Assembly (NCBI RefSeq): GCF_022760805.1
Contig: NZ_JAIVFL010000001.1
Coordinates: 3,410,001-3,474,000, forward strand
Direction of reading: 5' to 3'
Origin: Candidatus Mycolicibacterium alkanivorans
GTDB lineage: Bacteria > Actinomycetota > Actinomycetes > Mycobacteriales > Mycobacteriaceae
DNA: 64,000 bases
Position 1 is the first letter of the stretch, and each line of letters opens with the position of its first letter. The notes beneath the pieces were generated by a model. It did no database searches, was not told where the DNA came from, and was given only the letters and a program-made list of their open reading frames with translations. This document shows positions 1 through 64,000 of the stretch, piece after piece. Position numbers and translations under genes: made by a program.

Positions 1-1013
1 GACTCGACGGCCGGATAGAACTTATCGGCGTGAATACGCGCCCCCGGCAGACCCTTGGCTTCCAGCAGACGCCCGACCGCGTCACACATTTCGGGTGCCC
101 CGCACAGGTAGGCGTCATACAGCGAGGCATCCCGAATATCTTCGGCGATCGCCCGGGTAACCCGGCCCGTGCGGCCATTCGGCGGCAACGCCTCGGCGGT
201 GCCCTGCGACAGACACGGGATGAACTGGAAATCCTTCAACCGCGTCGCCAGTTCAGCCAACTCCTCGACATACACCAGATCACCGCTGCTACGAGCGCCA
301 TAGTAGAAGCGGATCGGGACCTCGCAATTCTGATCGGCCGCATCAGACAACATCGACAACAGCGGCGCGATCCCCGAGCCGATCCCGACCGCGATCACCG
401 GGCGACCGCTCTCACGCAGGAACATCGTGCCAAACGGGGCCTCCAGGTGCAGCTCAGACCCCAGCTCGAGCCCGTCGAGCACGGCGCTGAACACCCCATT
501 GGGCACCCGTTTGACACAAAACGTCAGCTCACTTCCCGAACTCGGCGGACTCAGCAGCGAGTACGAACGACGTTCCCCACCATCGAGAGTGAACTCCGCG
601 TACTGGCCCGCCCGAAAACTCAACGGCTCATCCAAAGCCACCCGCAACTCAACCAACCCCGGTGTCAGCGAACGCAACCCCAACACCGTGGCCCGCCGCG
701 GACTGGGCGGTGTCATCGGCGGAAGTGTCTCCACACCGCCATGCTGGTCAATCTCGATCACCAGATCACTCTTGGCGAACGTGCAGCACAGCAAGATCGC
801 CCCATCCTCACGTTCATCACGCGGGATCGCATACACCGACGCCGCCGAATCATCGACGTCACCCTCAAGCAACCAGTGCTTACACGAGGAACAGTTCCCA
901 TGCCGACACCCATACTGCAAATTGACGCCGTGATGCAGCGCGGCGGTGAGGATATCTTCGCCCTCACCGACGGGGAACTCCTCCCCCGTCGGTACCAGGG
1001 TGACACGTGCCAT
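1..1013 (-). CDS. SDIMO reductase, left operon (3' end outside window)
   Basis: NADH-dependent reductase that passes electrons to the diiron hydroxylase encoded upstream. The ATG is at 1013, 11 bases after the coupling-protein stop. Residues 36-44 hold a plant-type [2Fe-2S] pattern (C36, C41, C44) and a fourth Cys lies in an LLCC motif near residue 77. An FAD-binding segment with RSYSL and an NAD domain with GIGSGIAP and a C-terminal YLCGAPEMCDAV follow, the usual order of MmoC/PrmB/MimB-type reductases. About 337 residues are present; family members are about 340-350, so only a few C-terminal residues are missing at the window edge. Last gene of a four-gene operon. The protein closely resembles the second reductase at 5648-6676 but is not identical. 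Confidence 0.93.
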   Translation of the reverse strand, partial: MARVTLVPTGEEFPVGEGEDILTAALHHGVNLQYGCRHGNCSSCKHWLLEGDVDDSAASVYAIPRDEREDGAILLCCTFAKSDLVIEIDQHGGVETLPPMTPPSPRRATVLGLRSLTPGLVELRVALDEPLSFRAGQYAEFTLDGGERRSYSLLSPPSSGSELTFCVKRVPNGVFSAVLDGLELGSELHLEAPFGTMFLRESGRPVIAVGIGSGIAPLLSMLSDAADQNCEVPIRFYYGARSSGDLVYVEELAELATRLKDFQFIPCLSQGTAEALPPNGRTGRVTRAIAEDIRDASLYDAYLCGAPEMCDAVGRLLEAKGLPGARIHADKFYPAVE

Positions 1014-1024
1014 CAACTATCCGA

Positions 1025-1342
1025 TCAGATCTTCGCCGGTTCAAGTTGCGACATGTCGGCAGTGACCACAAACGCATCATCTTCGACATGCGCCCGCCCG
1101 TAATAACTGGACATGCACACCAAAAACCGTGACATCGTCAACGGCTTACCCAGATACTCCTCCACCTCAGCCAGCGGGATACGGATCGTCCCCTCCGTCT
1201 CCAGCAGGAAAAACGTACCCCGATCCTGCACCCGAATCCCGGGGCACTCCTCACTCACATAATGCACAGTCGCCTGCGCCTCCTCACTTTTCATCAAGAC
1301 AAGCCCGATCGTCCTACGCCCGTGTTCCTGGGTGCCGCTCAT
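1025..1342 (-). CDS. SDIMO coupling (effector) protein, left operon
   Basis: A 105-residue MmoB/DmpM-family protein. Such proteins have no cofactor; they bind the hydroxylase and gate oxygen and substrate access to the diiron centre. The N-terminal half carries the family-like IGLVLMKSEEA strand, and a PLTMSRFLVCMSSYYGRAHVE-like segment follows in the C-terminal half. Start ATG at 1342 overlaps the stop of the beta-subunit gene in an ATGA junction, which implies translational coupling. Length is at the short end for the family (about 100-140 residues). The second copy at 6685-7017 aligns along its whole length. Confidence 0.92.
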   Translation of the reverse strand: MSGTQEHGRRTIGLVLMKSEEAQATVHYVSEECPGIRVQDRGTFFLLETEGTIRIPLAEVEEYLGKPLTMSRFLVCMSSYYGRAHVEDDAFVVTADMSQLEPAKI

Positions 1343-2430
1343 GACCTCACCCCCGCGGGAACCTGCAGACCGGCCGTCGCCAAGATGTCAGCGGTCGTGC
1401 CGACAACCTGCTGTCGGGCCCGTTCTGCGAACCCCGATCCCGCACGAACAGCATCAAAGACCGGCAAGAACGCATCAACAGCCGCCAACGCATCCGGATA
1501 CCAAGAATCAACCCAACCCTGCATCAACTCACGATTACCCGCAGCCGGCACCGGCCGACCGGAACGATCGCTATCAGCGGTGAGCATCTTGACCAAAGCC
1601 TGGGTGGCGGCCCGGTTGCGACGCCGATCGGCCTCCGCGGTCATCTCGATCACCGGGATCACCACATCCCCATGCAGCGGAGCGAAACGCCGAAAGAACT
1701 CGCTACCGATCACAGTGGTACACAACGGCTCCACCACCAGGTTCGTCATCACAACCATTTCACCCCAATCACGCAACGACAGCAGCCTCTCCACCAGCCG
1801 ACGCGCCCCCTGACACGCCGGATCACCGAGCCAGACCCCCGCACCGAGGCCCTCGGTGTAACCCGGTGCCTGCTCATGGAGATCCAAGCTGTACAACGCG
1901 ATGTCCTGCTGATGACGCAACCGATCCATCCCACTGAACGTATAGGCCATCGACAAAGTGTCCGACAACGCTTCCCGGGTGACAAAGGCATGCGCCTTGA
2001 ACATCCCCCACTCAAACGACGCCAACGCTTCGTAATAGCGCGACACCAGATCAAGCCACTCCGGCTCAATCTCGGCCAACGCGCCATTGGCCTTCGCCGA
2101 GGTGATCGCCCCCTGGATAGACCGCTCCTGCTGGGCCTGCAACTTGATGTACGGACGCTGCCACAAACCAGACGGATCGCGATACTCAAACCAGTTCGGA
2201 TGCACCAACGCGGTGGTCCGGGCATCCTGACAACCCAAACCATCCGGCCTCAACAGATACCAGCCACCAGAATCAAACTGGCCCAAATCCGGCTGCGTAT
2301 TGCAGATGACCCCCTCATACTCAGAGAGCCGACGCTTCTGCGGACGAATATAAGTCAAATCCCGGGCCGAATAAAAACCCTCACCCACCGTCTCAGCCTC
2401 CACACCCTCCGAAATCAGTTCCGCGCTCAT
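1339..2430 (-). CDS. SDIMO hydroxylase beta subunit, left operon
   Basis: A 363-residue small hydroxylase subunit of a soluble diiron monooxygenase. It has the ferritin-like fold but not the iron ligands and scaffolds the alpha subunit. Family-typical stretches are RPQKRRLSEYEGV near the N-terminus, LVHPNWFEYRDPSGLWQRPY, and a central EALSDTL...MDRLRHQQD segment. The stop of the alpha gene and this start share one base (TGATG), and the 3' end overlaps the coupling-protein gene by four bases, so the operon is tightly coupled. The order alpha-beta-coupling-reductase is the one reported for group-6 SDIMOs; group-5 propane/MimABCD operons place the reductase second. Confidence 0.93.
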   Translation of the reverse strand: MSAELISEGVEAETVGEGFYSARDLTYIRPQKRRLSEYEGVICNTQPDLGQFDSGGWYLLRPDGLGCQDARTTALVHPNWFEYRDPSGLWQRPYIKLQAQQERSIQGAITSAKANGALAEIEPEWLDLVSRYYEALASFEWGMFKAHAFVTREALSDTLSMAYTFSGMDRLRHQQDIALYSLDLHEQAPGYTEGLGAGVWLGDPACQGARRLVERLLSLRDWGEMVVMTNLVVEPLCTTVIGSEFFRRFAPLHGDVVIPVIEMTAEADRRRNRAATQALVKMLTADSDRSGRPVPAAGNRELMQGWVDSWYPDALAAVDAFLPVFDAVRAGSGFAERARQQVVGTTADILATAGLQVPAGVRS

Positions 2431-3971
2431 CAGATATCCGCCGCGAATGCATCAGCAGGCAGTGCCTTGAGCGGATCCTGAATGACAAATCCGGTCCGCC
2501 GGATATCCTCGATCGTCCACAACCACCGGTCATCGGTGTGCACATGAGGCTGACCCATCAAGGTCCGACCATCCGCGCGCAACAAGCCGTTATCCTCAAC
2601 GTAGCGGGCCAACTCGACACCATCATTGACCTCCCACCACGTCATACCCGTATGACGCTGCGGCGCCTGCCGGAAGATGTGCTGGCACGCCTCCGAGCAG
2701 AAAGCATGCCGCTGGCCGGCCGCATCAACCGACAACCGGACCTCATTGATATCCGGACGCGGGAACACGCACGGCATCTGGCAAACCCGACAAATCGGCG
2801 GCATCTCAGAGAACAACTCCAACGCCAAATGACCCTTGCGCGGATCGCCCATCTCACGGTACGCCGTCCAGAACGGGCCGAAATGCCCTTCCCACCCCGG
2901 ATACTTTTCCTCAAGATAAGCGAAATCCTCATCAGTCATGTAATCCGACCGCCAAGCATGCACCGGCCACAACGCCGCAGACACCATCGCCGCGGAATGC
3001 CCGCCCCACTCCACATGCCGCTTCGCATCATGAATCCAGCGCGGCACCTTCAAACCGAACGGCTCCAACCGCTCAATGTAACTACCCGCCCAGTCGTCCC
3101 AGAGCCACTGATCCCAATACTCCTTATACGACTTCAACCGAACCTTCGAAAAATAGTCGTAAACCGCCCCCTGGAAATTATCCAGAAAAGCATGCTGACG
3201 CCAAAACGCCGTGTCGAAGTCCTCCTGAAGCATCGGCAGGTTCTCCGGCTCGCTCAACACAGCCGCAAGCGTCGAATACCCGTTGGCCATGTGCCGAGCC
3301 TCATCAGACTGCACCGACAAAAACACCGACGGCGTCGCCTGATCCCCATTCGCGGCCGCCACCTCAGTCACCGCCACAAACAACGGATTGGTATACGCAG
3401 TCTCGGTCACAACCTGCAGATTCAGGGCATTAGTGATCGGATCGTCATTCATAAACGCCTCAAACACCGCCCGACCCGGCCGCCCAATCGGATCGGAAGC
3501 ACGCGTCTGAAACCCCGAGTTGAACCCAGCCGGATCCGGAGCATGCTTAGCGAAATACCGCATCAAGTACGCCTCTTGATTGACATGGCGCACCTCATCG
3601 ATCATCTGCGCCAGAAAACCCTGACGCAGCTCCGGATTCTCCACCGTATCGACAAGCATCGCAGTGCACTTCATCGCCGCATACTCACCAAAATCGACCA
3701 ACGACAGCACCGGCTTCAGGATCTCCATAAAACGGGGCTCAGCCTGGCCGGAATTGTTCATCCGACTCAACGCATCCTCGAGCGCACCATACTGCCGATC
3801 GTCCTTCTCCTCCTCCATCCCGACATAATCCCGGACCAAGGTGCGGAACGGATCCTTAGTCTTCGGCGGGATCTTATACTTCGTCGGATACAACGCATCA
3901 CGCCGAAAATAACTCGGCTCCCAATCGAAGGACTTGATCTTCTCGTGCTGCGTCGTGATCGATGCGGTCAT
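2430..3971 (-). CDS. SDIMO hydroxylase alpha (diiron) subunit, left operon
   Basis: Catalytic subunit of an alkane/propane-type monooxygenase, 513 residues from ATG 3971, which has a strong AAGGGAG site 7 bases upstream. An in-frame extension to 4061 lacks support. Diiron ligands are E96, E126, H129, E190, E224 and H227; their spacing matches soluble methane monooxygenase (E114/E144/H147/E209/E243/H246). The residue after the first ExxH motif that corresponds to MMO Cys151 is Glu133. A C-terminal Cys cluster (ICRVCQMPC, then CSEAC) looks like a small metal-binding YHS-type domain. Local GC is lower than in the paralogue: about 26 of 60 bases at 3121-3180 against 36 of 60 at 8761-8820. Substrate cannot be read from sequence; short alkanes or alkenes are likely. 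The dedicated GroEL-like chaperone seen with group-5 enzymes is absent here. Confidence 0.95.
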   Translation of the reverse strand: MTASITTQHEKIKSFDWEPSYFRRDALYPTKYKIPPKTKDPFRTLVRDYVGMEEEKDDRQYGALEDALSRMNNSGQAEPRFMEILKPVLSLVDFGEYAAMKCTAMLVDTVENPELRQGFLAQMIDEVRHVNQEAYLMRYFAKHAPDPAGFNSGFQTRASDPIGRPGRAVFEAFMNDDPITNALNLQVVTETAYTNPLFVAVTEVAAANGDQATPSVFLSVQSDEARHMANGYSTLAAVLSEPENLPMLQEDFDTAFWRQHAFLDNFQGAVYDYFSKVRLKSYKEYWDQWLWDDWAGSYIERLEPFGLKVPRWIHDAKRHVEWGGHSAAMVSAALWPVHAWRSDYMTDEDFAYLEEKYPGWEGHFGPFWTAYREMGDPRKGHLALELFSEMPPICRVCQMPCVFPRPDINEVRLSVDAAGQRHAFCSEACQHIFRQAPQRHTGMTWWEVNDGVELARYVEDNGLLRADGRTLMGQPHVHTDDRWLWTIEDIRRTGFVIQDPLKALPADAFAADI

Positions 3972-4069
3972 CAATCGCTCCCTTTCATCCATCGCTTCCA
4001 CCGACTGTGACAACGGCGCCAACCACCGCCGCGTTGAGACCAGCATCACACACAACCCCACAGTCGACT

Positions 4070-4085
4070 ACCTCCGATCGGAGGT
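4070..4085. promoter_or_regulatory. 16-bp perfect palindrome upstream of left SDIMO operon
   Basis: ACCTCCGA followed by its exact reverse complement, about 100 bases upstream of the alpha-subunit ATG in the 568-base gap (3972-4539) between the left SDIMO operon and the divergent GntR gene. Perfect symmetry and position suggest an operator, possibly for the adjacent GntR protein, although it does not resemble the classical FadR-type GT-N-AC site. The rest of the gap holds short tandem repeats (4097-4126 and 4369-4392) and an AT-rich patch near 4450-4475, but no recognisable gene. Confidence 0.5.
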
Positions 4086-4096
4086 CCACCACGCAG

Positions 4097-4126
4097 CGAA
4101 CACGAACACGAACACGAACACGAAAA
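4097..4126. repeat. Hexanucleotide tandem repeat (CGAACA)n
   Basis: Four exact copies of CGAACA and a partial fifth copy lie in the 5' region of the left SDIMO operon, just upstream (in operon direction) of the 16-bp palindrome. Short tandem repeats of this kind can vary in copy number by slippage; an effect on promoter spacing is conjecture. Confidence 0.7.
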
Positions 4127-4368
4127 ACTACAGAAGCTACGGTGGAAACATGCCACCTCACCGGCCAGGCCACAACAACCCACACCCACACCCCGCCACC
4201 ACACAGGTGGTGACTCTCGGGTGTCGCGATCACGTCGCCACCACGGCGGGCCGGGGTTCCCGCTGGATTGGATCCTGAACCGTGATTCGGTCCCGTTGCT
4301 AATCAAGTGCAGAGGTTGACCGCGGGCAGAGCCGACAAAGCCGGCTGTCCGAGACGCCGCCCCACAGT

Positions 4369-4392
4369 CCCTTGAGCCCTTGAGCCCTTGAG
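4369..4392. repeat. Three tandem copies of CCCTTGAG
   Basis: Three perfect 8-bp direct repeats end immediately before the TTG at 4393, the most upstream in-frame start of the GntR gene. They lie in its leader if translation starts at 4540. Direct repeats in a regulator's leader may be binding half-sites or slippage products. Confidence 0.65.
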
Positions 4393-4539
4393 TTGAACGC
4401 GAGACTACGCCGGGCGATGACTAACGAGTCCCTCAGCGAATTGTCGTGGAATCATTATCATTTATGTAGAGCACTGTGCATGCGGGCTGGAGGTGAATCT
4501 CCGCCCCACGTCACCTTCAAGCAGGCCATAGGAGCGGGA

Positions 4540-5313
4540 TTGGACAGCCACATCGACAAGGCGGTAGACACATCTGAAACGCCGCATGCAGTACGCCGCC
4601 AGACCAGAGTACCCAAGGCGTCAGATGTTCTGGCCGACCGGCTCCGTGCACAAATCCTCGGCCGCGCGATGAGGCCTGGCGACCAGTTGGCTTCGGAAGC
4701 GGAGTTGATCTCCGAGGAGGGCTTCAGCAGAGGCACTGTGCGGGAGGCGCTGCGCTTGCTCGAATCCGATGGTTTGATCGAGATCCGCCGAGGCCCACGC
4801 GGTGGCGTTCGGGTAACTCGTCCCGACATGCGGCAGATCAGCAGATCCGTTGCGCTACTACTGACCCTGGCCGAAACCACAACCGGAAAGTTCTGCGAGT
4901 TCCGCAAACTCCTCGAACCCGCTGTCGCCGCTGTTGCAGCCCGATCAGCCACCGACGAGCAGCGCGGCTGGCTGCTCGCGACTGCTGACGCCACGTCTCG
5001 AAACGGTTCTTGGGAACCATCGGTAGAGTTCCACGAGGCGCTCGCGGTGTGCAGCAACAACGAGGTCTTGCGGCTCGTCATCGCGATGTTCGAACAGGAG
5101 TTGTCGTGGCACGTCCCCGGTGAGTCGCTCAGCGAGCTAGACATGGAGGATACCCGCCGGGCGCACCAAAGCATCGCGCGTGCGGTGGCTGCCGGCGACG
5201 CAGACCGCGCGTCGAGCGCAATGCTGCGTCATCTGAACCAGTTCGAGCGAATGCTCGAGGCGAACGGCCGCCTCGACGAGCCGCTGCTCCCCCGAGAGCG
5301 TTGGCTCCAGTGA
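4540..5313 (+). CDS. FadR-type GntR transcriptional regulator
   Basis: DNA-binding regulator with an N-terminal winged-helix GntR domain (SDVLADRLRAQIL...GTVREALRLLESDGLIEIRRGPRGGVRV) and a C-terminal all-helical FCD domain, which binds acyl-CoA or carboxylate ligands in this family. I chose the TTG at 4540 because AGGAG lies 5 bases upstream; it gives 257 residues. In-frame starts at 4393 (TTG) and 4420 (ATG) would add up to 49 residues outside the known fold. Transcribed divergently from the left SDIMO operon, so a role as its repressor or activator is the natural inference. A strong hairpin at 5529-5561 lies between this gene and the convergent second reductase. Confidence 0.85.
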   Translation: MDSHIDKAVDTSETPHAVRRQTRVPKASDVLADRLRAQILGRAMRPGDQLASEAELISEEGFSRGTVREALRLLESDGLIEIRRGPRGGVRVTRPDMRQISRSVALLLTLAETTTGKFCEFRKLLEPAVAAVAARSATDEQRGWLLATADATSRNGSWEPSVEFHEALAVCSNNEVLRLVIAMFEQELSWHVPGESLSELDMEDTRRAHQSIARAVAAGDADRASSAMLRHLNQFERMLEANGRLDEPLLPRERWLQ

Positions 5314-5528
5314 CGCCGACCCACGGCCGATTTCGGCGATTTCACGCATTGTCTTCGGCGACGGTCTTGCCCTCACCGCGAAACGCACCGGTCATGGTGC
5401 CGGGTCAGGGTCAACGCCACACCTCCAAACCCTTCCGCCAGAACAGGAACTATTGACTGCGGCTTCGGAACGTCGGCCTGCCTGAGATCCGATCCCACCG
5501 AGCGGCAGGTCAAAGTGACGTGATCAAC

Positions 5529-5561
5529 GCGAGGGATCTCCAAATAGTGGAGATCCCTCGC
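5529..5561. terminator. Strong hairpin, probable bidirectional terminator
   Basis: A perfect 14-bp stem (GCGAGGGATCTCCA and its complement) with a 5-base loop AATAG, lying in the 334-base gap 5314-5647 between the convergent GntR gene and the second SDIMO operon. There is no clear T-tract on either side, which is common for actinobacterial terminators. Nothing else recognisable was seen in this gap. Confidence 0.8.
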
Positions 5562-5647
5562 CCTTCCAATCCGTTCGTCCCGCAGTGCGAGCCGAACTTC
5601 CGGTCGGTCGACCGTAGGCGGACGCTCGCTACCACATCGACTGTTGG

Positions 5648-6676
5648 CTATACGTGGTTTTCCACGGCGGGAAAGAACTTGTCGCTGAAGATCGTCGCTT
5701 CCGGAGTACCTTTTGCTTCGAGCAGTGCGATGACCGCGTCGCACATCTCGGGCTTGCCACAGACGTAGGCGTCATATGGGGCACCGTCACCGATCCGACG
5801 CCGGACTTCGGTGGTTACTCGCGAGGGTTCAGCGGTCCAGCCACATTCCGGCGTCGGTTTGGATAGCACCGGGCAATACGTCAGGTCGAGCATCCCGCGA
5901 AGCTCTTCCATGCGGTCCTCGCACGGAAGCTCCGCCGCTATCCGAGCCCCGTAGAACAAAGTGAACCTACGCTCGTCCCCGCGCTGGGCCGCGTGCTCCA
6001 GCATTGACAGGATTGGCGAGATGCCGGAGCCGCTGGCTACCAGCAGGACCGGACGGTCCCCCTCCCGCAGATAACCGCCACCGAATGGACCCCGACCCCG
6101 CAGTCGAGTGCCCACCGCCAGCACGTCAAGCTGTCCCGAGAAGGCACCGCCGTCGATCACCTTGATGACGAACTCGAGCTTCTGCGCGGCGCCGGGCGCA
6201 GAAGCCAGGGAGTAGGACCGCCATTGACCTACCGCGTCCGGCACCGCGATCTCCATGAACTGGCCCGCGTAAAAGGCGACCGGCTGCTCGGTACGGATCC
6301 GCAACCGACGCAGCGACGGTGTCAGTTTGTCGATCCCGATCACTTGCCCGTCGAACTCCCCGGGTGTGATCAGCGGCCGTTGCCGCTGATCGAATACCCG
6401 GTCATCCTGGATCTCTAGGTCGTCGAGGGCAGTCGCGCAGCACAGCAGCACCCAGCCCTCATCCCGCTCCGCGTTGGACAGCGAATATGGCGACGCGTTG
6501 CCGTAATCCACCTCGCCGTCTGTCACCAGGTACTTACAGCTGGAACAGTTGCCGTGCCGACAGCCGTACTTCAGCGCGACCCCGCTGCGCAGCGCGGCGT
6601 CCAGGATCGACTCGCCGGGCTTTATCGAGAAATCTGTGCCGCCGGGTTCGACCCGGGCCGAGTACATCGCCACCAC
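5648..6676 (-). CDS. SDIMO reductase, right operon
   Basis: A complete 342-residue NADH:hydroxylase reductase. The ferredoxin domain has C39, C44 and C47 (YGCRHGNCSSCK) plus a fourth ligand in VLLCC near residue 79. An FAD module (WRSYSLASAPG) and an NAD module (VASGSGISPILSML, YVCGKPEMCDAV) follow. It starts 8 bases after the coupling-protein stop and closes the operon; an alternative ATG is three codons in. Its architecture equals the left-edge copy, but residues differ throughout, so these are paralogues rather than a recent duplication. It ends convergent to the GntR gene with a hairpin between. Confidence 0.95.
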   Translation of the reverse strand: MVAMYSARVEPGGTDFSIKPGESILDAALRSGVALKYGCRHGNCSSCKYLVTDGEVDYGNASPYSLSNAERDEGWVLLCCATALDDLEIQDDRVFDQRQRPLITPGEFDGQVIGIDKLTPSLRRLRIRTEQPVAFYAGQFMEIAVPDAVGQWRSYSLASAPGAAQKLEFVIKVIDGGAFSGQLDVLAVGTRLRGRGPFGGGYLREGDRPVLLVASGSGISPILSMLEHAAQRGDERRFTLFYGARIAAELPCEDRMEELRGMLDLTYCPVLSKPTPECGWTAEPSRVTTEVRRRIGDGAPYDAYVCGKPEMCDAVIALLEAKGTPEATIFSDKFFPAVENHV

Positions 6677-6684
6677 CCCGGCGC

Positions 6685-7017
6685 TTAGCCCGCCGTAGCG
6701 GGCACGGGCTCGTTGAGTTCCAGCATCTCCGAGGTGACCCGGAAGCTGTCGTCGTCAGTCTCGGCCCGGCCGACGAAGGTCGACATCACCACCAGCCATT
6801 GGCCGATGGTGATGTCTTTGCCACCCATCTCCTCCGACACGCGGGCCATGTCGACGCGGATCTCGGTCGGGTGTTCCAAGTACCAGTAGGGCCCCTGATC
6901 GACGATCTTGACATCGGGATGGTCGACCGTGAGCACGTCGATGGTGGCGTCGGCCTCCTCGCTCTTCATCAGCACCATCGCAACCTTGCTGTCAGCGGCT
7001 TTGGTCGGTGCGCTCAT
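6685..7017 (-). CDS. SDIMO coupling (effector) protein, right operon
   Basis: A 110-residue MmoB/DmpM-type regulatory subunit. It shares with the left copy the VAMVLMKSEEADATI strand, a DITIGQWLVVMSTFVGRAE-like segment and the overall length. It controls the hydroxylase by transient binding and has no cofactor. The start overlaps the beta-subunit stop (ATGA at 7014-7017), and the reductase begins 8 bases downstream of its stop. Confidence 0.93.
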   Translation of the reverse strand: MSAPTKAADSKVAMVLMKSEEADATIDVLTVDHPDVKIVDQGPYWYLEHPTEIRVDMARVSEEMGGKDITIGQWLVVMSTFVGRAETDDDSFRVTSEMLELNEPVPATAG

Positions 7018-8069
7018 GCGGCCGCCCCCACTTTCAGGTTGAGCCCCGCGACCAGTTCCTGTTGGGTCCGCTGGGCGACGGCGAATACGTCGTCGAACCG
7101 TGCGACCTGCAGCGGCGGCAGGTCGTAGACGTCGGCCATCGCCTTCGCTGCCTCATGAACCCTGGGCGTCCACGAATCTAACCAGTCGGTTATGGTCGCC
7201 GCGTTCTTCTGACATTCCGGAACCGTCGGGTCGGTGACAATACGGACGAACTCCTGGGTCCAGGCGAGGTTGCGGCGCCGGTCTCGTTCAGTGGTCCCCA
7301 CCAGGTGGGGGGTCACCGGGTCGCCGTGGAAGGGTCCGAACCGGCGCACCAGCTGGCTGACGGCCAGCTCGGTGAGGATCGGATCGAATACCAGGTTTGT
7401 CACGATGGCCAGCTCACCCCAGTCGTTGCCCGCCACGAGTTCCTCGACCAGTCGACGCGTCGGTTGATACCGCTGGTCCTCCAGCCAAACCGCCTTCGCA
7501 CCGTCATCGGCGAAGCCGTCGACGTGGTCTTCGAGCTCGAGCAGATGCAACACAATGTCCTGGGCGTGGCGCATCCGGTCGAAAGCCTCGAAGCAGAAAA
7601 CGTTGCCGAGCGTGTCCGACAGCGCCTCGCGCTGTGCCACGGCGAACGCCCGGAACAACCCGTACTCCGCATACGCCCAGGCGCGATAGTGTCGGCCGAG
7701 GATCTCCCGGGTCCACACCGGATCAAACTCATTGAAGACCCCGTCGGCCGCTGCGTCTTCTGCCGAACGCGCGATCGCGCGCTCCTGCTCGGCTTGCATG
7801 CGTACGTAAGTGCGCTGCCAATGCGATGCGGGGTCGCGGAACAGGAACCAGTTCGGGTGGACCAGCGCGGTCGATTCCCGGATCCAGGGTGTTCGCCCGT
7901 TGACGTCGCGCAACAGCCAGCCCTGCTGGTCGAACCCGTCCACGTCGGGTTGGGCGAAGCAGGTGACCGCCTCGTACTCGGACAGTCTGCGGCGGCGCGA
8001 CGGGATATAAGTGAAGTCACGGGTCGGCTTGCCCGCACAGTCGACGGTGCCGGGCAACATCGCGGTCAT
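7014..8069 (-). CDS. SDIMO hydroxylase beta subunit, right operon
   Basis: A 351-residue small hydroxylase subunit. I chose ATG 8069 because it overlaps the alpha-subunit stop (ATGA at 8066-8069) and aligns with the left-copy start. The frame is open upstream to 8342, but that stretch is only the shadow of the alpha gene. Conserved segments are YIPSRRRRLSEYEAV, ALVHPNWFLFRDPASHWQRTY and QREALSDTL followed by DRMRHAQDIVLHL. It pairs with the alpha subunit in an (alpha-beta-gamma)-like hydroxylase without itself binding iron. Confidence 0.94.
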   Translation of the reverse strand: MTAMLPGTVDCAGKPTRDFTYIPSRRRRLSEYEAVTCFAQPDVDGFDQQGWLLRDVNGRTPWIRESTALVHPNWFLFRDPASHWQRTYVRMQAEQERAIARSAEDAAADGVFNEFDPVWTREILGRHYRAWAYAEYGLFRAFAVAQREALSDTLGNVFCFEAFDRMRHAQDIVLHLLELEDHVDGFADDGAKAVWLEDQRYQPTRRLVEELVAGNDWGELAIVTNLVFDPILTELAVSQLVRRFGPFHGDPVTPHLVGTTERDRRRNLAWTQEFVRIVTDPTVPECQKNAATITDWLDSWTPRVHEAAKAMADVYDLPPLQVARFDDVFAVAQRTQQELVAGLNLKVGAAA

Positions 8070-9619
8070 GCGCCCGTCCCGTTCCCGGAAGCGCCGGCGG
8101 CGGCGAGTTGCGCAGTGATCGCCGGCATCGGGTCCCTGATCTCCATACCCCAGGCGCGGACGTCGTCGATGGTCCACATGCGTTCGGTGTCCAGCGACGG
8201 CTGCGCGATGAGGGTCTTCGCGTCGGACCGCAGTAGGCCGTTTTCCACCAGGTGATCCGCCAGGCCCACCCCGTCGTGGTGCTGCCAGAAGGTTCGGCTC
8301 TGCGCGTAACGGATGGGCTCCTGGAAGAACAGTGTCTCGCACATGGCCCCGCAGAACGGCAACGTGCGACCGCCGTGTTCACGGAACCGAACTTCACTGC
8401 AGTCGAGTCGCGGGAAGATGCATGGCATCTGACATACCTGGCACAGCGGCGGCAGCGCCTCTAACGTCGCCATCGGGTTGACACCGTCCTCGGCCTTGGT
8501 GATTTGGCGGAAGTTCTCCCAGAAGGGACCGTAGTGCTCATACCAGCCCGGGTATTTGTTCTCGAACCATTCGAAGTCAGACTCCGTCAGCGGATCCCAG
8601 CGCCAGAAATGCAGCGGCCAGGATGCGGCGGCCAGCATCGCGGCGGTGTGGTGCTTCCAGCGCATCTGCTCCTTCGCGAGGTGGAAGCACTCGGGCACGG
8701 TCAGGCCGTAGGGCTCCATCTTGGAGATGTATGAGCCGACCCAGTCCTCCGCGATCCACTCGGTCCACTTCTCCAGGTAGGAGTGCCCGCGCTCCTTCTG
8801 GAAGTAGTCGTAGACGACTCCCAAGAAGGGATCGAGGAAGGAGTGCTGGCGCCAGAATGCGCGGTCGAAGTCGGCCTGCAGGTACTCGAGGTTGTCTTCG
8901 TTGGAGACCACGGCGGCCAGCGTCGAGTAGCCGTTGGCCATGTGCCGGGCCTCGTCGGACTGGACACTCAAAAACACACTCGGGGTGACGTTGTCCCCGT
9001 TGGCCGCCGCGACCTCGGTGAGGGTGACGAAGATCGGATTGGTGTACGCAGTCTCGGCGACCACCTGGAGGTTGAGCGCGCCCTCGACGGGGTCACCAAC
9101 AAAGAATGCCTCCAGGGCCGCCCGGCCGGCCACTCCGAACAGGTTGCTCCCGCGCGCCTTCATCCCGATGTGGAAGCCCTCCGGGTCGGCCGCATGCTTG
9201 GCGAAGTACCGGTTGAGGTACAGCTCCTGGTTGGTGTGCCGGACCTCGTCGATCATCTGCGCCATGTATCCCTGGCGCAGTTCGGCGTTCTCCACGGTGT
9301 CCACCAGCTGGCCGCAGCATTTCATGGCCGCGTACTCACCGAAGTTCACGACCGGTAGCGCGATCTTCAAGATCTCCATCCAGCGCGGCTGCGCCTTGCC
9401 GGCAGAGTTAGACCTGGCCAGTGCGTCCTCCATGGCACCGTACTGGCGGTCATCCTTCTCCTGCTCCATCGACACGTAATCGCGGATCAGGTGGCGGAAG
9501 GGGTCCTTAGTCTTGCGGGGAATGACGTACTTGGTCGGATAGCGGTCGGGCTTCTCGGCGTACGAATGCTCCCAGTCGAAGTCCTTGACCCGCTCATGCG
9601 CCTTGATCAGGTTACGCAT
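8066..9619 (-). CDS. SDIMO hydroxylase alpha (diiron) subunit, right operon
   Basis: A 517-residue catalytic subunit paralogous to the one at 2430-3971. Ligands by motif are E95, E125, H128, E189, E223 and H226; the Cys151-equivalent position of methane monooxygenase is Glu132. The C-terminal Cys cluster LCQVCQMPC...CGAMC is retained. ATG 9619 has a GAAGGTGG site upstream. First gene of a four-gene overlapping operon, divergent from the PucR-type regulator. Its composition fits the surrounding genes better than that of the left copy. The substrate is probably a short-chain alkane or alkene; the two copies may divide substrates or positions of attack. Confidence 0.95.
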   Translation of the reverse strand: MRNLIKAHERVKDFDWEHSYAEKPDRYPTKYVIPRKTKDPFRHLIRDYVSMEQEKDDRQYGAMEDALARSNSAGKAQPRWMEILKIALPVVNFGEYAAMKCCGQLVDTVENAELRQGYMAQMIDEVRHTNQELYLNRYFAKHAADPEGFHIGMKARGSNLFGVAGRAALEAFFVGDPVEGALNLQVVAETAYTNPIFVTLTEVAAANGDNVTPSVFLSVQSDEARHMANGYSTLAAVVSNEDNLEYLQADFDRAFWRQHSFLDPFLGVVYDYFQKERGHSYLEKWTEWIAEDWVGSYISKMEPYGLTVPECFHLAKEQMRWKHHTAAMLAAASWPLHFWRWDPLTESDFEWFENKYPGWYEHYGPFWENFRQITKAEDGVNPMATLEALPPLCQVCQMPCIFPRLDCSEVRFREHGGRTLPFCGAMCETLFFQEPIRYAQSRTFWQHHDGVGLADHLVENGLLRSDAKTLIAQPSLDTERMWTIDDVRAWGMEIRDPMPAITAQLAAAGASGNGTGA

Positions 9620-9642
9620 CGAGTTCCACCTTCATTGGTAGT

Positions 9643-9666
9643 AAGAATCACCATTATTCTTGGTGA
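9643..9666. promoter_or_regulatory. Nested inverted repeats between right SDIMO and PucR
   Basis: Two interleaved dyads, AAGAAT-N7-ATTCTT (9643-9661) and TCACCA-N7-TGGTGA (9648-9666), lie only 24-47 bases upstream of the alpha-subunit ATG. They sit in the 123-base intergenic region shared with the divergent PucR-type gene. Position and symmetry suggest a regulator binding site. A -10-like TTATAGT on the minus strand lies just beyond. Confidence 0.5.
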
Positions 9667-9742
9667 CAGAGATCACTATAAGAGCGTCGGCGACTGCGGA
9701 GCATCGGCGGAACGTACGATAACTGCGTCTGGATTGGTGCAT

Positions 9743-11623
9743 ATGCATGAAATCGGGCCGTTGCCTGGCCATCGCGCGATCCTCGAGCGGGCGGATCGGC
9801 TTGCCTCTCGGGCCGCCGATCTGATCGAGGCCGCTGTCGGCCGTCCCGTCTTGGTGCTGCACAGCGGGGCGATCGAGCAAGCGCAGATCGAGCTCGACCT
9901 GCAGGAGAGAGATCGCCCGGACATGCTGGGCGGCGGGTCGGTCGAGTTCCTGCATCGAGGAGCTGGCCAGGCCGGACTCCGTGCCGCTGCCGTTCGGATC
10001 GCTGACCACGGGGCCGGCCCACCGCACGTGTTGGTGGTTCATGCGCAGGCGTCGGACAGCGCACTCGCCGCGGACGCGGACGAGTGTTCGGGTGTCCTCG
10101 ACCTGTTCCCGGGCTCCGTCTCGGTGACGTGTCTGTTCGCGGGACCCCACGCCGCTGGTGCCGGGTTTCCCGCGCTGCTGCGACACACCGTCCTGTGGGT
10201 CGATGGAACCGAGCTCAATACTCGGTCGCCGGAGGGTCGCCTCGTGCTGCTGGACCACCTGCTCGACCAACTCGACAGCCCCGCCCAGGTACGCCATCTC
10301 GCGATGTCGCCGGCGATCTCCACATTGAGCGGCAGCGCGGTCGACCGGCTGATCGCTCGCCGACTTCGCGCCCTGTCCCCGGAGGCAGAGTCCACTCCTG
10401 GGCCGTCGGCTTCCGGCGCCCCGAACTGCGCCGCGGTGTGTGGGGCGCTCGCCGGATCCGACGGCCTACTCGCCGAGATGCTGGCTGCCGCATCGCACGT
10501 CGCCGACGAACTCCTGCTGGAAGACGCAGAGTTCGTTCCGGTCATCTGGCACCCGCCCGACCGATGCCCTTCCTCGCTCTCCGAGCTGATCACCGCCGGG
10601 CGGCTGCGGCGACTGGCCGACCACCTAGAACCGGGCATCCCCGAACTGGTTCGGCTCGGCACACCCGCCGCTGGCCACCGGATCGTCGCGCGGCTCGGCT
10701 CCAAGAAACCGCTGGGCTACCTTTCGACGATCGCACATGGCGGTAACACGGATGCAGCCATCGAATGGCTCCGCCACCTTGCTCCGGTGGCCGCCGCCGA
10801 AATCACCCACCGTGCCTCGTGGCCGAGACTGAGCTCGGAGACCCGCCGGCAGATGGTGAGCCTGCTGGCAAAGGGCGCCTTCCGGCGGCATTCGGCCAAA
10901 TTGGCGGTCGAGCACCTCGTGGGGTCACTCGGCGCGCGGGTGGCCGCTCTGGACGAGATCAGAACAGCCGACGCCGTGGCGACCACGACCGCACCACCCG
11001 ACGATCGTCGCGATTCCGAGGGCAAAATTGGCCGAATGCTCGATTCGTTGGGCCTCCCGCACGGCGAGCACATGGGCATGGTGGTCGCATTGGTCGACGC
11101 CAACGACAGCTCCGTGGATCGACTGAAGCGCGCGGTGCGGCAACGCGCCGTCGCGGTGGGGCTGGGGTCCACGGTGCGCGACCCTATGGAGTTGGCCTCC
11201 TCCGCGCGGCAGGCGGTCTATGCATGCCAACTCGCGGTAAGCACCCGCCAACGGTTCCTGGACTTCGCCGCGATCGGCGTCCACCGCTTACTGCTCCCCG
11301 GCGCCGAAGCGGGCGACCCCGAGTTCGAGGAGCCGATCCGACGGCTAGAGCAGGCGGCGGCGACACTGCGCTTTGACGGCTGGCAGACCCTGGCCAGTTA
11401 CCTGAACACCGGTGGGAACCTCCGCCGGGCGGCCCACGATCTGCTCGTGCACGCGAACACGATGCGCTATCGGTTGGAGCGGATTGCCGAGGTCATGGAT
11501 GTCGACCTCACCGACCCCGAACAGTGCTTCCGCCTCCAGCTCGCTATCCGGCTGCGCGCCGGTCGACGCTCGCTCGCGGAGTCAGGCCTCTGGGATGACG
11601 CATTTGGCAACGGGCCGGAATAG
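9743..11623 (+). CDS. PucR/CdaR-family transcriptional regulator
   Basis: A 626-residue regulator. The C-terminal PucR helix-turn-helix is clear: LASYLNTGGNLRRAAHDLLVHANTMRYRLERI, about residues 550-600. The long N-terminal and middle part is the variable sensory region, with a CdaR GGDEF-like segment before the DNA-binding domain. The frame is open back to 9491, but that extension overlaps the alpha-subunit gene. ATG 9743, or GTG two codons earlier, gives a plausible, nearly leaderless start. Divergent from the right SDIMO operon, which it most likely controls. PucR-type proteins are generally activators responding to a pathway metabolite. Confidence 0.88.
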   Translation: MHEIGPLPGHRAILERADRLASRAADLIEAAVGRPVLVLHSGAIEQAQIELDLQERDRPDMLGGGSVEFLHRGAGQAGLRAAAVRIADHGAGPPHVLVVHAQASDSALAADADECSGVLDLFPGSVSVTCLFAGPHAAGAGFPALLRHTVLWVDGTELNTRSPEGRLVLLDHLLDQLDSPAQVRHLAMSPAISTLSGSAVDRLIARRLRALSPEAESTPGPSASGAPNCAAVCGALAGSDGLLAEMLAAASHVADELLLEDAEFVPVIWHPPDRCPSSLSELITAGRLRRLADHLEPGIPELVRLGTPAAGHRIVARLGSKKPLGYLSTIAHGGNTDAAIEWLRHLAPVAAAEITHRASWPRLSSETRRQMVSLLAKGAFRRHSAKLAVEHLVGSLGARVAALDEIRTADAVATTTAPPDDRRDSEGKIGRMLDSLGLPHGEHMGMVVALVDANDSSVDRLKRAVRQRAVAVGLGSTVRDPMELASSARQAVYACQLAVSTRQRFLDFAAIGVHRLLLPGAEAGDPEFEEPIRRLEQAAATLRFDGWQTLASYLNTGGNLRRAAHDLLVHANTMRYRLERIAEVMDVDLTDPEQCFRLQLAIRLRAGRRSLAESGLWDDAFGNGPE

Positions 11624-11715
11624 CGGTCTCCTGTTTGACACACCCCCCCACGAGGTGTCCCCGGGCACGGTGGTTCGCGCGTCGTGTGGTCATCAACCAT
11701 CGAGCAGCGTAGTTG

Positions 11716-11721
11716 TATAAT
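11716..11721 (+). promoter_or_regulatory. Candidate -10 element (TATAAT)
   Basis: A consensus TATAAT lies in the 288-base gap before the acyl-CoA dehydrogenase at 11912. No good -35 hexamer is visible at 17 bases, and the leader to the start would be about 185 bases. An exact consensus hexamer in such GC-rich DNA is suggestive only. Confidence 0.35.
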
Positions 11722-11911
11722 GATTGTCCTGAAAGTGGATCGGCTGACCTGTCGACCACGAGCTAGGAAAACGATGGTTGCTCCCATGCTGTGCTTCTGC
11801 GGCCACCGTCGAAGACAGTGATGGATGACAAAGCAGCAGTAGAGCGAGCTGCGTCCAGGCAGGTTCGTTCCGTCTCCCGAAGTCACGCGACTTTAGGCTG
11901 AGGAGGTAGCG

Positions 11912-13078
11912 ATGGACTTCGCCCCCAACCCGGACCACGACGCCCTGCGTAAGGGCGTGCGCCAGGTGACCGCCCGATTCAACGACGAATACTGGGCCGC
12001 CTGCGACCGGGACCACCGCTTCCCGGACGAGTTCTACCGGTCACTGGCCGAGGGCGGCTGGCTCGGCATCGCGATTCCGGAAGAGTACGGCGGCGGCGGG
12101 CAGGGCATCACCGAAGCATCTTTGCTACTCCAAGAGATTGCGCAGTCGGGCGCCGCGATGAACGGGTGCAGCGCCATCCACCTGACGATCTTCGGGATGA
12201 ACCCCGTGGTCAAGCACGGCTCCCCACAGCTGCGCGAGCAGCTGCTGCCAAAGGTTGTCTCCGGTGAGCTGCACGTGTCTTTCGGAGTCACCGAGCCCGA
12301 CGCGGGCACAGATACCAGTCGGATCACCACCCGGGCGCGTCGCGACGGCGACCACTACGTCGTCAACGGCCGGAAAGTGTGGATCACCAAGGCCCAGCAG
12401 GCCGACTACCTGCTGCTTCTCACCCGCACGACGCCCCGCGAGGAGTGCGCCCGTCCGATCGACGGGATGACACTGTTTCTGGCCCCGCTCGACCGCTCCG
12501 CCGTGGAGATCCGAGAGATCCCGAAGATGGGCCGCAACGCCGTGAATTCCAACGCGCTGTTCATCGACAACCTGCGCATCCCTGCCGATCATCGAATCGG
12601 CGACGAAGGCAAGGGGTTTCAGTACCTGCTCGACGGACTGAATCCGGAGCGGATCCTGATCGCGCACGAGGCGATCGGAATCGGGCGAGCGTCGATCCGA
12701 CGCGCTGTGGACTACGCCAACCAGCGGGTGGTGTTCGATCGTCCGATCGGCAAGAACCAGGGCATCGCCTTCCCATTGGCGGAGGCCACCATGCGACTGG
12801 ACGCAGCCGAGCAGGTGGCCAACAGGGCGGCATGGTTATATGACCACGGCCAGCCGTGTGCCCGCGAGGCCAACAGCGCCAAGTTCCTGGCCGCCGACGC
12901 CGGGTTTTTCGCCGCCGACCGCGCGGTCCAGACCCACGGCGGGTTCGGCTTTGCCAGCGAGTACCACGTGGAGCGGTACTTCCGCGAGGCACGCCTGATG
13001 AAGATCGCGCCGGTTTCCCAGGAGATGGTGCTCAACTACATCGCCGAGCACGTGCTCGGTCTGCCGAGGTCATATTGA
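11912..13078 (+). CDS. Acyl-CoA dehydrogenase (FadE-type)
   Basis: FAD-dependent alpha,beta-dehydrogenation of an acyl-CoA; 388 residues, the normal length. ATG preceded by GAGGAGG. Visible landmarks are SFGVTEPDAGTDTS (FAD/substrate loop), VVNGRKVWITKAQQAD and the C-terminal THGGFGFASEYHVERYFREARL. The usual C-terminal catalytic Glu (YEGT position) is replaced: the sequence there is KIAPVSQEM. A Glu in LNPERIL sits where isovaleryl-CoA-type enzymes keep their base. That points to a branched-chain or otherwise non-standard acyl substrate. Co-directional with the SRPBCC gene 82 bases downstream. Confidence 0.9.
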   Translation: MDFAPNPDHDALRKGVRQVTARFNDEYWAACDRDHRFPDEFYRSLAEGGWLGIAIPEEYGGGGQGITEASLLLQEIAQSGAAMNGCSAIHLTIFGMNPVVKHGSPQLREQLLPKVVSGELHVSFGVTEPDAGTDTSRITTRARRDGDHYVVNGRKVWITKAQQADYLLLLTRTTPREECARPIDGMTLFLAPLDRSAVEIREIPKMGRNAVNSNALFIDNLRIPADHRIGDEGKGFQYLLDGLNPERILIAHEAIGIGRASIRRAVDYANQRVVFDRPIGKNQGIAFPLAEATMRLDAAEQVANRAAWLYDHGQPCAREANSAKFLAADAGFFAADRAVQTHGGFGFASEYHVERYFREARLMKIAPVSQEMVLNYIAEHVLGLPRSY

Positions 13079-13160
13079 GCGGCAGACTATCGGCAACCCG
13101 TAAGGCGCAGAAGACCCACCCGCACCGGCCAAGCGCCGGCTGACCGAACGGAGTGACGAA

Positions 13161-13664
13161 GTGACCGCACACATGAGCCCGCCACCGGATTCGAAGGCCG
13201 GCGGAACCGAGGCGGTGTTGGATAAATCGCTGCGCTACGCCGTGTCCGCACCCAAGCTGTACGAGCTGTTGGTGTCTGAAGACGCGGCGGCTCACTGGAT
13301 GGGCGCCGATGTGATCATCGACCCGGCCGTTGGCGGTGAGATCCAGGTGAGTATGTCCGGGTGGCCGGAGATCGTCGGCGAGTTCCTCGAAGTGCTCGCA
13401 CCGGAGCGGCTCGTGGTGAGCTGGCAAGCAGCTGATTGGGGGCGGCCGTTGCTCAGCACCATCGAGATCCACACCGACGGGCCACACGACAGCCGGCTCT
13501 CCTTGCGGGAATCGGGCTTCGGCTCCGACGATGACCTGCTGCGGCGCCGGGACTGGCTTTGGTCGCACTGGCTGGTTCGGCTGGCGGCTTGGGGCGCCCA
13601 ACGGGGCTCTGTCGGGGCGACGCCGCAAACCGCCCCCAAACCGACGGATCGACACCGCTGCTGA
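13161..13664 (+). CDS. SRPBCC/AHSA1-like protein
   Basis: A 167-residue protein of the START-like (Bet v1) fold with an AHSA1-type pattern: DKSLRYAVSAPKLYELLVSEDAAAHWMG at the N-terminus, then GGEIQVSMSGWPEIVGEFLEV and LVVSWQAADWG. GTG start with GGAG upstream. Such proteins bind hydrophobic ligands in a deep cavity, but the specific role is unknown. It follows the acyl-CoA dehydrogenase on the same strand. The next 200 bases, to 13864, hold only short open frames that I could not identify. Confidence 0.75.
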   Translation: MTAHMSPPPDSKAGGTEAVLDKSLRYAVSAPKLYELLVSEDAAAHWMGADVIIDPAVGGEIQVSMSGWPEIVGEFLEVLAPERLVVSWQAADWGRPLLSTIEIHTDGPHDSRLSLRESGFGSDDDLLRRRDWLWSHWLVRLAAWGAQRGSVGATPQTAPKPTDRHRC

Positions 13665-13864
13665 ACCGACCCCCATCGCGCACCATTCCTCGACATCGTC
13701 AGGCGCGATCTGCGGAGGCGGGACAGTCATGCCGATCAAACGCCTCGACTACTGCGATTTCCCAGCTGATGGATATGTACCAGGAGGAGGCCGAGGCGGC
13801 ACGCCGCGGGACGCTCAAACACGGCTAGATGGACGCCGAGCGCGCCCGGTTCGGCGGCCAGGTG

Positions 13865-14617
13865 CTACTGGGCGGTGTAGCCCCCATCGATGACGAGTTC
13901 CGAGCCCGTCATGAACGACGACTCGTCCGATGCGAGGAAGAGCGCGCCGTACGCGATTTCCTCGGGTCTGCCCATCCGTCCGAGCGGCGTGGCGGCGGTC
14001 AGTGCCGGCAGGCCCTCGGCCGGGATCTCCTCGTCCACCATCCCCGTGTCGATCACACCAGGATGAATCGAGTTCACCCGAATTCCCTCGGACGCGTACT
14101 GGACGGCGGCGGTCTTGGTGAGCAGGCGCACCGCTCCCTTGGTCGCCTGGTAGGCCGCGGCCGCACCGCTGCCGATCAGGCCGTAGATCGAAGAGACATT
14201 GACGATCGAGCCCCCGCCTGCCCTGCGAATGGAAGGAATGGCGGACTTCATGCCCAGCCACACCCCGGTCTGGTTCACCGCGACAATCCGGTTCCACACC
14301 TCCAGCGAGGTCTGCTCAACACCGGCCATGTCCAGGATCCCGGCGTTGTTCACCAATACGTTCAGTTCACCGAACACCGCAGTCGCGTGTCGGACCGCGC
14401 GGTCCCAATCCGCCTCGTCGGCAACGTCGAGCCGGGTGGCTGACACCGTAGCCCCCGCGTCCAGAAGTTCCTTTTCGAGGGACACCAGCGCGTCGTCACG
14501 AACGTCGGTGATGACGACGGATGCACCTTCGGCGGCAAACAGCCGGGCCTCCGCTGCACCTTGTCCGCGCGCGGCTCCGGTGATGAGCGCAACCTTGCCT
14601 TCGAGGCGGTTCGTCAT
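13865..14617 (-). CDS. Short-chain dehydrogenase/reductase
   Basis: A classical SDR of 250 residues using NAD(P)H to interconvert alcohol and ketone. It has TGAARGQG (cofactor loop), NNAG, the catalytic VSS and YQATK (Tyr-Lys pair), and the C-terminal GSELVIDGGY typical of this class. An acidic residue after the second strand (VVITDVRDD) favours NAD. It is the last gene of a minus-strand set with aldehyde dehydrogenase, Baeyer-Villiger monooxygenase and esterase. It could therefore supply the ketone for the monooxygenase by oxidising a secondary or cyclic alcohol. Confidence 0.92.
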   Translation of the reverse strand: MTNRLEGKVALITGAARGQGAAEARLFAAEGASVVITDVRDDALVSLEKELLDAGATVSATRLDVADEADWDRAVRHATAVFGELNVLVNNAGILDMAGVEQTSLEVWNRIVAVNQTGVWLGMKSAIPSIRRAGGGSIVNVSSIYGLIGSGAAAAYQATKGAVRLLTKTAAVQYASEGIRVNSIHPGVIDTGMVDEEIPAEGLPALTAATPLGRMGRPEEIAYGALFLASDESSFMTGSELVIDGGYTAQ

Positions 14618-14687
14618 TTCTGCGTCTCTCTTTCCGATAGTGGTTGTCGGCCAGTTCTTGCCGGCGCTGGCCGGGCGTGCGGCGGTT

Positions 14688-16163
14688 TCAATCCGTGGTG
14701 AGGGCGATGTACTTCGTCTCCATGAAGTCTTCGAGCGCGTGGTGACCGCCCTCGCGACCGAGACCCGAGCTCTTGACCCCCCCGAACGGCGCAGCCGGGT
14801 CGGATATCAGGCCACGGTTCACGCCGACCATGCCGACGTCGAGGCGCTCGCTGATCGACACCGCGCGCGAAATGTCTCGAGTGAACAGATAGCCCGCAAG
14901 TCCGTACTGCGTATCGTTTGCGAAGGAGACTGCCTCATCGATCGAGTCGACGACGAACAGGGGCGCCACCGGGGCGAAGAGTTCCTGACCGGAAAACTCG
15001 GGAGCCTTGTCCCGCATCGCCAGGACTGTCGGCTCGAAGAAGTAGCCGTCGCCGCCCACCGGCTTACCGCCCACCAGCACATCGGCCTGCGCGCCGACGA
15101 CACTTTGGACTGTGCCGGTGATCGCTTGCCGCTGTGTTTCGGAGATCATCGGCCCGACGTCGACCCCCGGCCGGTAGCCCGGTCCGACGACCAGATTGCG
15201 CACCTCATCGACGAACAACTCGGTGAACTCCGCGGCGATACCCTGCTGCAGGATGATCCTGTTCGCGGCGACACAGGCCTGCCCCGCGTTGCGGAATTTC
15301 GCGGCGACGGCTGCTGCGACGGCATGCTCGACGTCGGCGTCGTCGAGGACGATGAACGGGCCGTTTCCGCCGAGTTCGAGTTGAACACTCACGACATTGC
15401 GCGCTGCCTGGCGCATCATCAACGAGCCGACGGCGACCGAGCCGGTGAAGCTGACCTTGCGCAGCCGCCGGTCATGTAGAAGTTCCGTAGACAGCTCCCC
15501 TGGACGAGAGGTATGGACCAGATTCAACACGCCTGCGGGAATGCCCGCGTCAACGACGGCCTGCATCAGCAGTGCCGAGGTCAGCGGCGTCTGCTCCGCG
15601 GGTTTCATGATGGCTGTGCAGCCCGCGGCAAGCGCAGCGACGGCCTTGCGAGCCGGGACGAGGACGGGAAAGTTCCACGGCGATACGAGCAGGCTGGGAC
15701 CGACCGGTTGCATCGTGGCGACGATCCGGAAATTGCCGCGCGAACCTCGGGAGAAGGAGCCATGCACGTGAGCCGCCTGCTCCGCCAGCCATTTGACGAA
15801 ATCGAGCGTCAGCGCCATCTCGCCTGCGGCCTCGGATCGTGGCTTCCCCGCCTCCAGCACCATGAGGTCGATGAAGGCCTCCGCTCGATCCGTGAGCAGC
15901 TGGTGGATTCCGTGCATGAGGTCGCCGCGCACCCTCGGCGCCACGTCGGCCCACGAGGCTTGGGCGGCGTGGGCGGCGTCGAGGGCAGCTCGCGTGTGCG
16001 CGTTTGTCGCGTCTGAGACGGATGCGAATGGCTCTCCCGTCGCGGGGTCGACCACGTCGAAGGTGTGGTCGAGGTCGATCCATTCGCCGTCGACGTGCAA
16101 TCCGGTAGGCACTGTGTGCTGGCGTGCGGTGCCGGGAAAGTGGACGGTGACCGTGCGAGACAC
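14688..16163 (-). CDS. NAD(P)-dependent aldehyde dehydrogenase
   Basis: A 491-residue ALDH-superfamily enzyme closest in layout to succinate-semialdehyde-type dehydrogenases. It shows SPWNFPVLVPARK (cofactor), LELGGNGPFIVLDD with the general-base Glu, and RNAGQACVAANR with the catalytic Cys. The GTG at 16163 has GAAAGGAAGG 6 bases upstream; the open frame to 16316 lacks such support. It probably oxidises the aldehyde formed from the alcohol that ester hydrolysis releases in the Baeyer-Villiger route. Confidence 0.92.
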   Translation of the reverse strand: MSRTVTVHFPGTARQHTVPTGLHVDGEWIDLDHTFDVVDPATGEPFASVSDATNAHTRAALDAAHAAQASWADVAPRVRGDLMHGIHQLLTDRAEAFIDLMVLEAGKPRSEAAGEMALTLDFVKWLAEQAAHVHGSFSRGSRGNFRIVATMQPVGPSLLVSPWNFPVLVPARKAVAALAAGCTAIMKPAEQTPLTSALLMQAVVDAGIPAGVLNLVHTSRPGELSTELLHDRRLRKVSFTGSVAVGSLMMRQAARNVVSVQLELGGNGPFIVLDDADVEHAVAAAVAAKFRNAGQACVAANRIILQQGIAAEFTELFVDEVRNLVVGPGYRPGVDVGPMISETQRQAITGTVQSVVGAQADVLVGGKPVGGDGYFFEPTVLAMRDKAPEFSGQELFAPVAPLFVVDSIDEAVSFANDTQYGLAGYLFTRDISRAVSISERLDVGMVGVNRGLISDPAAPFGGVKSSGLGREGGHHALEDFMETKYIALTTD

Positions 16164-16239
16164 TAGAACCTTCCTTTCGGTGGGAGTCAACGGGCTTCGG
16201 CGCGGGTGACCGGCTGACGGCCTGTGCGCTGCGGCCCGC

Positions 16240-17829
16240 TCAGCTGAACTGAAAGCCCTTGTAGCCAGCGTCCTTGCACTCCGAGAGCACGTTGCGGTAG
16301 GCGCCCAGACCCGCAAGGTAGAAGTAGACCGTGTTCTTCTTGCCGGGAATGTTGGCGCCGAAAATCCATGACTGTGCCTTCGGGAACAGCGTCGCGTCGG
16401 CGACCTCGCGGCAGGTGGCGGTCCAGTCCTGCTCGGCGTCGGCGGTCGGCTCCACGGTGGAGAAACCGGTCTGCTCCACGTGCCCGATCAGGTCGGTGGA
16501 CCACTCCACCTGTGTCTCGATCGACGGCGGCAGGTTGGTGAAGGGGCCATTAGGCCCGAGCACCATGAACATGTTCGGGAAGTTCGCGACCGCCACCCCG
16601 AGATAGCTTGACGGTCCGTCCTTCCAGTAGTCCGCCATCGTGAGGCCATTGCGGCCTCGCAGGTCGAAACGCTTGTAGTTGCCGTCGACCGCGTCGAATC
16701 CGGTGGCGAAGATCAGGATGTCGATCTGGTGCTCCACCCCGTCGGAGGTCCGGACGCCGGCGGGCGTGATCTCCGCGATCGGATTCTCCTTGACGTCCAC
16801 GAGTTCGACGTTGTCACGGTTGAAGGTTGCGTAGTACCCGCTATCGCACAGCGGCCGCTTGGCGTAGAGGTCCCGCGGCATCAGCTTGCGGGCCGTCTCG
16901 GGGTCCTTGACGATCTCTGCGATCTTGCCCTTGATGAAGTCTTGTGCGGCCTTGTTCGCGACCTCGTTGGTGGCAATGTCGGCGAAGGTCTCGAACATGA
17001 AGCGGAAGCCGCCGCCCTTTTCCCACGCTCGCTCGAAGATCGCCAGCGCCTCCGACGACGACACGGACTCGTAGGTGGTGGTGCTCTCCTCGAAGCCGAA
17101 GGCGACGACCGAGTTGCGCACCTGCTCCCAGATGGCCTCGTAGTTCTCCTTGACGTCTGCGACGTACTCGCGAGAGACCGGCCCGTTGCCCACGGGGACG
17201 GTGAACTGGGCCGAGCGCTGGAACACGGTCAGATGGTCGACCTCGGGAGCGATCGCGGTGATGACCTGGACTCCGGTGGATCCGTTCCCGATCACACCAA
17301 CCCGTTTGCCGGCCAGTTCGAGGTCGGCCGGCCACTGGCTGGTGTGTACGTGGACGCCTTGGAAGGTGTCGATGCCCTTGAGGTCGGGGAGGTTCGTGGC
17401 CGACAGCAGCCCCACCGCGGTGACGAGGTACTTCGCGGTGTGCAGTTCGCCGGTGTCGGTCTTGACGTGCCAGAGGTTGTCGTTCTCGTGGAAGTGCGCC
17501 GCGACGACGCCGGTGTTGAGCTGAATATCGGGCCGCAATTTCCAGCGGTCGGCCACGTGCTCGAGGTAGCTCAGGATTTGCGGCTGGGTGACGTAGCGGG
17601 TGTTGAAGTCCCACTCTTTCAGCAAGTCCTTGTCGCAGGAGTAGCAGTAAACGAACGACTCGGTGTCCGAGAGTGCGCCCGGGTAACGGTTCCAGTACCA
17701 GGTACCGCCCACGCCACCGGCCTTGTCGAACAGTCGCACGTTCAAGCCGTGCTCGTCGCGCAGCTTCTTGAGGGCATACATCCCACCGAAGCCCGCGCCG
17801 ATGACGATCGCATCATGGTGAGTGCTCAT
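16240..17829 (-). CDS. Type I Baeyer-Villiger monooxygenase
   Basis: A flavoprotein that inserts oxygen next to a ketone carbonyl, giving an ester or lactone with NADPH and O2. Its 529 residues match cyclohexanone/acetone-monooxygenase-like enzymes. The first Rossmann motif GAGFGG is at 11-16; the family fingerprint F-x-G-x3-H-x3-W spans F156 to W166; the second Rossmann motif GNGSTG is at 181-186. ATG with AGAGGA upstream. It lies between an esterase and an aldehyde dehydrogenase, the arrangement expected for ketone to ester to acid plus alcohol. In Gordonia sp. TY-5 an analogous pair (acetone monooxygenase plus esterase) serves propane metabolism. Confidence 0.93.
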   Translation of the reverse strand: MSTHHDAIVIGAGFGGMYALKKLRDEHGLNVRLFDKAGGVGGTWYWNRYPGALSDTESFVYCYSCDKDLLKEWDFNTRYVTQPQILSYLEHVADRWKLRPDIQLNTGVVAAHFHENDNLWHVKTDTGELHTAKYLVTAVGLLSATNLPDLKGIDTFQGVHVHTSQWPADLELAGKRVGVIGNGSTGVQVITAIAPEVDHLTVFQRSAQFTVPVGNGPVSREYVADVKENYEAIWEQVRNSVVAFGFEESTTTYESVSSSEALAIFERAWEKGGGFRFMFETFADIATNEVANKAAQDFIKGKIAEIVKDPETARKLMPRDLYAKRPLCDSGYYATFNRDNVELVDVKENPIAEITPAGVRTSDGVEHQIDILIFATGFDAVDGNYKRFDLRGRNGLTMADYWKDGPSSYLGVAVANFPNMFMVLGPNGPFTNLPPSIETQVEWSTDLIGHVEQTGFSTVEPTADAEQDWTATCREVADATLFPKAQSWIFGANIPGKKNTVYFYLAGLGAYRNVLSECKDAGYKGFQFS

Positions 17830-17893
17830 ATCAGTCGGTCCTCTGTTCTCTTCGTGCCCGAATTTGTCTGTCCGAGTTCGTCTGCCGGGAGGG

Positions 17894-18793
17894 TCAGCGG
17901 CGGTACCAGCTGCCGATCCGGGCGATTTCCGCGTCGGCCTCCGGGGCGCGCCCGGCGAGGCAGGGAAACACGTGCTGCATGCGGTCGACGACGGAGAGCG
18001 TCACCTCGGCGCCCGCCGCCGAGGCCCGGTCGGCGAGCCGGGTTGCGTCATCCAGCAGCGTTTCCGCCGACCCGGCGCTGATGTACAACCGAGGGAAACC
18101 GGTGTAGTCGGCGTACAGCGGGTTGGCGAGCGGATCATCGGGCTTGCCGGTCTCGCCGAGGAACATCGCCGACATCCCCTCGAGGATCTGTCGACTGACC
18201 AGGCCGTCGGCGGCCGCGTTGGTGGTCAAGCTTTCGCCGGCGAGCTCCATGTCAAGCCACGGCGAGATGGCGATCACTGCGCCGGGCAGCGGCGAGCCGT
18301 CGTCGCGGAGCTTTAACACGGTGGCGACGGCCAGGTTGCCGCCGGCGGAGTCGCCGGCGGTGATGATGCTGCCGGGCGCGAAGCCTCGGTCCAGCAGCGC
18401 GCGATACACCGCGGTGGCGTCTTCGATCTGCGCGGGGAAGGGATGCTCGGGCGCTCGCCGGTAGTCGAGGACGAACGCTGTCGTCCCGAGCGCTTTGGCG
18501 AGGTGTGCGGCGAGCTTGCGGTGGCTGGCCGCGGATCCGGTTGCGAAGCCGCCACCGTGGGTGTATAAGATCACCCTCGACGTGTCCGCGCCGAGCGGGA
18601 GGGCCCAGATACCCTCGACGCCGGCGACGACGTCCGACCGGTACGTCACGGCCTCGGGCTCCTTAGTCGGCTGGTGCCACTCGTCGAACATGCTGCGCAG
18701 CATCCCAATGGACATTTGTGGGTCGGCGGCCATGCGGCTGGACCAGGCCCGGTAGAGCGCCTCGAGAAAGTCGGCTTCTGCAGAGACGGTCAC
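17894..18793 (-). CDS. Alpha/beta hydrolase, HSL-type esterase
   Basis: A 299-residue carboxylesterase of the hormone-sensitive-lipase family. The oxyanion loop is HGGGF, the nucleophile motif GDSAGG, and the catalytic His lies in MQHVFP near the C-terminus. I chose GTG 18793 because AAAGG lies upstream; an in-frame GTG at 18814 would add seven residues. Upstream of and co-directional with the Baeyer-Villiger monooxygenase gene, so it most likely cleaves that enzyme's ester or lactone. First gene of the module; faces the AcoR-like regulator across 326 bases. Confidence 0.92.
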   Translation of the reverse strand: MTVSAEADFLEALYRAWSSRMAADPQMSIGMLRSMFDEWHQPTKEPEAVTYRSDVVAGVEGIWALPLGADTSRVILYTHGGGFATGSAASHRKLAAHLAKALGTTAFVLDYRRAPEHPFPAQIEDATAVYRALLDRGFAPGSIITAGDSAGGNLAVATVLKLRDDGSPLPGAVIAISPWLDMELAGESLTTNAAADGLVSRQILEGMSAMFLGETGKPDDPLANPLYADYTGFPRLYISAGSAETLLDDATRLADRASAAGAEVTLSVVDRMQHVFPCLAGRAPEADAEIARIGSWYRR

Positions 18794-18882
18794 GAGCGTT
18801 GCCTTTCGGATCACAGTTGCTTTTCCGGGATTGTGATGTGGACAACCCGACTATCAGTGTGTGAGCGGCGCAATAGCAACGA

Positions 18883-18901
18883 CTGTTCCGATTTGAAACA
18901 G
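18883..18901. promoter_or_regulatory. Imperfect dyad CTGTT-N9-AACAG
   Basis: An inverted repeat with CTGTT and AACAG arms sits in the 326-base gap (18794-19119) between the esterase and the AcoR-like activator. It is a reasonable target for that activator or for autoregulation. No other feature was recognised in the gap. Confidence 0.4.
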
Positions 18902-19119
18902 CGCGGCGGCCCCACGCTTCGGGCTTCCACAGCCCGCCCACTCCCAGGCCAAGACCGAAAGGGCGCCCGAAATCACCGTCCGCAGCGGTAGGCTTGTTCC
19001 AGGCGCTGTCGCGGACGCGTCGGCACGGCCCGCCCGACGGGTTGGCGGGGCCGAATTCCTCTCGGCGGACCGAGTCTCCGACAGCGGTTGCGTGAGTTCC
19101 GTGAGTCCCCGGAGGAACA

Positions 19120-20931
19120 ATGGCGAGGCCTTTCAGCGGCATCGAGCTGGACCGCTTGCGGGCGGCGCGGGAACGGCTGCTGGATCAAGGCGTGCAACAC
19201 CACGTCGACGTGTCGGGCACAGTCCGGGAATCGATCATGCGCAGCTGGCGCCGGTCGGCGAGCCAGGGCGTGCCCACCGACCGGATCGCCTTTCACCATC
19301 TCGATGCACATGGACGTTCCGAGCTGCTGTGCCGGTCGGCCGATCCCGTGCTGGATCGCCTGCAGGCCGACCTGGACGGGCTCGGTGTGGCGGTCTTTCT
19401 CAGCGATCACAAGGGCCGGATCTTGTCCCGGCGGGCGGCCGGCAACGTGCAGCGGAAGAAGCTCGACGGCTCGTGCGCCGCAGAAGGGTTCGACTTCTCC
19501 GAGTGTGCCGTGGGAACCAACGGCATCGGTACGGTCCTCGAGGAGAAGACCCCGCTGTTCGTCCGCGGAGGCGAGCACTTCAACGAGCTGCTGGAGCCGC
19601 TGGCCTGCGCCGGCGCACCCATCCGCATGGCTCCGGCCGGTCGAGTCCTCGGCTCGATCGCCCTGACCTGCTCGGTTGAGGCCACCAACCCGATGATGCT
19701 GACCCTGGCGGTGAACGCCGCCCGGCAGATCGAACAGGTGCTGGCCGACCTGGACGGAGGCCGCAACCGGGCCCTTTTCGCCGCGCTGAATCCCAAGTCC
19801 GGTGCCACCGGCCGGGTGCCGACGGTTGTACTGACCCCGGATGCGGTCGTTTCCAACACCGCTGGTCTTCAGTTCGTCACCCCGGAGCACCACCCATTGC
19901 TGTGGGAGGCCGTGACGAACCAGACCTGGGGCAGCGAGCCGCGAATCATCGAACTCGACCTGCCCTGCGGACGCGTGCTCGCGGTGGCGGAGCGACTCAG
20001 CGACCCCACCGGACACGCCTACCGGCTGGAGTTCAGTCAAGACTCGAAAAGCAGCCGGGCGCCTCGTCGACGCGAACCGGAAAGCGGCGAGTGCCTGCAT
20101 CCACTGCCGGCGGTCGATGAGCGGCTGCAGTACGCACTTCGGGTTTCTAGGACGATCGCAATCGACGGTCGGGCTGGCACCGGGAAGTACCACCTGTCCC
20201 GAAAAATCGCCGCGACGACCCCGCAGTGCCCCACCCGGGTAGTCGACATCGCGGCATTCGCGGCCAAGCCCGACACCGAGTGGCTCGCGGATGCGACCGA
20301 TGTGCTGTCGCGCGGCGGCCACGTCATCGTGCGTCACCTCGAACTGCTGGACCCTGGGTCGGTCGACAAGGTCACGGCGCTGACCGCGTTGACCACCGCA
20401 GCCGGCGGCGAGAAGGGGCGACTGCTGCTCACTGTCGACCTCCGAGCGGCGAGCGATCCCGTCGCCGAATTGGTGAAGGGCGCGGCGACCGTTGTCACCG
20501 TGCCCAACCTGTGCGACATGAAGGAGCAGATACCCGCAATCGCCGAGGCCATCCTGTCCGGCCTGGAAGGAATCCGGCCCGGCACCACCTTGGCATCCGC
20601 CCCACGACAGGCGCTCATGGCCTGCCCGTGGCCCGGAAACATCAGAGAGCTTCGCCAGGCGATGGTCGACGTTGCGGCCACACGGCCGGGCTGGCTTGTC
20701 CAACTCGAGAATCTGCCTCTGAGCCTGCGGGACGCGGCGCACAAACGTCAGCTGACCGGCTATGAAAGAGCCGAACGCGACGCAATCCTTGCTGCCGTCC
20801 AGGAAGCCAACGGCAATCGCTCCAAGGCGGCGGCACTGCTTGGGATCGGGCGAACCACCCTGTACCGCAAGATCCGTTCCCTCCACATCGACTGCCCCGA
20901 CCACATGTTCACCACCACGAGCGGTGGCTGA
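19120..20931 (+). CDS. AcoR-like GAF/AAA/Fis-type activator
   Basis: A 603-residue regulator laid out like sigma54-type activators. An N-terminal sensory region with a GAF-like domain (about residues 80-210, CAVGTNGIGTVLEEK) is followed by a degenerate AAA+ segment (Walker-A-like GRAGTGK around 350-356) and a C-terminal Fis helix-turn-helix (NGNRSKAAALLGIGRTTLYRKI). The GAFTGA loop that contacts sigma54 is not present, as in actinobacterial AcoR/MimR-like proteins, which must work with other sigma factors. It is divergent from the esterase-BVMO module and upstream of the diiron/SCP2 cluster, so either could be its target. Confidence 0.88.
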   Translation: MARPFSGIELDRLRAARERLLDQGVQHHVDVSGTVRESIMRSWRRSASQGVPTDRIAFHHLDAHGRSELLCRSADPVLDRLQADLDGLGVAVFLSDHKGRILSRRAAGNVQRKKLDGSCAAEGFDFSECAVGTNGIGTVLEEKTPLFVRGGEHFNELLEPLACAGAPIRMAPAGRVLGSIALTCSVEATNPMMLTLAVNAARQIEQVLADLDGGRNRALFAALNPKSGATGRVPTVVLTPDAVVSNTAGLQFVTPEHHPLLWEAVTNQTWGSEPRIIELDLPCGRVLAVAERLSDPTGHAYRLEFSQDSKSSRAPRRREPESGECLHPLPAVDERLQYALRVSRTIAIDGRAGTGKYHLSRKIAATTPQCPTRVVDIAAFAAKPDTEWLADATDVLSRGGHVIVRHLELLDPGSVDKVTALTALTTAAGGEKGRLLLTVDLRAASDPVAELVKGAATVVTVPNLCDMKEQIPAIAEAILSGLEGIRPGTTLASAPRQALMACPWPGNIRELRQAMVDVAATRPGWLVQLENLPLSLRDAAHKRQLTGYERAERDAILAAVQEANGNRSKAAALLGIGRTTLYRKIRSLHIDCPDHMFTTTSGG

Positions 20932-21144
20932 CGATCGAAGGCGTGCCTTCACGGGCCCCGGCGGCTGTCGAACTCGCTTATCGCCTGATCGCCGACGCTG
21001 GCCCTCGCAATCACCCGGTCGAGGTGACCGGCAACAACCTGCGCGACCTGATGAGCTTGGGTGGACCCCCCGATCACCGAGAACGCTTAACACCTTCGGG
21101 GCCGTATCTGGTAGCCCGACCAATGGTTGCGGTGCCGCGATGGC

Positions 21145-21172
21145 CCATTCGGGCCAGGGTTGGCCCGAATGG
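21145..21172. promoter_or_regulatory. 28-base perfect dyad upstream of the diiron gene
   Basis: CCATTCGGGCCA, a GGGT spacer, then the exact complement TGGCCCGAATGG. It lies 80 bases upstream of the diiron-protein ATG within the 321-base gap 20932-21252. It could be a regulator binding site for the downstream operon or the terminator of the AcoR-like gene. No T-tract follows and it lies more than 200 bases after that gene, which favours an operator. The rest of the gap shows no recognisable gene. Confidence 0.5.
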
Positions 21173-21252
21173 ACCTCCCGAGAACTGTGACCGGCGTCAT
21201 AGAGTGGCGTTACCGAGGGGTTACGGCACTTCATAGAGAGAAGGACCACCAG

Positions 21253-22437
21253 ATGACCGAAATACTGACCCGGATGCAGGCACTTCCGAGTGAAACTACG
21301 CTCGAAGACGAGGCATTGGCCGCTTACGAGAAGAAGTTCCGTGAGGACAACACCATCTGGGCTGAGCTTTTGCAGGAAAACCTCGACCGGCTTGAACGAG
21401 GCTCGTTTTCGCTGCACTGGATGAACACCGACGAGGCGAACTGGGGCGTACGTGCGCGGCCGAGTTCGCGGGGATTGACCTACACCGACATCAATCGTCC
21501 GCCGGCCTACGGCACGCTCCCCGAGCACAATGCGACACGCAACTTCGCCCCGCGCGGCTCGGTGCGCGACCCCTACGCCGAGCAGATGCCGATTATCGAC
21601 GCCTACGACATCCTCGATAAGAAGGACGCATGGGCGGACAACGTGGTGACGCTCTACGAAGAGGCCAAAGCACGGCAGTGGAACTCCACCAGCGACATCC
21701 CGTGGAGCGAGCTCGAGCCGGCCAGCGAGGATCTGGAGAAGGCTGCGTGCCAGCTGGCCACCTCCCTCACCGAGGTCGAGTTCGTCGCCGGCGACTTCCC
21801 GTCGCGCTGGATTTACCGCACCTCACCGGATTTCTTCGAAGTCAAGAACTTCCTCGTGACGCAGATGATGGACGAGGCCCGTCACATGGAGGTGTTCCGC
21901 AAGCGCGCGCTCGCCGCCGGCGGCGGCTTGTTGCACGCCAGCCCGGCTTTGGAGTGGGCGCTGAAGGCGATCCTCGAATCGCCAAGCCACACCCAAGGCA
22001 CATTCCTGCTCAATGTCCTGGGCGAAGGCCTTGTTCTGACCATATTCCGGGCCGGCGAATTCCTGGCCAAGACCCATGTCGACAAGGAAATCTTCCGGCG
22101 TTGCATGCAAGACGAGGCCCGCCACGTCTCTTATGGCACGCTGGAGCTGAAGAACTTCCTCGACAGCTCCACCGACCGGGACAAGGCGCTTTCGGATATG
22201 CACCGCTTCGCCGACCTCGGCGAGCAGATCATCCTCACCGCGCTGAGCAGCCCCGGCTTGCTGGAGCCGCTAGCCGTTCTCATGGGCGGTGGAGTCGACA
22301 AGATCGACGATGGCATGGAGGGTGTGTCGTTCCTGTGGGGGACGATTGTCGAGGAGTATCTACAGCGCTGTGATCGCGCTGGGTTTGACCGCCGCGAGAA
22401 GGTGACGATTCCGTTGGAGATGCCGTGGACAGCGTGA
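21253..22437 (+). CDS. Ferritin-like diiron protein, probable oxygenase
   Basis: A 394-residue soluble protein of the R2/AurF-like diiron class, not an SDIMO alpha subunit. Putative ligands in the four-helix bundle are E176 (or E174), E208 and H211 in DEARHMEVF, E258 (LGEGL), and E288 and H291 in DEARHVSYG. The spacing E-32-ExxH...E-30-ExxH is canonical. ATG preceded by AGAAGGA; an open frame to 21127 is unsupported. It overlaps the next gene (SCP2-like) at GTGA, and a ferredoxin follows, which could donate electrons. Hydroxylation, desaturation or N-oxygenation are all possible for the family; the substrate is unknown. The SCP2 neighbours hint at a lipid, sterol or other hydrophobic substrate. 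Confidence 0.85.
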   Translation: MTEILTRMQALPSETTLEDEALAAYEKKFREDNTIWAELLQENLDRLERGSFSLHWMNTDEANWGVRARPSSRGLTYTDINRPPAYGTLPEHNATRNFAPRGSVRDPYAEQMPIIDAYDILDKKDAWADNVVTLYEEAKARQWNSTSDIPWSELEPASEDLEKAACQLATSLTEVEFVAGDFPSRWIYRTSPDFFEVKNFLVTQMMDEARHMEVFRKRALAAGGGLLHASPALEWALKAILESPSHTQGTFLLNVLGEGLVLTIFRAGEFLAKTHVDKEIFRRCMQDEARHVSYGTLELKNFLDSSTDRDKALSDMHRFADLGEQIILTALSSPGLLEPLAVLMGGGVDKIDDGMEGVSFLWGTIVEEYLQRCDRAGFDRREKVTIPLEMPWTA

Positions 22438-22877
22438 GCACGCACACAGATCTTCCCACCGTCGAGTGGGTTACCCGACTGGCAGAGATCAACAAGGCTG
22501 ACCTCGCCGAGTTTCGCAAACTCGGCGAGGTTGACTGCCGGCTTGCCGTCAACATCTTCGACGGCGGCCCCGACGGGTCCGCGCTGATCGTCCAACTACG
22601 TTTCGACGGCTTTGACATCGACGAGATCAAGGAGATCGGCGAAACCGAACTGGAGTCGATGGATTTTGTCATCGAGACCGACCGAGACTCGTGGCTGGAA
22701 ATGGTGGACAACATCCGCGCCGGAGACGGCCGACCAGACCTCGATCACTCCCTCAACGCGCTGAGTATGGCGGCGACACCGATACGGGTTTGGTCATCCG
22801 ATCCGCTGGGTAGGGACATGTTTTTCCGCTACAACCAGAGTTTGCAGCATTTCATCAACAACTGTGCTCGGCTGTGA
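22434..22877 (+). CDS. SCP2-like small protein (first of three)
   Basis: A 147-residue protein with a sterol-carrier/SCP2-like pattern: a strand pair around LIVQLRFDGFDIDEI, then ESMDFVIETDRDSWLEMVDNI, which recalls the SCP2 core. GTG 22434 overlaps the diiron-gene stop (GTGA), giving translational coupling; an in-frame GTG at 22425 is an alternative. SCP2 domains bind fatty acyl chains or sterols in a hydrophobic tunnel. Its place between a diiron protein and a ferredoxin suggests substrate presentation or a coupling-protein-like role. The SCP2 assignment is weaker than for the two later copies. Confidence 0.65.
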   Translation: MSTHTDLPTVEWVTRLAEINKADLAEFRKLGEVDCRLAVNIFDGGPDGSALIVQLRFDGFDIDEIKEIGETELESMDFVIETDRDSWLEMVDNIRAGDGRPDLDHSLNALSMAATPIRVWSSDPLGRDMFFRYNQSLQHFINNCARL

Positions 22878-22905
22878 GTCGCCCGTCAGGGGAGAAGGAA
22901 GACAC

Positions 22906-23190
22906 ATGAGCCGCATTCGGCGAGGCCATTTCTATATTGATGACACATGCATCGGATGCGGAGCATGCGAGCATTCATGCCCGGGTCGCGTCGATGCCAT
23001 ATCGAAGAAAGCCGATGATTTCCTGGGCCGCTTCGTGATCGACCTGGAACAGTGCATCGACTGCGGGAAATGCGTGCCGCTGTGCCCGGTCGACTGTATT
23101 CACGACGGCCGTGTCGAGGCGGAGTTCGTGCCGGACAATGGCTACACGAAGATCGCGAAGCTGCACGACTGGGCGGCTCGAAAAAAATAG
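22906..23190 (+). CDS. Ferredoxin with two [4Fe-4S] motifs
   Basis: A 94-residue bacterial-type ferredoxin. Cluster motifs CIGCGACEHSCP (residues about 17-28) and CIDCGKCVPLCPVDC both follow the CxxCxxCxxxCP pattern, so two [4Fe-4S] clusters are expected. The C-terminus (about 20 residues ending in AARKK) extends beyond the minimal domain. ATG with GGAGAAGGA upstream. It lies in one run with the diiron protein and two SCP2-like proteins, so it is the obvious electron donor; no dedicated ferredoxin reductase is encoded nearby. Confidence 0.95.
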   Translation: MSRIRRGHFYIDDTCIGCGACEHSCPGRVDAISKKADDFLGRFVIDLEQCIDCGKCVPLCPVDCIHDGRVEAEFVPDNGYTKIAKLHDWAARKK

Positions 23191-23230
23191 TTGAGCGCGT
23201 CGAACGATTCAGGAGTTGAGGGACTTTACC

Positions 23231-23638
23231 ATGGGCGTTTTCAAAGATGGCGACGAGGCAACGAAGTACATTGCCGGGATCTTCGAGGAGGCGGTGGCAG
23301 ACGAATCGATCGCCGACCAACTCGCAGCATCCGGCGTTGTGCTACGACTCAACTGCACGGACCCGGACATCCAGATCACCGTCGACATGCCCAACAAAAA
23401 AGTGATCACCGGGAGCTGTGACCTTTCGCCCACCGTGGCGATGTCGATGACCTCCGACATGGCCAACCGGTTCTGGCAGGGAAAACTCAACCTTGCTGTC
23501 TCGCTGGCCAAGGGCCAGGTCCGCGCCAAAGGCCCGGTGCCGAAGATCCTCAAGCTCGTGCCCGTCGCCAAGAAGCTTTTCCCCCGCTACGAGGAGTCGC
23601 TGCGGGCCGGGGGGCGCACCGACTTGCTGGCTGTTTGA
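23231..23638 (+). CDS. SCP2 sterol-carrier-like protein (second of three)
   Basis: A 135-residue SCP2-domain protein: an N-terminal helix (DGDEATKYIAGIFEEAV), a beta-sheet core with DPDIQITVDMPNKKV, the helix SDMANRFWQGKLN, and the glycine-rich AKGQVRAKGPVPKILKL strand typical of SCP2. It aligns along its length with the protein at 25847-26248, notably in VDMPN and the N(R/K)FW motif. ATG 23231 with AGGGA upstream. Last gene of the diiron-ferredoxin run; a small hairpin follows before the convergent response-regulator gene. Confidence 0.85.
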   Translation: MGVFKDGDEATKYIAGIFEEAVADESIADQLAASGVVLRLNCTDPDIQITVDMPNKKVITGSCDLSPTVAMSMTSDMANRFWQGKLNLAVSLAKGQVRAKGPVPKILKLVPVAKKLFPRYEESLRAGGRTDLLAV

Positions 23639-23643
23639 CCGAA

Positions 23644-23659
23644 CGCCGGCACACCGGCG
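23644..23659. terminator. Short GC hairpin between convergent genes
   Basis: CGCCGG-CACA-CCGGCG, a 6-bp stem with 4-base loop, in the 32-base gap between the SCP2 gene and the convergent response-regulator gene. A shared terminator is plausible from position, but the stem is short. Confidence 0.4.
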
Positions 23660-23670
23660 GACCCGAATCC

Positions 23671-24345
23671 TCATTGCGACCAGTCGGCGTCGGCGAGGTC
23701 GTCGAGCAACCGAAGCCGCCCGGCCATCGCCGCGGCGGCGATACGGTTGGTGACACCGAGCTTGTGCAGCAACGCGGCCACCATCCGTTTGACGGTCCGC
23801 TCCGAGACCACCATCCGCCGCGCGATATCGCTGGTCTCCACGCCCCTGGCCAGCAAGGTCCACAGCTGAAGCTCCTGCGTGCTGAAGTTGTCCAGCAACG
23901 CTGGCCGCGGTTCGTGGGACTTCGCCAGCAGCGCGTCAAGCAGCGCGCCGTCGATGACCCGCAAACCTTCGGCGACGGTCCACAGCGGACCGGCCAGCGC
24001 TTCGGGCCGCGCCGTCTTCGGCAGGAATCCGTCGGCGCCGGCGCGCAGCGCCTCCTCGGCCAGCTCGAGGTTGTCGGTCCCTGACAGCGCCAAGATCCGG
24101 GTCTTGGGATGGCGCGCCTTAATATGCCGGATGGCGGCTATCCCGCCGAGCGGGGGCATGGACAGGTCGATGATCGCGACGTCGGCAGCACAGCGGGCCA
24201 CCAGGTCGGCAGCCTCCTCGACGTAGGTGGTCTGCCCACCCACCGTGAACGACTCGCCCCATTGACGGTTGAGCAGCAAAGCCAGGCCTTGTGAGAAAAG
24301 CTCGTGGTCGTCGACGATCACAACGACGTACGGCTTGCCACTCAT
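23671..24345 (-). CDS. NarL/LuxR-type response regulator
   Basis: A 224-residue response regulator. The receiver domain opens VVVIVDDHELFSQGL with the acidic pocket DD; the phospho-acceptor is D60 in AIIDLSMPP and the conserved Lys is in LPKTARPEA. The C-terminal LuxR-type helix-turn-helix is STQELQLWTLLARGVETSDIARRMVVSERTVKRMVAALLHKLG. Its start is only 35 bases from the divergent histidine-kinase start, leaving almost no leader, so both transcripts may be leaderless. It probably controls the surrounding diiron/SCP2/ligase/dehydrogenase cluster. Confidence 0.92.
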   Translation of the reverse strand: MSGKPYVVVIVDDHELFSQGLALLLNRQWGESFTVGGQTTYVEEAADLVARCAADVAIIDLSMPPLGGIAAIRHIKARHPKTRILALSGTDNLELAEEALRAGADGFLPKTARPEALAGPLWTVAEGLRVIDGALLDALLAKSHEPRPALLDNFSTQELQLWTLLARGVETSDIARRMVVSERTVKRMVAALLHKLGVTNRIAAAAMAGRLRLLDDLADADWSQ

Positions 24346-24380
24346 TGCTACGACGCTACTCCGGCCCTAATGTCGGCCCG

Positions 24381-25664
24381 GTGAGACCGGTCGATCAGCA
24401 CCGTTGGACGGCGGAGGGATACGGCGGCGGGCTGGCCCGCACAATCATCGCCGTGCGGATCGCAGTGGTGATCTCGGTCGGGGTGCTGCTGAGCGTCGAG
24501 CCGCCAGGGGTGCGCGTGTACCTCGCGATGATGCTGGCGGCGGCGATGGTCTATTCGGCGATCGTGTTCGTCCATCCGCAGCTGGAGGTGCGCCGCACCC
24601 GTTACCGCTGGCTGGTCACCGGCTTCGACTCGATGTTCGCGCTGGGGTTCATCGTGTTGACCGGCGGGGTGCACAGCCCAGCGGTGTCGGTGCTGGTGCT
24701 GGTCGTCATCGCCTCTGCTGCCCGGCTGTCGTTTACCGAGACGCTGGCGTTGGGGATGCTACTCGGCGCCGGGTACATCGCTGTCGCGTTACTTGCCCCC
24801 ACTGCCGCGAGTGCCGCGCTCGCACCGGTGCCGCAGAGTGGTTGGTGGGCGCTGTACCTGCTGTTCACCGCGATCATCACGGCGGGGCTGTCGTCCCTGG
24901 CCGAACATGAGCACCGATCCACCGTTCGGGCGTTGGTGGAGGCCGAAGCCGAACACGCCGCCGCCGAAGAGGAACGCGATCTGAGGAGCCGGTTGTTGCA
25001 GTCCTACCAGTCTCAGCAGGACGGACTACAGGTGTTGGTGCACGAATTCCGCACCCCTGTCGCCTCCTTGGAGGCGCTGGCGGACGCGCTCACATCGGCG
25101 AGGCCGATGACGGAATCCGACCGCGCCGCCAGCCTGCGGCTGGCGAGCCGCCACGTTGAGCACCTCAGTGACATGCTCGACGCCTTGTCCGACGTCGCGT
25201 TGAGCCGGCGCCCCACCTTCTCGGCGGGCCGGGTCCGGCGCGTCGACATCGCCGGCCTGATCACCGCTGCCGCCGACGCCGTGGGCCTGGTCTCACCGCA
25301 GCCGCGGTTGACGGTCAGCGGCGACGTAGGCGTAGTAGCGGTCAACGCCCAGGGGCTGCGGCGCGTGCTGACCAACCTGCTGGAGAACGCTTCCCGGCAT
25401 AGCCGTGACGCCTCCGTCGACGTGACGTGCGCGCGCACCGGCAACGAAATCGTCATCGAGATAGCCGACCGCGGTCCTGGCCTACCCGCTCGAAGTCTGG
25501 GCGAGTTGACGGCCAAATACGTCAGCGTCGGCGACCGGCGCGGCACCGCCGGGCTGGGCCTCTGGATCGTGCAGCAAATCCTCGAGGCGATCGGTGGGCG
25601 AGTCGATTTCAGCGCGCGCGACGGCGGCGGGCTGGTAGCGACCGTTCGTGCCCCGATCAGTTAA
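24381..25664 (+). CDS. Membrane sensor histidine kinase
   Basis: A 427-residue kinase from GTG 24381. The N-terminal half has about five or six hydrophobic membrane segments (residues about 20-170) with little extracellular loop, suggesting it senses within or near the membrane, as expected for a hydrophobic inducer. A coiled-coil-like linker rich in Glu/Ala (180-205) leads to the H-box HEFRTP with H221. N-box NLLENASRHSR, G1 DRGPGLP and G2 GTAGLGLWIV complete the ATP-binding domain. It is the partner of the divergent response regulator, although it has the His-kinase-A-type H-box rather than the short NarX-type one usual for LuxR regulators. Confidence 0.92.
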   Translation: MRPVDQHRWTAEGYGGGLARTIIAVRIAVVISVGVLLSVEPPGVRVYLAMMLAAAMVYSAIVFVHPQLEVRRTRYRWLVTGFDSMFALGFIVLTGGVHSPAVSVLVLVVIASAARLSFTETLALGMLLGAGYIAVALLAPTAASAALAPVPQSGWWALYLLFTAIITAGLSSLAEHEHRSTVRALVEAEAEHAAAEEERDLRSRLLQSYQSQQDGLQVLVHEFRTPVASLEALADALTSARPMTESDRAASLRLASRHVEHLSDMLDALSDVALSRRPTFSAGRVRRVDIAGLITAAADAVGLVSPQPRLTVSGDVGVVAVNAQGLRRVLTNLLENASRHSRDASVDVTCARTGNEIVIEIADRGPGLPARSLGELTAKYVSVGDRRGTAGLGLWIVQQILEAIGGRVDFSARDGGGLVATVRAPIS

Positions 25665-25846
25665 CTCTCGGTCGGCCGGGCGATTGGCCCACGAAGGCCA
25701 CTGATTGGCACGCGCGCGCCTCGTATGGCGTTGCTGTGATCGAGACCATAGTTAGGGCACCCACCGGGCGCACACCACAATGCCGCGACGGCGCAACGCC
25801 AGCGTGTATCAGCGTGTCACCCGGTGTGCACAGAACGGAGGCTGGG

Positions 25847-26248
25847 ATGGCTGTTGTCACCGATGAGGACGAGGTTTACACCCACCTCGGTGGGATTTTC
25901 CTGCATGGCCCGGAAAAGGACGGATGGCCGCCAAACTCGCAGCCTCGGGTGTTGCGGGTTCGTCACACCGATCCGGGTGCGGTGGTGACGGTGGATATGC
26001 CCAATAGGGTCGTCGAAACCGGAGCGTCAAGTATGGCGGTGCCCAGCGTCGAGTTGGTTGTGTCTGCGGACATGGGAAACAAGTTCTGGTTGCGGAAGGT
26101 GAACTTGACGGTGGCGATGGGCAAGGGCACGGTGCGGACCAACGGCCATGCCAACCTGATCATGCTGATACCGCAGGCCAAGAATCTGTTCCCGGAGTAC
26201 CGGCTGATGCTGGAGGGCGAGCACCGCCAGGACCTCATCGATGCGTGA
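25847..26248 (+). CDS. SCP2 sterol-carrier-like protein (third of three)
   Basis: A 133-residue SCP2-like protein paralogous to that at 23231-23638: it keeps VVTVDMPNRVV, the SADMGNKFWLRKVNLTV helix-strand and LFPEYRLMLEGEHRQDLIDA at the C-terminus. The N-terminal region is altered and carries an insertion-like stretch rich in Pro and charged residues. ATG 25847 with GGAGG upstream. It starts a run with the acyl-CoA ligase (46 bases later) and the alcohol dehydrogenase. It may deliver an alcohol, acid or acyl product of the diiron enzyme to these enzymes. Confidence 0.8.
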   Translation: MAVVTDEDEVYTHLGGIFLHGPEKDGWPPNSQPRVLRVRHTDPGAVVTVDMPNRVVETGASSMAVPSVELVVSADMGNKFWLRKVNLTVAMGKGTVRTNGHANLIMLIPQAKNLFPEYRLMLEGEHRQDLIDA

Positions 26249-26293
26249 GCTGTGGCAGGCGGCCGGTCCGTTGGGCGGCGGGGAGGTGTCGCG

Positions 26294-27922
26294 GTGAAAA
26301 GCACGATGCAGGACGAGCAGCTGACCGTCGCCAGCATCGTCGGGCATGCGTCAACGGTGCATGGTGAGCGGAAGATCTTCACCGCGCACGGTGCGGGCAA
26401 GATTTCGTCAATGACGTACCGGGAGTTGGCGGTTCGGGCGGCTCGGCTGGCCAACGCGTTGCGTGAGATCGGTATCCGCGGCGACGAGCGGGTCGCCACG
26501 CTGCAGTGGAGCAATCAGGAGCACCTGGACAGTTACGCCGCGGTGCCGTCGATGGGCGCGGTGCTGCACACGTTGAATCTGCGGCTGCCACCCGACCAAT
26601 TGGTCTGGATCACTAGCCATGCCGATGACCGGGTGGTCATCGTCGACCATACGGTGCTGGGCTTGCTGGCCGCGGCGCTGCCGAAGATGACCTCGGTGCA
26701 CACGGTGCTGGTCACCGGTGACGGCGATCTGTCGCCTCTGGAGGGTTGCGGGAAATCCGTTGTGCGCTACGACGAGGTGGTGGCGGAACAGCCCGAGACC
26801 TTCGACTGGCCCGACCTCGACGAACGGTCCGCGGCGGCGATGTGCTACACGAGCGGAACCACCGGTCACCCGAAAGGGGTGGTCTACAGCCATCGCTCGA
26901 CGTGGCTGCATTCCCAGGCCGCCTGCACGGCGAACGCGTTGAGCATCAGCCACGACGACACGGTGCTGGCCATTGTGCCGATGTTTCACGCCAACGCCTG
27001 GGGGCTGCCTTATGCGGCGATGATGGCCGGCGCGCAGCTGGTGTTGCCCGATCGCTTCTTGCAGGCTGCGCCGCTGGTGGAGATGATCGAGGCGACGCGT
27101 CCGACGATATCGGGTGCGGTACCAACGATTTGGACCGATATCCTGCACTACCTGCGCAACAATCCCGGCCATGACTTGAGTTCGCTGAAGCTGGTGGCGT
27201 GCGGCGGATCTGCGGTACCGCGGTCGCTGATGACCGCGTTTGACGAGTTGGGCGTCCGCATTGTGCAGGCGTGGGGTATGACCGAAACCTCACCGCTGGT
27301 CTCGGTGGCGCTGCCGCGCGACAGCGACTCCGTGGAGACGACAACGCGACTGCGGGCAACGCAGGGCCGGGTGGTGGCCGGCGTGCAAGCCCGCATCGTC
27401 GACGACGCCGGCGTCGAACAACCCTGGGACGGCAAATCCGTCGGAGAAATCCACGTCCGCGGGCCGTGGATCACACAACGCTACTACGGCCAGGAGACCA
27501 CCGCGGTCTCCGCCGACGGGTGGCTGCCGACCGGTGACATCGGCACGATATCCGAGGATGCGTTCATCACGTTGACCGATCGGGCCAAAGATGTGATCAA
27601 GTCCGGCGGTGAATGGATTTCCTCGGTGGAACTGGAAAACGAACTGGCCGCGCACCCCGCCGTGTGCACCGCGGCGGTCATCGCGACGCCCGACCCCAAA
27701 TGGCAGGAACGACCGTTGGCGGTGATCGTGCTTCACACCGAGCACACCGCTACCGCCGCGGAACTGGCGGACTTTCTGCGCGACCGGGTGGCAAAGTGGT
27801 GGCTGCCGGAGCGGTGGACGTTCGTCACCGAGATGCCGCTGACGTCGACCGGCAAGTTCGACAAGAAGAGACTTCGCCAGCAGCACGCGGGCGGCGCGTT
27901 CGTCATCGAGACCCTCGGCTGA
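26294..27922 (+). CDS. Fatty-acyl-CoA ligase (FadD-type, AMP-forming)
   Basis: A 542-residue ANL-superfamily enzyme that activates a carboxylic acid with ATP and CoA. It shows the phosphate loop YTSGTTGHPKGVVYSH, the adenine motif AWGMTETSP, the hinge region DGWLPTGDIG...DRAKDVIKSGGEWISSVELEN, and the C-terminal catalytic Lys in STGKFDKKRL. GTG 26294 has GGGGAGG upstream; an in-frame ATG at 26252 is less likely. Medium-chain FadD-like sequence. It would convert the acid formed by oxidation of the alcohol/aldehyde into a CoA ester. Confidence 0.93.
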   Translation: MKSTMQDEQLTVASIVGHASTVHGERKIFTAHGAGKISSMTYRELAVRAARLANALREIGIRGDERVATLQWSNQEHLDSYAAVPSMGAVLHTLNLRLPPDQLVWITSHADDRVVIVDHTVLGLLAAALPKMTSVHTVLVTGDGDLSPLEGCGKSVVRYDEVVAEQPETFDWPDLDERSAAAMCYTSGTTGHPKGVVYSHRSTWLHSQAACTANALSISHDDTVLAIVPMFHANAWGLPYAAMMAGAQLVLPDRFLQAAPLVEMIEATRPTISGAVPTIWTDILHYLRNNPGHDLSSLKLVACGGSAVPRSLMTAFDELGVRIVQAWGMTETSPLVSVALPRDSDSVETTTRLRATQGRVVAGVQARIVDDAGVEQPWDGKSVGEIHVRGPWITQRYYGQETTAVSADGWLPTGDIGTISEDAFITLTDRAKDVIKSGGEWISSVELENELAAHPAVCTAAVIATPDPKWQERPLAVIVLHTEHTATAAELADFLRDRVAKWWLPERWTFVTEMPLTSTGKFDKKRLRQQHAGGAFVIETLG

Positions 27923-27970
27923 TCATTTCCCGGCGATAAACCAGAAGTATCCAGTGTAAGGAGTGAAACG

Positions 27971-29077
27971 ATGAAGACACGTGCTGCGGTTCTGTGGGGT
28001 CTGGGACAGAAATGGGAGGTCGAGGAGGTCGAGCTGGATCCCCCCGGTCCCGATGAGGTGCTGGTCCGGCTGACCGCGACCGGGTTGTGTCACTCCGATG
28101 AGCACCTGGTCACCGGCGACCTGCCGATTCCGTTTCCGGTGGTGGGCGGGCACGAGGGCGCCGGCACCGTGGCCGCGGTCGGATCCGGGGTCGAGGACGT
28201 CGTCGAGGGCGACTCCGTCATTTTGACGTTCCTGCCCGCGTGCGGACACTGCTCCTACTGTGCACGCGGCATGGGCAACCTGTGCGAGATGGGTGCGGCG
28301 GTCATGATGGGACCCCAGATCGACGGCACCTACCGCTTCCACGCCCGCGGCAAGGACGTCGGCCAGATGTGTTTGTTGGGAACGTTTTCCGAGTACACCG
28401 TGGTGCCCAAGGCCTCCGTGGTGAAAGTCGACGCCGGGACCCCGCTGGACAAGGCGGCGCTGATCGGGTGCGGTGTCACGACCGGGTACGGGTCGGCGGT
28501 ACGCACCGGCGAGGTGCGCGCCGGGGACACTGTGGTCGTGGTGGGGGCGGGCGGCGTCGGAATGAATGCGATTCAGGGTGCCCGCATCGCCGGAGCGTTG
28601 ACGATCCTGGCGGTCGACCCGGTGGCATTCAAGCGCGAGCAGGCCGGTGGATTCGGCGCGACGCACACCGCCGCCACGATCGACGAGGCGCGGGCGTTGG
28701 TCAGCGATCTCACCCGGGGCAAACTCGCCGACGTGTGCGTGTTGACCACCGACGTCGCCGAAGCGTCCTACACCGGCGAGGCGCTGTCGTTGGTGGGAAA
28801 GCGGGGCCGGGTCGTGGTGACCGCGATCGGGCACCCCACTGACAGCTCGATGTCGGGATCATTGCTGGAAATGACGTTGTACGAAAAGCAGATCCGCGGC
28901 GCGTTGTATGGGTCGTCCAATGCCGCCCATGACATCCCACGGCTGGTTGAGCTCTACAACGCGGGGCAACTCAAACTCGACGAGTTGATCACCCGTGAAT
29001 ACAGCCTCGAGCAGATCAACGAGGGATACGACGATATGAGATCAGGCCGCAACGTTCGAGGACTCATCCGGTTCTGA
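27971..29077 (+). CDS. Zn alcohol dehydrogenase, NDMA/mycofactocin type
   Basis: A 368-residue zinc-dependent MDR alcohol dehydrogenase. The catalytic zinc region GLCHSDEHL and GGHEGAG, the structural zinc cluster CGHCSYCARGMGNLC and the cofactor loop GAGGVGMNAIQGA are all visible. The sequence type (FPVVGGHEGAGTVAAVG, NLCEMGAAVMMG) matches mycobacterial NDMA-dependent dehydrogenases, which hold NAD tightly and regenerate it through mycofactocin. ATG with AAGGAG upstream. It follows the acyl-CoA ligase by 48 bases. The mycofactocin biosynthesis genes are not in this window. Confidence 0.92.
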   Translation: MKTRAAVLWGLGQKWEVEEVELDPPGPDEVLVRLTATGLCHSDEHLVTGDLPIPFPVVGGHEGAGTVAAVGSGVEDVVEGDSVILTFLPACGHCSYCARGMGNLCEMGAAVMMGPQIDGTYRFHARGKDVGQMCLLGTFSEYTVVPKASVVKVDAGTPLDKAALIGCGVTTGYGSAVRTGEVRAGDTVVVVGAGGVGMNAIQGARIAGALTILAVDPVAFKREQAGGFGATHTAATIDEARALVSDLTRGKLADVCVLTTDVAEASYTGEALSLVGKRGRVVVTAIGHPTDSSMSGSLLEMTLYEKQIRGALYGSSNAAHDIPRLVELYNAGQLKLDELITREYSLEQINEGYDDMRSGRNVRGLIRF

Positions 29078-29104
29078 CGGGGCTGCTGGCTCGATGGGGT
29101 TTGA

Positions 29105-29335
29105 CGACGGTGCAGACACCGAATCGACACCCGGACGGGTGGACAGCTGCGGGTCGACTACCTGACCCGCGTCGGCGCCGGGTTGTGTGTGCGCTGCACC
29201 GATGACCCGGTGGCCGGTTGGGCGTGGGTGACCGATGAAATCGACGCCGTACGCCGCCTGGCCGACGCCATGGACTACGCTGCGCGCTCGGTGACAACGA
29301 GCACCACCATGTTGATGACGAAAGGCCCGCTGTGA
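29105..29335 (+). other. Open frame coupled to the next gene; small CDS or remnant
   Basis: In the 254-base gap after the alcohol dehydrogenase, one frame is open from 29105 to a TGA at 29333-29335 that overlaps the GTG of the transglutaminase-like gene (GTGA), the junction type used throughout this region. Its last residues (DEIDAVRRLADAMDYAARS) look like a protein helix. Only TTG or GTG starts (29183, 29189, 29228) are available and no good ribosome site is seen. It may be the 3' remnant of a longer gene or a very small coupled protein. No homology was recognised. Confidence 0.35.
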
Positions 29336-30000
29336 ACGGCACATCGACCGATCCCGATCCGACTTTCCTGGGAACCACGGAGTTCTTGGACTGGCACCAC
29401 GACAACGTCCAGCGCTTCACCCAGGCGGCGATCGGCGATAACCGGGATCCGGTGACAAGAGCCCAACGCATTTTCCGCGCGGTCCGTGACAACATCTGGT
29501 ACAACCCCTATAGCGCTGACGACGATCCCGGCCACTACCGCGCCAGTTACGTCGCGACCGCGGCCGGCGCCTACTGCATCCCCAAGGCGGTCCTGCTCAC
29601 CGCGGCAGCCCGCGCCGCGGGTATTCCCGCCCGGCTGGGGTTCGCCGACGTGCGCAACCACCTGCAAACCGACACGCTGCGCGCCCAGATGGGCGGCACC
29701 GACGTGTTCGTCTACCACGGCTACAGCGAACTGTTCGTCAACGACCGTTGGGTCAAGGCGACACCGGCGTTCAACGCCGAACTGTGCGCCCGATTCGGCG
29801 TCCCGCCGATCGATTTCGATGGCGAACACGACGCGCTTTTACACACCTTTGACAGCGAAGGCCATCAGCACATGGAATACCTTCATGACCGCGGCTGGTA
29901 CCACGACCTTCCCTTCGCCGAGATCATCACAGAGTTCCAGCAGCGTTACGGTCCGCTTCTGCAGCCACCTCCGACCGAGCGCGACACTTTCGCTAAATAG
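29332..30000 (+). CDS. Transglutaminase-like cysteine protease-fold protein
   Basis: A 222-residue protein of the bacterial transglutaminase-like superfamily. The core reads AAGAYCIPKAVLLTAAARAAGIPARLGFADVRNH with nucleophile C82, followed by FVYHGYSELFV with H129 and RWVKATPAFN, where the usual Asp of the triad is not obvious. GTG start with AAAGG upstream and a GTGA overlap with an upstream open frame. Such proteins may be proteases, amidases or non-enzymatic. Its tie to the alcohol-dehydrogenase/ligase run is unexplained. Confidence 0.8.
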   Translation: MNGTSTDPDPTFLGTTEFLDWHHDNVQRFTQAAIGDNRDPVTRAQRIFRAVRDNIWYNPYSADDDPGHYRASYVATAAGAYCIPKAVLLTAAARAAGIPARLGFADVRNHLQTDTLRAQMGGTDVFVYHGYSELFVNDRWVKATPAFNAELCARFGVPPIDFDGEHDALLHTFDSEGHQHMEYLHDRGWYHDLPFAEIITEFQQRYGPLLQPPPTERDTFAK

Positions 30001-30171
30001 ACTGCCGGGTGGCCAGCGGTGCTGGCGCACCGACTGCTCGAGAGCGACCACGGTCAAGCGTCGAGCGGCAGCAGGTCAGCGGTCACAGCTCAGAGGATTA
30101 CCTACCGTCTTTTGCATGTCCAGCGCTCAATTGGGAGTGCATTGTTGACGATTGTGCAAGAGTTGCGAGCT

Positions 30172-31086
30172 ATGCAGCTGCACCACATCGAGGCCTTCCT
30201 CGCGGTCGCCGAGGAACTGCACTTCGGCCGGGCAGCCGAACGGCTGCATGTCGCCCAGCCCCCCTTGAGCCGCACGATCAAACAGTTGGAGCGCGACCTG
30301 GGGGCCCACCTTTTCGAGCGCACGACCCGCAGCGTGCGGCTCACCAGCGCCGGTGAGGCCCTGCTCGATCCGGCACGGCAGGCACTCGAAAGCTGCCGCG
30401 CCGCGCGCCGCGCCGTGCAATCGGCGGGCCGCGGCGAGACCGGGCGCGTCCGAATGGGCTTCGCCGGCCCGTCGTCGCACCTCTTGGTCGGTCAGCTTGG
30501 TCGGCTCGTTCGCGAGCGTCTTCCCGGCATCGAATTGAGCCTGCAGAGCACGACGTATGCCGCCGAGGGGCTGCGTTCGGTGATGGACGGGAGTCTCGAT
30601 CTCGCGATCGTGCGCTGGACGGTGGAACCGCCCGCGATCGCGCACCGGATCGTCACCGTGGAGCACTACGTGCTCGTGGTCCCGAAGGGGCATCGGCTCG
30701 CCGGGCGAAATCTGGTGAGCATGGCGGAGTGCCGCGACGAGGCATTCGTCGCGCTGCCGGCCGACCCCGGATCCAGCCTGCGCGACGCGTTCACCCGCGC
30801 GGCCCACGACGCCGGCTACCCGCCGAACATCGTGCAGACCGCCCCGGACTCGTGGACCGTGATGGCGCTGGTGGCGGCGGGTGTCGGAATCACCTTCACC
30901 GTCGACGTCGCGGTCGTCAACGTTACCCAAGACGGCATCACGGTGGTTCCGCTGAAGGAGGGCCGGACGCCGACGTACTCCAGGCTCGCCTGGCGAAAGG
31001 GCGACACCAACCCGGCGTTGCACGAGGTCTTGGGTGCCTCGGAAGAGGCGCTGCCCACGCCCGACCTGCCAAACGGAGTGCACTGA
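30172..31086 (+). CDS. LysR-family transcriptional regulator
   Basis: A 304-residue LysR protein. The N-terminal HTH is MQLHHIEAFLAVAEELHFGRAAERLHVAQPPLSRTIKQLERDLGAHLF-like (given here by its ends: residues 1-48); the effector-binding domain follows from about residue 90. ATG 30172 fits the family start; an upstream TTG at 30145 with GGGAG is possible. It precedes a two-subunit CoA-transferase and thiolase on the same strand. BenM/CatR-like members with this N-terminus typically respond to aromatic-pathway intermediates, which fits. Confidence 0.92.
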   Translation: MQLHHIEAFLAVAEELHFGRAAERLHVAQPPLSRTIKQLERDLGAHLFERTTRSVRLTSAGEALLDPARQALESCRAARRAVQSAGRGETGRVRMGFAGPSSHLLVGQLGRLVRERLPGIELSLQSTTYAAEGLRSVMDGSLDLAIVRWTVEPPAIAHRIVTVEHYVLVVPKGHRLAGRNLVSMAECRDEAFVALPADPGSSLRDAFTRAAHDAGYPPNIVQTAPDSWTVMALVAAGVGITFTVDVAVVNVTQDGITVVPLKEGRTPTYSRLAWRKGDTNPALHEVLGASEEALPTPDLPNGVH

Positions 31087-31340
31087 CTCGTTGCCGGCTC
31101 CGGCGGCCCTGACCAGCGCCACTTAGCTGGCTGTCGCCAGACAGCAACCCCGATGTCGTCGAACGTGAGGGTCGAGGCTGGAATTCTGCGGCGTTTTGCC
31201 GTCGGGCGGCGCATCTGTTGCGAACGATTAATACCAGTGAGCGCATGAATCGACCAGCCAAGAAGTATTGGAGTTTTAGCCTTCCCATCGGGGACACTGA
31301 AAGTCGCTTCATCTCCACCAAAGTTCTTCAGGGAGCCCGC

Positions 31341-32285
31341 ATGGCCGAAACCAGCAAGGTCACCGACCTCGCGTCGGCGGTCGCGGCTCATGTGGCCGAC
31401 GGCATGGTGATCGCCATGGAGGGCTTCGGCCACCTGATTCCATTCGCGGCGGCCCATGAGATCATCCGCCAAGGTCGCCGCGAGCTCACGCTCTGCCGGA
31501 TGACGCCCGATCTGTTGGCCGACCAGTTGATCGCGGCCGACTGTGCGCGTGGGCTGGTCGCCTCGTTTTTCGCAAGCGGTTCCGCCGGATCCCTGCACGA
31601 AGTGCGCCGGCGCATCGAGCGGTCCGACCCGAGACCCCTCGAGGTGGAGGAGTACAGCCACTACGGAATGGTCTGCCGCTACCAAGCGGGCGCCGCGCGC
31701 CTGCCGTTCTTTCCCTTGCGGTCCTATGCCGGCAGTGACCTGCCGAAGCTCAACGCTCAGATCCGCAAGGTCGGCGATCCGTATGGCGGACCCGATGTCT
31801 ACGTCGTGCCCGCGCTCCGGCCGGATGTCACGGTCGTGCATGCCCAGCGTGCCGACCGCTGCGGCAATGTTCAGATGTGGGGCATCCTAGGCGCCCAGCA
31901 GGAGGCCGCCTACGCCGCCCGCACCGTCATCGTCACCGTCGAGGAGATCGTCGACGCCGAGGTGATCAGGTCGGATCCGAACCGCACTGTCATCCCCGGG
32001 CACGCCGTCACCGCGGTCGCCCACTGCCCGGGTGGCGCGCACCCGTCGTATAGCCAGGGCTACTACGACCGCGACAACGCCTTCTACCGCGAGTGGACGC
32101 CGATCAGCCGTGACCGCGCGGCAGTCCTCGCGTGGCTCTCCCAGTGGGTCTACGAAGTGCCCGACCGGGAGGCGTACCTCGAGCGGCTCGGCGAGCAACG
32201 CTGGACGGGCCTCCGCGTTGCCGACCGGCCATCACAGCCTGTCAACTACGGTCGTCGGGCCAGCCCCGTCTTGGAGCACTCATGA
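31341..32285 (+). CDS. CoA-transferase subunit A (CatI-like)
   Basis: A 314-residue alpha subunit of a heteromeric family-I CoA-transferase. The start region DGMVIAMEGFGHLIPFAAAHEIIRQGRREL and the middle part (RMTPDLLADQLI, FFASGSAGSLHEVRR) resemble CatI/glutaconate-CoA-transferase-type subunits that act on 3-oxoadipate or similar diacids. ATG 31341 with AGGGAG upstream. The stop overlaps the subunit B start (ATGA at 32282-32285). With the thiolase downstream, this would activate a beta-keto acid with succinyl-CoA or acetyl-CoA and then cleave it. The exact substrate is not determined. Confidence 0.9.
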   Translation: MAETSKVTDLASAVAAHVADGMVIAMEGFGHLIPFAAAHEIIRQGRRELTLCRMTPDLLADQLIAADCARGLVASFFASGSAGSLHEVRRRIERSDPRPLEVEEYSHYGMVCRYQAGAARLPFFPLRSYAGSDLPKLNAQIRKVGDPYGGPDVYVVPALRPDVTVVHAQRADRCGNVQMWGILGAQQEAAYAARTVIVTVEEIVDAEVIRSDPNRTVIPGHAVTAVAHCPGGAHPSYSQGYYDRDNAFYREWTPISRDRAAVLAWLSQWVYEVPDREAYLERLGEQRWTGLRVADRPSQPVNYGRRASPVLEHS

Positions 32286-33070
32286 CGACTCCGCCGCCCT
32301 CCGCCGTTGCCCCGTCGAGCACCGAGTTCCTCGCCGCCGTCGCTGCCCGCCAATTGGCCGGGAAAACCCGGGTCTTCGCCGGTGTAGGGCTGCCGACCCT
32401 CGCCGTCGACCTGGCGCGGCGCACGATCAACCCCGGCCTCGAGCTGGTGTACGAGTCCGGCGTCTGCGGCGCCCACCCCGAGGCACTGGCCGAGGGCATC
32501 GCAGACTCCGTTCTGGTGTCGGGCGCCGAGGCGGTGATCAGCATGCACGCGCTCTTCGGCTACGTGCTGCAGGGCGGCCACATCGACGTGGGCTTCCTCG
32601 GCGCCGCGCAGGTAGACCGCTGGGGCAGCCTCAACACCAGCATCATCGGCGACTGGGACAAGCCGAGCGTGCGGCTGCCCGGAGCCGGTGGCGCCACCGA
32701 GATCATGCCCAATGCCGGAGAATGCATCGTCGTGCTGCGCCGACACGACCCCGGTGCACTTCCGCAACGGCTGGACTTCTGCACCTCGCCCAGCCCGGTG
32801 CGCGTGCGCGACGAGGATGTCCGGATGGTGCCCCCTGGTCATGGAGTGTCGACCGTCATCACTCCTATGGCGGTCCTTCGCCGGCCAGAGAAGTTCGGCG
32901 AGTTGCTCATCAGCGAGGTGCATCCGGGGCTCACGGTCCAGGAAGTCAAGGCCGCGACCGGTTGGGACATCGGTGTCGCACCCGACGTCTGTGAGACGGC
33001 CCGGCCCACCCAGGAGGATGTCCGCCTGCTACGCGAGGAGATCGACACAGTGCGGCTGTACCTGCGATGA
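32282..33070 (+). CDS. CoA-transferase subunit B (CatJ-like)
   Basis: A 262-residue beta subunit, translationally coupled to subunit A. The active-site Glu is expected in the LVYESGVCGAHPE motif (about residues 57-69), where family-I transferases have (S/Y)E-x-G. GGHIDVGFLGAAQVDRWGSLN and the GGA...MPNAGECIV loop are typical. It works as a complex with the upstream subunit, transferring CoA through a glutamyl-CoA intermediate. The thiolase starts 75 bases downstream. Confidence 0.9.
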   Translation: MTTPPPSAVAPSSTEFLAAVAARQLAGKTRVFAGVGLPTLAVDLARRTINPGLELVYESGVCGAHPEALAEGIADSVLVSGAEAVISMHALFGYVLQGGHIDVGFLGAAQVDRWGSLNTSIIGDWDKPSVRLPGAGGATEIMPNAGECIVVLRRHDPGALPQRLDFCTSPSPVRVRDEDVRMVPPGHGVSTVITPMAVLRRPEKFGELLISEVHPGLTVQEVKAATGWDIGVAPDVCETARPTQEDVRLLREEIDTVRLYLR

Positions 33071-33145
33071 CCTCTCCTGAACGCGCTCGCACGGAGGCTG
33101 ATGTGACCGGCCGCGAGGCAACCGACACCCCGAAAGGCAGGAGCG

Positions 33146-34357
33146 ATGCGTGACGTCGTCATCTGCGAGCCCGTTCGCACCCCCATCGGCCGCTACGGCG
33201 GCATGTTCAAGGACCTCACCGCCGTCGACCTGGGAGTCGCCGCCCTGCGCGGCCTGCTGGACCGCACCGGCATCGACCCGGACCGGATCGGCGACGTGAT
33301 CCTCGGGCACTGCAACGCCAACAGCGAAGCACCGGCGATAGGCCGGGTGATCGCCCTTGACGCCGGGCTGCCGGTCACCGTCCCGGGACAGCACCTGGAC
33401 CGGCGGTGCGGGTCGGGCCTGCAGGCCGTGATCAACGCAGTGATGCAGGTGCTGACCGGCGCCCAGAACCTGGTCGTCGCCGGCGGCACGGAGAGTATGA
33501 GCAGCGCGGCGTTCTACTCGACCGACATCCGATGGGGCGGCGCGCGCACCGGTGTTCGGATGCACGATGCATTGGTCCGAGCGCGCTCCACAGCCGGCGG
33601 CCGTTTCCACCCGGTGCCCGGCGGAATGCTCGAGACCGCCGAGAACCTCCGACGCGAATACCACATCCCACGCGAGGAGCAAGACCGGCTCGCCGTCAGC
33701 TCCCACCAGCGCGCGGTCGCCGCCCAGCAGGCCGGCGTCCTCGCCGAAGAGATTGTCGCGGTCACCGTGTCCGGCCGCAACGGTGACACCGTCATCGACA
33801 CCGACGAGCATCCCCGCCCGGGCACCACGCTCGAAACACTGGCGAAACTCCGACCGATCCTGGTCTCCTCGGACCCCGAGGCCACCGTGACCGCCGGCAA
33901 CTCGAGCGGCCAGAACGACGCCGCGGCGATGTGCCTCGTCACCACCGCCGAGCTGGCCGACGAGCTCGGCCTTCGTCCACTCGTCCGGATGGTCAGCTGG
34001 GCGGTCGCCGGGGTTCCCCCCAAGATCATGGGCATCGGCCCGGTGCCGGCGACCGAGGCGGCTCTCGCCCGCGCCGGACTGACGCTCGCGGACATGGAGG
34101 TGATCGAACTCAACGAGGCATTCGCCGCCCAGGCGCTCGCCGTGATGCGCGAGTGGAAGTTCACCGAGGGCGATCTCGGCCGCACCAACGTGCATGGTTC
34201 GGGCATCTCGCTCGGCCACCCGGTCGGCGCCACCGGGGTCAGGATGCTCGCCACGCTGTCGCGTGAACTCCATCGCCGGAAGGCACGCTACGGCCTCGAA
34301 ACGATGTGCATCGGCGGTGGCCAAGGCCTGGCCGCGGTCTTCGAGCGGGTCAACTGA
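33146..34357 (+). CDS. Acetyl-CoA acetyltransferase / 3-oxoadipyl-CoA thiolase-like
   Basis: A 403-residue degradative-type thiolase. The nucleophilic Cys lies in LDRRCGSGLQAV (near residue 90), the catalytic His in SLGHPVGATGV and the second Cys in METMCIGGGQG-like sequence near the C-terminus. NEAFAAQALAV is also conserved. ATG with CAGGAG upstream. The set LysR, CoA-transferase A and B, thiolase matches the last two steps of the 3-oxoadipate pathway (PcaIJ/PcaF or CatIJ/CatF), cleaving 3-oxoadipyl-CoA to succinyl-CoA and acetyl-CoA. No ring-cleavage gene is in the window, so another beta-keto diacid is possible. Confidence 0.9.
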   Translation: MRDVVICEPVRTPIGRYGGMFKDLTAVDLGVAALRGLLDRTGIDPDRIGDVILGHCNANSEAPAIGRVIALDAGLPVTVPGQHLDRRCGSGLQAVINAVMQVLTGAQNLVVAGGTESMSSAAFYSTDIRWGGARTGVRMHDALVRARSTAGGRFHPVPGGMLETAENLRREYHIPREEQDRLAVSSHQRAVAAQQAGVLAEEIVAVTVSGRNGDTVIDTDEHPRPGTTLETLAKLRPILVSSDPEATVTAGNSSGQNDAAAMCLVTTAELADELGLRPLVRMVSWAVAGVPPKIMGIGPVPATEAALARAGLTLADMEVIELNEAFAAQALAVMREWKFTEGDLGRTNVHGSGISLGHPVGATGVRMLATLSRELHRRKARYGLETMCIGGGQGLAAVFERVN

Positions 34358-34425
34358 CGGCTACCTCACCCTGTGCCGGCCCGCGCAGGCCGGGCGCTGC
34401 TGTGAGTCAGGCGTGCAGCGGCTGC

Positions 34426-35448
34426 TCACTGGGCAAAGCTGTCGATCAACAAGCGAAGGTCGGGCTCACCGCCAAAGGTCGGCGGGTAGAGCAGGGTTCG
34501 GTCGTACACACCGGCCCAGCGTTGCTCGACCTGCTGGCGCACCTGTTCGGGTGTACCGGCGACGGCCATCGCGTCGATCATCGGGTCGCTGACCGCGGCC
34601 AGCATGGCCTCCTTCGACCCCTTCTTCCACGCGGCGCGGATCGCCTCCGCTTCGCCCATGAACCCACCGAGTTCGAGGATCGGGTTGTAGGTCTTGACGG
34701 TCGAGTAGAACGCGATCTGCGCCGCGGCGCGGGCGCGGGCGCGCTCTTCGTCGAGGTCCACCGAGCAAATGAGGTATCCCGCGATGGGCACATCCGGCCG
34801 CCGGCCGGTGCGCGCGGCACCCTCGGCCAGCATCGGCCGAACCACCTGCTCGACGTAATCACGGGTGTACAAGGGGTGGCCGACCAGACCGTCGGCCACC
34901 GCGCCCGCGGCCTGCACCATGCGCCGGTTCACGCCGGCGAGATAGATCGGGATGTCGGTGCGCAGCGGCGCCGACACCGCGGCGGTCGGCTGGACATGCA
35001 GGCGGTAGAAGCGCCCGTCGTGGGCGATCGGGCCCTCGTGCAGCCGCCACAGGTTGCGCAATAGGCCGACAAGTTCCTCGATGCGCGCTGCCGGGTGCAG
35101 GCCATCAAGTCCGTGCCAGTCCTGCTGCATGCGCGTGGTGCCGGTGCCCAGGCCCAGCAGCAGCCGACCGCGGGAGAGCGCGTCGAGATCGCGGGCCTCA
35201 GCTGCGAGCACCAGCGGTGTGCGCCCGAACCCGTAAGCGATGCCACTGCCGAGTTGGATGGTCGACGTGACGGTGGCCATCGCGGCCAAGGCGATCGTGG
35301 CGGATCGATCGTAGAACTCCGCGGCCCAGACCGACTCGAAGCCGGCCTTTTCCGCCGCGACGGCCGCGTCGCGCAGCTGATCGATGTCGGCGCCGAAACA
35401 AACAAGGGAAGGCCTGCCCGTGCTGGAAGCAGAGTCTGAAGAACCCAT
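34426..35448 (-). CDS. LLM-class F420-dependent oxidoreductase (first)
   Basis: A 340-residue luciferase-like TIM-barrel protein. Landmarks are FESVWAAEFYDRSATIALAAMA near the N-terminus, LDALSRGRLLLGLGTGTTRM and PIYLAGVNRRMVQAAGAVADGLVGHPL, typical of F420-dependent oxidoreductases of actinobacteria; an FMN enzyme cannot be excluded. I chose ATG 35448, which has GAGGGAGG just upstream; in-frame starts at 35481 and 35517 exist. It is divergent from the AMP-ligase gene and convergent to the thiolase gene. Substrate unknown. Confidence 0.88.
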   Translation of the reverse strand: MGSSDSASSTGRPSLVCFGADIDQLRDAAVAAEKAGFESVWAAEFYDRSATIALAAMATVTSTIQLGSGIAYGFGRTPLVLAAEARDLDALSRGRLLLGLGTGTTRMQQDWHGLDGLHPAARIEELVGLLRNLWRLHEGPIAHDGRFYRLHVQPTAAVSAPLRTDIPIYLAGVNRRMVQAAGAVADGLVGHPLYTRDYVEQVVRPMLAEGAARTGRRPDVPIAGYLICSVDLDEERARARAAAQIAFYSTVKTYNPILELGGFMGEAEAIRAAWKKGSKEAMLAAVSDPMIDAMAVAGTPEQVRQQVEQRWAGVYDRTLLYPPTFGGEPDLRLLIDSFAQ

Positions 35449-35703
35449 CGCCCCTCCCTCGTCAGCCGTCGATACCGTCATGCACGCACCTGCCAATCGT
35501 CTGATACGCACGCCCACAGGGTGAGGTGACAGGGATCACAAAGCCTGTACTATACCTCAGTATGCTTATAACGAATCGGCCGGTGGTAGCCGCAGCGCCG
35601 GGTCGTCTCGACCGAAGAGCAAGTTCGCAACGCCTTCGGTGCCCCCGCCGCGCAGGACATGCGCCGCACTGTGCGGAGCAGCACGAGAAACAGGAGTGAG
35701 AAC

Positions 35704-37392
35704 GTGGGCGATCGACTGAATGCGCGGCTAGATGCGCTCGCCGCGCGCGAGGACACCTGGGTCACGCGCGAGGTTCTGCGACGCTATGTCGACGAGGAAG
35801 CCTGGACCGAACAGAGTTTTGTGCACGACCTCGAGCGGCATGCCGCCGAGCGCCCAGAAGCGCTGGCGATCCTCGACGAGGATGGGCGTCGGACCACCTA
35901 CGGTGAGTATGAGCAACGCACGCGTTGGCTGGCGCGGTCGCTGCTGGAGTTGGGTCTGCGCCCGGGCGACCGGGTGGCCATGCAGCTGCCCAACACCAGC
36001 GAGTTTTGCCTGACGTTGTTGGCCTGTGCGCGCGCCGGACTCCTGGCCGTGTTCTGCCACATGGCCTACGACGAGCATGAGCTCGACTATGTGCTCGGTC
36101 TCACGGGGGCGCGGGCGCTTGTCGTGCCGGAGCGCCTCAGAAGCCGCGAGTACGTCCCACTGGCTCTGGCGATGCGCGAGCGGATCGACACACTGGAGCA
36201 CGTGATCGCCGTCGGCGGTGCCGGCACGGCCGGGACGATCCGCTTCGAGGACCTCGTCAGCGCCGAAGGCCCCGAACGTGACCTTGCAGCGCTGCGCCCG
36301 ACGGGGGCCGACCCGTTTTTCGTCATGTTCACCTCCGGTACCACCGGACGGCCCAAGGCCGAGCTGCACACCCACGCCAACAACCTCTTCTGGATCCGGA
36401 ACTTCGAGGCCGATCAGGGGTTTCCCGCCGACGCGCGGTGGATCATCGTCACCCCGATCGCCCATCTGACGGGCCTGGGAATCGGCGTGCTCTCCGCATT
36501 GCACCGGGGGGCGGCGTTCACCCTGCTGGCGGCCTGGGATGCGGGCCGCTGCGTCGAACTGCTCGAACGGGACCGCCCCAGCTACCTGCTCGGGGCCCCC
36601 CCGATGCTGATCGACCTCGCCCGGTTTCCGCAGCTGCGCGAGCGTGATGTGCGCTCGGTGCGCGGGATCTGCTATGCCGGCGCCCCGTGCCCGGCCGACA
36701 TCCTCAACCGGCTCAACGCCGACCTCGGCGCCGATGTAAACGCGTTCTACGGCTACACCGAGGCAGGCGTGACCCACATGACGCGGCCCGGCGACCCGAT
36801 CTCGATCACCAGCCGAAGTTTCGGCAAGGCCATCCGCGGCGTGGAGCACCGGCTGATGGAGGTGGTCGAGGCGGGCGAGGCCGAGCGCGAGGTGCCGTTG
36901 CCGGGAGAGGGTGAGCTGTGGGCGCGTGGGCCCAGCTTCATCGTCGGCTACTACGGCCAGCCGGAGACGACGGCCAAGATGTTCACCGCCGACGGCTGGT
37001 TCCGGTCGGCCGATGTGGTCCGCATCGACGCCGACGGCTACGGATATTTCGTGACACGTCGCGACGACCTCATCAACCGGGGTGGGTACAAGATCGATCC
37101 ACGGGAGGTCGAGGAGGTGCTTTACGAGCACCCGGGGGTGAGTCAGGCGGCGGTGGTGGCCATGCCCGATGCACGGCTCGGTCAGCGGCCCGCGGCGTTT
37201 ATCGTCCCGAGCACACCGGGCAACCACCTCGACCTCGCCGAACTTACCGCGTTCCTGGAGAAGAAGGGCGTCAGCCGGACGAAGTGGCCGGAGGCGGTCG
37301 AGATAGTCGAGTCGTTCCCGCTGACCAGCACGGGGAAGTTCATGCGCTACACGCTGCGATCGTGGGCCGAGCAACTGAGGCCGCAGCGCTGA
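35704..37392 (+). CDS. AMP-forming acyl/aryl-CoA ligase
   Basis: A 562-residue ANL-family ligase: phosphate loop FTSGTTGRPKAELHTH, FYGYTEAGVTHM adenine region, GWFRSADVVRID and RRDDLINRGGYKIDPREVEEVL hinge, and the C-terminal Lys in TSTGKFMRYTL. GTG 35704 with AGGAG upstream; the open frame to 35659 is unsupported. Cyclohexanecarboxylate/benzoate-type ligases share this layout, but the acid cannot be named. It is followed after 6 bases by a CoA-transferase/hydrolase gene, so a single operon is likely. Confidence 0.9.
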   Translation: MGDRLNARLDALAAREDTWVTREVLRRYVDEEAWTEQSFVHDLERHAAERPEALAILDEDGRRTTYGEYEQRTRWLARSLLELGLRPGDRVAMQLPNTSEFCLTLLACARAGLLAVFCHMAYDEHELDYVLGLTGARALVVPERLRSREYVPLALAMRERIDTLEHVIAVGGAGTAGTIRFEDLVSAEGPERDLAALRPTGADPFFVMFTSGTTGRPKAELHTHANNLFWIRNFEADQGFPADARWIIVTPIAHLTGLGIGVLSALHRGAAFTLLAAWDAGRCVELLERDRPSYLLGAPPMLIDLARFPQLRERDVRSVRGICYAGAPCPADILNRLNADLGADVNAFYGYTEAGVTHMTRPGDPISITSRSFGKAIRGVEHRLMEVVEAGEAEREVPLPGEGELWARGPSFIVGYYGQPETTAKMFTADGWFRSADVVRIDADGYGYFVTRRDDLINRGGYKIDPREVEEVLYEHPGVSQAAVVAMPDARLGQRPAAFIVPSTPGNHLDLAELTAFLEKKGVSRTKWPEAVEIVESFPLTSTGKFMRYTLRSWAEQLRPQR

Positions 37393-37398
37393 ACCCGC

Positions 37399-38661
37399 GT
37401 GGGCGATCAGGGTAAGCGCATCCGCTGGCCGGTTCCGACGGTGCCCGCGGCCGACATCGACCTGAGCCGCTTCGTGCGGCCGGGCGACACGATTCTGTGG
37501 GGCCAGGGTGCCGGCGAGCCGCTGACGCTCACCGCGGCACTGGCCGAGCAGGCCGAGCGGCTGGGTGGGGTCGTCGGATTCGTAGGCCTGACCTACAACC
37601 CGCGTCTGGCGGCCCCTGGGCTTCGATTGCGCTCCTATGGCGCGCTCGGCGCTGCGGCCGACATGCCGCTCGAGGTGATCACTTGTCATATGTCTGCGCT
37701 GCCCGAGTTGCTCCGGTCGGGCCGTCTGCGTGCCGACGTCGTGCTGTGTCAGCTGACCCCGGCGGACGCTGACGGCAACCACAGCCTGGGCGTCACGGTC
37801 GACTACCTCGCCGCTGCGCTCGATGTCGCCCGCGTCGTGCTGGGCGAGGTCAACCCGGCCGTACCCCGCACGCGCGGCTCGCCGCCGGTCCCGCCCTCGC
37901 GTCTGGCCGCCACCGTGACCGCAGACCATTGTTTGATCCAGATTCCAGACCCGGAGCCCGATCCGGTGACCGCGCAAATCGGCGCGCAGGTCGCCGAATT
38001 GGTGCCCGACGGCGCCACCGTACAACTGGGGATCGGCGGCCTGGCCTCGGCGGTCGCGACCGCGCTGCGTGGGCACCGGAACCTGCGGGTGCACAGTGGC
38101 CTGGTCGGGGACTGGGTCGTGGGTCTCTCCGAGTCGGGTGCGCTAGCTCGGGAGCCGGGCGGGCCAGCCGTGGTTGCCGGCACCGCCGTGGGCACCGACC
38201 GGCTGTATGAGTTTCTGCGTGACAACCCGGCCGTCGAGCTGCGGCCGGTCGAGCGCGTGCACGACCCGGCGGTCGCGGGCGGGATCGCTCGCTTCGTCGC
38301 CGTCAACTCGGCCCTGCAAGTCGACCTTTCCGGCCAGGTCAATGCGGAGGTGATCGGCGGCCGACGGCGCGGCGCGATCGGCGGTCAGGTCGACTTCCTA
38401 CGCGCCGCGGCGATGTCTGCGGGAGGGGTAGGCGTGGTGGCGCTGCCGTCGACCGCCAACCGCGGATCGGTCTCCCGCATTGTGGGCCGCGTGGACGGTC
38501 CAGTCACCACCGGGCGCGCGGACGTGCATTGGGTGGTGACCGAGTACGGTGCCGCCGACCTGCGGGGACTCGACACGGTCGAACGCACCGCGGCGATCTG
38601 CGAGCTGGCTCACCCGGATCATCGAAATCGGCTGACGGCTGCGGTCGCGGGTGCCGGGTGA
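37399..38661 (+). CDS. Acetyl-CoA hydrolase/CoA-transferase family protein
   Basis: A 420-residue single-chain CoA-transferase (Cat1/4-hydroxybutyrate-CoA-transferase family). It has two family-I-like halves; conserved segments are TVQLGIGGLASAV, GLVGDWVV, RFVAVNSALQVDLSGQVNAEVIGG and the C-terminal TEYGAADLRG. In close relatives the position of Q in ALQVDL is usually Glu, so catalysis may differ. GTG start 6 bases after the ligase stop. It could move CoA between the ligase product and another acid. Confidence 0.85.
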   Translation: MGDQGKRIRWPVPTVPAADIDLSRFVRPGDTILWGQGAGEPLTLTAALAEQAERLGGVVGFVGLTYNPRLAAPGLRLRSYGALGAAADMPLEVITCHMSALPELLRSGRLRADVVLCQLTPADADGNHSLGVTVDYLAAALDVARVVLGEVNPAVPRTRGSPPVPPSRLAATVTADHCLIQIPDPEPDPVTAQIGAQVAELVPDGATVQLGIGGLASAVATALRGHRNLRVHSGLVGDWVVGLSESGALAREPGGPAVVAGTAVGTDRLYEFLRDNPAVELRPVERVHDPAVAGGIARFVAVNSALQVDLSGQVNAEVIGGRRRGAIGGQVDFLRAAAMSAGGVGVVALPSTANRGSVSRIVGRVDGPVTTGRADVHWVVTEYGAADLRGLDTVERTAAICELAHPDHRNRLTAAVAGAG

Positions 38662-38715
38662 TCGATCAAGGGGTTAGATCTCAATGATTGCTATCCAAAC
38701 GGCACTCTCGGGGTC

Positions 38716-38967
38716 GTGGCGAGCGCACCCAGGGTCGGTTTCCCCTGCCCGGCCGCGAACATGGCGAAGTGGTTCGCGCCCGAGACCGCGGGTGAGGTCA
38801 TGAACCAGGCGCTGCTGACCTTCGGCCACGCTGGATGGGGAACCGACGGTCTGCAAGGACAGTGGCTGCGCGACGCGTTGGCGTTCGAGATCGCCGATGG
38901 AACGGCGCGGCGCGGGTTGCCAAGCTGGTTGCCCGGCCATCTACTGGGACGTGAGTTCGTTCCGTAG
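38716..38967 (+). pseudogene. Decayed 3' fragment of an acyl-CoA dehydrogenase gene
   Basis: The frame encodes 83 residues resembling only the C-terminus of an acyl-CoA dehydrogenase (ANMAKWFAPETAGEVMNQAL, FGHAGWGTDGLQGQWLRDAL, then AFEIADGTA). After GTA the reading shifts: the expected KLVAR-type sequence is in another frame (about 38900-38935) and HLLGREFVP returns in the first. The N-terminal 300 residues and the active site are missing. It lies in the 343-base gap 38662-39004 between the CoA-transferase and the convergent LLM gene, and marks past gene loss or rearrangement. Confidence 0.65.
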
Positions 38968-39004
38968 GCAGCTGCGAGTTCGGTCTGGCGACGCGATCGA
39001 CTCA

Positions 39005-39943
39005 TCAGACGGACGTCGCAAGCCGCTCCCGAACCGCGGCGAGGCGATCGTACTGTGCCAGCACGTTGGCGGCGGTCGGCATCATCACGAACGACTCGGC
39101 GCCGGCATCGCGGTACTCCGCGAGCGCGTCGGCCACCCGCGCCTCGCTTCCGATGGCACACCATTTCTCGATTGCTTCGACGGGCATGCCGTACTGTCCC
39201 GCGACGAATCGTTGAAGTTCGGCGCGACCGGTTTCCGCGTCTTCGGTGATGTGCGCGAACATCAACATCACCGTTGTGCACACCGGCCTGCGGAACTCCT
39301 CTGCGTGCGCCCGCAGATCTTCGACCGCCGCACGCACACGACGGGGACTCAGCCACACCGCAAACCAGCCTTCGGCGAGCCGGGCCGCGCGCCGCACCGC
39401 GTGAACGGATCGGCCACCGACCACCAGCGGCGGGCGAGACGATGGCACCGGCTCCAGCCTCGGCGAACGCACCGGAAGTAACGGGCCCGGATGGTCCACG
39501 GCCTCGCCGCGCAGCAGCGCGTCGACGACAACCATCGCCTCGTCGAGCCTGCGGCCACGCTGTGCAACGGGGTACCCGGCGGCCTCGAACTCCGCCGGGT
39601 TCTCCCCTCCCACACCAACTCCCACGATCAGGCGGTCCGGCGCGAGCGCGGCGACTGTCCCGAGCTGCTTGGCTGTCCATACCGGATTGCGCATCGGCAG
39701 GAGCAGCACGCCGGTGCCCAACACCAGCCGCTGAGTGACGGCAGCGACGGCGGCGAGCGCCCCGCACGGTTCCAAGATCGGCGGATGGAAGCTCAGATGA
39801 TCGCCGACCCAACCTGAGTCAAACCCCAGGTCTTCAGCGAGGCGGGCGGCGGCCAGGAGCGGCGGGGTGCCGAGCCGAAAGGGATCGAAATTGGGCAGCA
39901 TCACACCGAATCCGGCTTCCTTCACCGTCACCGGCGAATTCAT
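39005..39943 (-). CDS. LLM-class F420-dependent oxidoreductase (second)
   Basis: A 312-residue luciferase-like oxidoreductase: FGVMLPNFDPF start, LGFDSGWVGDHLSFHPPILEP, LGTGVLLLPMRNP, APDRLIVGVGVGGENPAEFEAAG and PPLVVGGRSVHAVRRAARLAEGWF are standard for the F420-dependent group. It is not closely related to the copy at 34426-35448. The ATG overlaps the stop of a 35-codon ORF (ATGA at 39940-39943), so its translation may be coupled to that short ORF. Function unknown; nearby beta-oxidation genes suggest an oxidation or reduction step on a CoA ester or ketone. Confidence 0.9.
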   Translation of the reverse strand: MNSPVTVKEAGFGVMLPNFDPFRLGTPPLLAAARLAEDLGFDSGWVGDHLSFHPPILEPCGALAAVAAVTQRLVLGTGVLLLPMRNPVWTAKQLGTVAALAPDRLIVGVGVGGENPAEFEAAGYPVAQRGRRLDEAMVVVDALLRGEAVDHPGPLLPVRSPRLEPVPSSRPPLVVGGRSVHAVRRAARLAEGWFAVWLSPRRVRAAVEDLRAHAEEFRRPVCTTVMLMFAHITEDAETGRAELQRFVAGQYGMPVEAIEKWCAIGSEARVADALAEYRDAGAESFVMMPTAANVLAQYDRLAAVRERLATSV

Positions 39944-40047
39944 GGGATGCCGACCAAACTGAGCGGCATCTCGCTAGCGGGAATCGGTTCCTCAACCGGG
40001 AGCCTGTCCTCGGACGAGGAAAGCAACCGCGACGGGTTGGTCGCCAT
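39940..40047 (-). CDS. 35-residue small ORF coupled to LLM gene
   Basis: ATG 40047 has a strong AGGAGA site 6 bases upstream, and the TGA overlaps the LLM start in an ATGA junction. The peptide starts MATNPSRLLSSSEDRLPVEE and ends EMPLSLVGIP; it is acidic, Pro-rich and has no signal peptide or membrane segment. I do not recognise it. It may be a functional small protein, a leader ORF that sets translation of the LLM gene, or the start of a gene truncated by deletion. Confidence 0.5.
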   Translation of the reverse strand: MATNPSRLLSSSEDRLPVEEPIPASEMPLSLVGIP

Positions 40048-40125
40048 GTCGGTTCTCCTGCGATCGGCACGGCACTGCCGTGCAGTGAACGTCTGACTGC
40101 CCGCTCACCGGGTCGTGTTTGTCTA

Positions 40126-40137
40126 ATTCGTTCGAAT
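40126..40137. promoter_or_regulatory. Inverted repeat ATTCG-TT-CGAAT in divergent promoter region
   Basis: This dyad lies in the 264-base gap (40048-40311) between two divergent short ORFs. A second symmetric element with AGATC and GATCT arms around ATAATGATTAC lies at about 40208-40228. Both sit in locally AT-rich DNA and are plausible operators for one or both divergent operons. No regulator gene is adjacent. Confidence 0.4.
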
Positions 40138-40311
40138 GATTATGGCATTCTGTCGTGCCGCGGCGGTATACCGGCCGGCGGCTCCGAGTCGTAGGGGTCA
40201 GGGGAGCCAGATCATAATGATTACGATCTATGGGGTAATCTTGACACCATGGCCACCGGACATCGGAATACCTCCCCGGCTCGCCCAGCTCTAGCCCGGA
40301 AGGAAGGGATC

Positions 40312-40398
40312 GTGACTGTCATTCCGCATGATCGGTGCGCGCACACCCCGTGCGGCGACGGATCGGGACCGACCCTCGCTTCGCAGGCGGTCAGCTGA
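40312..40398 (+). CDS. 28-residue small ORF coupled to acyl-CoA dehydrogenase gene
   Basis: GTG 40312 is preceded by GGAAGGAAGGGATC, the best ribosome site near the following gene. The ORF ends in TGATG, so its stop shares one base with the dehydrogenase ATG at 40398. The peptide contains two Cys (RCAHTPCGDG). The dehydrogenase itself has no good ribosome site, so this short ORF probably recruits ribosomes for it. Whether the peptide itself acts is unknown. Confidence 0.45.
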   Translation: MTVIPHDRCAHTPCGDGSGPTLASQAVS

Positions 40399-41570
40399 TG
40401 GCGACGTCAACGATGGCGTCGCCGCTGTTACGGCTGCCGGACGTCGAGCTTCCCGTCGAGGCCGAACGGTTGCGCGACGAGGTTCGGGCATTCCTCGACG
40501 AAGAGCGGCGCCGAGGCGCGTTCGAGCCGCAGACTGACGCCTGGCTGGCCGGTTTCGACCCGGCCTTCTCGGCGCGCCTCGGGGATCGCGGCTGGCTCGG
40601 GATGACCTGGCCGCGCCGCTACGGCGGTCATGAGCGTCCAGCACTGCATCGGTTCGTCGTCGTGGAGGAGTTGCTCGCGGCCGGAGCGCCGGTAGTGGCG
40701 CACTGGGTCAGCGACCGGCAGAGCGGGCCGGCATTGCTGCGCTCTGGCACTGAGTCGCAGCGCGAGAGGTTCCTTCCCGCGATGGCTGCGGGCCGATGCT
40801 TCTTCGCCATCGGGATGAGCGAGCCGGACAGCGGTTCGGATCTCGCCTCCATCCGGACTGCCGCACGACGCGACGGAGACGGTTGGGTGCTCAACGGGAC
40901 CAAAGTCTGGACCAGTCAGGCCCACCGCTGCCACTACATGATCGCGTTGTGCCGGACGGCGCCGCTGCAGCATGGGGACCGGCACGCGGGCCTCAGCCAG
41001 TTCATCGTCGACTTGACCGCGCCGGGAGTGACGATCACACCGATCCGGTTGCTGGACGGCGAGCATCACTTCAATCAGGTCGTCCTCGACGACGTCCGAG
41101 TCGGCGACGACATGATCCTGGGCGAGGTCGGCGCGGGCTGGCGGCAGGTCACCTCCGAGCTGGCCTATGAGCGCTCCGGGCCGGAACGGTTCCTGTCGAC
41201 GCTGCCGCTGCTGCGCGAACTGGTGCGCGGCGCCGACCCCGATAATGAGCGTCAGGCGACCGCAGTCGGCGCACTCGTGGCGCAGCTGTGGGCGTTGCGC
41301 CGGCTCTCGCTGCAAATCGCCGGATCGCTTGATCGGGGGGAAGCTCCCGATGTCGTCGCCGCCTTGGTGAAGGACGCGGGCACCACGTTGGAAAACGAAA
41401 TCATCGATGTCGTGCGGGCGCTGGCGCAGGTCGAGCCAAGCCGAAACTCGCCTCATCCGCTCGAACGGGAGTTAGCCCGGGCGGTATTGCACGCGCCTGG
41501 TTTCACCTTGCGCGGAGGCACGAACGAGGTGCTGCGCGGCATCGTGGCGCGAGGGCTGGGGTTGCGGTGA
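40398..41570 (+). CDS. Acyl-CoA dehydrogenase, first of a pair
   Basis: A 390-residue FadE-type flavoenzyme with AIGMSEPDSGSDLASIRTAAR, VLNGTKVWTSQAHRCHYMI, the ELAYERSGPERFLS segment and a C-terminal FTLRGGTNEVLRGIVARGLGL. It is adjacent to and overlaps a second, shorter dehydrogenase (GTGA at 41567-41570). In mycobacteria such fadE pairs (for example FadE26-FadE27 in cholesterol side-chain oxidation) form alpha2beta2 heterotetramers acting on bulky CoA esters, and that is the best model here. The start at 40398 is coupled to a short upstream ORF; ATG 40413 is an alternative. Confidence 0.88.
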   Translation: MATSTMASPLLRLPDVELPVEAERLRDEVRAFLDEERRRGAFEPQTDAWLAGFDPAFSARLGDRGWLGMTWPRRYGGHERPALHRFVVVEELLAAGAPVVAHWVSDRQSGPALLRSGTESQRERFLPAMAAGRCFFAIGMSEPDSGSDLASIRTAARRDGDGWVLNGTKVWTSQAHRCHYMIALCRTAPLQHGDRHAGLSQFIVDLTAPGVTITPIRLLDGEHHFNQVVLDDVRVGDDMILGEVGAGWRQVTSELAYERSGPERFLSTLPLLRELVRGADPDNERQATAVGALVAQLWALRRLSLQIAGSLDRGEAPDVVAALVKDAGTTLENEIIDVVRALAQVEPSRNSPHPLERELARAVLHAPGFTLRGGTNEVLRGIVARGLGLR

Positions 41571-42622
41571 GCAACGTCGATCTGGTCGAACGCACCGTAG
41601 CGGATCTGCTGGACCGGCACTGCACTTCGGAGCTGGTTTCCGCGGCTGAAGGCTCGTGGAGCCCGGAGATTTGGCAGCGGCTGGAGGAAATCGGGCTGAC
41701 CCGGATCGGGGTCGACGAACGGCTGGGGGGCGCCGGCGGTGGGATCGCCGACGCCGCCACGGTGCTGCGTGTCGCTGCCGGGCACGCCGCGCCCGTCCCG
41801 CTGGCGGAGGCGCTGTTCCCGGTGGCCGCCGGGTGCACCGCGTCGGGTCTGGCCCTGCCCGATGGGCCGGTGACGGTCGCCGACGGCGCTGGTCTGACCC
41901 TCACGCCGGACGGCGCCGGAGCCGTCCTCCGCGGCGTCGCGAACCGGGTGCCGTATGCGCGGGTGTCCCAACGCGTGCTGGTAGTCACCGACGATCCGCA
42001 GCCGGCGCTGGCGGCGCTTGTCGACCCTGCCGACTGCCGATTGACGGGCATAGACAATCTGGCCGGTGAGCCGCGCGACGACCTGGCAGCCGATGGAGTC
42101 CGGATACCCCGCTCAGCGATTGCCGAAGTTCCGCCAGGCACCGCGGGCCACCTGCGCCGACTTGGTGCGCTCGCCCGCGCGGTCCAACTCTCCGGTGCCC
42201 TGGATTCCGTGCTGGAGGCCACGGTGCGCTACGCCGGGGAGCGGGTCCAATTTGGTCGGCCCATCGGGCAGTTTCAGGCCGTGGCCCATCAGATCGCCGA
42301 GTTGGCCGGTCTGGCTGCCGGTGCCGGCGCCGCCGCCCAGGCTGCGGTCGCCGCAGTGGCTGCCGATCCGGACAGCGCGACCTTGGCCATAGCCGCGGCC
42401 AAAGCGCGTACCAGCGCCGCGGCCGGACCAGCGGCGCGGATTGCCCATCAGGTACACGGGGCGATCGGGTTTACCCAGGAACACCGCCTACATCACCTGA
42501 CCCGCCGGCTGTGGGCCTGGCGCGAAGAGTGCGGTTCCGCCGAACACTGGGCCCGAGAGCTGGGCCGCGTTGTCATCGCGGGTGGCGGCGACGGGCTCTG
42601 GCCGACGATCACCGGCATGTAA
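41567..42622 (+). CDS. Acyl-CoA dehydrogenase, second of a pair
   Basis: A 351-residue acyl-CoA-dehydrogenase-like subunit. It is degenerate in the middle domain (no clear FAD/substrate loop like SEPDSGSD) but keeps the C-terminal helical part: VRYAGERVQFGRPIGQFQAVAHQIAEL, AARIAHQVHGAIGFTQEHRLHHLTRRLWAW. It probably pairs with the preceding dehydrogenase to form a heteromeric enzyme. GTG start overlaps the upstream stop; the crotonase follows after 20 bases. Confidence 0.88.
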   Translation: MSNVDLVERTVADLLDRHCTSELVSAAEGSWSPEIWQRLEEIGLTRIGVDERLGGAGGGIADAATVLRVAAGHAAPVPLAEALFPVAAGCTASGLALPDGPVTVADGAGLTLTPDGAGAVLRGVANRVPYARVSQRVLVVTDDPQPALAALVDPADCRLTGIDNLAGEPRDDLAADGVRIPRSAIAEVPPGTAGHLRRLGALARAVQLSGALDSVLEATVRYAGERVQFGRPIGQFQAVAHQIAELAGLAAGAGAAAQAAVAAVAADPDSATLAIAAAKARTSAAAGPAARIAHQVHGAIGFTQEHRLHHLTRRLWAWREECGSAEHWARELGRVVIAGGGDGLWPTITGM

Positions 42623-42642
42623 CCCGCCTGAACGGAGGAACC

Positions 42643-43371
42643 GTGGAGATCGAGCTCACCGTCGAAAGCGGCGTGGCCACCCTAACCCTGGCCGCGCCGC
42701 AGCGGCGCAACGCGCTGACACCGGAGATGTCCCGGGAACTGGTCGCCGCCGCCGATCGAATCGACGCCGACGACTCCATCGGCGCGCTGGTGATCCGCGG
42801 CTCCGGCGGATCATTCTGCGCGGGAGCGCACACCACGACGCTCGGCAACGCTGGATCCGACCCAGCCGACGAGAACACGTATGCCAGCCTGTCAGCCATC
42901 TATGCCGCGTTCACCCGGATCGGGTCGGTGCGGGCGGTGACCATCGCCGCCGTCCGCGGCCCGGCCGTTGGAGCGGGCCTAAACCTAGCCATGGCCACCG
43001 ACCTGCGGATCGTGGCTCGCACCGCGCGGCTGATGTCGGGCTTCCAGCGCATCGGTCTGCACCCGGGCGGGGGACACTTCGTGCTGCTGTCCCGCCTCGC
43101 CGGCCGCGAGGCGGCCGCCGCGATGGCCCTGTGCGGCGCGGAGATCAATGGGGACCGCGCGGCGCAATTGGGCCTTGCGTGGGAGTCGGTTGCCGACGAG
43201 GCCGTCGAGGACCGGGCGTTCGAACTCGCCCGCGAAGCGGCGAAAGACCCTTCGCTTGCCCGCGCCATGGCGCGCACCTTCCGGCTGGAGACAGGGCCCC
43301 CGGCACTGGGCTGGGACGTGGCTGTACAGACCGAGCGCGCCCCGCAGATGTGGTCAATGCGCCGACGGTAG
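42643..43371 (+). CDS. Enoyl-CoA hydratase/isomerase family protein
   Basis: A 242-residue crotonase. The oxyanion hole region (SFCAGAHTTTLG and GPAVGAGLNLAMATDLRI) is present, but both catalytic Glu positions of rat-type hydratase look replaced (AGLNLA instead of GGCELA; QRIGLHPGGG with His instead of the PE motif). It may therefore catalyse another crotonase reaction or be a divergent hydratase. GTG with GGAGG upstream. Fourth gene of the run starting with the small ORF at 40312. Confidence 0.85.
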   Translation: MEIELTVESGVATLTLAAPQRRNALTPEMSRELVAAADRIDADDSIGALVIRGSGGSFCAGAHTTTLGNAGSDPADENTYASLSAIYAAFTRIGSVRAVTIAAVRGPAVGAGLNLAMATDLRIVARTARLMSGFQRIGLHPGGGHFVLLSRLAGREAAAAMALCGAEINGDRAAQLGLAWESVADEAVEDRAFELAREAAKDPSLARAMARTFRLETGPPALGWDVAVQTERAPQMWSMRRR

Positions 43372-43424
43372 ACGAAATTGGCGAGCACGAAGCCTGGAGT
43401 TGGATCCGTCTCGTCAGATATCAT

Positions 43425-43440
43425 CATAATAATTATTATG
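43425..43440. promoter_or_regulatory. 16-bp perfect AT-rich palindrome before thiolase gene
   Basis: CATAATAA followed by its exact complement TTATTATG, 20 bases upstream of the thiolase ATG. It is strikingly AT-only apart from the ends in GC-rich DNA. It overlaps where a promoter or ribosome-binding region would be, so a repressor operator for the thiolase is likely. Confidence 0.55.
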
Positions 43441-43460
43441 AGGTAATAGGGAGGGTTGGT

Positions 43461-44615
43461 ATGCCTGAGGCGGTGATCGTCGAAGCGGTACGGACGCCGA
43501 TCGGCAAGCGGGGCGGTGCGCTGGCCGATGTGCACCCAGTGGACCTGTCCGCACGGGTGCTGGAGGCGCTGGTCGAGCGCACCGGTGTGGACCCTGCCCT
43601 GATCGACGACGTCATCTGGGGTTGCGTGAACCAGGTCGGTGACCAGTCGGCGAACGTGGGCCGTTCGGCGGCGCTGGCCTCCGGTTGGCCCGACAGCGTA
43701 CCCGGCACCACGGTGAACCGGGCCTGCGGCTCCAGCCAGCAGGCGCTGGATTTCGCGGCCGCCATGGTGATGTCGGGCCAGTACGATCTCGTCGTCGCCG
43801 GCGGCGTGGAGTGCATGAGCAGGGTTCCGTTAGGCGCCGGTCGCGACGTCGGGCTGCCCTACGGGCCACGGCTGCTGCGCCGCTACGAGATGGCCCTCGA
43901 GGGAGGGACCTTCCATCAGGGCCGTGGAGCCGAGATGATCGCGGCGAAATGGGGCTTTTCTCGAAGCGCGCTCGACGAGTTTGCCTGCGCGAGCCATGCC
44001 AAGACGGCGACGGCTATCGATTCCGGCGCCTTCGACCGCCAGCTCGTCGCGGTCCCGGAAGCCCCCGGTCTGGCCGCCGACGAAGGGTTGCGCCGCGGCA
44101 GCACCGTCGAGAAGCTGGCGAAACTGACGCCGTCTTTCCTTGAAAACGGGGTCATCCATGCCGGTAATGCCTCACAGATCGCGGACGGGGCCGCCGCCGT
44201 CCTGGTCAGCTCGCCCGAGCGGGCCAAAGAACTCGGCCTGGCCCCCGTCGTCCGCTACCATGCTGGCGCGGTGGCGGGAAATGATCCGGTCGTGATGCTG
44301 ACGGGACCGATCCCGGCGACGGCGAAGGTGCTTCGCCGTGGCGGGTTGTCGATAGGCGATATCGGGGCGTTTGAGGTGAATGAGGCGTTCGCGTCGGTGC
44401 CACTGGCCTGGCTGGCGGAGACTGGTGCCGATCCGGCGCGGCTGAATCCGCTGGGCGGCGCGATCGCGGTCGGACATCCTCTGGGCGCGTCGGGGGCGAT
44501 CCTGATGACCAGGCTCGTGCATCACATGCGTGATCAGGGCATTCGGTTTGGGCTGCAAACCATGTGCGAGGGCGGCGGCATGGCCAACGCGACCATCGTC
44601 GAACTCGTCGACTGA
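43461..44615 (+). CDS. Acetyl-CoA C-acetyltransferase (thiolase)
   Basis: A 384-residue thiolase: active Cys in VNRACGSSQQALDFA, VNEAFASVPLAWL, His in VGHPLGASGAILMTRL and the second Cys in QTMCEGGGMANA. ATG with AGGGAGGG upstream. It is separated from the crotonase by 89 bases that hold a perfect palindrome, so it may have its own control. It would cleave the 3-ketoacyl-CoA produced by the preceding dehydrogenase/crotonase genes; a 3-hydroxyacyl-CoA dehydrogenase is missing from this operon. Convergent to the AtuA-like gene. Confidence 0.92.
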   Translation: MPEAVIVEAVRTPIGKRGGALADVHPVDLSARVLEALVERTGVDPALIDDVIWGCVNQVGDQSANVGRSAALASGWPDSVPGTTVNRACGSSQQALDFAAAMVMSGQYDLVVAGGVECMSRVPLGAGRDVGLPYGPRLLRRYEMALEGGTFHQGRGAEMIAAKWGFSRSALDEFACASHAKTATAIDSGAFDRQLVAVPEAPGLAADEGLRRGSTVEKLAKLTPSFLENGVIHAGNASQIADGAAAVLVSSPERAKELGLAPVVRYHAGAVAGNDPVVMLTGPIPATAKVLRRGGLSIGDIGAFEVNEAFASVPLAWLAETGADPARLNPLGGAIAVGHPLGASGAILMTRLVHHMRDQGIRFGLQTMCEGGGMANATIVELVD

Positions 44616-44667
44616 TCAACCGCGCGGATGGGCACCCGTCCCGGCCGTCGGGCGGTCTGTGGTCGGC

Positions 44668-46407
44668 CTATGCGTCGAGCAGCGCCTCGGGGATGTCGAC
44701 GACGCGGCTGCGCAGGTACTCCCCCAGCCCCTTGGCCTGCGGGTCGGGTCGGGTGCAGGAGGCCACCCCGTCGCCGAGCAGGCCGTGCACGACGACGTTG
44801 ATCGCGCGCAGGTTGGGCAGGTCGAATCGGTCGATCTTCAGGTTGGTGACCTCGGGGCCGAGCAGTTCGCGCAGCCGCTGCACGGTGAGGTACTCGCGCA
44901 GCCACGCGTACCCGTTGTCGTCGCGTGCCCATAGCCCGATGTTCGCGTCGCCGCCCTTGTCGCCGGAGCGGGCCCCGCAGACCCGGCCGAGCGGGGCGGG
45001 GCGGGCCGGCCCGGCCGGCGGGCGCGCACACGCTGCGGAAACCCGGTCGCCCACCCGCGCCGCCGCCACGGTGGGGGGATCGGGCACCACACGGCGCACG
45101 CCGTCGGGCAGCACCGCGACGTGCTCGACCATCGCGCGGGGCACGGCCGCGGGCCGGTAGATCCCGTAGGCCGACTCCGAGGTGGGCGGGGTGGTGGTGT
45201 GGAATCCCGCATAGCCGGCCAACGCCAGTTCCATGACCGCATTGGAGAATCGCCGGCCCACCTTCGCGGGGTCGGGGTCCTTGACGGTGACCCGCAGGTG
45301 CGCGCTGGCCTGCTCGTTGGTGGGCGCGTCGGCGGTGTCGAAGCGCAGCAGCCGCACGTCGACTTCGGCGAAGCGGTCGCGTCCGCCCAGCACGTCGAAC
45401 AGCATCGCCTCCGCGCGGGCGGCCTTGGCCTCGATGTCAAGGCCGGTGATCACCATCGTCATGGTGTTGCGGAAACCACCGGCGTCATTCAGCGCCACCT
45501 TCAGCGTCGGCGGCGGCGGACTGCCCCGCACCCGGGAGATCGCGACCCGGTCCCGGTCGGCCTGGGTGAGTGTGATGGTGTCGAAGTGTGTGGTGACATC
45601 GGGGCCGAGGTAGGCCGGTGGGCCGATCTCGTAAAGCAGCTGCGCGGTGACCGTGCCGACCGACACCAACCCGCCGGTGCCCGGGTGCTTGGTGATCACC
45701 GACGACCCATCCGGGCCGACCTCGGCGATCGGAAACCCCGGATAGCGCAGGTCGGGCAGTTCCTCGCCGAACGCGTAGTTGCCGCCGGTCGCCTGCGGCC
45801 CGCACTCGATGACATGCCCGGCGACGACCGCGCCGGCCAGCGCGTCCCAGTCGTCGCTGGCCCAGCCGTGCCACCACGCCGCCGGCCCGAGAACCAGCGA
45901 CGCGTCGGTGACCCGACCGGTCACCACCACGTCAGCTCCCGCGTCGAGGGCGGCAGCGATCCCCCACCCGCCGAGGTAGGCGTTGGCCGACACCGGGTCG
46001 CCGCGCACCGCCGGGGTGACGGCCGACAACTTTGCGCGCAGGTCATCGCCCTGCACGTGGGCCACCCGCGCGTCAAGCCCAAGCCTGGCCGCCACGTCGC
46101 GCACCGCATCGGCCAGGCCCGCCGGGTTCAGCCCGCCGGCGTTGGCCACGACGCGGATACCGCGATCCAAACAAGTGCCAAGCACCTGCTCGATCTGGGT
46201 CAGGAATGTCTTGGCGTATCCGGCGGCGGGGTCCTTCTGTTGGGCCTTGGCGAGGATGAGCATGGTCAGCTCGGCCAGATAATCCCCGGTGAGCACATCG
46301 ATAGGTCCGCCCTCGACCATGTCGCGCGCGGCAGCGATGCGGTCACCGTAGAAGCCAGAGCAGTTGGCGATCCGCACCACCGAGGCACGATCGGCTGTCG
46401 CCGTCAT
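44668..46407 (-). CDS. AtuA-like (DUF1446) acyclic terpene utilisation protein
   Basis: A 579-residue protein of the AtuA/DUF1446 family. The N-terminal part (VRIANCSGFYGDRIAAARDMVEGG, DVLTGDYLAELTMLIL) and the C-terminal AtuA domain (GARSGDKGGDANIGLWA, ATNL-like strand, VVVHGLLGDGV) are both present as a fusion. In Pseudomonas the atu cluster uses this protein with geranyl-CoA carboxylase; its chemistry is not settled. In M. tuberculosis Rv0976c, near accA2-accD2, is a comparable conserved protein. ATG overlaps the upstream stop (ATGA). Last gene of a five-gene operon. Confidence 0.85.
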   Translation of the reverse strand: MTATADRASVVRIANCSGFYGDRIAAARDMVEGGPIDVLTGDYLAELTMLILAKAQQKDPAAGYAKTFLTQIEQVLGTCLDRGIRVVANAGGLNPAGLADAVRDVAARLGLDARVAHVQGDDLRAKLSAVTPAVRGDPVSANAYLGGWGIAAALDAGADVVVTGRVTDASLVLGPAAWWHGWASDDWDALAGAVVAGHVIECGPQATGGNYAFGEELPDLRYPGFPIAEVGPDGSSVITKHPGTGGLVSVGTVTAQLLYEIGPPAYLGPDVTTHFDTITLTQADRDRVAISRVRGSPPPPTLKVALNDAGGFRNTMTMVITGLDIEAKAARAEAMLFDVLGGRDRFAEVDVRLLRFDTADAPTNEQASAHLRVTVKDPDPAKVGRRFSNAVMELALAGYAGFHTTTPPTSESAYGIYRPAAVPRAMVEHVAVLPDGVRRVVPDPPTVAAARVGDRVSAACARPPAGPARPAPLGRVCGARSGDKGGDANIGLWARDDNGYAWLREYLTVQRLRELLGPEVTNLKIDRFDLPNLRAINVVVHGLLGDGVASCTRPDPQAKGLGEYLRSRVVDIPEALLDA

Positions 46408-47198
46408 CGGAACTGTCCCCGCTGCCGTCCCGCTCCCGGGGGTCCGGCGAAAGCCTGGGCGATGGCCATCCACTCCCCTGCCGCGCGCCCCGTGATCGCC
46501 AACGCGGCGTCCTCGGGGTGGCGGCGTTGGGTCACCACCAGGCAAAAGTCCAGCGCGGGCCCGCTTACCCGATCTGCGGCGTCGTGCGGGCCCCAACTCC
46601 ACGTCGCGCCGCTTGGTGCGGTGAGCTCGACGCGCACCGGCAGGTCGAGTGCCTGCCGGCCGTTGGCCGTGTAGCTGAACGCTCGAGCCCGCACCCCCAG
46701 GTGTGCGACGTGCCGCAACCGGTCGGTGGGTTTGCGATCAAGGCCGAGCGTGTCGACGATGTCTTGGCCGTGCGCCCAGGTCTCCATGAGCCGTGCGGTC
46801 AGCGACGACGCGGCGCTCATCGACGGGCCGAACCACGGCACCCGCGCGGCGGGGTCGATCCGGCGGAAGCTCGTCAGCAACCGGGTGCGGGCCTCGTCGA
46901 ACCACGCCAGCAGGGCTTCGCCGGGCAGGTCTCGGAATCGCGCGCAGATGGTGTCCGGGTTCACCCCACCCTCGGCGTTCCACCGCGCCAACTCAGCCAG
47001 AAAGCCGTCCGGGTCGGTCGTCGCCTGCACCGCGGCGTCGTCGAAATACGCCAGATGCGACACCTGGTCGCCGATACACCAGCCCCGCGCCGGTGTGGGG
47101 CGCCGCCAATCGGCGGGAGTCATCGCCCCCAGTGTGGCGCGAAGTTCGGCGGTCTCGGCCGCCAGATCGTCGGCCAGCGCGTCCATCGATAGCGGCAT
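46404..47198 (-). CDS. TIGR03084-like maleylpyruvate-isomerase-fold protein
   Basis: A 264-residue actinobacterial protein of the DinB/MDMPI metal-binding fold: an N-terminal helical bundle with GDQVSHLAYFDD and ETWAHGQDIVD, whose His residues are the likely metal ligands. A C-terminal domain (RVELTAPSGATWSWGP, LDFCLVVTQRRHPEDAAL) follows, as in mycothiol-dependent enzymes. It resembles the uncharacterised TIGR03084 group. It lies 2 bases after the crotonase stop and overlaps the AtuA-like start. A mycothiol- or metal-dependent isomerisation or detoxification step in terpenoid or branched-acid breakdown is conceivable but unproven. Confidence 0.75.
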   Translation of the reverse strand: MPLSMDALADDLAAETAELRATLGAMTPADWRRPTPARGWCIGDQVSHLAYFDDAAVQATTDPDGFLAELARWNAEGGVNPDTICARFRDLPGEALLAWFDEARTRLLTSFRRIDPAARVPWFGPSMSAASSLTARLMETWAHGQDIVDTLGLDRKPTDRLRHVAHLGVRARAFSYTANGRQALDLPVRVELTAPSGATWSWGPHDAADRVSGPALDFCLVVTQRRHPEDAALAITGRAAGEWMAIAQAFAGPPGAGRQRGQFR

Positions 47199-47200
47199 GC

Positions 47201-47965
47201 TCAGCGTCCCTTCCACACCGGCGCGCGCTTCTCCTGGAACGCGCGCGGCCCCTCCTGGGCGTCTTCGGACAGATACACCGGCTCCCAGATCCGCTCGGCC
47301 AGCGCGTACGCCTCATCGAGCCGGTGCTGCGCCGACAGATAGGCCGTGCGCTTTGCGGCCAGCACCGACAGCGGCGCGTTGGCGGCGATCCGCCCCGCCA
47401 ACTCCTGGGTCCGCTCGTGCAGCTGGGCGGCCGGCACTACCTCGTTGACCAGCCCTACCTCTTGTGCCCGGTGCGCGCTGATCGCATCGCCGGTGAGCAG
47501 GATCTGCAGCGCGATCCTCGCCGGCACCAGCCACGACAGCGGCGCCGCCCACGGGGCGCCGCGGCCGACCTTGACTTCGGTGATCGCAAACGTCGCGTGC
47601 TCGGCGGCCACCACCAGGTCACACTGCTGGGCCAGCAGAAACCCGCCGGCGAACGCGACCCCGTTCACCGCGGCGATGGTCGGCTTGGCAACCTCGATGT
47701 TGCGGCCGAACTGGGGAGCGAAATCCGGCGGCGGCACCGTGAGCGCGTTTTGTGCCATCTCCTTGAGGTCCCCGCCTGCGCAGAACGCCTTGTCCCCGGC
47801 CCCGGTGAGCACCAGAACCCGGGCGTCTGCGTCATCGTTGAACCGACGGGTTCCTTCCCAGAGGCCCTCACGCACGACGGCGCTGAGCGCGTTGCGCGCC
47901 GCCGGCCGATTGATGGTCAACCAGGCCACGCCGTCAATGACCTCGTAGGTCACCGGTTCGCTCAC
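47201..47965 (-). CDS. Enoyl-CoA hydratase (EchA7-like)
   Basis: A 254-residue crotonase: FCAGGDLKEMA, VNGVAFAGGFLLAQQCDLVVAAEHATFAITEVKVGRG. The second catalytic Glu position (ITEVKVG) is kept, while the first (usually GGxxE) is AGGFLLA. GTG 47965 overlaps the carboxylase stop (GTGA). Between a biotin carboxylase and AtuA-like gene it corresponds to AtuE/LiuC in position, hydrating the carboxylated enoyl-CoA (isohexenylglutaconyl- or methylglutaconyl-CoA type). In M. tuberculosis echA7 sits in the matching accA2-accD2 cluster. Confidence 0.88.
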   Translation of the reverse strand: MSEPVTYEVIDGVAWLTINRPAARNALSAVVREGLWEGTRRFNDDADARVLVLTGAGDKAFCAGGDLKEMAQNALTVPPPDFAPQFGRNIEVAKPTIAAVNGVAFAGGFLLAQQCDLVVAAEHATFAITEVKVGRGAPWAAPLSWLVPARIALQILLTGDAISAHRAQEVGLVNEVVPAAQLHERTQELAGRIAANAPLSVLAAKRTAYLSAQHRLDEAYALAERIWEPVYLSEDAQEGPRAFQEKRAPVWKGR

Positions 47966-49953
47966 TTCAGCCCTTCCCCGCAGTCCTCGGTCTCGGCCGT
48001 GTCGGCCACAACGGCAAGCGTCTGGCCGGCGTCGATTTGATCGCCCGGCGCCACACACACGTCGATGACGGTCCCGTCGGCCGGTGCGGTGACGGTGTGC
48101 TCCATCTTCATCGCCTCCAACACGATCAGCGCCTGCCCAGCGCTGACCCGGGCGCCGGGCGCGGCCAGCACCCGAACCACCGCGCCGGGCATCGGGGCCA
48201 GCAGCGAGCCGGCGTGCCGCGCCGAGGAGGGGTCGGGGAAGCGCGGCACCTCGACCAACACCGTCGAACCAAGAGCGCTGTCCACGTACGCCACTGCACC
48301 CACGCGGTGCACGCTGATCGACCGACGCACCCCGCCGACCTCCAGGTCGACCCGCTCCGGCGTGGCCTCCAGTACCCGCACCGCCGACAGCGGCTCACCG
48401 TCCACCTCGATCACCACCCGGTCACGAAGGATGCGGTGGGCGATCTCGATCACGCGCTGCCCGCAGCGGTAGCCGACCCGCTGGGATGCACCCGCGATGT
48501 TGCGCCACCCGGCGGGAAGAGTCCGCAGCACCGGCGCCGTCAGCCTGGCCTGCGCCTGCGCGGCCAGCGCCGCGGCCGCCGCGTGCACCGCCAGCGCCCG
48601 CTGCGCGGGTGCAGCCAGCACCGACGCGTCGTGTCGGATGAGGTATCCGGTGTCGGTGCCGCCGGCCAGGAACTGCTCCTCGCGCAGGATGCCGACCAGC
48701 AGATCGCGGTTGGTCGTCACGCCATGCAGCTGAGCGCGCGCCAACGCCCGCGCCAGCCGCCGCGCCGCCTCGGCTCGGGTGGGCCCGTGCGCGATCACCT
48801 TCGCCAACATCGGGTCGTAATGGGGACTGACCACCGAGCCGTCGGCCACGCCCGTGTCCACCCGCACGCCCGGCTCATCCGGTACGGCGAAACGGTGCAG
48901 CACGCCGGTGGCGGGCAGGAAACCGGCGCCGACGTCCTCGGCATACAGCCGCGCCTCGATCGCATGTCCGTGGATGCGCGCGTCGACCACCTCGGCAGGC
49001 AGCGGCTCGCCATCGGCGATCCGCAGTTGCAATTGCACCAGGTCCAGACCGGTGACCAGCTCAGTCACCGGATGCTCCACCTGCAGCCGGGTGTTGACCT
49101 CCAAGAACGCGAACCCGTCGGGCCACAACACGAACTCCACGGTGCCCGCACCGACATAGCCGATCGCCTTGGCGGCGGCCACGGCGGCAGCGCCCAGTTC
49201 GGCGCGCAGCGTTGCGTCGACCGCAGGAGAAGGGCATTCCTCCACGATCTTCTGGTGCCGGCGCTGAATCGAGCAGTCACGCTCGAACAGATGCACCACC
49301 GCCCCGTGCATGTCGGCAAGGATCTGCACTTCCACGTGCCGCGGATCCACCACGTAGCGCTCCAGGAACACCGTCGCATCGCCGAACGCCGAGGCCGCTT
49401 CCCGGCGCGCACCCGCCACGGCGTCGGCCAACTCGTCGGCGGAGTCCACCACCCGCATGCCGCGCCCGCCACCGCCGAACGCCGCCTTCACCAGCAGCGG
49501 GTAGCCCACCCGCTGCCCCGCGGCGGCCAGATCGGCGTCCTCGTCCAGGGTTGCGCCCGGCAGCACCGGCACGCCCGCCTTCTCCATGATCGTCTTCGCC
49601 TCGACCTTCGAGCCCATCGCGGCGATGACCGCCGGTGGCGGCCCCACAAAAACCAGCCCGGCCTCGGCGCAGGCCGCCGCGAACCCGGCGTTCTCTGACA
49701 AAAACCCGTAGCCCGGGTGCACCGCGTCGGCCCCGGTCGACCGGGCCGCATCAATGATTCTCGGGACGCTCAGATAGGTATCCGACGGCGCGGTGCCCGG
49801 CAGATGGACAGCCTCATCGGCCAGGCCAACAAATGGCGCGTCGGCGTCGGGATCGGAGTACACCGCGACAGTCCCGACACCCATCGCGTGCGCGGTGCGC
49901 ATCACCCGGGCCGCGATCTCGCCGCGATTGGCCACCAACAGTTTCTGGATCAT
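47962..49953 (-). CDS. Acyl-CoA carboxylase biotin-carboxylase/BCCP subunit (AccA2-like)
   Basis: A 663-residue alpha subunit: biotin carboxylase domain from LLVANRGEIAARVMRTAHAMG, ATP-grasp loop [28 protein letters not shown], then a linker domain and a C-terminal biotinyl domain with the biotin Lys in VLEAMKMEHTV. It carboxylates biotin with bicarbonate and ATP. ATG 49953 is 4 bases after the carboxyltransferase stop. Methylcrotonyl- or geranyl-CoA-type carboxylases have this alpha/beta arrangement, and the AtuA-like partner argues for a terpenoid-like substrate. Confidence 0.93.
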   Translation of the reverse strand: MIQKLLVANRGEIAARVMRTAHAMGVGTVAVYSDPDADAPFVGLADEAVHLPGTAPSDTYLSVPRIIDAARSTGADAVHPGYGFLSENAGFAAACAEAGLVFVGPPPAVIAAMGSKVEAKTIMEKAGVPVLPGATLDEDADLAAAGQRVGYPLLVKAAFGGGGRGMRVVDSADELADAVAGARREAASAFGDATVFLERYVVDPRHVEVQILADMHGAVVHLFERDCSIQRRHQKIVEECPSPAVDATLRAELGAAAVAAAKAIGYVGAGTVEFVLWPDGFAFLEVNTRLQVEHPVTELVTGLDLVQLQLRIADGEPLPAEVVDARIHGHAIEARLYAEDVGAGFLPATGVLHRFAVPDEPGVRVDTGVADGSVVSPHYDPMLAKVIAHGPTRAEAARRLARALARAQLHGVTTNRDLLVGILREEQFLAGGTDTGYLIRHDASVLAAPAQRALAVHAAAAALAAQAQARLTAPVLRTLPAGWRNIAGASQRVGYRCGQRVIEIAHRILRDRVVIEVDGEPLSAVRVLEATPERVDLEVGGVRRSISVHRVGAVAYVDSALGSTVLVEVPRFPDPSSARHAGSLLAPMPGAVVRVLAAPGARVSAGQALIVLEAMKMEHTVTAPADGTVIDVCVAPGDQIDAGQTLAVVADTAETEDCGEGLK

Positions 49954-49957
49954 CTGC

Positions 49958-51556
49958 TCACATCCGAAAGACGCCGAAGCCGCGGCGCCCGGCCACGGTG
50001 TTGGAATGCACCGCCGACAGCGACATGCCCAACACAGTGCGGGTGTCCCGCGGGTCGATGATCCCGTCGTCATACAGCCGGGCAGTGACAAAGAAACTGT
50101 GCGACTCGGTGTCAATCTGAGCCTCGATCGCCGCCGTCCGCTCGTGATCGGCCTCCTCGTCGAACGGCCGCCCCATCGACGCCGCCGACTCCCGAGCGAC
50201 GATCGACATCACCCCGGCCAACTGCGCCGCGCCCATCACCGCCAACTTCGCACCCGGCCACGCAAACAGCAGCCGCGGATCGTATGCCCGCCCCGACATG
50301 CCGTAGTTGCCGGCGCCGAACGAACTGGCCATCGTGATCGTCAAATGCGGCACCGTGCTGTTGGTCACCGCGTTGATCATCTTGGCGCCGTCCTTGATGA
50401 TGCCGCCCTGCTCGTAGCTTGCACCGACCATGTAGCCAGTGGTGTTCTGCAGAAACACCAGCGGAGTATCGGTCTGGTTGGCCAGCAGAATGAACTCGCT
50501 GGCCTTCTTGGCCTCCTCAGAGAACAACACGCCTCGATGGTTGGCCAGGACTCCCACCGGATAGCCGTGCACCTGCGCCCACCCGGTGACCAGCGAAGTG
50601 CCGTATAACGGCTTGTACTCGTCGAACTCCGAGCCGTCCACCACTCGCGCCAGCACCTCACGAGGGTCGAACGGCACTTTCACATCGGCAGAGACGATCC
50701 CGAGAATCTCCTCCGGGTCATACAGGGGCGGCTCCGCGCACCCGACAGGAGCCGGGCCCAACTTGCGCCAGTTGATCCTTGACATGATCTGGCGGCCAAT
50801 CCGGATCGCGTCGTGCTCGTCGGCGGCGAAATAGTCCGACAACCCCGACACCCGGCTGTGCATCTCGGCACCGCCCAGCGCCTCGTCGTCGGCCACCTCA
50901 CCGGTAGCCATTTTCACCAGCGGCGGACCACCCAGAAAAACCTTGGCCTGCCGATCCACCAGCACCGCATAGTCACACATCCCCGGCACATACGCGCCAC
51001 CGGCAGTCGAATTCCCGAACACCAGGGCCACCGTCGGGATCGCCAGCGCCGACAACTCCGTCAGCTCGTGAAAGATCCTGCCCGCCGGCACGAACAGGTC
51101 GGCCTGCTGGGGCAGGTCCGCCCCGCCGGACTCCACCAGGTTGATCACCGGTAGCCGGTTCACCCGCGCAATCTCCAGCGCGCGCAACGTCTTTCGCAGC
51201 GAGTAGGGGTTCATCGCTCCACCGCGCACCGTCGCGTCGTGCGCGATCAACACGCACTCCACCCCCGACACCACCCCGATGCCCGTCACCACGCTGGCCC
51301 CGACGGTGAACTCCGTCCCCCACGCGGCCAGTGTCGACAGCTCCAAGAACGGGCTCGCCGGGTCCAGCAGCAACTCGATACGCTCCCGGACCAGAAGCCG
51401 CCCGCGCTCGCGATGCCGCCGCCGATACCGCTCACCGCCACCGGCGACCGCAACCGCGACCTGCTCATCCAGTTGCGCAAGCAGCGCCAGGTGCGCATCC
51501 CGGTTGGCACGGTAAACCTCGCTCGACGTTTCCAACTTGGGCATCAGCACCGGCAC
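49958..51556 (-). CDS. Acyl-CoA carboxylase carboxyltransferase subunit (AccD2-like)
   Basis: A 532-residue beta subunit transferring CO2 from biotin to an acyl-CoA. Crotonase-like N- and C-halves are visible: HDATVRGGAMNPYSLRKTLRALEIA, FGNSTAGGAYVPGMCDYAV, FLQNTTGYMVGASYEQGGIIKDGAKMI, MASSFGAGNYGMSGRAYDP, ARESAASMG. The YEQGGIIKDGAKM signature belongs to the methylcrotonyl/geranyl-CoA carboxylase group rather than the propionyl-CoA group. GTG 51556 has GGGGGA upstream; an ATG at 51544 is possible. First gene of the operon, divergent from TetR at 79 bases. Confidence 0.93.
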   Translation of the reverse strand: MPVLMPKLETSSEVYRANRDAHLALLAQLDEQVAVAVAGGGERYRRRHRERGRLLVRERIELLLDPASPFLELSTLAAWGTEFTVGASVVTGIGVVSGVECVLIAHDATVRGGAMNPYSLRKTLRALEIARVNRLPVINLVESGGADLPQQADLFVPAGRIFHELTELSALAIPTVALVFGNSTAGGAYVPGMCDYAVLVDRQAKVFLGGPPLVKMATGEVADDEALGGAEMHSRVSGLSDYFAADEHDAIRIGRQIMSRINWRKLGPAPVGCAEPPLYDPEEILGIVSADVKVPFDPREVLARVVDGSEFDEYKPLYGTSLVTGWAQVHGYPVGVLANHRGVLFSEEAKKASEFILLANQTDTPLVFLQNTTGYMVGASYEQGGIIKDGAKMINAVTNSTVPHLTITMASSFGAGNYGMSGRAYDPRLLFAWPGAKLAVMGAAQLAGVMSIVARESAASMGRPFDEEADHERTAAIEAQIDTESHSFFVTARLYDDGIIDPRDTRTVLGMSLSAVHSNTVAGRRGFGVFRM

Positions 51557-51580
51557 AGCGATCCCCCACGAGACACGAGA

Positions 51581-51598
51581 TGTGATTCACTGTTCACA
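51581..51598. promoter_or_regulatory. Dyad TGTGA-N8-TCACA, probable TetR operator
   Basis: An 18-bp inverted repeat lies in the 79-base gap between the divergent carboxylase operon and the TetR gene, so one bound repressor would cover both promoters. It resembles CRP-type half-sites, but the 8-base spacer differs from the 6 of CRP. Confidence 0.5.
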
Positions 51599-51635
51599 CT
51601 GCAGACTGTACGACACGCACGCCGAGGAAGGCCAG

Positions 51636-52262
51636 ATGGAGGACGGTGCGACGCATGCGCGACAGCGTGACCCGGAACGAAAGGAGAGGATTCTGGCCGC
51701 TTCCGCCGAACTGGTCGCCGAGCGCGGATACCACGGCGTGGCCCTCGTCGACATTGGAGCCCGGGCGGGCATTGTTGGCTCGGGGATCTATCGCCACTTC
51801 CCCAGCAAGGACGCGATCCTGGTGGCACTTCTCGACAGGGTGATGCGGCGACTCAGTGACGGTGCCACGGCGATCATTTCGACAGCGTGCAGCGATAACG
51901 AAGCCCTGTCAGCGCTGGTCGACGACCATATCCGGATAGCCATCGAGGACCGCGCGGTGCTCGCCGTCTATCACCGCGAGGGGCACAACGTTCCGCCGGA
52001 ACAGCAGCGAAAGCTGCGCCGGGCCCAACGACACTACGTGGAGGAGTGGGTACACGTGCTCGGCCACCTGCGTCCTGACCTCGCCGACGCCGAGTTGCGG
52101 GTCGCGGTGCACGCTGCCATCGGTGCCATCCAATCGACCCTGTTCTTCCGCAGCGGACTACCGCCCCTTCGGCTCGCAGAGCTGCTCAGGACTGCCGCGC
52201 ACGGCTGTCTGGGCGTGGCGCCAGTGCAGAATGTAGTGAACAAGGAATCACTAGTGCATTGA
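51636..52262 (+). CDS. TetR-family regulator of the carboxylase operon
   Basis: A 208-residue TetR protein: N-terminal HTH RILAASAELVAERGYHGVALVDIGARAGIVGSGIYRHFPSKDAIL, then a ligand-binding helical domain. ATG 51636 with GAGGAAGG upstream; the longer frame from 51537 overlaps the carboxylase promoter. Divergent from the AccD2-like operon, hence its likely repressor with an acyl-CoA inducer. It is followed after about 50 bases by the disrupted AMP-ligase gene on the same strand. Confidence 0.9.
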   Translation: MEDGATHARQRDPERKERILAASAELVAERGYHGVALVDIGARAGIVGSGIYRHFPSKDAILVALLDRVMRRLSDGATAIISTACSDNEALSALVDDHIRIAIEDRAVLAVYHREGHNVPPEQQRKLRRAQRHYVEEWVHVLGHLRPDLADAELRVAVHAAIGAIQSTLFFRSGLPPLRLAELLRTAAHGCLGVAPVQNVVNKESLVH

Positions 52263-52315
52263 TCGGCTGGGATCGGCGTGACATTCTGAGCATGACTCGC
52301 GCACGAGGAGTTGCG

Positions 52316-53442
52316 ATGGACCCGGATGTGACCACCCTGCGAGGCAGGCGAGCAACGCGGCGATGGGAGCGGACTTCGGTAGGTGACGTATTCGAGCGGC
52401 TCACGTGGAGCTATCCCGACCAGATCGCGGTAGCCGGGTGGCCCGGCGCTTACGGGGACCAGCGGTTTGCCCAGCTGACCTATCGTCAGGCAGACCAAAC
52501 CGCAAACCGATTCGCGCACGCGCTCGCCTGCGCCGGACTCCAACCTGGCGCGCGTGTGCTGCTGTTCTGCGAGAACTCCGTCGAAGCCTGTCTCGCCAAG
52601 ATCGGCATCGCGAAGGCGGGAATGGTGGCGGTCCCACTCAACCCCAACCTGGCTCCCGATGTGGTTAAACATCTCATCGAACTTACCGAACCAGCCTTCG
52701 CGGTGGTGGACGCCGAGCTGTGGCCACGCGCCGAACCCGCATTCAGCGCGGCCGGCCTGTGCCCTGGTGTCGCAATCACCATCGGCAACACTCCTGTGGT
52801 TGGCACGCCAAGTTTCACCGAGCTGATCGACGGCAAACCTGACACCGAGCCCGACACGGAGATCCACGGCGACGACATCTGGGAGCTGCTGTTCACGTCG
52901 GGCACCACATCGATGCCCAAAGCCGCAATGGTGTCCCACCACTCCACCTACCTGGCGGCGATGAATTTCGCACTTTCGCTGACTCGCGGTCTCACCGTGG
53001 AATCCGACCTGCGCCTGGCCACGTTCCTGCCGGTCACCTATCACGTCGGCGACCAGATCTTCATGTTCTCGGCGTTTTTCAGCGGAGGCAGCCTGCTCAT
53101 CGGCCGAAAGCCTGTACCCGACGTGGTAGCCAGGGCTGTCGACGCCCGGCGGATCACGGCGCTGTGGGCCGGCTCGCCGCAGTTCGTTGCGGCCCTGGCC
53201 GACGAGTTCGAGGCCCACCTGGAGTTCGACCCAACCAGCCTGCGCGTGCTGGTGTACGGGTGGGGGGCACTTGCCCCGGAGCTGCTCGACCGGTTGGTGC
53301 AGCGCTGCGGCCCAGAACTGGTGGCGATGGGTATCTTCGGTCAGACCGAGGCGATCGCATGTCATCGGTTCTGGCCGGCGAAGTGGCCCGAGGTGCACGG
53401 CGCAACCGCACCGCAAACCAACTACGTCGGTGTGCCCAGCCC
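52316..53442 (+). pseudogene. AMP-forming acyl-CoA ligase, 5' part, split by IS
   Basis: N-terminal 375 or so residues of an ANL-family ligase: LFTSGTTSMPKAAMVSHH phosphate loop, RITALWAGSPQFVAAL and MGIFGQTEAIACHRFWP. ATG 52316 has GAGGAG 5 bases upstream; in-frame starts at 52259 and 52292 exist. The coding sequence runs in frame into the insertion sequence at 53443, reads ten or so foreign codons and stops at 53479. The missing C-terminal domain lies beyond the element at 56014-56571. The truncated product lacks the catalytic Lys domain, so the gene is inactive unless the element excises. Confidence 0.92.
53438..53442. repeat. Target-site duplication AGCCC, left copy
   Basis: AGCCC lies directly outside the left inverted end and is repeated at 56014-56018 outside the right end. 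Joining the flanks at one copy restores the ligase reading frame (codons for VPSPLLAS). Confidence 0.88.
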
Positions 53443-53455
53443 CAGGACTCCTGAC
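53443..53455. repeat. Left terminal inverted repeat of IS
   Basis: CAGGACTCCTGAC, exact complement of the right end; similarity continues weakly for about three more bases. The repeat itself contains a short internal palindrome (AGGACTCCT is nearly symmetric). Confidence 0.92.
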
Positions 53456-53530
53456 ATAGGGCCTGTGTCCGGTCGGTAATTTAGTGCTCTGATCTGCGGA
53501 TTTCTCGGTGTGTCGGCGCACGACTTTGGC

Positions 53531-53561
53531 TTCTATGATTAATAATAGAAATAGCTATTTC
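53531..53561. promoter_or_regulatory. AT-rich nested palindromes in IS left leader
   Basis: TTCTAT-N8-ATAGAA (53531-53550) overlaps the 14-bp perfect palindrome GAAATAGCTATTTC (53548-53561), 26 bases before the transposase ATG. This AT-rich patch stands out in GC-rich DNA and is probably the transposase promoter and/or a transposase binding site. Confidence 0.55.
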
Positions 53562-53586
53562 GCACGATTACGGGGGGTGGTGGACG

Positions 53587-55995
<2,409 letters not shown>

Positions 55996-56000
55996 GCTAC

Positions 56001-56013
56001 GTCAGGAGTCCTG
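56001..56013. repeat. Right terminal inverted repeat of IS
   Basis: GTCAGGAGTCCTG, exact complement of the left 13-bp end, located 6 bases after the transposase stop codon. Confidence 0.92.
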
Positions 56014-56571
56014 AGCCCGCTGCTGGCCTCCGACGTCGTCGACGAATCTGGGCGGCCCGTGCGCGGCCAGCCCGGCGAGGCGGTCTACCGATCGCCGATC
56101 ATCACGGCAGGCTACTACCGCAACCGAGCCGCCACCCGTGAGGCATTCCGTGGCGGTTGGTTTCACTCCGGCGACAGCGTATCGACTGACCGCGACGGGC
56201 TGCGGATCATGGTCGATCGCTATAAGGACATCATCAAGTCCGGTGGAGAGAACGTCTCGAGCATGCGCGTAGAGGCTGTGCTGCACACCCACCCCGACGT
56301 AGCGCGTGCGGCGGTCATCGGACTGCCGCACCCATACTGGGGTGAAGCTGTCACAGCAATCGTCACGGCCCGAGCTGGGCGCGCGCCTATCGAGTCGGAT
56401 ATTGTCGCCTTCTGCCGTCGGCGGCTCGCCGGTTTCGAGACCCCTAAGCGCGTCGTGGTCGCCGACACGCTACCCGAGACCGTCGGAGGCAAGACACTCA
56501 AGTATCAGCTCCGCGAGCAGTTCGCTGCGCTTTATCAGGCCGGTGAGCGCCACCAACTCTCTGACGAATAA
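56014..56571 (+). pseudogene. AMP-forming acyl-CoA ligase, 3' part, split by IS
   Basis: Continuation of the ligase at 52316-53442, in the same frame from the duplicated AGCCC: SPLLASDVVDESGRPV, then GGWFHSGDSVSTDRDG, DRYKDIIKSGGENVSSMRVEAVL (hinge and A8 region) and the C-terminal catalytic-Lys region TVGGKTLKYQL. The two parts together would give about 560 residues, a normal ligase. It has no start signal of its own and begins directly at the right end of the element. Confidence 0.92.
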
Positions 56572-56624
56572 TCGAGGCTGTCGCAGCTAGAACGGCTCGT
56601 CGTCCCCTACCAAAGTAGGGCGCT

Positions 56625-56674
56625 ACAGCGCCTTGAGTTCTTCGGCGACACAGCGCCTTGAGTTCTTCGGCGAC
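56625..56674. repeat. Tandem duplication of a 25-bp unit
   Basis: Two perfect copies of a 25-base unit (ACAGCGCCTTGAG... ending GGCGAC) directly follow each other in the 161-base gap between the ligase 3' part and the TetR gene. A second direct repeat of 14-base period (GTGCGCCCGGATT) follows at 56704-56730. The gap has no recognisable gene. Confidence 0.9.
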
Positions 56675-56732
56675 TTCGGTGGCTGATTTTCTTGTTGAAT
56701 GGAGTGCGCCCGGATTTGTGCGCCCGGATTCG

Positions 56733-57329
56733 TCAGCCCGACAGAGGTAGGAGGAGAACACGGGCCACGTCTCGCCCCAGCTCCTCGGGCTTTAGCGGCC
56801 CTGCTGGGTCGTACCACTTGTAGACCCAGTTGGCGGCGCCGAGACACGTATTCACATAGACCGTCTTCGACACTATCAACGATCGACCCGTGCGTTCGAG
56901 GTGCCGACCAACCAGGCGCTTCATCACATCTTCGAATTGCTTACGCATCTCGAGAACGGAATCGATCAACCCGGGCGGCAATTCCTCCTCTTCCTCGAAG
57001 AAGACTTTATGGATGGCCTGGTTTTCGCAGGTATAACGGACGCGATAGACGATGAATTCACGAAGAGCGTCCAACGGGTCTGACACTGTATTCTCGATGC
57101 GGCGGACGTTCACCAGGGACTCGTTCATCACGTCCTCGTAGAGGCGAACGAGCAGTTCCTCTTTATTGCGGAAGTAGTGGTACAGCGTGGGTTTGGAGAG
57201 TCCCACCTCCGCAGCGATCTCGGCCATGCTGGTCGCGCGGTAGCCCTGTCGGCTGAAGATCTGCGCTGCCCCGGCCAGCACCCGCTCACGCTGCTCAGTG
57301 GCGTGACTGGGCCTGCCCAGGGTCGCCAT
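56733..57329 (-). CDS. TetR-family regulator of the 57-64 kb operon
   Basis: A 198-residue TetR protein: HTH RVLAGAAQIFSRQGYRATSMAEIAAEVGLSKPTLYHYFRNKEELLVRLYE, with a C-terminal domain of the FadR/KstR2-like kind (VNTCLGAANWVYKWYDP). ATG 57329 with GAGAGG upstream; the frame extends to 57368 without a better site. It is divergent from the acyl-CoA dehydrogenase operon. A 24-bp perfect palindrome in between is its likely operator, with an acyl-CoA as probable inducer. Confidence 0.92.
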   Translation of the reverse strand: MATLGRPSHATEQRERVLAGAAQIFSRQGYRATSMAEIAAEVGLSKPTLYHYFRNKEELLVRLYEDVMNESLVNVRRIENTVSDPLDALREFIVYRVRYTCENQAIHKVFFEEEEELPPGLIDSVLEMRKQFEDVMKRLVGRHLERTGRSLIVSKTVYVNTCLGAANWVYKWYDPAGPLKPEELGRDVARVLLLPLSG

Positions 57330-57447
57330 CGGTCGCCTCTCTTCCACGCCTGCCGTCGTCCTTCTCATCGCTCAGCGTATCGATCGCGCGACCGCGTACT
57401 CGATGCCCGCCCCACCCTTGACTGGGAGAGGTGAGTAGCCTATCTTG

Positions 57448-57471
57448 AGTTTCCCGACCGGTCGGGAAACT
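57448..57471. promoter_or_regulatory. 24-bp perfect palindrome, likely TetR operator
   Basis: AGTTTCCCGACC followed by its exact complement, ending just before the AGGAG ribosome site of the acyl-CoA dehydrogenase gene. The length and symmetry fit a site bound by a TetR dimer pair, and binding here would block initiation of the operon; it lies 119 bases from the divergent TetR start. Confidence 0.75.
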
Positions 57472-57487
57472 AGGAGTGATCGAGTAC

Positions 57488-58627
57488 ATGTTGCAACCCG
57501 AGTACCGCGCTTTCAAAGAGTCGTGTGAAGGTTTCACCAGCAGGTACGTCCGACCGGCAGTCGTGGAAGCCGAGATCCAGGGGCATCCCCCAAAGGAGCT
57601 GTGGGCTGAGTTTGGCAAAGCCCGCCTCCTGGGTCTCATGACTCCCGAGGAATACGGCGGATGCGGCCGCGATGAACTCGCCGTCGCGCTTCTCGCCGAG
57701 GAACTCAGTCGCGCCAGCGGCGGGATTGCGGTGAGCGCGCTGGTGAGCGCTTATATGGCTGGAACGCACATCGTTCACCACGGCACGCCCGATCAGTGCG
57801 CCGAATACGCAGCGCCTGTCGCCGCAGGAGAGAAAATAGCCGCGATCGCAGTGACGGAGCCGGGCGCTGGTTCGGACGTCGCGGGTATTTCGACACGGGC
57901 GGTCCGCACCGCCTCGGGGTATCGCATCAACGGCCGGAAGATGTTTATCACCAACGCCGGTCTCGCCGACGTCTTGATTGTGGCGGCCAAAACAGATCCC
58001 GAAGCGGGGCATCGGGGCATCACGAATTTTCTGGTCGAGGCCGGAACCCGCGGCCTTTCGGTCGGGTCCGCATTGCCGAAGATGGGCTGGCATTCGTCGG
58101 ATACCCGTGAGGTGATCCTCGACGATGTCGAGGTCCCGGATAGCGCCGTCCTGGGCCAAGAGGGGCGCGGCTTCTATCAGATCATGGGGGCGTTCCAGTT
58201 AGAGCGCATCGTTCTCGCCGCCATGGGCCTCGGGCATGCGACCGAGAGCATCCGCATCGCGACCGATTACGTAGCGAATCGGAGCGCCTTCGGTGAGCTT
58301 CTCATCAACCGTCAGACGGTTCGCCACCGGCTCGCGCTGATGCACACCGACCTCGAGACAGCCCGTCTTTTGACCTACCACGCCGCGGAGCAGTTGCGTG
58401 ACCGTGACCCCGGCTCTGCACGCACAGTCGCCATGGCCAAGTACTACACCGCCAACACCGCGTCCCGGATCGTCGACCACGCGGTCCAACTCCTCGGAGG
58501 TTCCGGGTTCGTCGAGGAATCCGAGGTGGCCCGCCACTATCGCGACATGCGAATACTGCGCATCGGAGGCGGTGCTGACGAGATTCAGCTCGACATCATC
58601 GCCAAACAGACGCTGGCACGTACCTGA
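57488..58627 (+). CDS. Acyl-CoA dehydrogenase (isovaleryl-type base)
   Basis: A 379-residue FadE-type enzyme: AVTEPGAGSDVAGISTRAV, INGRKMFITNAGLADVLIV, GWHSSDTREVILDDVEVP and C-terminal VQLLGGSGFVEESEVARHYRDMRIL. The Glu in FQLERIVLA sits where isovaleryl-CoA dehydrogenase has its base, and the usual C-terminal Glu is Gly (IGGGADEI). ATG 57488 with AGGAG 11 bases upstream; GTG 57476 is possible. First gene of an operon with synthetase, MaoC and carboxylase, as in leucine or branched-acid catabolism (compare fadE19-accA1-accD1 of M. tuberculosis). Confidence 0.92.
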   Translation: MLQPEYRAFKESCEGFTSRYVRPAVVEAEIQGHPPKELWAEFGKARLLGLMTPEEYGGCGRDELAVALLAEELSRASGGIAVSALVSAYMAGTHIVHHGTPDQCAEYAAPVAAGEKIAAIAVTEPGAGSDVAGISTRAVRTASGYRINGRKMFITNAGLADVLIVAAKTDPEAGHRGITNFLVEAGTRGLSVGSALPKMGWHSSDTREVILDDVEVPDSAVLGQEGRGFYQIMGAFQLERIVLAAMGLGHATESIRIATDYVANRSAFGELLINRQTVRHRLALMHTDLETARLLTYHAAEQLRDRDPGSARTVAMAKYYTANTASRIVDHAVQLLGGSGFVEESEVARHYRDMRILRIGGGADEIQLDIIAKQTLART

Positions 58628-58695
58628 TCCGAACCCCGCGCGTCGGGGATCCCGACGCTTCGATGTCCACCATCCGACGCGGCAAGGAGGCAGCA

Positions 58696-60633
58696 ATGTC
58701 GGACAACCTCCACGACCTGATATCTTCCCCGTTGATCCCGTTGTCGCGCAAGTGGCGATCGCCGACCTACCAGTCCGAGGCGACCGGCGCCCGTGCGCTG
58801 CACGACGAAAGCCCCGAGCAGTACTGGGCATGGGTGGCAGAACAGTTCCGCTGGATCCGTCGATACGACACTGTGGTCGAGGGTGAACTCAGCGATTTCC
58901 GCTACTTCGTCGGCGGCCGCATCAACATCGCCGACAACTGCGTCGACAGATGGGCGGAGAACCCCGCGACCAGGGACAAATACGCCGTCATCTGGGAGGG
59001 CGAGCCCGGCGACGTCCGAAAGCTCACCTATGCACAACTTGCCGATGAGGTGGGCCGGCTTGCCGCCGGACTGACCGAGCTGGGCGTCGAGCGAGGCGAT
59101 GTGGTCGCGGTCTACCTTCCGAATACGGTCGAGGCCTTCACTACCATCCATGCATGCAACCGCATCGGCGCAATCTACACTCTGCTCTTCGCAGGCTTTA
59201 GTGAAGAAGCCACCCGATCGCGACTCGAACAGGCTGAGCCCAAGGTGGTTGTGGTTGCGGACGCAGGCTACCGGCGCTCCAAACTTGTTCCCCTGCTGGA
59301 CACGCTGCGCCGAGCCCGCACCTCGGTGCCCAGCGTGCACCGCACGATCGTCGTCGACCGGACCGGACGCGGAGTCGCATTGGAGCAGGGCGAAGTCGAC
59401 TACCGCGAACTGGTCGCGCGCCAGCCCGAGCCTGCCCCGATGGCCGAGATGGAGGCTAACGACCCCGCCTTCTTGATTTTCACCAGCGGCACCGAGTCCA
59501 AGCCGAAGGGGATCGTGCACAGCGTCGGCGGATTCCTCGCCGGAACCTGGGCCAACGTGCACTGGCAAGTCGGCCCCGAGACCGACGACGTCTATTGGGT
59601 GGCGGCGGACGTGGGATGGCTGACCTTCCCGATCCAAGCCGTCGTCGGCGGTCTCGCCAATGGGATGACGATCGTCTGTTACGAGGGAGCCCTCGACACG
59701 CCGACACCAGAGCGCTTCTACGAGATCTGCCACAACCACTGCGTGACAAAGGTGTTAGCCGCTCCGACGGTGTTGCGAATGCTACGCGAGTTCGGAGACG
59801 AACTGACCGTGCGCCATCCATTGCCTGAACTGAACCTCGTGACGACACAGGGTGAACTGCTCGACAGTGCCACGTTTACCTGGGCCAACACAGTCCTCGC
59901 TGGTGGGGTCCCCGTGGTCAACGCCTACGGTCAGACCGAGACCGGGTCCACGTGGACATATCCGATCTGCGGAGTGGACGACATGAAGGCCGGCTCTGTG
60001 GGTATCCCTGCACCGGGCCATGCCTGCCTCGTCGTCGACGACGACGGCACGCCGGTTCCCCCTGGTTCCAAAGGCAATCTCGTGCTCTCCCATCCCTTTC
60101 CCACACTGGCACGCACTGTGTGGAAGGACCACGAACGCTTCCTGGGTACCTACTTCTCCCGCTTTCCCGGCTACTTCGCGACCAACGACGAGGCGGTGAT
60201 CGACCACCACGGGCATGTGTGGATCCTGGGACGGTCCGACGACGTCATCAATATCGCCGCGCATCGGATCTCGACCATGGAGATCGAGGAGATCGTCAAC
60301 TCTCATCCGCACGTCATCGAAGCCGCTGTCGTCGGCATCCCAGATTCCGCCAAGGGAACCGTTCCGGCGGCCTTCGTCGTCATCAAAGACGGTGATCCGG
60401 AGCGAGTCGTCGACGAAGTCCGTGTCGCGGTGACCGATCACCTCGGCAAGTACGCCGCCCTCGGCCACATTTACGTCACGGCGACCGTACCCAAGACTCG
60501 CACCGGCAAGTTGATGCGCAGGTTGCTGCGCGATGTAGCCACCTACGGCGAGCCTCGCGGGGACACCTCCTCGGTAGAGGACCACAGCGCGATTGCCGCA
60601 GTCGCCCAGGCGGTCGCGGCCGCGAACACCTGA
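58696..60633 (+). CDS. Acetyl/propionyl-CoA synthetase-like ligase
   Basis: A 645-residue AMP-forming ligase of the Acs/PrpE type. The N-terminal domain ([29 protein letters not shown]) is typical of this branch; [18 protein letters not shown] is the phosphate loop; [41 protein letters not shown] and the Lys in [13 protein letters not shown] complete it. ATG with AAGGAGG upstream. It activates a short carboxylic acid feeding the operon; a branched or unsaturated short acid is the likely substrate. Confidence 0.92.
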
Positions 60634-60685
60634 CGCCCGCGTATCACGCGTGCCCCGAAAGCTCAGACAGGTTGTAGGAGAACAG

Positions 60686-61186
60686 ATGACATCCTCGACA
60701 CGGCCGATCTCCGGCCGCTGGTTCGACGACCTCGCCGTCGGCACCCTTGTCCACCACGTGAACCGTCGGACCGTCACCGAGACCGACAACGTGCTTTTCA
60801 GCACGATGACGATGAACCCCGCGCCGCTCCATCTGGACGCCGAGTACGCCGCGGAAACCGAGTTCAAGCGACCGCTGATGAACAGCATGTTCACGGTTGC
60901 GCTCGTGGTGGGTATTTCAGTGCCGGAGCTCACACTCGGTACCATTGTGGCCCAACTGGGTTTGTCCGAGGCACAGTTCCCGGCACCGGTGTACGCCGGC
61001 GACACCATCCGAGTCGAGACCGAAGTTGTCAGTGCCCGTCCATCTCGCACCCGACCGGGTGCAGGCCTCGTGGTGTTCGAACATCGGGCATTCAATCAGA
61101 ACGACACCGTGGTCTGCCGGGTCAGGAGAACGGGTCTGATGCACCGGGCGCCAAGCGCCCGACCCCAGGAGCGTATCGACGCATGA
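60686..61186 (+). CDS. MaoC-type hydratase
   Basis: A 166-residue hot-dog-fold protein of the MaoC/mesaconyl-CoA hydratase-like group: [33 protein letters not shown] contains the hydratase-like Asp/His region, followed by [21 protein letters not shown] with AGGAGA upstream; the stop overlaps the carboxyltransferase start (ATGA). Together with a methylcrotonyl-type carboxylase it would hydrate the carboxylated enoyl-CoA, analogous to Rv2499c beside accA1-accD1. Confidence 0.9.
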
Positions 61187-62718
61187 GTACAACGATCAGC
61201 GACACATCGATCCGTTCGGAACTCGAATCGGCCATCACCACCGCACTTGCAGGTGGAGACTCGTCTCGCTGGCCCGCCAAGCTGCCCGTGCGCGAGCGAA
61301 TCGCTCTACTGCTCGACCCCGGCAGCTGGCTAGAGGACGGACTCCTGGCAGGCGCCACTGGCAACGCTCTACCCGCCGACGGTGTACTCACCGGCGTCGG
61401 ACGCATCGAAGATCGCCCGGTCGCGGTGATCGCCCACGACTTCAGCGTCAAGGCGGGCTCGTGGGGCGAACTTACCTGCGAAAAGCAGGTACGGATCCTC
61501 GAGCGGGCCGATCGAGACCTGTTGCCGGTGATCTACCTGGTCGATTCCGCCGGCGGCCGCCTCACCGACCAACTCGGGTTCTACTCCGGCCGCCGCGGCG
61601 CATCCAAAATCTTTCAGCTGCAGATTCGGCTGTCGGGCCGCGTCCCACAGATCTGCTGCCTGCACGGACCGTCCGCCGCCGGAGGCGCCTACATGCCGGC
61701 CTTCACCGACTGGGTCGGAATGGTCAACGGCAACGCGTCGATGTACCTCGCCTCCCCGCGTGTAGCGGAAAAGGTCACCGGAGAACGCACCACCCTTGAG
61801 GAAATGGGTGGGGCAACGATGCACGCCACGGTGTCCGGATGTGGAGACGAAGTTTTCGACCACGATTGGCAGGTCATCGCTGCGGCACGCCTGTTGTTGT
61901 CGTACCTCCCCGACGATTGGCGCTCGGCGCCCAAACTCACGGCGCCGCGTGAACCCGAGATCACCGAGTGGGAACCCGACCTGATTCCCGAGGATCCCAA
62001 CCAGTCATATGATGTTCGCGACGTGATCAGCCGCGTCGTCGATGCGGGCAGCTTCTTTGAAATCAAGTCTGCGTGGGCCACCGAGATCGTCTGCGGCTTT
62101 GCCAGATTGCACGGGCGCACCGTCGGGCTCGTCGCCAACCAGCCCGCTGTGCGCAGCGGAGCGATATTCGTCGACTCCGCCGACAAAGCGGCCAGGTTCA
62201 TTTCGATGTCCGACGCCTACAACATTCCGCTGATCTTCCTGCAGGATGTTCCAGGTTTTATGGTCGGTGTCGCGATCGAACGCCAGGGCATTATCCGACA
62301 CGGCGCGAAGATGGTCACTGCCATGGCGAGTGCCGAGGTACCGAAATTTAGTGTCGTCCTCCGCAAAGCCTACGCAGCGGGGTTTTACGCGATGTGCGCA
62401 CCCGGGTTCGAGCCGAGGGCCACGATCGCGCTCCCCACAGCAACCATCGGACCGATGTCGCCGGAAGCATCCGTCAACGCCGTCTACGCCAACAAGATCG
62501 CCGAGATCGCCGACCCGGCCGAGCGGGAGAGCTACATCGCGGCACGCACAGCCGAGCAGGCTGCCGACATCGGTCTGCTACGCATGGGTAGCCATCTGGT
62601 TGTCGACACGGTTGTGCAACCCGAACGGTTACGAGCCGAACTGATCGAGCGCCTCGCCCACGCCGGCCAGTGGGAGCGCCGTCCACCTTCACGCCATCAT
62701 GTGATCAGCCCGGTCTGA
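61183..62718 (+). CDS. Acyl-CoA carboxylase carboxyltransferase subunit (second set)
   Basis: A 511-residue beta subunit distinct from the AccD2-like protein: [83 protein letters not shown] and [20 protein letters not shown]. The [12 protein letters not shown] motif sets it in another branch from the YEQGGIIKDGAK type at 49958. It transfers CO2 to a short acyl- or enoyl-CoA. It starts in overlap with MaoC and is followed by the biotin-carboxylase gene. Confidence 0.92.
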
Positions 62719-62811
62719 GAAGGGCACGGCACAGTCGTGACCGCCGACGCGCCAGCCAACCGATACATCAACGCCCCGGACACCGCGGCCTTCGAGAATG
62801 AAGGGGTTTTC

Positions 62812-64000
62812 GTGTTCAAACCGTTCGACAGTGTCCTCATTGCCAACCGAGGCGAGATTGCCGTCCGAATCATCCGCGCCACCCACGATGCCGGTCTTCG
62901 TGCCGTTGCCGTCTACGCCGACCCTGACGCGGACGCCCCCCACGTCAGGCTGGCGGACGAGGCCTATGCGCTACACGGCACAACCGCAGCCGATACCTAC
63001 CTCGACATGCGAAAGATCCTGGATGTCGCTCTGGCGTCGGAGGCCCAGTCGGTTCACCCCGGATATGGCTTCCTCTCCGAGAACCCCCAATTCGCTCAAG
63101 CGGTCATCGACGCGGGCTTGGTGTGGATCGGTCCTCGTCCGGACACCATTCGCCTTCTCGGCGACAAAGTCACCGCACGTGAGATCGCCGACAAGGTGGG
63201 CGCTCCCCTGGTGCCCGGAACCAGCGCCCCCGTCGACGACGCGTGGGAGATCCAGAAATTCGCGGACGAGCACGGAATGCCGATCGCGATCAAGGCGGCG
63301 CACGGCGGCGGTGGACGTGGTCTACGCGTCGTGCGCGACGCCGATCGAATCGCCGAAGCGTTTGACGCAGCCACCCGCGAATCGGTGGCGGCGTTCGGCC
63401 GGGGCGAGTGCTTCGTGGAGCGCTACCTCGACAAACCACGCCACGTGGAAGCCCAGGTGATCGCCGACGCCCATGGAACGGTAGTCGTCGTGGGAACGCG
63501 CGACTGCACCCTCCAGCGTCGCCATCAGAAACTGGTGGAAGAGGCACCGGCGCCGTTCCTGACCACAGGGCAGGAAACCGCCATCCGGGATGCTGCTCGA
63601 GCAATCTGCCTCGAGAGCGGCTATCTCGGAGCCGGCACCGTAGAGTTCCTGGTCGGATCCGACGGCACGGTCTCGTTCCTCGAGGTCAACACCCGCCTCC
63701 AGGTCGAACATCCGGTCACCGAGCAGACCACCGGAATCGACCTGGTCCTCGAACAGTTCCGGATCGCCCGCGGCGAGCCCTTGAGCATCTCCCACGACCC
63801 GGAGACCATCGGTCACGCCTTCGAGTTCCGAATCAACTGCGAAGACCCGACGCACAGCTTCGTCCCTAGCCCGGGAACCATCACCGAATGGACGCCCCCC
63901 CAAGGACCGGGCATTCGACTCGACTCCGGCGTCGAAGCGGGCACCGTCGTCGGTGGCCAATTCGACTCGCTGCTCGCCAAACTGATTGTCTCGGGACCCG
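62812..64000 (+). CDS. Biotin-carboxylase subunit of acyl-CoA carboxylase (cut by right edge)
   Basis: The first 396 residues of an alpha subunit: [42 protein letters not shown]-grasp loop [55 protein letters not shown]. The biotinyl domain, if present, lies beyond the window. GTG 62812 with GAAGGGG 6 bases upstream is my choice; an in-frame GTG at 62737 would add 25 residues. Partner of the carboxyltransferase at 61183. Confidence 0.92.

Follow-up and report, generated by a model that had tools for sequence, protein, structure and literature searches.

A conserved cassette of a diiron protein, an SCP2-fold partner and a ferredoxin: a putative hydroxylase for lipid or alkyl chains

In the 64,000-nt stretch of Candidatus Mycolicibacterium alkanivorans analysed here (NZ_JAIVFL010000001.1, positions 3,410,001-3,474,000; hereafter called the window), the gene for a ferritin-like diiron protein is followed by genes for an SCP2-fold partner, scpA, and a ferredoxin. 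This three-gene core is a widespread module and not a chance association. We consider it probable that the cassette encodes a diiron hydroxylase that draws its electrons from the ferredoxin, is assisted by the SCP2 partner and acts on lipid or alkyl chains, both the substrate and the chemistry being putative. The gene composition given for 21253..30000 by the initial annotation was confirmed, as the diiron protein, the SCP2-like proteins, the ferredoxin, the two-component pair, the ligase and the alcohol dehydrogenase (ADH) were all read. The features are as follows.

21146..21171: dyad CATTCGGGCCA-N4-TGGCCCGAATG, the proposed operator upstream of the diiron gene
21186..21201: TGTGA-N6-YCATA element between the dyad and the start codon, found in 13/13 mycobacterial places
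21253-22437, + strand: diiron oxygenase-like protein, 394 aa
22425-22877, + strand: scpA, SCP2-fold partner, 150 aa, GTG start, SCP2 by fold
22906-23190, + strand: ferredoxin, 94 aa, two [4Fe-4S]-type motifs (Pfam Fer4 families; two CxxCxxCxxxCP motifs read from sequence)
23231-23638, + strand: scpB, second SCP2-type protein (PF02036, E 2.8e-5, 24.8 bits, passing the gathering score of 21.3)
23671-24345, - strand: NarL/LuxR-type response regulator (PF00072, PF00196)
24381-25664, + strand: sensor histidine kinase (HATPase_c; weakly RegB/PrrB-like, 78.5 bits versus a cut-off of 350)
25696..25711, + strand: dyad-type site GGCCACTGATTGGCAC ahead of scpC-fadD-adh
25847-26248, + strand: scpC, third SCP2-like protein, 39% identical to scpB
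26306-27922, + strand: acyl-CoA ligase (PF00501, E 2.3e-80; NF004837, 668.7 bits)
27971-29077, + strand: NDMA-type ADH (TIGR03989, 567.8 bits, above the cut-off of 440)
29332-30000, + strand: transglutaminase-like protein (PF01841, E 2.5e-16)

In this gene reading of the window, the start of scpA overlaps the end of the diiron gene by 13 bases. An AcoR-like regulator at 19120-20931 was ruled out as a member of the system, as it occurs in 0/12 of the other mycobacterial stretches (~20 kb each).

How widely is the core kept together? We collected 80 loci by the diiron protein alone and treated as eligible those long enough to tell. The scpA profile leaves out shadow frames overlapping the diiron gene, and its matches were counted by domain position. 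The co-occurrence of the diiron gene with SCP2 and ferredoxin genes, which the initial annotation had proposed as the check, is conserved: an scpA-like gene lies directly downstream of the diiron gene in 73/76 eligible loci, and a ferredoxin gene lies at most 1.2 kb away in 56/73. When the mycobacteria are left out, scpA is adjacent in 63/66 loci and the ferredoxin is near in 46/63. By their record labels, the triad loci belong to Actinomycetota, Pseudomonadota, Myxococcota, Binatota and Chloroflexota. In all three genomes without an adjacent scpA (L128, L129 and L148), the gene is on another contig, and 11 of the 17 loci (17/73 eligible) with no ferredoxin within 1.2 kb are labelled Binatota or Myxococcota. 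Among 396 phylum genomes drawn, the close diiron family is found in four, and strong scpA matches are found in exactly those four. The eight cluster cysteines are invariant in 23/23 aligned ferredoxins (the window and 22 of the 53 distinct sequences listed). Moreover, the evolutionary distances of the diiron protein co-vary with those of scpA (r 0.77 over 61 loci; permutation maximum 0.11) and of the ferredoxin (r 0.88 over 46 loci; permutation maximum 0.16), a pattern that would fit co-function and joint inheritance alike. We considered whether the cassette came from a plasmid or a phage and dropped the idea: the protein's plasmid matches are two weak and distant ones, phages gave none and IMG/VR gave none confirmed. 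In the gordonae-type copies of the cassette, only the flanking integrase/transposase DNA matches plasmids.

What kind of protein is the diiron protein? The claimed ligands E176, E208/H211, E258 and E288/H291 are invariant in 71/71 aligned sequences, and in the predicted structure, a four-helix bundle, they make up two E...ExxH half-sites. After structural re-alignment of the Foldseek hits, the predicted fold is closest to aldehyde-deformylating oxygenase (ADO) and VlmB, a ranking drawn from Foldseek's own hits only, so that absent families stay possible. Judging from these nearest folds, the protein is probably ferritin-like and a putative O2-activating enzyme. It shares the fold and the E, ExxH, E, ExxH ligand pattern with the ADO/VlmB/AurF group, but differs from it in sequence (15-17% identity in the structural alignments), the length of 394 aa, the long N-terminal part and the SCP2 partner. 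With the Pfam and NCBIfam profiles tried, it reached no curated family cut-off. The protein falls outside the ADO sequence family. We regard an ADO-like action, in which the protein would shorten a fatty aldehyde brought by SCP2 with the ferredoxin as electron donor, as very unlikely.

Another alternative is an AurF/VlmB-like N-oxygenase or azoxy-forming enzyme, acting on an amine-bearing lipid held by SCP2. The AurF profile PF11583 gives the window protein 18.7 bits, under the gathering score of 29.6. AurF has an extra His ligand four residues ahead of the second ExxH Glu; the residue at this position in the diiron family is Cys in 68/71 sequences and Thr in 3/71, and never His. The ADH in the neighbourhood also speaks against N-oxygenation, as do the P450s described below, which are exchanged with the cassette and are akin to C-H hydroxylases. 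We therefore judge this alternative improbable. A third possibility is an R2lox-like ligand-binding oxidase, or a redox/oxygen-responsive protein, with a non-catabolic role in which SCP2 and the ferredoxin serve for maintenance. R2lox is both the top Foldseek match (E 2.7e-3) and the sole NCBIfam match (NF006200); however, the latter, at 27 bits, is far under the cut-off of 194, leaving the protein below the curated cut-offs of R2lox and AurF alike. Turnover is favoured because the ferredoxin is dedicated, an ADH is linked and P450s take the place of the cassette under the same kind of regulation, and the chance of an R2lox-like role appears slim.

The cassette differs as well from sMMO and phenol hydroxylase: the diiron protein has no match to PF02332 (soluble diiron monooxygenase hydroxylase), and the cassette has a ferredoxin instead of a coupling protein or flavin reductase. 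The diiron protein had been described as stand-alone, which holds in the window but not throughout, since three relatives have a second, ligand-less ferritin-like paralogue that recalls hydroxylase alpha/beta pairs. The 30-41% relatives (L100-L115) were rejected as the same system, having different partner genes, and were omitted from the counts; one of them, L113, weakly resembles TusA at its N terminus (27.7 bits versus a cut-off of 28.6).

The count of three SCP2-like proteins in the initial annotation is correct; scpB is recognised by Pfam and scpA by its fold, but scpA is not recognised by Pfam and scpC has no Pfam match of its own. The predicted structure of scpA has the SCP2 fold, accompanied by a weak SCP2 profile match; its family lies outside PF02036, which matches 1/66 members (E 0.024). 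From the predicted fold, scpA is a candidate carrier of a hydrophobic ligand. Near its C terminus it has a conserved stretch, D-x-F-x-R-Y-N-Q, which might face the entrance to the diiron site. The scpB gene is present in 12/12 other mycobacterial stretches and, outside mycobacteria, in L145 and L232. For UbiJ-UbiK, an accessory pair in ubiquinone biosynthesis, PMC9499169 puts forward that an SCP2 domain keeps the hydrophobic tails of intermediates bound for the enzymes of a complex, and the cassette would resemble this case in placing an SCP2 domain, as a hydrophobic-substrate holder, beside enzymes. A search of the open literature, with exact words only, found no description of a system of diiron/ferritin-like protein, SCP2/sterol carrier and ferredoxin.

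The best clue to function comes from the mycobacterial kinase. Its relatives adjoin a CYP268/CYP124-like P450 in 24/25 non-diiron mycobacterial loci examined, where a single-cluster ferredoxin adjoins the regulator in 22/25; the window carries the diiron cassette where these kinase relatives have the P450. The CYP268/CYP124 loci are like the window in the regulator (67-84% identical) and the kinase (56-72%) across the 25 loci, with the regulator unmatched in L259 and L264, and in the ADH, which is 69% identical over its full length in the two loci read whole (L238 and L239). They differ in having the P450 and single-cluster ferredoxin instead of the diiron protein, the SCP2 proteins and the 2[4Fe-4S]-type ferredoxin. 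The adjoining P450 matches CYP268A2 (E 1.8e-115) and CYP124 (~1e-105). The record name of CYP124 is methyl-branched lipid omega-hydroxylase; the papers listed by a search of the open literature for CYP268A2 do not use that name. One relative (G002) carries a CYP153-type P450 and a [2Fe-2S] ferredoxin between the kinase and the ADH. A CYP268-like orthologue is found in 0/7 genomes with a kinase-linked diiron cassette, and five of these seven have no P450 match to CYP268-like at E<=1e-60. The tree of 13 kinases does not give the direction of the swap. By analogy the swap hints at a related function, although the same slot does not prove the same reaction.

Which neighbouring genes travel with the core? 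The mycobacterial comparison comprised 13 places, namely the window and 12 fetched stretches. The two-component system and the ADH are frequent partners: the kinase/regulator pair accompanies the cassette in 7/13 places, and a full-length ADH in 5/13, with one more truncated. The scpC gene is found in 4/13 (once as two fragments), a complete acyl-CoA ligase of the window's type in only 3/13, and the transglutaminase-like gene in 4/13, the L086 stretch ending too early to tell. Six near-identical gordonae-type copies have no kinase/regulator, ADH, scpC or ligase. Outside mycobacteria, nothing conserved was seen beyond the triad, apart from a divergent TetR-type gene (12/79 loci), scpB in L145 and one MAG with scpB and regulator/kinase genes; in the relative BP_133, the regulator, scpB, scpA, ferredoxin and kinase form one cluster. 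The acyl-CoA ligase is not a conserved part of the cassette. The whole 21-30 kb block might be one fixed pathway to acyl-CoA, a view that could hold alongside the hydroxylase proposal and departs from it in how many genes it takes in. The gene order from the diiron gene through the ADH is retained in L085 and L086; the scarcity of ligase and scpC, both missing from the gordonae-type copies, and the lack of such conservation outside mycobacteria tell against a fixed block, and we consider it unlikely. The pathway proposed in the initial annotation is thus partly supported: oxygenation followed by oxidation of the alcohol gains support from the P450 swap, but activation of the acid does not hold as a general step.

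We propose that the hydroxylase would work in the following manner. First, scpA, perhaps together with scpB and scpC, would bind a hydrophobic lipid-like or alkyl-chain substrate. Second, the dedicated 2[4Fe-4S]-type ferredoxin would hand electrons to the diiron protein after reduction by a reductase encoded elsewhere; the cassette genes include no ferredoxin reductase. The diiron centre would then activate O2 and hydroxylate a terminal (omega) or near-terminal C-H. The resulting alcohol would be oxidised by the NDMA-type ADH, and an acyl-CoA ligase step would be limited to some species. The mycobacterial operon may be turned on through the dyad sites by the sensor kinase and its NarL-type regulator, and the cassette would fill the oxygenase slot held by the CYP268/CYP124-like P450 in other mycobacteria.

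The enzymes known to hydroxylate hydrophobic molecules at the chain end are mainly P450s, AlkB and the multi-subunit soluble diiron enzymes. We give roughly even chances to the broader proposal that the cassette is a distinct kind of oxygenase system, found, going by record labels, in five or more phyla and in single-protein and ligand-less-paralogue forms. In mycobacteria, some of which have no P450 of the CYP124/CYP268 group, it would have replaced chain-end hydroxylases of the CYP268/CYP124 and CYP153 types, with a related two-component system in control. If so, a compact soluble diiron enzyme that has its own partner for lipid binding would show a novel means of bringing insoluble substrates to a diiron site, and biocatalysis would gain a compact system to build on. 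Genes below the Pfam and NCBIfam cut-offs tried, in many uncultured lineages (Binatota, Chloroflexota and Acidimicrobiia), would also be given a function, and a chain oxidation route would be suggested for some mycobacteria without a CYP124/CYP268-group P450 (E<=1e-60). Because known hydroxylases are exchanged with the cassette, the list of substrates to try is short, and the hydroxylase claim is directly testable.

The upstream sites bear on the proposed control. The dyad at 21146..21171 is the window's only match at three or fewer mismatches (0/100 shuffles), and its core, GGGYCA-N4/5-TGRCCC, lies upstream of the diiron gene in 13/13 distinct mycobacterial places scanned, in five of them 2.6-6.8 kb away, past an insertion. 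The site at 25696..25711 has the form seen ahead of CYP268-like genes elsewhere. As in the diiron operon, a dyad-type site precedes the P450 in 18/24 kinase-P450 intervals versus 0.035 in shuffles, by a relaxed pattern drawn up after the sites had been seen; by the stricter earlier core, the P450 intervals show 1-2 mismatches, and single shuffles also reach 1-2. No dyad-type site follows the kinase in L088, L089 and L094. At E<=1e-20, G1008, G1107 and G978 have no kinase match; since G1008 keeps the dyad, the window-type regulator need not be its binder, which weakens the idea that the dyad serves this regulator only. A sigma-70-type promoter scan of 20900-30200 found 0 versus 1.6 expected. 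The TGTGA-N6-YCATA element, which occurs twice in L084, is by its sequence a putative promoter or CRP-like site.

The gene and domain reading of the window bears out the gene set that the initial annotation had described at 21253-30000. The 3′ end of the diiron gene overlaps the start of scpA, which encodes its SCP2-fold partner, with the scpA GTG at 22425 and the diiron stop at 22437. Downstream, on that strand, come the ferredoxin gene and then scpB, for a second SCP2-type protein. The genes for the response regulator and sensor kinase are divergent, and past the kinase the order is scpC (the third SCP2-type gene), an acyl-CoA ligase, an NDMA-type alcohol dehydrogenase (ADH) and a transglutaminase-like gene. 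The window represents 64 kb from one contig of a mycobacterial 4.05-Mb genome in three contigs. Two features frame the set:

21146-21171: perfect dyad, CATTCGGGCCA-N4-TGGCCCGAATG
30172 (start): LysR-type gene, 3′ of the transglutaminase-like gene

On balance, we favor the reading that the cassette encodes a diiron hydroxylase. Driven by the ferredoxin and assisted by SCP2, the diiron protein would hydroxylate an alkyl or lipid-like chain, and in mycobacteria the alcohol product would go to the NDMA-type ADH.

How general is the association of these genes? We scanned one genome per species (84,980 species) with the diiron patterns only, and analyzed the best 80 of the 195 diiron relatives. Among these 80, 76 loci extend at least 450 bases past the diiron gene, and scpA lies immediately 3′ of it in 73 of them; 73 loci extend at least 900 bases, and 56 of those have a ferredoxin gene within 1.2 kb. 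Ten of the 80 loci are mycobacterial, some being near-copies of one another; when the mycobacteria are left out, scpA is adjacent in 63/66 loci and the ferredoxin is near in 46/63. The proposed diiron–SCP2–ferredoxin linkage thus holds and extends beyond mycobacteria. In all three loci without an adjacent scpA (L128, L129, and L148), the gene is on another contig of the genome, and scpA was present in 9/9 genomes searched, including these three. Seventeen of the 73 eligible loci have no ferredoxin within 1.2 kb, and 11 of them are labeled Binatota or Myxococcota.

In a set of 396 genomes from the phylum, close members of the diiron family (identity of about 45% or higher across most of the length) occur in G000, G514, G609, and G640, and seven further genomes hold only 30-39% relatives. 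With at most the nine best candidates per genome scored, scpA matches at E <1e-30 were found in those same four genomes alone, and two others gave weak matches (~5e-5). The pairwise distances of the diiron protein co-vary with those of scpA (r 0.77, 61 loci) and of the ferredoxin (r 0.88, 46 loci), far above permutation; joint inheritance would equally give rise to this co-variation. The tree interleaves the phylum labels (15 changes against a minimum possible 4), which would fit transfer of the module, an inference limited by metagenome bins and long branches.

The diiron protein of the Actinomycetota MAG BP_133 is 67% identical to that of the window. A single cluster of this genome (L232) contains the regulator (53% identical to the window's), scpB, scpA, the ferredoxin, and the kinase (35%); no diiron gene is present in 8.9 of the contig's 12.9 kb, and the diiron gene is on another contig (L129). 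As this cluster shows, scpB and the two-component genes also occur outside mycobacteria. A divergent TetR-type gene, assigned by clustering with one member confirmed by Pfam, lies upstream in 12/79 loci. In three further loci, tandem ferritin-like paralogues adjoin scpA:

L229:3364-5636
L230:424-2671
L231:4663-6849 (ligand-bearing paralogue cut by the contig end)

The ligands are kept in one paralogue and lost in the other, and these pairs resemble the alpha and beta subunits of known hydroxylases. In L097:10756-11867 and L098:10936-12001, a small CPNCG-containing protein is encoded between scpA and a ferredoxin with a C-terminal Cys-rich (zinc-ribbon-like) extension.

Within the genus, a full-length diiron orthologue (93-100% identity) is present in 14/396 genomes, giving 15 places including the window, and seven of the 396 have only 31-35% relatives. 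G836 retains a remnant of 61-64 residues, 82% identical (L096:9816-9998), and 17.7 kb of sequence there gave no match to scpA, the ferredoxin, or scpB. Of the 14 other places, 12 were read with wide flanks and two, G828 and G1133, with just short ones; all 12 contain scpA, the ferredoxin, and scpB. The kinase and regulator accompany the cassette in six of them, plus the window. The remaining six are 99.9% identical in long blocks, both mutually and to database entries for M. gordonae, M. nebraskense, M. scrofulaceum, and M. helveticum, and have no kinase, regulator, ligase, or ADH of the window's types near the cassette; in three of their genomes (G1107, G1008, and G978), a search at E 1e-20 gave no kinase. 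The acyl-CoA ligase, a step of the pathway first proposed, occurs in 3/13 mycobacterial places and is best seen as an optional element.

The dyad core GGGYCA-N4/5-TGRCCC lies 5′ of the diiron gene in 13/13 distinct mycobacterial places, with ~0.17 expected per 64 kb, and its arms change in step between species (C/G to T/A). G1008 keeps the dyad though the kinase is absent. In five of the six near-identical copies (L087, L090, L092, L093, and L095), an insertion of 2.6-6.8 kb separates the dyad from the promoter, as in:

L090:5253-9785: insertion between dyad and promoter

Four of the five insertions carry IS21-like istA/istB (by eye and plasmid annotation), and no gene was called in that of L093. 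L091 is the uninterrupted form, with the dyad ~80 bases 5′ of the start codon. Part of such DNA, at L121:4022-8178, shares 99.9% identity with plasmids of M. intracellulare.

Next, we consider the kinase, which is matched with E values of 1e-60 or better in 36/198 genomes of the genus, at 37 places. The 30 neighborhoods read comprise five of the diiron type and 25 others. In these 25, a CYP268-like gene adjoins the kinase in 24 (the sole miss, L256, is at a contig end) and a single-cluster ferredoxin adjoins the regulator in 22. In G862 and G880, for example, a related kinase/regulator pair at another site is flanked by this ferredoxin and the P450, and past the P450 comes an NDMA-type ADH that shares 69% identity with that of the window. 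This P450 matches CYP268A2 (E 1.8e-115) and CYP124 (~1e-105), the latter under the name methyl-branched lipid omega-hydroxylase; a review passage (PMC6469627) describes omega-hydroxylation by CYP124A1 with a preference for methyl-branched lipids. None of the seven genomes with a kinase-linked diiron cassette has a CYP268-like orthologue: the best relatives in G919 and G921 are at 42-44%, and G000, G002, G846, G998, and G1124 have none at E 1e-60. A first look, which is not a P450 census, gave 5-11 candidates in those five genomes versus 41-78 in the other nine genomes of that search. In G002, a P450 and a [2Fe-2S] ferredoxin lie between the kinase and a 5′-truncated ADH (L084:12688-16300); this P450 matches the CYP153A7 alkane hydroxylase structure (E 5e-169), and its best match is named just “Cytochrome P450”. 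Since diiron, CYP268-like, and CYP153-type genes adjoin related kinases, three distinct oxygenases share a single type of regulatory context, and two of the three are related to hydroxylases of chain ends. Rival readings of the third, the diiron protein, are that it performs N-oxygenation or aldehyde deformylation, or has an R2lox-like non-turnover role.

The kinase–P450 intervals match the strict core with two or fewer mismatches in 24/24 loci, against shuffle means of 2.9-3.6 for the best match, with single shuffles down to 1-2. The relaxed form GGYCA-N4/5-TGRCMC, defined post hoc from the interval sites themselves, occurs in 18/24 intervals (shuffle mean 0.035, maximum 1). It is also found at 25696-25711, 5′ of scpC–ligase–ADH. 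L085 and L086 have it there as well, and in G002 it precedes the CYP153-type gene; there is none 3′ of the kinase in L088, L089, or L094. We read the dyad sites as a common candidate operator; given G1008, this regulator need not be its binder.

The initial annotation knew of no precedent for this composition, and our search of openly accessible papers likewise gave no description of the system. The nearest precedent found is UbiJ, described as the SCP2 partner of an enzyme set with hydrophobic substrates. The enzyme kind, a ferritin-like diiron oxygenase, is already known, and the composition of the diiron–SCP2–ferredoxin system appears to be new.

More distant diiron relatives (30-41%) belong to a different conserved gene set in L100-L115 (e.g., L113:9635-12793), for which we know of no established name. 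It includes a phosphonate-type substrate-binding protein in 16/16 loci (by eye) and an acyl-CoA-dehydrogenase-like protein in 14/16. These relatives have an apparent TusA-like N-terminal domain (Pfam on L113, 27.7 bits, cut-off 28.6), and in L113-L115 the set adjoins genes resembling selB/selD and formate dehydrogenase.

On the minus strand of the window, 1339-9619 holds two apparent soluble diiron monooxygenase gene sets, mostly recognized by eye, with a hydroxylase at 8066-9616 (PF02332, 3.3e-52); they represent a separate, known diiron oxygenase type, ~12 kb from the new cassette. At 13865-20931, minus-strand genes for a short-chain dehydrogenase, an aldehyde dehydrogenase, an FMO-like monooxygenase, perhaps of the Baeyer-Villiger type, and an alpha/beta hydrolase are divergent from an AcoR-like regulator, and perhaps form a ketone pathway. 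Beside its own cassette, L088 carries DNA with 94% identity to the FMO-like monooxygenase and hydrolase genes.
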